Positions 1 to 24,791 of a DNA stretch of 24,791 bases are shown here, one piece after another. This stretch comes from a virus. How positions within the stretch are numbered: the stretch's first letter is position 1; each line of letters begins with the position of its first letter. The stretch lies in the IMG/VR virus record IMGVR_UViG_3300017751_000213, positions 1 through 24,791 of that record; one strand, given 5' to 3'. Position numbers and translations under genes: made by a program. The notes under the pieces were generated by a model. The model was not told the DNA's origin. It saw nothing but the letters and a program-made list of their open reading frames with translations, and made no database searches.

Positions 1-139
1 AACCCCTTGGACCAAATTCGTTCGCTGTATGACTGACGGACAGATCGGTCGTTTTCTGGGTGCCACTGACGACGGCGTTCGTTGGGATGACCCCGCGATC
101 GATGCCGATGAGATGAATGAAATGATGGCAGAACTCTAA
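1..139 (+). CDS. Unrecognised protein, C-terminal end only
   Basis: An open frame enters from the left edge (first full codon at base 2) and ends at TAA 137-139, giving 45 residues that finish in an acidic, Met-rich tail (DADEMNEMMAEL). It uses GC-rich codons (CTG, CGT, GGC, GAC), unlike the AT-rich late genes further right, and shares that composition with the small gene at 230-445. I do not recognise the family. The fragment contains Cys, several Asp/Glu and a GATDDG stretch but no motif I can tie to a function. The stop is followed at once by a GC-rich inverted repeat (150-165). The start and true length lie outside the window. Confidence 0.6.
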   Translation, partial: TPWTKFVRCMTDGQIGRFLGATDDGVRWDDPAIDADEMNEMMAEL

Positions 140-229
140 GGGGATCTCCCCAGTTGGGGAACTGGACCACGTTCGTGAGTTCGTTCCCCGTGACCGACTA
201 TTGTAAGCAAAGCAACCAAACGAAACCAG
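140..229. other. Intergenic spacer with a GC-rich inverted repeat
   Basis: The spacer holds CCAGTT (150-155), a GGGG loop and AACTGG (160-165), a perfect 6-bp stem. An alternative, overlapping stem is TCCCC (147-151) with GGGGA (156-160). There is no T-run after either stem, so this is not a classical intrinsic terminator. It could act as an RNA-stability or attenuation hairpin directly after the stop codon at 139. Confidence 0.4.
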
Positions 230-445
230 ATGACCACCTCCACTCAGAACCTGCTGACGATCGCTGAGGTTCTGCATGCAGCAGGCAAGGAAGTCAAAAT
301 CCGTAGATTGCCCACAGCGCACGGAACTAAAGCGAACCGCTACGCTGACCGCATCCGTGGCGGTTCTTCCCGCGTTCGCACTGGTGCAGGTTCCCGCTCG
401 GTGAATCAGAGCACCAAGGCGACGGCGATGGGTGATGTGCTCTGA
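230..445 (+). CDS. Small basic hypothetical protein (71 aa)
   Basis: The frame runs from ATG 230 to TGA 443-445. The N-terminal half (residues 5-30) looks like a short amphipathic helix (LLTIAEVLHAAGKEVKI). The C-terminal half is rich in Arg, Lys, Ser, Gly and Thr and is probably disordered or nucleic-acid binding; the net charge is strongly positive. GC-rich codon choice (CGC, CTG, GGC, GCG) matches the fragment at 1-139 and differs from everything after about 560, which argues that both belong to one compositional block. No clear Shine-Dalgarno sequence precedes the ATG. I do not recognise a family. The stop is followed by a hairpin at 447-460. It could be spurious, but codon choice is consistent throughout. 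Confidence 0.55.
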   Translation: MTTSTQNLLTIAEVLHAAGKEVKIRRLPTAHGTKANRYADRIRGGSSRVRTGAGSRSVNQSTKATAMGDVL

Positions 446-600
446 CCCCAGTGCGCTGGGTTCGTGATTCGCAGTGCCCCCCTACGGGGCGTTGCGCCGC
501 CCTGGCGCGTGTGGCTAAAACGCTAAGGTACCATTAGGCTACAAAGTCTTGCTTTGGCGAGGTCTTTATATAACTCGACACTTTTCTATATAAAACAAAA
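446..600. other. Intergenic region with three consecutive GC-rich hairpins, then an AT-rich leader
   Basis: Three perfect 5-bp stems follow each other: CCCAG/CTGGG (447-451/456-460), GCCCC/GGGGC (476-480/486-490) and GCGCC/GGCGC (494-498/504-508). None has a T-run. The composition then falls sharply near 560 to an AT-rich stretch with TATATA at 567-572 and 587-592, close to but not matching the TATAAATA late-promoter box. A weak promoter for the AbrB-like gene may lie here, but I cannot assign clear -35/-10 elements. Confidence 0.5.
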
Positions 601-621
601 ATGAATGAAAGGATAACGAGT

Positions 622-795
622 ATGCAAAAAAATCCCGGAGAAAATTTTACCACTGTGGAGGTCGATCCTGTTACAGGTGAATATGTAATTCAAGTGCCCG
701 AGTGGATTATATCTGAGTATGGTTGGTATGAGGGTACACAGATCAATATGGAGGTTGATGGGCACAGTATCGTAATTACCGAATGTGATAGTTGA
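622..795 (+). CDS. AbrB/SpoVT/MazE-like small protein
   Basis: A 57-residue protein whose pattern matches the swapped-hairpin AbrB fold: a strand around VEVDPVTGEYVIQVP, a short helix with W and G (ISEYGWYEGT), then strands INMEV and HSIVITE. Members of this fold bind DNA as dimers, often as transcription regulators or antitoxins; no toxin partner is visible nearby. I chose ATG 622 because AAAGGA (608-613) sits 8 bases upstream; an in-frame ATG at 601 would add seven residues but has no ribosome site. The stop codon at 793-795 overlaps the -35 box of the next promoter, which raises the possibility that the protein regulates that promoter (inference). A degenerate non-DNA-binding relative is possible. 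Confidence 0.65.
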   Translation: MQKNPGENFTTVEVDPVTGEYVIQVPEWIISEYGWYEGTQINMEVDGHSIVITECDS

Positions 796-820
796 CTGAC
801 TCTTAGTAATAGAGTATAAT
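792..820 (+). promoter_or_regulatory. Near-consensus sigma-70 promoter
   Basis: The -35 box TTGACT (792-797) and the -10 box TATAAT (815-820) are separated by exactly 17 bases, with transcription expected to begin near 827. It is directed at the glycosyltransferase-like gene at 859. It is the only clear host-type promoter in the window and contrasts with the T4-type late boxes further right, suggesting early expression by unmodified host polymerase. Confidence 0.75.
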
Positions 821-838
821 TAATACTGAATCGATTCA
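799..838. promoter_or_regulatory. Cluster of inverted repeats over the sigma-70 promoter (operator candidate)
   Basis: Three symmetric elements abut: ACTCT/AGAGT (799-803/811-815) in the spacer, AGTAT/ATACT (813-817/823-827) across the -10 box, and the perfect 12-base palindrome TGAATCGATTCA (827-838) at the predicted start site. Their placement is typical of repressor sites. The AbrB-like product encoded just upstream is one candidate ligand; this is inference. Confidence 0.4.
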
Positions 839-858
839 AATTCAAACTTGACCTAATT

Positions 859-1614
859 ATGGCTAAAGGATTTACAGTAAAGGCAAAATCACCAGTTGTG
901 CAGAAAGAACCTGAATGGGATTTTGCGAAAGCAAGAGAAATGGTTAAAGGGAAGACAGTAGTATTCTGTTTACCAGGTCGTGGTGTATCATACACGTATC
1001 TGAAGAACTTTGTACAATTATGTTTTGATCTTGTACAGAACGGAGCAAGTATTCAGATCTCACAAGATTATAGTTCAATGGTAAACTTCGCCCGTTGTAA
1101 GTGTTTGGGTGCTAATGTTCTTCGAGGACCTGATCAGAAACCTTGGGATGGTAAGTTACAGTATGATTATCAGTTGTGGATTGATAGTGATATTGTGTTT
1201 AACACTGAGAAGTTCTATCAGTTAGTATTGATGGATAAAGATATTGCAAGTGGATGGTATTGTACTGAAGATGGTCAAACCACCTCGGTTGCACATTGGA
1301 TGGATGAAGAAGATTTCCGTGGTAATGGTGGTGTTATGAACCACGAAACGCTTGAGAGTATTGCAAAGCGTCGTAAACCATTCACTGTAGACTATGCAGG
1401 TTTCGGTTGGTTGTTAATTAAGAATGGAGTCTTTGAACACGAAGGTCTTCCATATCCTTGGTTTGCACCGAAGATGCAAGTCTTTGAATCTGGTGAAGTA
1501 CAGGATATGTGTGGAGAGGATGTATCATTCTGTCTGGATGCAAAGGAAGCAGGATTTGAGATTTGGTGTGATCCTCGTATCAGAGTTGGTCACGAAAAAA
1601 CTCGCGTGATCTGA
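859..1614 (+). CDS. GT-A-fold glycosyltransferase-like protein
   Basis: A 251-residue soluble protein with the hallmarks of an inverting GT-A (GT2-like) glycosyltransferase: an N-terminal strand and turn (VVFCLPGRGVSY, about 33-45), a DxD-type metal/nucleotide-sugar motif in WIDSDIVF (W107, D109, D111), and a C-terminal GEDVSF segment (G219-E220-D221) followed by H245 in GHEK, the usual positions for the catalytic acid and the late metal ligand. It would transfer a sugar from an activated nucleotide donor; the acceptor (host surface glycan, phage DNA base or virion protein) cannot be read from sequence. No signal peptide or membrane segment is seen. A near-consensus sigma-70 promoter precedes it, so it may be expressed earlier than its structural neighbours. 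The start at 859 has no strong Shine-Dalgarno sequence. Confidence 0.72.
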   Translation: MAKGFTVKAKSPVVQKEPEWDFAKAREMVKGKTVVFCLPGRGVSYTYLKNFVQLCFDLVQNGASIQISQDYSSMVNFARCKCLGANVLRGPDQKPWDGKLQYDYQLWIDSDIVFNTEKFYQLVLMDKDIASGWYCTEDGQTTSVAHWMDEEDFRGNGGVMNHETLESIAKRRKPFTVDYAGFGWLLIKNGVFEHEGLPYPWFAPKMQVFESGEVQDMCGEDVSFCLDAKEAGFEIWCDPRIRVGHEKTRVI

Positions 1615-1615
1615 T

Positions 1616-1783
1616 ATGATCTCAGAATCGTATACAATTCTCCATAAGGGTAAAGTACTTTATGAGAACTTAACTCAGGAGAAGTATTTCGATACAATGG
1701 AGGATCTATCTCTCAAATTTTATGAGACGGGTTCTCCCAATCCTTCGGAACTTATAACACAAATTAATTCATTAGAGGAGTAA
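1616..1783 (+). CDS. Conserved small cyanophage protein (55 aa)
   Basis: The frame opens with ATG 1616, one base after the stop of the glycosyltransferase-like gene, and ends at TAA 1781-1783. The sequence (YTILHKGKVLYENLTQEKYFDTMEDL and on) suggests a two-strand hairpin followed by an acidic helix and a PNPSEL linker. I recognise this pattern as a recurrent unnamed small gene of T4-like cyanophages; no function is known to me. Spacing says it is translationally coupled to the gene upstream. Its last codons contain the ribosome site (AGAGGAG) of the next gene, so the two are tightly linked. Confidence 0.7.
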   Translation: MISESYTILHKGKVLYENLTQEKYFDTMEDLSLKFYETGSPNPSELITQINSLEE

Positions 1784-1785
1784 TT

Positions 1786-1932
1786 ATGGCTAAAGCAAAA
1801 TCAGGTCTCGTGAAAGGCGATTATGTATCTGCCCCCGCGAAGAAGACTCGTCAAGGGAACGGAAAGAATACAAAATATACCGCGACGTCTCGCAATGGGG
1901 CAAAGAAGGTATATCGCGGACAAGGTAAATAG
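1786..1932 (+). CDS. Small, strongly basic conserved cyanophage protein (48 aa)
   Basis: ATG 1786 is preceded by a strong ribosome site, AGAGGAG at 1774-1780, five bases away. The 48-residue product is Lys/Arg/Gly rich with the segment KKTRQGNGKNTKYT and a C-terminus ending YRGQGK, and has no hydrophobic core, so it is probably disordered and binds nucleic acid or an acidic partner. I recall near-identical short proteins in many T4-like cyanophages, all unnamed. Codons here (GCC CCC GCG, CGC) are GC-richer than in neighbouring genes. The strong ribosome site suggests high expression. Confidence 0.72.
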   Translation: MAKAKSGLVKGDYVSAPAKKTRQGNGKNTKYTATSRNGAKKVYRGQGK

Positions 1933-1951
1933 GTAAAGTTGTGTATCGTTT

Positions 1952-2626
1952 ATGGCATGTTTGATTGCTAATCTTCCTTCACAGGAAGTATGGGTCCGTA
2001 AAGAATATCTTACTGATCATCAATCTGGTCATGGTGAATTTGTAAAAGGCGTTTGGGTATCAGTTAAATCGATACCTGGGCGTGCTTTTTATTTTGAGAC
2101 ATATCTACCAGAATATGCTGCAATGTATGATAAGTTACCTATTAGTGCCTTTGTGGCAGATCCTGAAACTCCAACACCTGATATGAGTTTACCTAACCTA
2201 CAGTTCTGGAATTGTATGGATTATGGTGTAGTCAGTGTTGATAAGAAGTTCATTGGTTCAATGGACTTTGAATGTTATACAAGAGATCACGGGAATGTAA
2301 AAGGAACTTATGTTTGTACTATAGATAATTATCATCATGATCCCGATTATGTTGATTGGGCAACGAGTGAAAATCCTGCAGAACATAAGTCTCATAACTT
2401 AATTGAACTTGAGAATGGTCAATATGCTTTATATCCTAATAATCGTCTTAGGATATTTGATAATAGTTTGACACCAGTTGAACCTAAGATGCCTGATTTT
2501 AAAGTCTCAACTCAGTACTATCAAGTTGAAAATGGTTATGATCGCCTAGGTATGGGTCGTGAAGATGAGTATCATTGGAAAACAGCAAAAGAACGTCAAC
2601 AAGAGGAACAAGATGGAACCAACTAA
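1952..2626 (+). CDS. Conserved cyanophage hypothetical protein (224 aa)
   Basis: A soluble, Tyr/Trp-rich 224-residue protein opening MACLIANLPSQEVWVRKEYL and containing IPGRAFYFETYLPEYAAMYDKLPISAF (about residues 42-68, in two pieces) and FWNCMDYGVVSV (about 86-97). I recognise this as a protein conserved in T4-like cyanophages near the baseplate genes, but I know no assigned function. It has no signal peptide, membrane segment or enzyme motif that I can name. The last ~25 residues are highly charged and probably flexible. The next gene begins inside its 3' end (14-base overlap). The start has no obvious Shine-Dalgarno sequence. Confidence 0.75.
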   Translation: MACLIANLPSQEVWVRKEYLTDHQSGHGEFVKGVWVSVKSIPGRAFYFETYLPEYAAMYDKLPISAFVADPETPTPDMSLPNLQFWNCMDYGVVSVDKKFIGSMDFECYTRDHGNVKGTYVCTIDNYHHDPDYVDWATSENPAEHKSHNLIELENGQYALYPNNRLRIFDNSLTPVEPKMPDFKVSTQYYQVENGYDRLGMGREDEYHWKTAKERQQEEQDGTN

Positions 2627-2738
2627 TGATTTTTTAGATAACATTGCCGCAAAACAATACGAAAAACTAATTCGTGAAGTTGTTGGTGATAATAAAAACA
2701 CGGATGAGGATGAAGGTCCTCAAGATCTTTCTGAGTAA
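2613..2738 (+). CDS. Small acidic conserved protein (41 aa)
   Basis: ATG 2613 lies within the end of the 224-residue gene, with an AGAGGAAC ribosome site just upstream; the stop is TAA 2736-2738. The N-terminal part, FLDNIAAKQYEKLIREVV, is a probable amphipathic helix. The tail (DEDEGPQDLSE) is acidic and likely disordered. It resembles unnamed short genes found at this place in other cyanomyoviruses. Overlap with the gene upstream implies translational coupling. Function is unknown. Confidence 0.65.
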   Translation: MEPTNDFLDNIAAKQYEKLIREVVGDNKNTDEDEGPQDLSE

Positions 2739-2756
2739 ATACCAAAAAGAAAACCA

Positions 2757-2900
2757 ATGTCAAAATATCACGTAGATCGCGATGCTGAATATATGTACAA
2801 GATGTGGGGAACCACTAAATTGATTACAGATTATTGGTCCAAACCCCAAAAAACTAATGATCCTGAAGAAATAGTGGTTGAAAAGCAAAATCCTCAGTAA
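2757..2900 (+). CDS. Small hypothetical protein (47 aa)
   Basis: The frame runs from ATG 2757 to TAA 2898-2900, immediately before the late promoter of the baseplate operon. The product begins MSKYHVDRDAEYMYKMWG and has an aromatic/Met-rich N-terminal half with a charged tail (DPEEIVVEKQ). No family is recognised and no strong ribosome site is visible (only an A-rich leader). It is kept because it fills the gap between coupled neighbours with a consistent frame and codon use, but it is the least certain of the small genes. Confidence 0.52.
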   Translation: MSKYHVDRDAEYMYKMWGTTKLITDYWSKPQKTNDPEEIVVEKQNPQ

Positions 2901-2904
2901 GGGA

Positions 2905-2912
2905 TATAAATA
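2905..2912 (+). promoter_or_regulatory. T4-type late promoter upstream of gp25
   Basis: An exact TATAAATA box, the element recognised by the phage late sigma factor (gp55) in T4-like phages, lies 24 bases before the gp25 start codon. Transcription should begin about six bases downstream, near 2918. It heads the gp25-gp6-giant gene run. Confidence 0.8.
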
Positions 2913-2936
2913 AATTCAGGAAAATGTACCATAATA

Positions 2937-3338
2937 ATGTCAACTCGGAGGATTTCCAGAGCATTTAAAGATATCAGCCTTTCCTTTGATCCACATCCTG
3001 TGACAAAGGACCTACCTGTGCTGGTGAATGAACGTGCAATCATTAGATCTGTACGTAATATAGTCGAAACAATTCCGACTGAGCGATTTTTTAACGCAAC
3101 CTTTGGTTCCGATGTTCGTCGGAGCCTTTTTGGGTTTGTGGATATAGGTACTGCTCTTGTTATTGAAGAACAAATTTCAAATTCAATTAGATTTTATGAA
3201 CCTAGGATTGATAATCTAAAGATTCAAGTTGATCCTCAACCAGATAATAATTCATTTAATTGTAATGTATTCTTCGATATCGCTGGATTAGATATCCCAA
3301 CCTCAAATTTTTCATTCATACTAGAGGCAACACGATAA
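2937..3338 (+). CDS. 25: Baseplate wedge subunit gp25
   Basis: A 133-residue protein of the gp25/GPW (lysozyme-like) baseplate family, close to the T4 length of 132. The recognisable parts are the N-terminal VNERAIIRSVRNIV helix, the PTERFFNATFGSDVRRSLF segment (about 46-65) and the conserved E-P-R motif (E88-P89-R90) in YEPRIDN, followed by the C-terminal beta-strands. In T4 and all contractile injection systems this protein sits in the inner baseplate, binding the gp6 dimer and sheath initiator region, and transmits sheath contraction. It is the first gene after the late promoter at 2905 and is followed three bases later by gp6, in the same order as functional partners in the wedge core. 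Confidence 0.95.
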   Translation: MSTRRISRAFKDISLSFDPHPVTKDLPVLVNERAIIRSVRNIVETIPTERFFNATFGSDVRRSLFGFVDIGTALVIEEQISNSIRFYEPRIDNLKIQVDPQPDNNSFNCNVFFDIAGLDIPTSNFSFILEATR

Positions 3339-3341
3339 AAC

Positions 3342-5267
3342 ATGCCTTTTACACAGTTTACTAACTTAGATTTCGATCAAATAAAAGCAGAAATCAAGTC
3401 ATATCTCCGTTCTAATTCAAATTTTACGGATTTTGACTTTGAAGGATCGAATTTTTCCGTCCTAATCGATACTTTAGCGTACAATACGTACATTAATGCA
3501 TTCAATGCCAACCTGGCAGTGAATGAATCGTTCTTAGATGGAGCAACAGTCCGCGAAAACGTAGTTTCGTTGGCAAGGAATATTGGATATGTACCAAGGT
3601 CAAAGAGTGCTGCAAAGGCACAAGTCACATTTTCGGTTCCAACTACCTCTACTAGTACTACTTTAACTCTCAATGCGGGTTTAGTTGCTGTTGGACCCTT
3701 TGATAATACATCATATCGTTTTTCGATACCTGAAAATATTACAACAACGATAAAAAATGGTGCTGCAACGTTTGGAACGGCAGATGCACCCATTGAAATC
3801 TTCCAAGGAACGTTATTAAGCAAGCAATTCTTAGTTGATAATTCTGTTGATCAACGTTTTGTTCTTGATAATCCAAATATTGATGCTTCTACAATTAGAA
3901 CTTACGTCAAAGGAGTCAATGATACTGGTCTTGGAAGAGAATTTGCCAAGATTGATAACATTTTAAACATTGATAAGGCATCTGAGATCTATCTGATTCA
4001 GGAAATTGCTGATGAGAGGTATGAATTACTATTTGGTGATGGATATTTTGGTAAAAAGTTAGAAACTAACTCTGTTATCACAGTAAGATATATTATTACT
4101 GATGGTGAAGAAGGAAATGGTCCAAATACCTTCGATTTTCAAGGTAATTTGATCAATGAGAACGGTGTTAGAACCACTCCTACTGGTGCTATACCAATTA
4201 CAGTCGTTCAGAGGGCGATAAATGGTGGTGAAATAGAGAATGTCTCTTCTATTAAGTACTTTGCCCCACGATTGTATTCCGCGCAGTACAGAGCGGTTAC
4301 GTCAAGGGACTATGAAGCGATTATTTCTTCAATTTACTCCAATACTGAGTCGGTTGCAGTAGTTGGAGGTGAGGAATTGGTTCCACCACAGTTTGGAACG
4401 GTTCAAATTAGTATTAAACCCAAGAATGGGTCATATATTTCCGATTTTGATAAGCAAAACATCCTCAATAAACTTAAAAAGTATTCTATTGCGGGTATCA
4501 ATCAAAAAATCATCGATCTTAAGGTTCTGCACGTTGAACTTGACTCTACAATTTACTATGATGTATCAAAAATTAGTAATGCAAACGATTTAAAGACTAA
4601 TATTACTGATACGTTATCAACATATTCAAAAGATGTTGATATGAATCGTTTTGGAGGTAGATTTAAGTACAGTAAAGTCCTTCAATTGATTGATAGAGTT
4701 GATAGTGCAATTACTTCTAACATAACAAAGGTTAGAATTAGAAGAGATATGAAATCATTACTTAATCAGTTCGCTCAATACGAACTTTGCTTTGGTAATA
4801 GATTTCACATCAATCCTGCAGGATATAACATCAAGAGTACTGGTTTTACAATCACTGGATCAAGCGATATTGTTTATTTGACTGACGTTCCAAATAAGGA
4901 CGCATTAGGAAATCTTGATGGTAGTGGAAAAGGTATTATATCTGCAATTAAAAAGACAAATACTGATCAATTACAAGTTGCTTTGAGAGGTGTTGGTACA
5001 GTTGATTATATTAAAGGTGAAATTCTTTTAAATACAATTAATATCACTTCAACGCAACAACAAAACGCCATTATTGAGGTTCAAGCATTCCCAGATTCTA
5101 ATGATGTAATCGGGTTGAAAGATTTGTACCTCAGTTTAGACGTTTCAAGTAGTAGGATAAATACGATTAAAGATGTTATAGCATCTGGTGAAGACATTAG
5201 TGGTGTATCTTTTGCAAGAGAATACTATACTTCAAGTTACTCAAACGGAGACCTAGAGAGGAAATAA
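3342..5267 (+). CDS. 6: Baseplate wedge subunit gp6 (J-like)
   Basis: A 641-residue protein, close to T4 gp6 (660). The N-terminus carries the family signature: DFDQIKAEIKSYLRS, then SNFSVLIDTLAYNTYINAFN and LAVNESFLDGATVRENV, and the GYVPRS turn (about residues 6-87). The middle has the Baseplate_J-like region including LLFGDGYFGK and SAQYRAVTSRDYEAII, and the tail is beta-rich. Two copies per wedge form the continuous inner ring of the baseplate and grip gp7 and gp25. It starts three bases after gp25 with AGAGG at 3323-3327 as ribosome site, so it should be co-transcribed with it. The giant gene follows after four bases. Confidence 0.95.
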   Translation: MPFTQFTNLDFDQIKAEIKSYLRSNSNFTDFDFEGSNFSVLIDTLAYNTYINAFNANLAVNESFLDGATVRENVVSLARNIGYVPRSKSAAKAQVTFSVPTTSTSTTLTLNAGLVAVGPFDNTSYRFSIPENITTTIKNGAATFGTADAPIEIFQGTLLSKQFLVDNSVDQRFVLDNPNIDASTIRTYVKGVNDTGLGREFAKIDNILNIDKASEIYLIQEIADERYELLFGDGYFGKKLETNSVITVRYIITDGEEGNGPNTFDFQGNLINENGVRTTPTGAIPITVVQRAINGGEIENVSSIKYFAPRLYSAQYRAVTSRDYEAIISSIYSNTESVAVVGGEELVPPQFGTVQISIKPKNGSYISDFDKQNILNKLKKYSIAGINQKIIDLKVLHVELDSTIYYDVSKISNANDLKTNITDTLSTYSKDVDMNRFGGRFKYSKVLQLIDRVDSAITSNITKVRIRRDMKSLLNQFAQYELCFGNRFHINPAGYNIKSTGFTITGSSDIVYLTDVPNKDALGNLDGSGKGIISAIKKTNTDQLQVALRGVGTVDYIKGEILLNTINITSTQQQNAIIEVQAFPDSNDVIGLKDLYLSLDVSSSRINTIKDVIASGEDISGVSFAREYYTSSYSNGDLERK

Positions 5268-5271
5268 AAAT

Positions 5272-8200
5272 ATGTCGAATTTTGAGAAGAGAGTTCAACT
5301 CAATAAAATTATTGAGAGTCAACTTCCAGAATTTTTAGTTTCAGACTTCCCAAAAGCAGTTGATTTCTTTAAGCAATATTATATTTCCCAAGAAAAGCAG
5401 GGAGGTAATATTGACCTTGTAGATAATCTTGATCGTTATCTTAGGGTAGATAATCTTGTTCCTGAAGTTGTTGTTGGTAAAACGGCATTATCCTCAGCAA
5501 TTTCTGCATCTGATACAACAATTGTAGTCACATCTACAAAAGGTTTTCCAGATGATTATGGTCTTCTGAAGATTGATAATGAAATTATCACATACACTAG
5601 CAAAACTTCAACGACATTTACTGGATGTGTTCGTGGATTTACTGGTATTACTGGATATGATAGTGGTATATCAAATTTAATCAATACTGTCAATAAGCAA
5701 ACTGTTGTCTTTTCAGAAACTTCTGCAGAAGAACATTCAAACAATTCGACGGTTACTAACCTTAGTGCTCTCTTCTTACAAGAATTCTATAAAAAATTAA
5801 AGAGAACTTTCACACCAGGATTAGAAGAATATGAATTTGTTTCTGATCTTGATGTCGGTAACTTTATAAAGCATGCAAGAAACTTATACCAATCAAAAGG
5901 TATTGAAGAATCTATAAAAATTCTTTTTAAAGTTCTTTATGGTGTTGAAGCAAGTGTTATTGACCTTGAAGAGAGGCTTATAAAACCATCTGCAGCAAAT
6001 TATATTAGAAGAGAAACTATAGTTGTTGAGAGGATATCTGGAGATCCTTTTAAATTGGAAGGGCAAACTATCTTCAAATCTACAGATAGTGGAACAAGTG
6101 CATCTGTATCTGATGTAGAAATTTTTACAAGGAATAATGAGACTTTCTATAGACTTGGTCTCTTTATTGGATATAATGATAGAGATTTAATTGAAGGAAC
6201 ATTTACAATTCCTGGATCTTCAAGAGTTCTTGAGAATGTTTCTGTTGGATCATCTGTTATCAATGTTGATTCTACGATTGGTTTTGGTCAAACTGGAACT
6301 GTTGTTGTAGGATCAAATGCAATTGATTACACTGCAAAGAGTATTAATCAATTTTATGGTTGTATCAATGTAGGTGCAGCGATCACAACGGGTACTAGAA
6401 TCCGCTCTAATGAGTATGTTTATGGTTATGAGGACAATGACCTAACCAAGAGAGTAGACCTCCGTATAACGGGCGTACTGGCAGACTTCAATCCTCTTGG
6501 AAAACTCTCATTAATGGAAGTGGGAGAAGAAATAAAAGTAAGAAATGTTGGCGAAGTTATTACTAATCCAACAACTGACAGAACATATAAACAAATTTTT
6601 GCAAACTCTTGGATTTATAATACAAGTTCAAGTTACAATGTAGATACTATCAATGGTTCAATCTTTACATTATTAAGTGATATTGATAAATCAAGTCTCA
6701 AACAAGGTGATACTGTTGATATTGTAAATGGTTCTAATGTAGTTGGTGCTGGTGCAACTATTGTATCTGTTAGTGAACCTACAAAAGAAGTTACTCTTGG
6801 TAATATTGTAGGTTTTGCCGCATCTACTGGTGTAAATTATAGTCTTCGCAGAAGAGTTGAGAAATCTGAAAGTGTTGGTGTAGCACTTTCTTTGGGTAAT
6901 GATGCGTATATTGCAGACACTTTAAATGTGTATACTGATGAAAACGATGAGTTTGGATATATTGCTTCAAACTCTTTACCATCATATACAATCTATGATG
7001 ATATTATTGAAAAAAATGCTGACAGTCTTGGTGAAAGAGACAATGTTTTCAACAACTATACTGTAGTAGTATTCCCAAGTGATGTCGATTTCTTAGATGG
7101 TGATGAAATTGTTTACACTGCAGAAACTCCAATTGCTGGTTTAGTTTCTAATGCATCATACTTCGTTAAAAAGTTTGTAGATTCTACTGGAACAGTAATC
7201 AATAATAAAATTTACTTATATTCATCAAAAGCATTACTTAAAGGTAATGAATATATTAAACTTGATTACGTTGTTTCTGGTGGTGGAGGAGTAGGATCTC
7301 TGGTAGGAACTCATACTTTCACTCTTAGAAGGCATGAAGATAGAGTTCTTTCCCCAAATCAAATTCTTAGAAAATTCTCTCTTAACACATCACTATCAGA
7401 TATAAAGAGTGAAAATAGAAAAATTGGTTCTATTGGACTTTTAGTTGATGGTACTCAGATTTCAAGTCCAGAATCTAGAGATAAAATTTATTATGGACCA
7501 ATCAGTGAGTTTGAAGTTTTAAATGGCGGAAAGGGATATGATGTTATTAATCCACCAAAAATTATTATTAGTAAACCTGTAGGACTTGGAAATACTAATG
7601 CACTTGTTGAACCTGTTATTGAAGGTATTGTCAATCAAATTTTAGTTGATCCTCAAGATTTTGATATTGAAAGTATTGAAGGTGTATCTTTAGTTGGTGG
7701 TAATGGTTCTGGATGTCAACTTGAGCCTGTTATGGGGTCAAGATTTAGAGAACTTTCGTTTGATAGTCGTTCTCTTTCTCTAGGAGGTGGAGTAGATATT
7801 GATAATGAAACTATTACTTTTAGTGACTTTCATAATCTTTTTGATGGTCAGCACTTGATCTATAATCAAAATGGACATAATGCAATATCAATTGGTGTAG
7901 CAAATGATCCTACACAATCTATTGAAGGAACTTTGGTGAGTGGTGATGAATATGTTACAAAATTTGTAAATACCACCAGTATCAAGTTATTCAAAACTGA
8001 TGCTGATGCTTTAGCAGGAATTAATACTATTGGATTCTCTACAGCAACAACTGCTAGTGGTATTCATAAGTTCAGAACATTATCAAGAAAAAATTTAAGA
8101 GAAGTTAAAGTTATTCAGTCTGGATCTGGATACACTTACAGAAAGTTGAGAGTTTCTTCATCAGGAATCTCTACAGAGTATAATACAATTTACTTTAAAA

Positions 8201-11200
8201 ATCATGGATTTAATACTAATGATATTGTTGACTATTCATATGAAGGAACTTCAATAGGTGGATTAACTGATACAAACAGATATTCTGTTCAAAAAGTTGA
8301 TGCAGATAATTTCCGTGTTATAGATGTTGGTATTGGTGCTTCTATTGCAACAGATCTTGTAAGATCTAAAGTAGTCGATATTACGACAGTTGGAGTTGGA
8401 ACACACATTTTCCAATATCCACCAATTAGTGTTGACATTAATGTTTCTTATGGATCAACTCTTGGGGGAACATTTGTTTTCACTCCAATCGTGACAGGAG
8501 AAATTATTGATGCATATCTCTATGAACAAGGAACTGGATATGGATCAAATACCCTAAACCTCCATAAGAAACCCCTAATATCGCTTCCACAGGGCAAGGA
8601 CGCACAGTTATCACCAATCATCCTTAATGGTAGAATTGATGCCGTACAGATCCGTAACAGAGGGGCAGGATACAAATCATTACCAATTATTGAAACTGAA
8701 GGTACCGGTACTGGAGCAGTTTTAAGACCGATTCTTGGTGGTATTAATGGAGAACAAATAATTGAGGTCAAAGTTATAAATGGTGGAATTGGATATGATC
8801 AAAATCTTACTGATATTATTATCAAACCAAGGGGATCTGGAGCAAAGTTTGATTTAAGAGTTAGAGATCTTACAGTCAACGATGCTGAAAGATTTGCATC
8901 TTATACTAAAAAAAGACAAGAAAAAATATACTCAAATCTTTCACCTAACGAAACTAGTGATCTTCTTGTATATTCAATGTATGGATATTCAAGTGATCTT
9001 GCAATAAAATTCAATGATACTGCTAGTAATCATTCTCCAATTATTGGATGGGCATATGATGGCAATCCAATTTACGGACCATATGGATATTCGACAATAG
9101 ATGATGTTCAGTCTGGTGTTAGACTGTTAGAATCTGGATATGTTATAAATTCAAATTCCATTATTGATCGCCCATTGTTATCAAATTATCCAGAAGGATT
9201 CTTCATTGAAGATTATCAGTTTACTGACGTTGGTGATCTTGATAAGCACAATGGAAGATTTTGTAAAACAACAGAATTTCCAAACGGAGTTTATGCATAC
9301 TTTGCTAGTGTAAATGTAGATGGTAGTTCTTTAGAACCACAATATCCATATTTCATTGGAAATTCTTTCCGATCAAAGTTCATAAAGGAAAATGAAGTAT
9401 TAGATCAAACATTTGATTTTAATAATTCAGATCTTGTTCGTAATACTTTTCCATACAAAGTAAACGATAAAGATGCAAATTATGATTTTATAAACGAATC
9501 ATATGAATCTTTTGCACAAATTGCAAGAATTGAATCTGTTAGCCAGGGAGATATTGATGAAGTAATAGTTGTTGATGGTGGAAGTGGATATCAAATTGGT
9601 GATGTAGTTAACTTTGATGAAACTGGAACCAAAGGAAGAGGTCTTAGAGCACAAGTTTCTGAACTTAAGGGTATTGAAGTTGATTCAATTTTAACATCTT
9701 TAGAAACTTATGAGAATGTAGTATTTGAATGGGATACTGATAGAGCAGTTTCTGTATATTCTAGAGATGGATATCTAGATTTTAATAATAATGATACTGT
9801 TTTAATAACTGGATTATCTACTGCAGTTACTTACTTAGCAGATTCTCATCATATTGGGTTTACTACAGAAACAGTAGGTTTGGCAAAAACCATGACTTCT
9901 TTTACTGGAGCAACTTCTGGTGTTGGTGTATTTGAAGACATTTTAGTTTCTAATGTTCCTGTAGTATCTGCAGGAAATACAATTACTATTTTCTCTAGTG
10001 CCGGAACTGAAAATGTTAGAGTTCTGAATAACTTTAATAATGGTGTATTAAGAGTTCAAAGATTTGGTGAGGCACCAAATTATACAACTGGTGTTGCTCA
10101 CACATTTGGCAGTGAGTTGAATGTTATAAGTGATAGAGTTAGATTGCCAGTTAAAACTAAAAAGTTTACTTCCAAACGTGATGACTTAGTATATTTCAAT
10201 CCTTTAGAATCAGTTGGTGTTGGTTTAACTGATGGTTCTGCAATATCAAAAATTATTACCGTAGGTATTACTACATCTGAAATATCTATTCCAACTAGAA
10301 CAATCTATCTTCCAAACCACCCATTTACTACTGGTCAAAAAGTAACTCTTTCCAAAGGTGCTGGCAATCCAAGTTCCTTCACGGTTGGGATGAATAATTC
10401 AAATGTGAATACATTCTTTATTCCAGATCTATCAACAAAAGAAACAGATCTTTATGTAATTAACAAGGGAAGAAATTATATTGGACTTGTTAGTGAGACT
10501 GTTGGTGCTGTAGGAGTTGGTACAACATCAGAAGGACTATTCTTCTATAATGTTGGAAATGCTGCAGATAGATCAGATTATCTAATTAAGAGTAATAAAG
10601 ATCAAATTACTGGTAATTTAAGTAGAATCACAACTCTGGTAAGTTGTGCAGAAACTCATGGTCTCAGTCGAAATGATGTTATTAAGTTAAACGTTCTTCC
10701 AAATACTATTGTTGGTGTCGGAACAACAGCAGCGTTAAGATTATCATTGGATTTGAACGAGAAAAAAATTCTTGTAAATTCAACTGATGTAGAATCAAGT
10801 GCGATTAATTTAAGTAATAATACATTTACTCTAACTTCCCACGGATATTCGACTGGTGATAAAATTTATTATAGTGGTGATGCAACTGGAATTGTATCTG
10901 GAGATTATTTTATAATTAAGGATTCTCTCAGTACTTTCAGACTTGCTGAAACTAAGTATGAATCAAATCCTGCAAATCAAAAAGAGATTAATATTACTGC
11001 TACTGGATCTGGTCCCCATACTATAGCATTAATTAATCCAAGACTTGACGTTGTAAGAAATTCTGACATTCAATTCAATTTGCAAGATCCATCCCTCTTT
11101 GGATATAATCTAAAAATATACAGAGAAAAAGAATTTGTAAATGAATTTGTTAGTGTTGCAAATAATAGTGAATTTAATATTATTAGTGCAGGGTCAACTA

Positions 11201-14200
11201 TTGGTCTTGGTACTTTAACCAATCCAACATTAACACTTAAGCACTCTAACAATATTCCAAGTCGGTTGTATTATACATTAGAAAAATCTGGATATATTAG
11301 TACTGCAGATACAAATGTAAATGATTATTCAGAAATTAATTATATTAATAGTGAATATAATGGTAGTCATAAAGTATTTGGTATAACGGGTGCAGGTAAT
11401 ACAACTACCTTTAAAATTTCTCCTGTCAAAATTCCATCAGTCCTCACATATAATAAATCACAATGCGATAAACTTGAATATTCTACAAAATCTGCATCAG
11501 CATTAAGTGGATCTATTGGTAAAGTAAGAATTATATCTAAAGGATTTAATTTTGAAAGATTGCCCCAATTCACAGATGTAACATCTGAAACAGGTATTAA
11601 TGCAAATATTTTTGCAGAATCTACATCTATTGGTTCACCTAAAAAAGTAAGATTTAAAGATATTGGATATGATTATCCTTCAGATAAAACTCTAAGACCA
11701 CAAACATTTGTTCCACCGGTAATAAATTTAGATAACTTAGACACAATTAAAGATTTTGATATTATTTCTCAAGGTAGCAGATATCTCAGAGATCCTGACG
11801 TCATTCTTATTAATGATACAACTAAAGAAATTGTAGACAAAGATTCACTTTTAGCGAAAGCACCAAATGGTGCTATTTCAGAAATTGAAATTTTAGCACC
11901 ACTATTTGGATTAGCATCAGAAACACATAAACTCGTGTTTGTTAATAATTCAAATGGTGTTGGTATTTCTACTATGACAGGTGATGGTATAAGTGGAGTT
12001 GCAACTTGTACTCTTGTGACACCTATTCTTGGATTTGTTCAACCTCAATTTGAAGTTGGTGATGAAATTTTTATTGAAGGTATTGATTTAGATTCAACAG
12101 GAACTGGATATAATTCTTCGGATTATAACTATCGTTTCTTCAAAGTTAAGAGTTATAATAATATTAGTCCTGCAACTCTAGAATTTGAAATTGTTGATGA
12201 TGCTGGTGTTGGATTATCTACAAATGTTGGTTTAGCTAAAACAGTTCAATCTGGATATGCAACTATTATAAACAAAAAATATTACCCAGAAGTAACAGTT
12301 ATTCAAGATAGATCAAAATTCTTTGCCAATGAACAACTTTATGTTAATACAACTGGGGCATCTTTTGTTGAAGAAGATATATTTGTATCTTTAATTAGAG
12401 ATGACTACATTAAGGTTCAAGGTAACTATGATTTAAATATTGGAGATAAAATTAAGGGAGTTATAAGTGGCACTATTGCAGATGTTACTGGTGTAAGTAG
12501 AAATAAAGGATATTTTAATATTGATTATTCATCCAAACAAGAACTTGGGTGGAGAGATGATACTGGGAAAATTAGTGTTGATCATCAGGTTATTCCTAAT
12601 AATGATTATTATCAAAATCTTTCTTACTCTGTTAAGAGTCCAATTACTTGGGAAGAACAATCTTCACCTGTTAATAGCATAATTCATCCTGCAGGATTAA
12701 AGAATTTTGCTGATGTTGGAGTTACCTCTACAGGATCTTCTACTGTAGGACTTGCTGGAACAACAACTAGTATTGCAATTCTTGATGTTGTAAATGAAAG
12801 AAGAGTTGATACTATTAATAATTTTGATAACGTAGTTGATTATGATATTAGGGAAAATGCACTTTCTAATTTCGATCAATCTAAGTTCTTAAAATTTCAA
12901 AATATAAAACTTGAGGACTACATTGAGTGTAGAACTAATAGAGTCTTGATTCACGATGACATTAGTAATAACTTCTCTAGTAGAGGATTTAAAGATATAT
13001 TCATTGAATTAGATGAAATTGATTTTTCTGATAATTATGTTGGATATGTAATTCAAGTTGTTGATGCAGACACTAAAGATGTTCAACTTTCTGAATTAGT
13101 ATATCAATCTACAACCTTGAATACATTCTTATTTGAAAAATATACAAACTTCACTAAAGAAAAACTTGGAGATTTTAGTACTGATCTTGATTCTGCAGGA
13201 AGAAAAACTTTAATCTTTACACCTACAGATCCCTATGAAAGAGATCATGATATTAAGATTCTCAAGAGATCATACCTATACACAGCATTAGCTGGTGGTG
13301 GAACTCAAACTGGAACATCTTCTTTTGGATCAATTGATCTTGTCGGATCATTTGTATCTGGTATTGGCAGTGTTGGAACAGCATCTAGTATTAAAACTCT
13401 AGTTGATTTCCCAGTTAACGATTTTAATGGGATGTATGCCAAAGTTGAAATTGTTGATAGATTTACCTCAGATCACAACTATATTGAAGCTATTGTAGAT
13501 TTTGACGGTACTGATACTTATTTGAGTGAGTATTATTTTGATACTCAATCTTTATCTTACAGTTCATCACAAACTGGAATACTCTCAGCAATTTATGATG
13601 CCAATGCTGGCATTGTTTCTTTAACTGCACAGAATGTTGGTATTTCTTCCTTAGTTGGTCTTTATGATGTTCGTTCTACTATTGTTGGATTTGGAACAAC
13701 AACTACTGGTATTGGAACATACAGATACCTTGTAAATAATCAACCTGCAGGCACTGAAAAGAGCGTTAAAATTGAATCTACTGTTGGGTTTGGAACAACT
13801 GCAGTTAGAGTTGGAACTTTCGATCTTGAATCAGTTTCATCTTCAAATTCGGTTGTTCGTGTTTCTGCAGGAGAAACTTCTGCAATTCATCAGGTTTCAA
13901 TTCTTTCAAATACTTTACAAACTACAGTAGTTCCTGGTCCATTTGCAGCAGTTAATAATGTTACTGGACTTGGGACATTTGGTGGAGAAATTGATGGATC
14001 AAGATATTATCTAAATTTCTATCCAGATACTCCATATGATGTAGAAGTTCAAGGATACAATGAAGTATTCTATACTGAGCAAGATTATGATAATACACCA
14101 CTACCAAATACATATGGACCTACTATTGGTGAGGTTTTATATGATGCTTATGATGGAATCAATGGATTGAGAGCAAATAGAACTCAATTCAAACTTTCCC

Positions 14201-17200
14201 ATGAAGGTGATCCAATCTATGTCAAGTCATTCGTTCCCACCGATACTGCACAAGTTAATTACGTAACTGGAGTTATTACATTACGCAATCACTTCTTTAA
14301 TACTGGAGAAGAACTTATTTACCGCCCATCATCAACATTTGCTGGTATTGGTTCTACCGCAATGGGGATTGGTTCTACCGAAGGTTATACTGGTATTGTC
14401 ACTGACAAATTACCAGATAGAGTATATCCTATTGCACTCACTCCTGATACATTCCAATTATCAACAAGACGTGAATATGCAAAAGCAGGTATATTTGTAA
14501 CCTTTACTGATGCTGGTTTAGGTAATATCCACGAACTTGAGATAACTAAGAAACTTTCTAAGACTGTCATTGCTCTGGATGGTATTGTTCAGCAACCAAT
14601 TGCATTTACCCCAATTAATCATAATTTAGATTTTAATAATGGTGGAATTACTGCAGGAATTTCAACGTTCAATCTCACCGGTATTAGTTCTGTTCAACCA
14701 AGAGATGTTCTTAAGATTGACGATGAATATATGAAGGTTGTTGAAGTTGGATTGAGTACCAATGTTAATGGAGCACTTCTTGGTCCTATTAATGGAATTA
14801 TTGCCGCTGGTACCGCTGCAACTCACCCAACAGTTGCTGTTCAAAGAGGTTCGTTAGGAACCAGAGCAGAAGCACACAGCGATGGCGCAGAAGCAAGGAT
14901 TTATAGGGGAGCACTTAATATTGTTGGTAACAATGTTCACTTCATTGATCCACCAAAAGGTAATACGAGAGCGAGAAGAAATGAATCTAATCTCCCTTAT
15001 GTTAAGGCAGAATTTTCTGGAAGAACTTTCTTAAGATCAAATTATGAAAAGAATATGCTATTCGATGATATTTCGGATAGTTTTACTGGGGTCGGTAAAA
15101 CTTACACTTTAACAACATCTGGTTTGAATACTACAGGCGTTGGTATTGGTAGTGGAATTTTATTCATCAATGGAGTGTTCCAAACTCCATCTACACTCAA
15201 TAATTCTGGAAATAATTATAATTTTGAACAAGATAATATTTCGGGAATATCTAGTGTAGTATTCACAGGCATTACATCAGTTGATGGATCTTACATCCAA
15301 TCTGAATCAGATATTAACCAAAATCAGTTACCAAGAGGTGGTCAAATTGTATCATTAGGTTCAACACCTGGTCTCGGATATGCACCTCTTGTTGGTGCTA
15401 AGTTCATTGCAGAAACAAATTCATCTGGTGCAATCACAGGTGTTGTAGGTGTAAACACCTTCATTAATCCAGTTTCAATTACAACGGCACATTATAATAA
15501 TATTAGTGGTATCCTTGAAATTGAAACATCAGATTCCCATTACTTAAAGGGTGCTGATAGAGTTAGACTTGTTGGTCTTGAGTTTACTTGCTCCAGTGTT
15601 TATTCTGGAGTAACTACAAGCATTTTCCCAGATCATAATAGATCTCTTGATATCGCAAATATTATAGATTCAACAAAACTAAACGTTCAAGTAGGTCCTA
15701 GTACTATTATTCACAACTATCTTAAAGATGGTCAGATTTATCAGCACTTTGATCTTAATATTGGATCCGGTTATAGACATCCTATCGGAATTGCAGTTAC
15801 CGATCTTGCATTCGTTCATAAATTTGTTCGTGCTATTACAAATAGCGTTACTGCTTCAAGTGGTGGACCATTCACTCCAACAAAAGCAAACTATGATTCA
15901 AAAACTGGTGTTTTAAGACTTACTATTCCAAACCATGGATTATCTGTTAGTGATACTATTACAATTGCTGATGATGGATTAATCTTTACTTGTGATGAAG
16001 ACCAACACTTTACTGAGCAACCATATCCAAGATCAACTGATCCAGCATCAGGACAGAATCTTACGATCACTAATGTTACAACAAATATTATTACAGTAAA
16101 TGTTGGATCTGGTGGTGGTTCTGGAACTGGGGCTGCCATTGAAGCAGTTGTTGGTGCTGGTGGAACACTTGCATTAAATGTAACTTCTACTGGTTCTGGA
16201 TATAAGAATCCAAGAATTGTAATTCCTGAACCAAATTATGAAAATATGGAAGTTACTGGTGTTTCTAGACTTGGTATCGGTGCAACATCATTGACAGGTA
16301 GAAATGTTCTGATGAATCTCACCATCGCACAAACTACTGAAAAAGCACTTGGTGATAGGTTCTTTGATGCAGCAAATCTAATTGAGGATAATGCAGCATT
16401 TATTGCTGATATTGCTTATGGAAGAATGTTAGCGCAGTTCCCATCATATTCACCTCCTGCAGGAACTAATGGACAAGATTGTAAGGATGATATTGTTGAT
16501 GTTCTTGAGTCCATCTCATACAATCTCAAATATGGTGGCAATGATTATACTGTAGATGCAGCAAATCTTTATATTACTGGGGCACACGTTTCGGGAGAAG
16601 AACAAGAAACTGCATATGCATTTGATCAGGCAAGAGATCTTGCAGTTCAGGCAATGAGAAATGAGGCAGTTACTATTGGTGGGTATACTACTAAGACACA
16701 AGTATTTGATACATCAATCACTTATGATACTGTAAAATACACTCCATCCAACGTTGCATACACTGCTTCTTCTGGAATTACTACAGTAACAATTCCAAAT
16801 CATCAGTTCTCAAATGGAGATCAAATTAAGATTAGAACTAATTCACTAATCTTTAAGTGTGATAAAGATAACTTTGCAACTGAGCACAGATATCCTAGAC
16901 CAACTGATCCTGCAGCAGATACCTTCTTAAGTATTACTAATGTAACCACAAATACTTTCAGAGTTAATGTTGGAGCATCACCAGCAGGTGAACAATATAA
17001 TCATATATTCACATTCTCAGAACTTGCTTCTATTGAGCGCAAATTGACCTCTTCAACTACACCAGCACAATGTGCAAATGTTCAATCTGCAATTCATACA
17101 TTAGTTGGTATCGTTACAACCGCTGTTGTATCTTCAAGTATTCCACCAAGAACTGTTGCACCTGGTGCTCAGTATTCTGTGGATACCTTTAAACTTACTA

Positions 17201-18999
17201 GAAATGGATATGATTTCCGCCCTGGTGATGTGTTTAAAGTTGTTGGTCTTGTAACTGCAAAAGACTTTGCACAACCATCCTCAGATTTCCAAGTTGAAGT
17301 TACATCAACTTTCAATGATTTCTTTGCTGCATGGTCTTTCGGTGAACTTGATTACATTGATAATATTGCTGGATTCCAAGATGGAAGTAGAAAAAGATTC
17401 CCATTATTCTATGTTGGTGAACTTTTGAGTTTTGCACTTGATAGTCAATCCCCATTATCATCTGCAATCGATTTAGATGCTGTACTTGTAATTTTTGTAA
17501 ATGGTGTTATACAAACTCCAAAAATAGCATATACTTTTGAAGGTGGTGGTTCTTCATTCATATTTACAGAAGCTCCTCAACCTCAAGATAAAGTAGACAT
17601 ATTCTTCTATATCGGTCAAGATAGCATTGATGTTACTAGAATTGAAGTTAAAGAAACAATCAAAAAAGGTGATGATCTATTCGTAAATAGACATCCATTC
17701 TTCTCAAGTGCAGTTGATAACTTATATCAGCAACAAATACGCAGTAGAACGATTTCAGACATTATTGGTTCTGACATTGTTGAAACTGATATTTACACTG
17801 GACCTGGAATTAATGATATTGATTACAGACCATTTGATTGGACCAAGCAAAAGGTAGATAAGTTTATCAAAGGTGATCTTATCTCAAAATCTAGAGATAT
17901 TTTAGAAGCAAGAATCTTCCCAACGGCAAAAATTATTGGTGATGTTACTCCAACCTCATCGGAAATCTTTGTTGATAATATTCAGTTCTTTAATTATGAG
18001 GAAGAGGTTTATACTCATCCATCATTTAGCAATCTCTTCGATTCTCTAGATGCTGTTATAATTGATGCAAATGATCCTATTGGAGCAGGATTTACTGCTA
18101 ATGTCTCTATAGCAGGAACTATTTCTGGAATCAACACTACAAACGTAGGTTCTGGATACAGTGGAACGTCATTGGATATTAAATTCTCTGCACCAAAAGT
18201 TATTGGTGTTGGTATAGGAACTACGGCAACTGCCACAGCAACTATTTCTAATGGATCGATATCTTCAGTAAATATTACAAATCCTGGTTTAGGATATACC
18301 AATACAAATCCACCACATTTAATTATTGAAACTCCTAGTTTAATTAAGGAGGAAATTAAGGAATCTACAAATATCCAAGGTTTCTCTGGCATTATAACTG
18401 GTATTTCTACAACAACTGGAACTGGTGGACATCCACTTGCCCTCAAGATTAACTTTAGAGCACTTAAAGATTACACTACAGGTGGAGAAGCACAACTTGC
18501 TTCTGATGCACTTGATTTGGTTGCTGGTTATCCAATTATGGTTTATGGAACTAAAGTTGGAACTGGCGCAACTTCAGTATTCGATAGTAATGATGCTGTT
18601 GTTGCCATTGGAACCACATTCCTAGATAATGTATATGTTGTTAGTCAAAAAAGTTTTGAAAATGGACCTGATGCTGAGTTAATTCTGAACGTTCATAGTG
18701 ATAGTCCTATTACAGGAATTTCAACTTCTGGAGGTTTTGAGGATAATCAAGCAGGTACAGCAACAACTGCACTTGGATACCTATCTTGGGGTAGGATATA
18801 TAATTATGCTGAACGCAGTGGTGGTGTTTCTATTGGTGTAACTGGTTTAACAGTTGATGCTGGATTATCCACATTCCCTGTTCTTCAAAGAAGAGGAAAT
18901 GCTGGATTTGATAAGAGTGGTGCAATCAGATCTACTAAGTCTATTGTTAATTCTGCAAATATTACTGCAGATAATCAACTCCCATTCTACGGTGCTTAG
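5272..18999 (+). CDS. 7: Giant gp7-like baseplate wedge protein with long modular extension (4575 aa)
   Basis: One uninterrupted frame of 4576 codons from ATG 5272 (GAGAGG ribosome site at 5256-5261) to the amber stop TAG 18997-18999. Residues about 1-350 resemble the C-terminal module of T4 gp7: YQSKGIEESIKILFKVLYG (about 206-224) against T4 YSTKGIEASYKFLFKVLYN, then GQTIF near 264. The place between gp6 and gp8 is also that of gp7, the wedge initiator that joins the gp6 pair. The remaining ~4200 residues are beta-rich modules: at least nine 'NHG..GD.V.Y' units, about a dozen GxGY units, three 'IDNEI' units, a YHYH domain (about 1250-1366) and helical segments near 3687-3819 and 3934-3952. 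It ends DNQLPFYGA. There is no signal peptide, protease or lyase motif, and no intein. T4 gp7 is about 1030 residues, so this is over four times longer. The gp7 assignment is sound for the N-terminus; the role of the extension (peripheral baseplate or host contact) is inference. Confidence 0.85.
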   Translation: MSNFEKRVQLNKIIESQLPEFLVSDFPKAVDFFKQYYISQEKQGGNIDLVDNLDRYLRVDNLVPEVVVGKTALSSAISASDTTIVVTSTKGFPDDYGLLKIDNEIITYTSKTSTTFTGCVRGFTGITGYDSGISNLINTVNKQTVVFSETSAEEHSNNSTVTNLSALFLQEFYKKLKRTFTPGLEEYEFVSDLDVGNFIKHARNLYQSKGIEESIKILFKVLYGVEASVIDLEERLIKPSAANYIRRETIVVERISGDPFKLEGQTIFKSTDSGTSASVSDVEIFTRNNETFYRLGLFIGYNDRDLIEGTFTIPGSSRVLENVSVGSSVINVDSTIGFGQTGTVVVGSNAIDYTAKSINQFYGCINVGAAITTGTRIRSNEYVYGYEDNDLTKRVDLRITGVLADFNPLGKLSLMEVGEEIKVRNVGEVITNPTTDRTYKQIFANSWIYNTSSSYNVDTINGSIFTLLSDIDKSSLKQGDTVDIVNGSNVVGAGATIVSVSEPTKEVTLGNIVGFAASTGVNYSLRRRVEKSESVGVALSLGNDAYIADTLNVYTDENDEFGYIASNSLPSYTIYDDIIEKNADSLGERDNVFNNYTVVVFPSDVDFLDGDEIVYTAETPIAGLVSNASYFVKKFVDSTGTVINNKIYLYSSKALLKGNEYIKLDYVVSGGGGVGSLVGTHTFTLRRHEDRVLSPNQILRKFSLNTSLSDIKSENRKIGSIGLLVDGTQISSPESRDKIYYGPISEFEVLNGGKGYDVINPPKIIISKPVGLGNTNALVEPVIEGIVNQILVDPQDFDIESIEGVSLVGGNGSGCQLEPVMGSRFRELSFDSRSLSLGGGVDIDNETITFSDFHNLFDGQHLIYNQNGHNAISIGVANDPTQSIEGTLVSGDEYVTKFVNTTSIKLFKTDADALAGINTIGFSTATTASGIHKFRTLSRKNLREVKVIQSGSGYTYRKLRVSSSGISTEYNTIYFKNHGFNTNDIVDYSYEGTSIGGLTDTNRYSVQKVDADNFRVIDVGIGASIATDLVRSKVVDITTVGVGTHIFQYPPISVDINVSYGSTLGGTFVFTPIVTGEIIDAYLYEQGTGYGSNTLNLHKKPLISLPQGKDAQLSPIILNGRIDAVQIRNRGAGYKSLPIIETEGTGTGAVLRPILGGINGEQIIEVKVINGGIGYDQNLTDIIIKPRGSGAKFDLRVRDLTVNDAERFASYTKKRQEKIYSNLSPNETSDLLVYSMYGYSSDLAIKFNDTASNHSPIIGWAYDGNPIYGPYGYSTIDDVQSGVRLLESGYVINSNSIIDRPLLSNYPEGFFIEDYQFTDVGDLDKHNGRFCKTTEFPNGVYAYFASVNVDGSSLEPQYPYFIGNSFRSKFIKENEVLDQTFDFNNSDLVRNTFPYKVNDKDANYDFINESYESFAQIARIESVSQGDIDEVIVVDGGSGYQIGDVVNFDETGTKGRGLRAQVSELKGIEVDSILTSLETYENVVFEWDTDRAVSVYSRDGYLDFNNNDTVLITGLSTAVTYLADSHHIGFTTETVGLAKTMTSFTGATSGVGVFEDILVSNVPVVSAGNTITIFSSAGTENVRVLNNFNNGVLRVQRFGEAPNYTTGVAHTFGSELNVISDRVRLPVKTKKFTSKRDDLVYFNPLESVGVGLTDGSAISKIITVGITTSEISIPTRTIYLPNHPFTTGQKVTLSKGAGNPSSFTVGMNNSNVNTFFIPDLSTKETDLYVINKGRNYIGLVSETVGAVGVGTTSEGLFFYNVGNAADRSDYLIKSNKDQITGNLSRITTLVSCAETHGLSRNDVIKLNVLPNTIVGVGTTAALRLSLDLNEKKILVNSTDVESSAINLSNNTFTLTSHGYSTGDKIYYSGDATGIVSGDYFIIKDSLSTFRLAETKYESNPANQKEINITATGSGPHTIALINPRLDVVRNSDIQFNLQDPSLFGYNLKIYREKEFVNEFVSVANNSEFNIISAGSTIGLGTLTNPTLTLKHSNNIPSRLYYTLEKSGYISTADTNVNDYSEINYINSEYNGSHKVFGITGAGNTTTFKISPVKIPSVLTYNKSQCDKLEYSTKSASALSGSIGKVRIISKGFNFERLPQFTDVTSETGINANIFAESTSIGSPKKVRFKDIGYDYPSDKTLRPQTFVPPVINLDNLDTIKDFDIISQGSRYLRDPDVILINDTTKEIVDKDSLLAKAPNGAISEIEILAPLFGLASETHKLVFVNNSNGVGISTMTGDGISGVATCTLVTPILGFVQPQFEVGDEIFIEGIDLDSTGTGYNSSDYNYRFFKVKSYNNISPATLEFEIVDDAGVGLSTNVGLAKTVQSGYATIINKKYYPEVTVIQDRSKFFANEQLYVNTTGASFVEEDIFVSLIRDDYIKVQGNYDLNIGDKIKGVISGTIADVTGVSRNKGYFNIDYSSKQELGWRDDTGKISVDHQVIPNNDYYQNLSYSVKSPITWEEQSSPVNSIIHPAGLKNFADVGVTSTGSSTVGLAGTTTSIAILDVVNERRVDTINNFDNVVDYDIRENALSNFDQSKFLKFQNIKLEDYIECRTNRVLIHDDISNNFSSRGFKDIFIELDEIDFSDNYVGYVIQVVDADTKDVQLSELVYQSTTLNTFLFEKYTNFTKEKLGDFSTDLDSAGRKTLIFTPTDPYERDHDIKILKRSYLYTALAGGGTQTGTSSFGSIDLVGSFVSGIGSVGTASSIKTLVDFPVNDFNGMYAKVEIVDRFTSDHNYIEAIVDFDGTDTYLSEYYFDTQSLSYSSSQTGILSAIYDANAGIVSLTAQNVGISSLVGLYDVRSTIVGFGTTTTGIGTYRYLVNNQPAGTEKSVKIESTVGFGTTAVRVGTFDLESVSSSNSVVRVSAGETSAIHQVSILSNTLQTTVVPGPFAAVNNVTGLGTFGGEIDGSRYYLNFYPDTPYDVEVQGYNEVFYTEQDYDNTPLPNTYGPTIGEVLYDAYDGINGLRANRTQFKLSHEGDPIYVKSFVPTDTAQVNYVTGVITLRNHFFNTGEELIYRPSSTFAGIGSTAMGIGSTEGYTGIVTDKLPDRVYPIALTPDTFQLSTRREYAKAGIFVTFTDAGLGNIHELEITKKLSKTVIALDGIVQQPIAFTPINHNLDFNNGGITAGISTFNLTGISSVQPRDVLKIDDEYMKVVEVGLSTNVNGALLGPINGIIAAGTAATHPTVAVQRGSLGTRAEAHSDGAEARIYRGALNIVGNNVHFIDPPKGNTRARRNESNLPYVKAEFSGRTFLRSNYEKNMLFDDISDSFTGVGKTYTLTTSGLNTTGVGIGSGILFINGVFQTPSTLNNSGNNYNFEQDNISGISSVVFTGITSVDGSYIQSESDINQNQLPRGGQIVSLGSTPGLGYAPLVGAKFIAETNSSGAITGVVGVNTFINPVSITTAHYNNISGILEIETSDSHYLKGADRVRLVGLEFTCSSVYSGVTTSIFPDHNRSLDIANIIDSTKLNVQVGPSTIIHNYLKDGQIYQHFDLNIGSGYRHPIGIAVTDLAFVHKFVRAITNSVTASSGGPFTPTKANYDSKTGVLRLTIPNHGLSVSDTITIADDGLIFTCDEDQHFTEQPYPRSTDPASGQNLTITNVTTNIITVNVGSGGGSGTGAAIEAVVGAGGTLALNVTSTGSGYKNPRIVIPEPNYENMEVTGVSRLGIGATSLTGRNVLMNLTIAQTTEKALGDRFFDAANLIEDNAAFIADIAYGRMLAQFPSYSPPAGTNGQDCKDDIVDVLESISYNLKYGGNDYTVDAANLYITGAHVSGEEQETAYAFDQARDLAVQAMRNEAVTIGGYTTKTQVFDTSITYDTVKYTPSNVAYTASSGITTVTIPNHQFSNGDQIKIRTNSLIFKCDKDNFATEHRYPRPTDPAADTFLSITNVTTNTFRVNVGASPAGEQYNHIFTFSELASIERKLTSSTTPAQCANVQSAIHTLVGIVTTAVVSSSIPPRTVAPGAQYSVDTFKLTRNGYDFRPGDVFKVVGLVTAKDFAQPSSDFQVEVTSTFNDFFAAWSFGELDYIDNIAGFQDGSRKRFPLFYVGELLSFALDSQSPLSSAIDLDAVLVIFVNGVIQTPKIAYTFEGGGSSFIFTEAPQPQDKVDIFFYIGQDSIDVTRIEVKETIKKGDDLFVNRHPFFSSAVDNLYQQQIRSRTISDIIGSDIVETDIYTGPGINDIDYRPFDWTKQKVDKFIKGDLISKSRDILEARIFPTAKIIGDVTPTSSEIFVDNIQFFNYEEEVYTHPSFSNLFDSLDAVIIDANDPIGAGFTANVSIAGTISGINTTNVGSGYSGTSLDIKFSAPKVIGVGIGTTATATATISNGSISSVNITNPGLGYTNTNPPHLIIETPSLIKEEIKESTNIQGFSGIITGISTTTGTGGHPLALKINFRALKDYTTGGEAQLASDALDLVAGYPIMVYGTKVGTGATSVFDSNDAVVAIGTTFLDNVYVVSQKSFENGPDAELILNVHSDSPITGISTSGGFEDNQAGTATTALGYLSWGRIYNYAERSGGVSIGVTGLTVDAGLSTFPVLQRRGNAGFDKSGAIRSTKSIVNSANITADNQLPFYGA
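5482..5667 (+). repeat. 'IDNEI..RG' module, copy 1 (giant protein residues 71-132)
   Basis: The pattern is S..I.V.STKGFP followed by a glycine, KIDNEIITYTS and GCVRGFTGI. Related copies lie at 6241-6408 (residues 324-379, VDSTIGF then AIDYTA and FYGC) and 14656-14886 (residues 3129-3205, VLKIDDEYMKV then VQRGSLGT). The unit is familiar from other phage structural proteins as a small beta domain. Here the first copy interrupts the gp7-like N-terminal region. Confidence 0.55.
9022..9363 (+). other. YHYH domain inside the giant protein (about residues 1250-1366)
   Basis: The segment reads HSPIIGWAYDGNPIYGPYGY (H1254 onward), then after about 60 residues DLDKHNGRF, then FPNGVYAYFAS and PYFIGNSF (ending near 1365). 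These blocks and their order match the YHYH family, known mostly from secreted or surface proteins of bacteria and algae and from phage virions. The family's function is not established. The first Tyr-His-Tyr-His-like block is altered to VYAYF here. Confidence 0.8.
15883..16113 (+). repeat. Paired beta repeat A (giant protein residues 3538-3614)
   Basis: It is closely paralogous to repeat B at 16738-16983. Both contain TIPNH, then GLIFTCDEDQ or SLIFKCDKDN, then YPR.TDPA, then LTITNVTTN or LSITNVTTN and (T/R)VNVG. This is the most recent-looking duplication in the giant protein. It is followed by GxGY and other linker sequence and then the helical module. Confidence 0.75.
16330..16728 (+). other. 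Helical module in the giant protein (residues 3687-3819)
   Basis: In contrast to the beta-rich surroundings this part is predicted helical: FDAANLIEDNAAFIADIAYG, then the loop GTNGQDCKDDIVDVLESISY, then NLKYGGNDYTVDAANLY and FDQARDLAVQAMRNEAVTI. I recall the same block in other cyanophage virion proteins, without a known role. It continues after repeat B with CANVQSAIHTLVGIVTTAV (17071-17127, residues 3934-3952). Confidence 0.65.
16738..16983 (+). repeat. Paired beta repeat B (giant protein residues 3823-3904)
   Basis: Paralogue of repeat A at 15883-16113, sharing PNH, LIFKCDKDN, YPRPTDPA and SITNVTTN. It is placed between two helical segments (3687-3819 and 3934-3952), which suggests that it was inserted into a helical domain. 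Confidence 0.75.
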
Positions 19000-19017
19000 A
19001 AACCTTTAATTATAATC

Positions 19018-19025
19018 TATAAATA
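19018..19025 (+). promoter_or_regulatory. T4-type late promoter upstream of gp8
   Basis: An exact TATAAATA box lies 16 bases before the gp8 start, in the 42-base gap after the giant gene. Transcription would start near 19031, giving a leader of only about ten bases. It would allow gp8 and the DUF4815 gene to be made without transcribing the 13.7-kb giant gene. Confidence 0.72.
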
Positions 19026-19041
19026 CATAAAAAAGATAAAG

Positions 19042-20595
19042 ATGTCAGCTATTGTTACTGATCAATTTAGAATTCTGAATGCCAGTAATTTTGTGGACTC
19101 AATTGAGTCCAATTCTTACTACATTACATTAGGATTAGCAAATCCAGTTGCTGCTGGATATGGTAGAACTAGTGATTGGAATACCAATCCACCTTCACCG
19201 GTAGATAATCTTTCGTATGCTAGTCATATTGGAGATACTGTACTTTTTGGTAAGAAGATTACTTCTGCCAATGCACGAAGGATTGTTAGAAGAATTGATT
19301 GGAATTCGGGAACAAAATATGAAGTTTATAGAAATGACTATAGCGTCACAAATCCTGCACCCATAACAAATGCTGCTCGACTATATGATGCAAATTACTA
19401 TGTAATGAATGAAGATTACAGAGTTTATCTTTGTGTTGAAAATGGATCTAGTGGAACTAATCCCAAAGGAAATGTTTCTCAGGATCAACCAACATTCACT
19501 GATTTAGAACCATCTAGAGCAGGGGATAGTGGTGATGGATATATCTGGAAATATCTATTCACAATCAGTCCTAGTGACATTATTAAATTTGATTCTACAG
19601 ACTATATTACAGTTCCTAATAGTTGGTCAATTTCAACTGATTCTCAAATAAGAGCAATTAGGGAATCTGGAGACTCCAGTATTAATGAAAACCAAATCAA
19701 AACGGTTTATATTGAAGATTCTGGATCAAATTATGCTAATGGTCTTGGTCAAGAGATGAATATCATCGGTGATGGCACCGGTGGTAAGGTTAGAGTTGAT
19801 GTTGAAGGTGGTAAAATTACAAATACTGTAGTTACCTCTGGTGGAAAAGATTATAGTTATGCATTAGTTGATCTTGGATCAATAAATTCAAATACTAGTG
19901 GAACTTCTGCAAAGTTAGTTCCAATTATCCCACCATCTAAAGGTCATGGTTTTGATATCTATAAAGAACTTGGAACTGATAAAGTTTTAGTTTACGCCAG
20001 ATTTGATGATTCTACAAAAGATTTTCCAGTTGATACAAGTTTTGCCCAAGTGTCAATTGTGAAAGATCCAACTGCTATTGGAACTGCAAATACATTTACT
20101 GATAGTAATTTTACTGGATTATCTGCGTTTAAACTTGTATCAATTACAGGAACACCTAAAGTTGGTGAAAAAATTGAACAATCCGTTCAAAACGGAACTG
20201 CAAAAGCATTTGGTTATGTTGCTTCGTTTGATACCGAAACTAAAGTTTTGAAGTATTTTACGGATAGATCTTTATTTTATAATCAAACAACAAAAGATCA
20301 ACAAGATTATACAGGCATTTCTACTAATGGTAGACCATATGCTTTTGAATCTTCATCAAATTTAATTAGTGGTCAAACTTCATCATTCACAGGATCAGTT
20401 GATACTGGATTCTCAGGAATTGCTACAAATCCAACAGGAATTAAGCAAATAAATCTGGGTTCTAGTTTCACAGCAGGTATGTCAGTTCCTGAAATAAATA
20501 AAGGATCAGGGGAAGTTATCTACCTGGACAACAGAGCTAGCATTGCTAGAAATGCACGTCAAAAAGAAGACATCAAAGTTATACTGGAATTCTAA
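19042..20595 (+). CDS. 8: Baseplate wedge subunit gp8, enlarged
   Basis: A 517-residue protein against 334 in T4. Family blocks are the N-terminal AIVTDQFRILNASNFVDSI and SYYITLG, the GDGYIWKYLFTI segment (T4 has GDGYVWEYLFEI) followed by YITVPNSW, and the C-terminal GEVIYLDNRASI plus a terminal strand ending in EF (T4 GEMIYMENRPPI). gp8 is a dimeric part of each wedge that binds gp7 and gp6 in T4. The extra length lies mainly in the middle: residues about 221-298 contain two GxGY-like units (SGSNYANGLG and SGGKDYSYAL) of the same kind as those in the giant protein upstream. A late promoter lies 16 bases upstream of the start; the ribosome site is weak. The next gene begins three bases after the stop. 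Confidence 0.93.
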   Translation: MSAIVTDQFRILNASNFVDSIESNSYYITLGLANPVAAGYGRTSDWNTNPPSPVDNLSYASHIGDTVLFGKKITSANARRIVRRIDWNSGTKYEVYRNDYSVTNPAPITNAARLYDANYYVMNEDYRVYLCVENGSSGTNPKGNVSQDQPTFTDLEPSRAGDSGDGYIWKYLFTISPSDIIKFDSTDYITVPNSWSISTDSQIRAIRESGDSSINENQIKTVYIEDSGSNYANGLGQEMNIIGDGTGGKVRVDVEGGKITNTVVTSGGKDYSYALVDLGSINSNTSGTSAKLVPIIPPSKGHGFDIYKELGTDKVLVYARFDDSTKDFPVDTSFAQVSIVKDPTAIGTANTFTDSNFTGLSAFKLVSITGTPKVGEKIEQSVQNGTAKAFGYVASFDTETKVLKYFTDRSLFYNQTTKDQQDYTGISTNGRPYAFESSSNLISGQTSSFTGSVDTGFSGIATNPTGIKQINLGSSFTAGMSVPEINKGSGEVIYLDNRASIARNARQKEDIKVILEF

Positions 20596-20598
20596 ACA

Positions 20599-23500
20599 AT
20601 GTCACAGAAGACAAACTTAAATGTAAGCCCTTATTATGATGATTTTGATAAGGCTAATAATTTTTACAGAGTTCTTTTTAAACCTGGGTTTCCCGTCCAG
20701 GCAAGAGAACTAACGGGTCTTCAGTCTATCTTACAAAATCAGGTAGAATCCTTTGGCAGTCATATGTTCAAAGAAGGTTCTATGGTGATTCCTGGTGGAG
20801 TCACTTGTGATGACCAATTTACAACTGTTAAGGTAAACCCAGACCATCTTGGCATTGATATTACAGTATATTTGTCATCGATTGTTGCTTTAAACAATGG
20901 TAGAGGTGCCAAAGTAAAGGGCGAAACCTCTGGAGTAATTGGCACAATTAAAGGATTTCTACTACCTCCAGACGAAGGCGTAGAAGAAATAACATTGTTC
21001 GTTAAATATCGCGATGGGGCAGATGATGGCGAAACGGTAGAGTTTTCTGATGGAGAAGTCTTAATTCTTGAAGAAAATGTTAGTTATGGTAATACAACTC
21101 TCAATATTGGAGATACTGTATTAACAACTCTCTCGGTAAATTCAACTGCTACAGGTTTTGCGGTTGGTGTTGCTGAAGGAGTCTACTTTATTAGAGGAAC
21201 ATTTGTTGATGTTTCGACAACTCAAATTGTCCTTGATCCATACACCAATGATGTTTCATTTAGAGTTGGTTTTGATATATTAGAAGAAATTGTTAATGCA
21301 AATGAAGATGATAGTCTAAACGATAACGCAAAAGGTTTTACAAACTATGCAGCACCAGGTGCTGATAGATTAAAAATTAGTGTAAAACTTTCAAAGAAAG
21401 CACTCACCGATACCGAAGATACAAGTTTTGTAGAACTTGTTAGAGTTGATAATGGTGTAATTAAAAAGTTACAGAATAAGTCTAACTACAATCTTATTAG
21501 AGATTACTTTGCAAAAAGAACTTTTGACGAATCTGGAAATTATGCAGTTGAACCCTTCATAGTTGATTGTGCAAACACTTTAAACAATGAAATTGGTAAT
21601 GGAGGTCTCTTCAGAGAAGATGATCTTACTGAAGATGGAAACAAACCATCAAGCAACTTGATGGCATATAAAATATCTGAAGGAACTGCATATGTTAAGG
21701 GATATGATATTGATTTAGTTGGTTCTACTGTAAAAGATATTGATAAACCAAGAGACGTCAAAAAAGTTGAAGGAAGTAGAGTTCCATTTGGAATGGGAAG
21801 TCTGATTCGTGTTAATAATGTACACGGAATTCCATACATTAAAATTGGTGGAACTGCTGCTGGTGGTGATACCAGTGCCAATGTCATTGGTTTGTACTCT
21901 GATAGAAGAAATGGCGAAGATAATGGTGGAGCTATCGATGGAACTGGTCAGGGCATTAAAATTGGAGAAGCAAGAGTATATTGGTTTGGATTAACAGATG
22001 ATCGTTATAAAAATGCAGGAACTGAATGGGACTTGTACTTATATGATACTCAAACATATACAAACTTAACTCTAGCAAATACTTTTTCAACAGGTGATGT
22101 TCCTAATGGATCACTTGTAAGAGGTATGTCTAGTGGTGCAACTGGGTTCATTGCCGATAGAAGTAGTAATACAGTAAGTTTATCCCAAACTTCTGGAACT
22201 TTCCTTGAAGGTGAGCAAGTAATTATTAATGATATGCAGAAATTTAAATCTGCAATTAATACTACAGGTATTCAAGCATTTACAACTGAAGATATTAAGT
22301 CCGTATTCCAAGACTCTGACAGTCTTGATACCAATCTTAAGAAAAACTTCTTAGCAGACACCGTTCTTTATCCAAAACAACTTGCAAATTTTGCAGTTAC
22401 AGACCAACTGACAATTTCTGGTGGAAATCTTGGAAAAGTTCAAGGTAGATTCTTCAATGCTGTCAATGGAATAAAAGTTGGTGGTATTATTCGTTATTTC
22501 AAAAATGGCGAAATTGATCCAAGTTTTACGAGGATTACTGGAGTAAGAGATCATGAAATTGATCTAGCAGCAACTACAAATATTACAGATGTTTGTATAG
22601 GAGCGGTATCAAATCAAACATCGAACTTTGAGTTAATGGCACCAAGAATTCTGAATGTTGGTCAGAATGGTCTTTATAGTATATTGCCAGAGCAAAATAT
22701 ATCATCAGTTGATTTTGCATCATCAGAACTTACAGTTAGTTATCAAATAACTGAGCAATCTACTGATGCAAATGGATCATTAGAATTTACATCAGCAGAT
22801 GTTATTGGGGCAAACGCAGGCATCAGCAGTGTATTCTTTGAAACTTTCGATGCTGAAAGATATTCTGTTGTATATACTGATGGATCACCTGCACCATTAG
22901 ATTCTGGACAAGTAATTTTAGATGAGAATGCTGGTAAAGTTACCATAACTAATCTTGAAGCATCTCAATCGAGCAATGTAACTGTTCTTGCTACAATGAA
23001 AAAGCGAGGCATTACACATAAATCAAAAGATTATATTAGATCTACACAAGTAAATGTTGATAGATCATTTGATGGTTCAAGATTCTCGGTAGGTTTAACA
23101 ACTAGTACATATTATGGAACTAGAGTTCAAGATGATGAAATATCTCTAAATTTCCCAGATGTTGCAAATGTTGTTGCAGTTTATGAATCAACAAATTCTG
23201 CGGCACCAATTTTAGATAGGTTAACATTTGCAACAGGTCTATCATTAGACCAAAATGCAATTGTCGGTGAGAAAATTGTAGGTGAAGATAGTAGAGCAAT
23301 TGGTCAAGTTGTTTCTGCAACAGCAAATACAATTGATTATGTTATTTTAAATACAGAAGATTATCAAGTTGGAGAAGTTGTTAAGTTTAAAGAATCTTCT
23401 ATTTCTGCTGTCATTCAACAGATAAGAGAAGGTAGTTACGTTAATAGAACTCCAAACTATAGATTAGATACTGGAAATCGCCACCAATTCTGCGATTATT

Positions 23501-24791
23501 CTAGAATTGTAAGGAGAAGAGGAACTACAGTACCTTCCCGTAAACTATTGATTATTTTTAACCACTATAGAGTTGCATCAGGTAACTCTGGTGATGTATT
23601 TACAGTTAACTCTTACACCGAAGATAGGTATTCTAGTGATATTCCAATTCTTCCAAATGGTCTTCGTACAACTGATATCATTGATTTTAGACCAAGAGTT
23701 AAACCCTGGACTGATGTTAGTGGTTATGAAACTAAATCACCATTTGATTTTGCAAGTAGAAGATATGAATCTGATTTCCAATATGTTGTAAAACCAGATG
23801 AATCATCATTCTTGGGATATGAATTCTATCTACCAAGAATTGATTTAGTTACAATTAATCGCATTGGTGAAGTTGAAGTTATTCGTGGAGAATCTGCACA
23901 AAATCCACAACCACCAATTCTTGGTGATGATGCAATGGAAATTGCACAAATTAAACTTCCAGCATATCTCTATAATCCTATTAGTGAACCAGAAATTCTT
24001 CTAAGAGATAATAGAAGATTTACGATGCGTGATATTGGAAAAATTGAAGATAGAATTGAAAATATTGAAGATATTACCAGTCTTACAATGTTAGAATTGA
24101 ATGCAAAGACAACTGCAATTACTGATGCAAATGGTCTTGATAGATTTAAATCTGGATTTATTGTAAGTGATTTTAGAGATAAATCTCTAATGGATCCTAG
24201 GTATTCTACGATTGATATTTCAAAAGAAGGATCTCTTGCAATAGCACCTGTTGATCTATGGTCAATGAATGCACAATTGGCATTAGATCCAGGAATTGAT
24301 CCATCAACTACTGATATGACTCAGAATCTTAAGTTGATGGATCCAAATATTCAAAAAACTGGCGATCTTCTAACCCTAAAATATGAAGAAGTTGAATATT
24401 TAAATCAACCACACGCAACTAATGTTGAAAATGTAAACCCATTCAATGTTATTGTATTTGTTGGTGGTGTTGTTCTTGATCCTGCCTCAGATAACTGGGT
24501 AAGAACTATCTATATTAATGATCATAGAACTGAATCTACTGGCGCTAAGTGGAAGCAGCAGGCAAAAACTACTGTTGATGTTGATAAGAAAACTGTAATT
24601 GAAAAATATAAAAAAGGTGGTGGTAGAGGTGAAAGACTTAAAAAAGCAGTTACTACAACTAAGGTTACAACAACAACTAAGTTTAAACCTAAACTTAGAG
24701 GACCTGCAAGAGAATTTGATTATGTTGAAGATGTAAAAGTTTCTGGTGAAGCAGATCCTTGGATGCGTTCAAGAAATGTTTACTTTGCTGC
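20599..24791 (+). CDS. DUF4815-type virion structural protein, 3' end beyond the window
   Basis: The frame opens at ATG 20599, three bases after the gp8 stop, and stays open to the right edge (1397 codons). The N-terminus carries the DUF4815 signature: YYDDFDKANNFYRVLFKPG, then VQARELTGLQSILQNQVESF and FKEGSMVIPGG (residues about 12-67). Later landmarks are AYVKGYDIDL, a DFRPRVKPW block, RFTMRDIGKIEDRIENIE (about 1141-1158, coiled-coil-like), a Lys/Thr/Gly-rich basic stretch near 1323-1375 and SGEADPWMRSRNVYFAA at the edge. I recall this family as large tail/baseplate proteins of cyanophages and other marine myoviruses. Its place after gp8 suggests a peripheral baseplate or fibre role, but no catalytic motif is seen. 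It lies in the same operon as gp8. Confidence 0.88.
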   Translation, partial: MSQKTNLNVSPYYDDFDKANNFYRVLFKPGFPVQARELTGLQSILQNQVESFGSHMFKEGSMVIPGGVTCDDQFTTVKVNPDHLGIDITVYLSSIVALNNGRGAKVKGETSGVIGTIKGFLLPPDEGVEEITLFVKYRDGADDGETVEFSDGEVLILEENVSYGNTTLNIGDTVLTTLSVNSTATGFAVGVAEGVYFIRGTFVDVSTTQIVLDPYTNDVSFRVGFDILEEIVNANEDDSLNDNAKGFTNYAAPGADRLKISVKLSKKALTDTEDTSFVELVRVDNGVIKKLQNKSNYNLIRDYFAKRTFDESGNYAVEPFIVDCANTLNNEIGNGGLFREDDLTEDGNKPSSNLMAYKISEGTAYVKGYDIDLVGSTVKDIDKPRDVKKVEGSRVPFGMGSLIRVNNVHGIPYIKIGGTAAGGDTSANVIGLYSDRRNGEDNGGAIDGTGQGIKIGEARVYWFGLTDDRYKNAGTEWDLYLYDTQTYTNLTLANTFSTGDVPNGSLVRGMSSGATGFIADRSSNTVSLSQTSGTFLEGEQVIINDMQKFKSAINTTGIQAFTTEDIKSVFQDSDSLDTNLKKNFLADTVLYPKQLANFAVTDQLTISGGNLGKVQGRFFNAVNGIKVGGIIRYFKNGEIDPSFTRITGVRDHEIDLAATTNITDVCIGAVSNQTSNFELMAPRILNVGQNGLYSILPEQNISSVDFASSELTVSYQITEQSTDANGSLEFTSADVIGANAGISSVFFETFDAERYSVVYTDGSPAPLDSGQVILDENAGKVTITNLEASQSSNVTVLATMKKRGITHKSKDYIRSTQVNVDRSFDGSRFSVGLTTSTYYGTRVQDDEISLNFPDVANVVAVYESTNSAAPILDRLTFATGLSLDQNAIVGEKIVGEDSRAIGQVVSATANTIDYVILNTEDYQVGEVVKFKESSISAVIQQIREGSYVNRTPNYRLDTGNRHQFCDYSRIVRRRGTTVPSRKLLIIFNHYRVASGNSGDVFTVNSYTEDRYSSDIPILPNGLRTTDIIDFRPRVKPWTDVSGYETKSPFDFASRRYESDFQYVVKPDESSFLGYEFYLPRIDLVTINRIGEVEVIRGESAQNPQPPILGDDAMEIAQIKLPAYLYNPISEPEILLRDNRRFTMRDIGKIEDRIENIEDITSLTMLELNAKTTAITDANGLDRFKSGFIVSDFRDKSLMDPRYSTIDISKEGSLAIAPVDLWSMNAQLALDPGIDPSTTDMTQNLKLMDPNIQKTGDLLTLKYEEVEYLNQPHATNVENVNPFNVIVFVGGVVLDPASDNWVRTIYINDHRTESTGAKWKQQAKTTVDVDKKTVIEKYKKGGGRGERLKKAVTTTKVTTTTKFKPKLRGPAREFDYVEDVKVSGEADPWMRSRNVYFA

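Follow-up and report, generated by a model that had tools for sequence, protein, structure and literature searches.

A giant gp7-type baseplate wedge protein with a probably spread-out core in a T4-like viral fragment

Described gp7-type proteins and the giant reading frame

In bacteriophage T4, two gp6 copies are present for each gp7. T4 gp7 (PDB 5IV5 and 5HX2), with gp6 ahead of it and gp8 after it, carries core element 1 (residues 645-760), domain V (766-861, the span of Pfam Gp7_5th), and core element 2 (862-901). Giant gp7s are also already known; those of P-SSM2 (5,195 aa) and P-SSM4 (7,312 aa) are named gp7 and lie directly after gp6. XM1 gp17 and TssG are small gp7-type wedge proteins. 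According to PMC10457771 and PMC6300606, the N-terminal helix-turn-helix of the 242-residue XM1 gp17 joins two gp6-type partners, its loop 80-106 and its C-terminus hold the spikes, and TssG forms a 2:1 heterotrimer that is the same as (gp6)2-gp7.

This study analyzed a viral DNA fragment of 24,791 bases (the window), in which positions 5272-18999 (+) form a single ATG-to-stop ORF of 4,575 codons with no internal stop. The ORF lies between the gp6 and gp8 genes, which confirms the single 13.7-kb frame described earlier in a reading of the letters alone (the sequence-only reading). The neighboring genes encode gp25 (2937-3338, +; PF04965, phrog_261), gp6, the expected partner (3342-5267, +; phrog_219, E = 1.2e-195; PF21379), gp8 (19042-20595, +; PF09215, phrog_438), and a VrlC-type protein (DUF4815) that is open at the window end (20599-24789, +; PF16075; BLASTP to HTVC008M VrlC, E = 1e-87). 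The giant protein matched PHROG 2885, "baseplate wedge subunit" (phrog_2885, E = 0), and had no match to PF16075, the family matched by the ORF that begins at 20599. The gp7 genes of P-SSM2 and P-SSM4 likewise directly follow gp25-gp6 and encode the core elements in the same order as the window. The P-SSM2 protein, annotated as gp7, baseplate wedge subunit, shares 47% identity with window residues 5-3000; P-SSM4 gp7 differs from the window in its length and in approximately 600 residues in slot A (defined below), and two genes, one of them gp9-like, stand between gp7 and gp8. The sequence-only reading had called the arrangement that it inferred a baseplate architecture worth describing; the giant gp7 itself is in the databases already. 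No description of a split gp7 core was found in the open-licence PMC literature searched, which is weak evidence.

Unbroken versions of the ORF were identified in four more IMG/VR contigs (L105, 4,580; L108, 4,577; L111, 4,660; and L175, 4,671 codons, counted stop-to-stop). When the window was compared with each of them, third-codon-position differences exceeded those at the first and second positions in 9/9 full 500-codon blocks every time. These findings rule out an assembly fluke or fusion as the origin of the ORF. Searches with the giant gave no NCBIfam match, no match in the window to Pfam Gp7_helical, Gp7_5th, Gp7_6th, or fn3, and nothing meaningful in a single-sequence search of PDB sequences (best E = 0.086). 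The Baseplate_wedge family PF23786 stayed below its cut-off of 27 bits with the whole giant (15.8 bits) and with residues 1-400 (23.1 bits). A PvlArgDC (Pfam) match at residues 3126-3205 was set aside (19.5 bits; cut-off, 22.7).

Core elements and domain V in the window protein

Sequence and fold comparisons show that gp7-type proteins share a wedge core. Its parts are an N-terminal helical hairpin with a KG-helix (element 1), a small beta domain (domain V of T4), and element 2, a beta-alpha-beta unit with HPAG at its end. In the window, the core is placed at residues 9-65 (element 1a, the hairpin; 5296-5466, +) plus 169-256 (element 1b, with the KGIEESIKILFKVLY helix; 5776-6039, +), at about 243-320 (domain V, end approximate; 5998-6231, +), and at 2425-2492 (element 2; 12544-12747, +). 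Because the profile, fold, and bridging-family tests described below concur, the giant is probably the gp7 of a cyanophage-type T4-like phage, with a core that appears complete but spread out and with extra residues at three places.

The element-1 HMM, built from nine short-core phages with no T4-type and no giant gp7 among them, matched the whole giant at E = 1e-18 (domain i-E, 3.3e-5 for 1a and 2.2e-12 for 1b) and found 13/13 held-out gp7s; the best of 200 shuffled controls reached 2.7 bits. The core match begins at residue 9, only three residues precede the HMM start, and the helices of element 1a in the predicted model span residues 2-17, 20-25, 27-43, and 49-57. The same HMM matched T4 gp7 at 645-760 (E = 7.4e-12). 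The T4-like motif from which the sequence-only reading had inferred gp7 identity is real: T4 gp7 727-758 and window 198-229 are identical at 15/32 positions (BLASTP of that one comparison, E = 4e-5), and GQTI follows the motif in both, at residues 264-267 in the window. Its placing of the module near the C-terminus of T4 gp7 holds for the C-terminal third but not for the very end, the module covering about 645-901 of 1,032 residues.

The sequence-only reading had also suggested a profile and structure comparison of the N-terminus with T4 gp7, and both approaches gave T4-type gp7. A profile from 92 N-termini (A1; the window, six rows of the S-PM2 type, and 85 of 86 non-redundant candidates out of 145, L049 being omitted) had two matches at E <= 10 among 177,635 distinct PDB sequences, both of which were T4-type gp7 (E = 3e-4 and 1.7e-3); the match to the 9f4a gp7 chain covers 729-814 and reaches into domain V. 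In a Foldseek search with the predicted model of window residues 1-420, the two best rows were T4-type gp7 (E = 2.5e-4 and 1.3e-3). VIA-align placed the domain V counterpart against T4 gp7 5iv5_BJ with Z 9.0 and rmsd 3.9 (86 aligned; model 243..410 to chain 763..851). Other phage chains tie with it on residues 313-381. The top-ranked row came from a tail-tube domain in phage Mystique (Z 9.8 over this stretch), not from gp7; it ties with T4 gp7, a tailspike, and a VP1 capsid chain. Residues 313-381 form a small beta domain that is common in many proteins, F1-ATPases included, and are therefore uninformative on function.

The three top PDB matches to the model of L182, a short relative of 295 residues, were all T4-type gp7 chains (E = 1e-10 to 9e-8). 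In VIA-align, the L182 model matched T4 gp7 with Z 10.4 over 161 aligned residues (model 82..275 to T4 723..896), a span that includes most of element 2, HPAG included; the first non-gp7 row had Z 6.1, and the whole-chain rmsd of 16.9 reflects separately matching pieces. Confidence in the two models is intermediate (pLDDT 68 and 70; pTM 0.43 and 0.39). Lower rows of the L182 search included other contractile-tail baseplates, namely 9gtp_A (Z 5.0 over 137 residues), 8kea_b (Z 5.4), and 9euf_C (Z 5.2), which are too weak alone.

Core element 2 (DYYQNLSYSVK...IIHPAGLKNF; motif YYQ..SY..HPAG) was identified by an HMM from eight phages that included no giant and no T4-type gp7 (E = 1.8e-12; domain i-E, 7.5e-12), whereas 200 shuffled sequences reached at most 2.1 bits. 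This HMM found 14/14 held-out gp7s, including those of P-SSM2, S-PM2, and P-SSM4 (used as the first 6,278 of 7,312 residues) and 6/6 T4-type proteins (E = 4.5e-4 for T4; 4.1e-7 for G5211). Five of these six come from Straboviridae records, and the K575 record names no family. When an HMM was built solely from the six T4-type gp7s, the window was not among its matches at E <= 10; its best other phage had E = 2.3e-3, and one shuffle (E = 0.037) outranked most of the others. It is consequently the bridging profile and the fold match that tie element 2 to T4. Profile A2, made from 40 of the 50 non-redundant sequences among 80 short forms, scored negatively, at -4.0 and -1.6 bits, on element 2 of T4-type gp7 taken as a separate stretch.

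Since the giant is modular and its insert modules are common to gp8 and other proteins, we weighed whether element 2 could be an independent mobile module, placed in mid-giant by chance, rather than the second half of the core. This is highly improbable, given that each of the 22 gp7s examined has one clear copy, located C-terminal to element 1 in 22/22, that none of 246 IMG/VR ORFs (redundant loci included) has two, and that the element lies inside the L182 fold match to T4 gp7. No copy occurred outside gp7 frames in 11 phage records; there, gp7 frames alone matched the gp7 model in its helical part (columns 1-118) and in element 2 (columns from about 455 onward), and ORFs other than gp7 matched columns of about 150-450. 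Element 2 with its surroundings matched 406 of 50,697 phage records, and residues 2401-2500 form a local conservation peak among giants (0.66 versus 0.55 and 0.61 in the neighboring blocks). Both elements were present in 176 distinct IMG/VR ORFs (224 before merging those with an identical 300-residue stretch).

Core placement and the gp9-gp11 and VrlC genes

Because element 2 sits at 2425-2492, the gp7 core is split by about 2,100 residues, and the giant would have grown by insertion into the core and by a C-terminal tail. By HMM bounds, 2,168 residues separate the elements in the window, compared with 101 in T4 and 61-773 in eight short gp7s of 482-1,016 aa (ACP17, pf16, RHph_I1_18, Desulfovibrio phage 7757, Ochrobactrum OC, Cr30, phiM12, and HTVC008M). 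Like the window, these eight have an N-terminal core and the same element order, with the gene directly after gp6 where annotated. The IMG/VR loci came from four scans with queries from three phages (the window twice, OC, and S-PM2; best 80 per scan), so the three inter-element distance classes among them reflect the queries; the distances of HTVC008M, phiM12, and P-SSM4 fall between or beyond these classes. A distance of 2,516 was found in L280, which is not among the 176.

The sequence-only reading had the C-terminal module of T4 gp7 moving to the N-terminus, with everything past residue ~400 appended and perhaps replacing gp9-gp12 functions. The core does start the protein, the T4 N-terminal part is absent from the window as that reading stated, and thousands of extra residues do follow an N-terminal helical core; element 2 at 2425-2492, however, does not fit a simple anchor at the start with a ~4,200-residue extension. 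T4 gp7 has approximately 640 residues ahead of its core, whereas the window has almost none, and the corresponding front block was present in 6/6 T4-type gp7s (628-746 residues). Among the 16 gp7s examined that are not T4-type, the core starts the protein, within about 5 residues, in 15, including one as short as 482 aa, a count in which the training phages start with the core by HMM construction, their own alignment showing the same; the exception is phiM9, with 257 residues ahead of it. In this set, N-terminal placement is thus the rule, and the core did not move forward. By this count, it may be the textbook phage T4 that is exceptional in where gp7 carries its extra domains. In the tree, support was 100/100 for the T4-type branch and for the window with P-SSM2, and 92/91, not starred, for the four giants; 12 of 19 inner branches are open and two rows (ACP17 and phiM9) are long, and the root and direction of change were deduced from the distribution and not read off the tree.

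The replacement of gp9-gp12 fared no better. PF07880 (gp9/10_N) and PF08677 (gp11) had no match in P-SSM2 or S-PM2, as replacement would have it, but they had none in phiM12 or HTVC008M either, whose gp7s have 1,007 and 1,016 aa, and a gp9-like gene is present in P-SSM4, whose gp7 is the largest. Across 11 records, the absence of gp9-gp11 (gp9/10_N and gp11) did not track giant gp7. We therefore rejected replacement as the cause of gigantism and consider the moved-module account as a whole very unlikely. A weak PF07880 match below the cut-off was observed in G005 (E = 1.1e-3).

PMC7029224 states that cyanophages and pelagimyophages lack gp7 and that VrlC substitutes for it, from which the giant ORF would be an unrelated structural protein; direct BLAST similarity to T4 gp7 is indeed confined to the 32-residue stretch. 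HTVC008M, which that source uses as its reference pelagimyophage, nevertheless has a separate VrlC as well as a protein with both core elements (AGE60389, 1,016 aa), whose gene immediately follows gp6 and precedes gp8; phiM12 likewise has both gp7 and VrlC genes. VrlC-size frames matched the gp7 model only in columns 152-261 (153-223 for the S-PM2 frame) and missed the helical and element-2 columns; as this match reaches into domain V, possession of domain V is not enough to identify a gp7. VrlC was accordingly rejected as a gp7 substitute, the statement on missing gp7 is contradicted, and an unrelated giant is hardly credible. A separate gp7 homologue elsewhere, which would count against gp7 identity, was not found in the records of 11 relatives, some of them fragments, the window record being a fragment as well. 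A gp7 assignment gives a common identity to many "structural protein" and "hypothetical protein" annotations and makes the composition of the outer baseplate of marine T4-like phages a question to be tested on a single named gene whose core and insert boundaries are mapped.

Slots A to C and a proposed architecture

The extra residues occupy three slots, with approximately 100 in slot A, 2,100 in slot B, and 2,080 in slot C. Slot A is a beta-rich insertion in the helical part (residues 66-168; 5467-5775, +; model strands 70-163). Most short gp7s lack such an insertion; it is present at similar length in HTVC008M and Melnitz. An equation of slot A with loop 80-106 of XM1 gp17 was dropped, the helix counts leaving the match unsettled. 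Slot B (about 321-2424; 6232-12543, +) lies between domain V and element 2 by HMM bounds and the survey, and contains a YHYH domain (PF14240, residues 1237-1348; 8980-9315, +; 90.9 bits, cut-off 25). Slot B is near-constant, and the tail is not: in 32 complete giant ORFs, the standard deviation was 44 for the inter-element distance versus 364 for slot C length, completeness meaning that the ORF fitted a locus of <=10 kb either side of the match, which bounds the visible tail length.

By analogy with T4, element 1 would join two gp6 copies in the core bundle. Element 2 may fold back beside the KG-helix, in which case slot B would leave the wedge and then return, possibly forming a fixed outer baseplate part in six copies per virion. 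The roles suggested here for slots B and C derive solely from conservation and family names. As a tentative possibility, one gp7 chain may build the outer baseplate of marine cyanomyoviruses, with ~2,100 residues running out and back as a constant-size periphery and a tail of ~1,400-2,900 residues bearing a swappable recognition cassette. If true, the insertion of ~2,100 residues into a conserved structural core of <350 would stand out as an extreme instance of a molecular machine enlarged by insertion.

Phage heads, where proteolytic processing takes place, offer a precedent for a processed chain, in which virion gp7 would be the first few hundred residues and the rest would become separate proteins. 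This is compatible with the sequence; the third-position bias along the whole chain speaks against it, and because the core halves are 2,100 residues apart, early cleavage would part them unless they were still bound. We regard processing as unlikely and retain the single-chain gp7.

Slot C comprises the ~2,080 residues after element 2 (2493-4575; 12748-18996, +), with no Pfam match in the window to domain VI (PF21456) after the core. Variation in the tail is found chiefly near residues 3700-4000, where a variable cassette (about 3701-4000; 16372-17271, +) has an alignment occupancy of 30-55%, versus 86-100% in every other 100-residue block of the 34-row alignment. The best stretch of phrog_5342, "tail fiber protein," falls in this region (3688-3820), and slot C, with a cassette resembling tail-fibre proteins, would be the likeliest place for fibre docking or host recognition, as far as family resemblance can indicate. 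Self-BLAST further revealed an internal repeat, with copies at residues 3534-3613 (15871-16110, +) and 3823-3902 (16738-16977, +) that share 50% identity (E = 1e-22).

Frame, gene slot and annotation

The giant, a 4,575-residue gp7-type protein, is encoded by positions 5272-18999 (+) of the window, which represents a virus fragment deposited as a record of 24,791 bases. The frame contains no internal stops, and the gene order is gp25, gp6, giant, gp8 and a VrlC-type ORF. An unbroken version of the frame was found in four other contigs, and third codon positions held the most differences between the window and these contigs in 9/9 full 500-codon blocks. Positions 1-600 of the window have a G+C content of 54-57%, compared with about 35% beyond. 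The 8 matches listed for bases 2-165 are to genes of cyanophages, at 72-81% identity, and in none of 120 matching records did one place cover 80% of these bases.

With E = 0, the giant matched the 4,179-position PHROG 2885, annotated as 'baseplate wedge subunit'. P-SSM2 carries a 5,195-residue protein annotated as gp7 in the same slot, and P-SSM4 a 7,312-residue protein named gp7 directly after gp6; therefore, both the giant size and the gp7 label were already known. Residues 1-3000 of the window protein were matched somewhere in 466 of 50,697 phage records (E <= 1e-5), and in 92 of these a single place covered 80% or more; part of the partial matches may represent modules rather than gp7. S-SKS1 (HQ633071) matched residues 4-2993 in four pieces, and the N-terminal part of its giant gp7 (138852-140267) lies where no gene is annotated, possibly through an annotation gap or a frameshift. 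At another locus (L076, 9998-21205), a giant gp7 is broken into three frames of 749, 605 and at least 2,005 residues, which may reflect sequencing errors or a truly split gene.

Sequence and fold evidence for gp7 identity

Direct similarity to T4 gp7 was confined to one short stretch (T4 727-758, 15/32 identical, E = 4e-5), and PHROG profiles matched weakly both ways (window 1-400 to the T4 family, 8.5e-4; T4 to PHROG 2885, 1.3e-4); we therefore employed bridging families. By similarity and gene slot, we gathered 16 gp7s, including that of the window, outside the T4-type group (T4 gp7 and close kin with a long front block), and six T4-type gp7s. An HMM of element 1, the N-terminal helical hairpin and KG-helix, was built from the N-terminal 150 residues of nine gp7s, none of them T4-type or giant. 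The results revealed that this HMM matched the window at residues 9-65 and 169-256 (E = 1e-18) and T4 at 645-760 (E = 7.4e-12); it found 13/13 gp7s left out of its building, and 200 shuffled window proteins scored at most 2.7 bits. A profile of 92 N-termini matched only two of 177,635 PDB sequences at E <= 10, both T4-type gp7s; a second profile, built from 40 short relatives, also placed these two at the top, each with E = 1.3e-6, the next sequence reaching 0.021. For the helical part of the core, these findings uphold the proposal, made from the sequence alone, that a T4 gp7 module lies at the N-terminus of the giant.

Comparison of folds gave the same answer. The top two of 350,542 PDB chains for window residues 1-420 were T4-type gp7s (E = 2.5e-4 and 1.3e-3), and domain V of T4, the small beta domain after the KG-helix, superposed on the model (Z 9.0, 86 residues); other phage chains scored equally on a small neighbouring domain. 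The confidence of the model was middling (pLDDT 70, pTM 0.39), as would be expected for a piece working inside a complex. A short relative of 295 residues was modelled as well, and the best PDB match of its predicted fold was a T4-type gp7 (E = 1e-10). Residues 82..275 of this model aligned to T4 723..896, a stretch covering the greater part of element 2 (described below), with Z 10.4 in VIA-align (first non-gp7 row, 6.1); the rmsd of 16.9 indicates that the pieces match separately.

PMC7029224 describes T4 gp7 as absent from cyano- and pelagimyophages, with VrlC in a position where it 'appears to be substituted'. In HTVC008M, both core elements are present in AGE60389, which is flanked by gp6 and gp8, and VrlC is a distinct protein encoded next to gp8.

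A second conserved element and the probable direction of change

When short gp7s were aligned, another conserved element emerged beyond the KG-helix; its pattern is roughly QD..YYQ.YSYVI...Y...VK..LHPAG...FGE, and in T4 it lies at about 862-901. For this element 2, an HMM was built from eight phages, with giants and T4-type gp7s kept out. It matched window residues 2425-2492 (E = 1.8e-12), P-SSM2 2465-2534, S-PM2 1807-1879 and P-SSM4 3529-3599; T4-type gp7s were matched in 6/6 cases (E = 4.1e-7 to 4.5e-4). It found 14/14 gp7s left out of its building, and 200 shuffles gave at most 2.1 bits. Counting against the T4 link, when the HMM was built only from the six T4-type gp7s, the window was not listed, other phages scored no better than E = 2.3e-3, and one shuffle reached 0.037. 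None of 246 IMG/VR ORFs carrying element 2 had two copies, and a 142-residue stretch around it matched 406 records in 407 places (E <= 0.01). We also searched 11 phage records (six named phages and five IMG/VR records) with the columns of the short-relative profile. Columns 1-118, which are helical, and those of element 2, from about 455 on, matched only gp7 frames; non-gp7 ORFs matched columns about 150-450, which cover the last part of domain V together with the short-gp7 insert region. On the basis of the HMM matches, the single copy, the restriction to gp7 frames in these records and the fold match of the short relative, we interpret element 2 as the other portion of a single core. The anchor would thus not lie wholly at the beginning of the giant, contrary to the sequence-only reading.

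The core starts within about five residues of the protein start, as annotated where available, in 15/16 gp7s outside the T4-type group; the exception, phiM9, has 257 residues before it. All six T4-type gp7s have 628-746 residues before the core and form one branch in the tree (100/100). The small wedge protein gp17 of XM1 (242 aa) has its core helices first (PMC10457771), and gp32 of A-1(L) has a helical bundle at residues 1-107 (PMC10966104). The N-terminal core of the 15 gp7s argues against the sequence-only reading that the core moved from the protein end to its beginning. With an unrooted tree, the simplest reading of this distribution is that T4 relatives would have gained the front block and marine phages the insert (between domain V and element 2) and the tail (after element 2).

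Insert, tail and the gp9-gp12 genes

By HMM bounds, the elements are separated by 86-101 residues in T4-type gp7s, 61-773 in the twelve gp7s that are neither T4-type nor giant, 1,562 in S-PM2, 2,168 in the window, 2,209 in P-SSM2 and 2,780 in P-SSM4. Domain V (to about residue 320) takes up part of the 2,168-residue stretch, which leaves a true insert of about 2,100 residues in the window. For 176 distinct ORFs from IMG/VR that carry both elements, the distance from the KG-helix match to element 2 was 76-416 (64 ORFs), 1,422-1,658 (33) or 2,109-2,305 (79), classes that follow the queries used. In P-SSM4 (L085, 14138 on), the insertion inside the helical part spans about 600 residues rather than about 100, a second wide opening of the core.

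In 32 complete giant ORFs, the inter-element distance had an sd of 44 residues, and the tail (1,439-2,935 residues) an sd of 364. The sole poorly occupied part of a 34-row alignment was about 3700-4000 (30-55%, versus 86-100% elsewhere); a tail-fibre PHROG match (3688-3820) overlaps it, and one of two internal repeat copies (3534-3613 and 3823-3902, 50% identical) lies inside it. Matches to columns of the short-gp7 insert, most of them weak, also occurred within the giants of P-SSM2, P-SSM4 and S-PM2 and in HTVC008M gp8. Residues 216-308 of the window gp8 (19042-20595) and the giant both match PHROG 701, a module common to the two. Judged from these sequence matches, modules that were in use in the gp7 slot before may have supplied the insert.

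The sequence-only reading had the extension perhaps replacing gp9-gp12 functions. Among 11 records, PF07880 (gp9/gp10 N-terminus) exceeded its cut-off in T4 and P-SSM4, and PF08677 (gp11) in T4 alone. Since the short-gp7 phages phiM12 and HTVC008M also lack matches to both, the absence of gp9, gp10 and gp11 does not go with gp7 gigantism, and P-SSM4, with its 7,312-residue gp7, has PF07880; replacement of gp9-gp11 is therefore not borne out. PMC3037559 describes gp7, gp10 and gp12 of non-cyanophage T4-likes as very divergent (up to nine clusters) and reports peptides of 41 proteins from S-SM1 virions.

In each of the six T4 wedges, gp7 joins two gp6 copies. The comparisons establish that the core parts are homologous and in what order they lie, and how large and how variable the insert and the tail are; beyond this, the insert would form a fixed outer structure leaving from and returning to the wedge, and the tail would carry the variable, host-facing part. 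Mid-tail residues 3201-3400 (14872-15471), for which no family of their own was noted, have an identity of 0.68-0.71 among giants, nearly equal to that of the N-terminal core.
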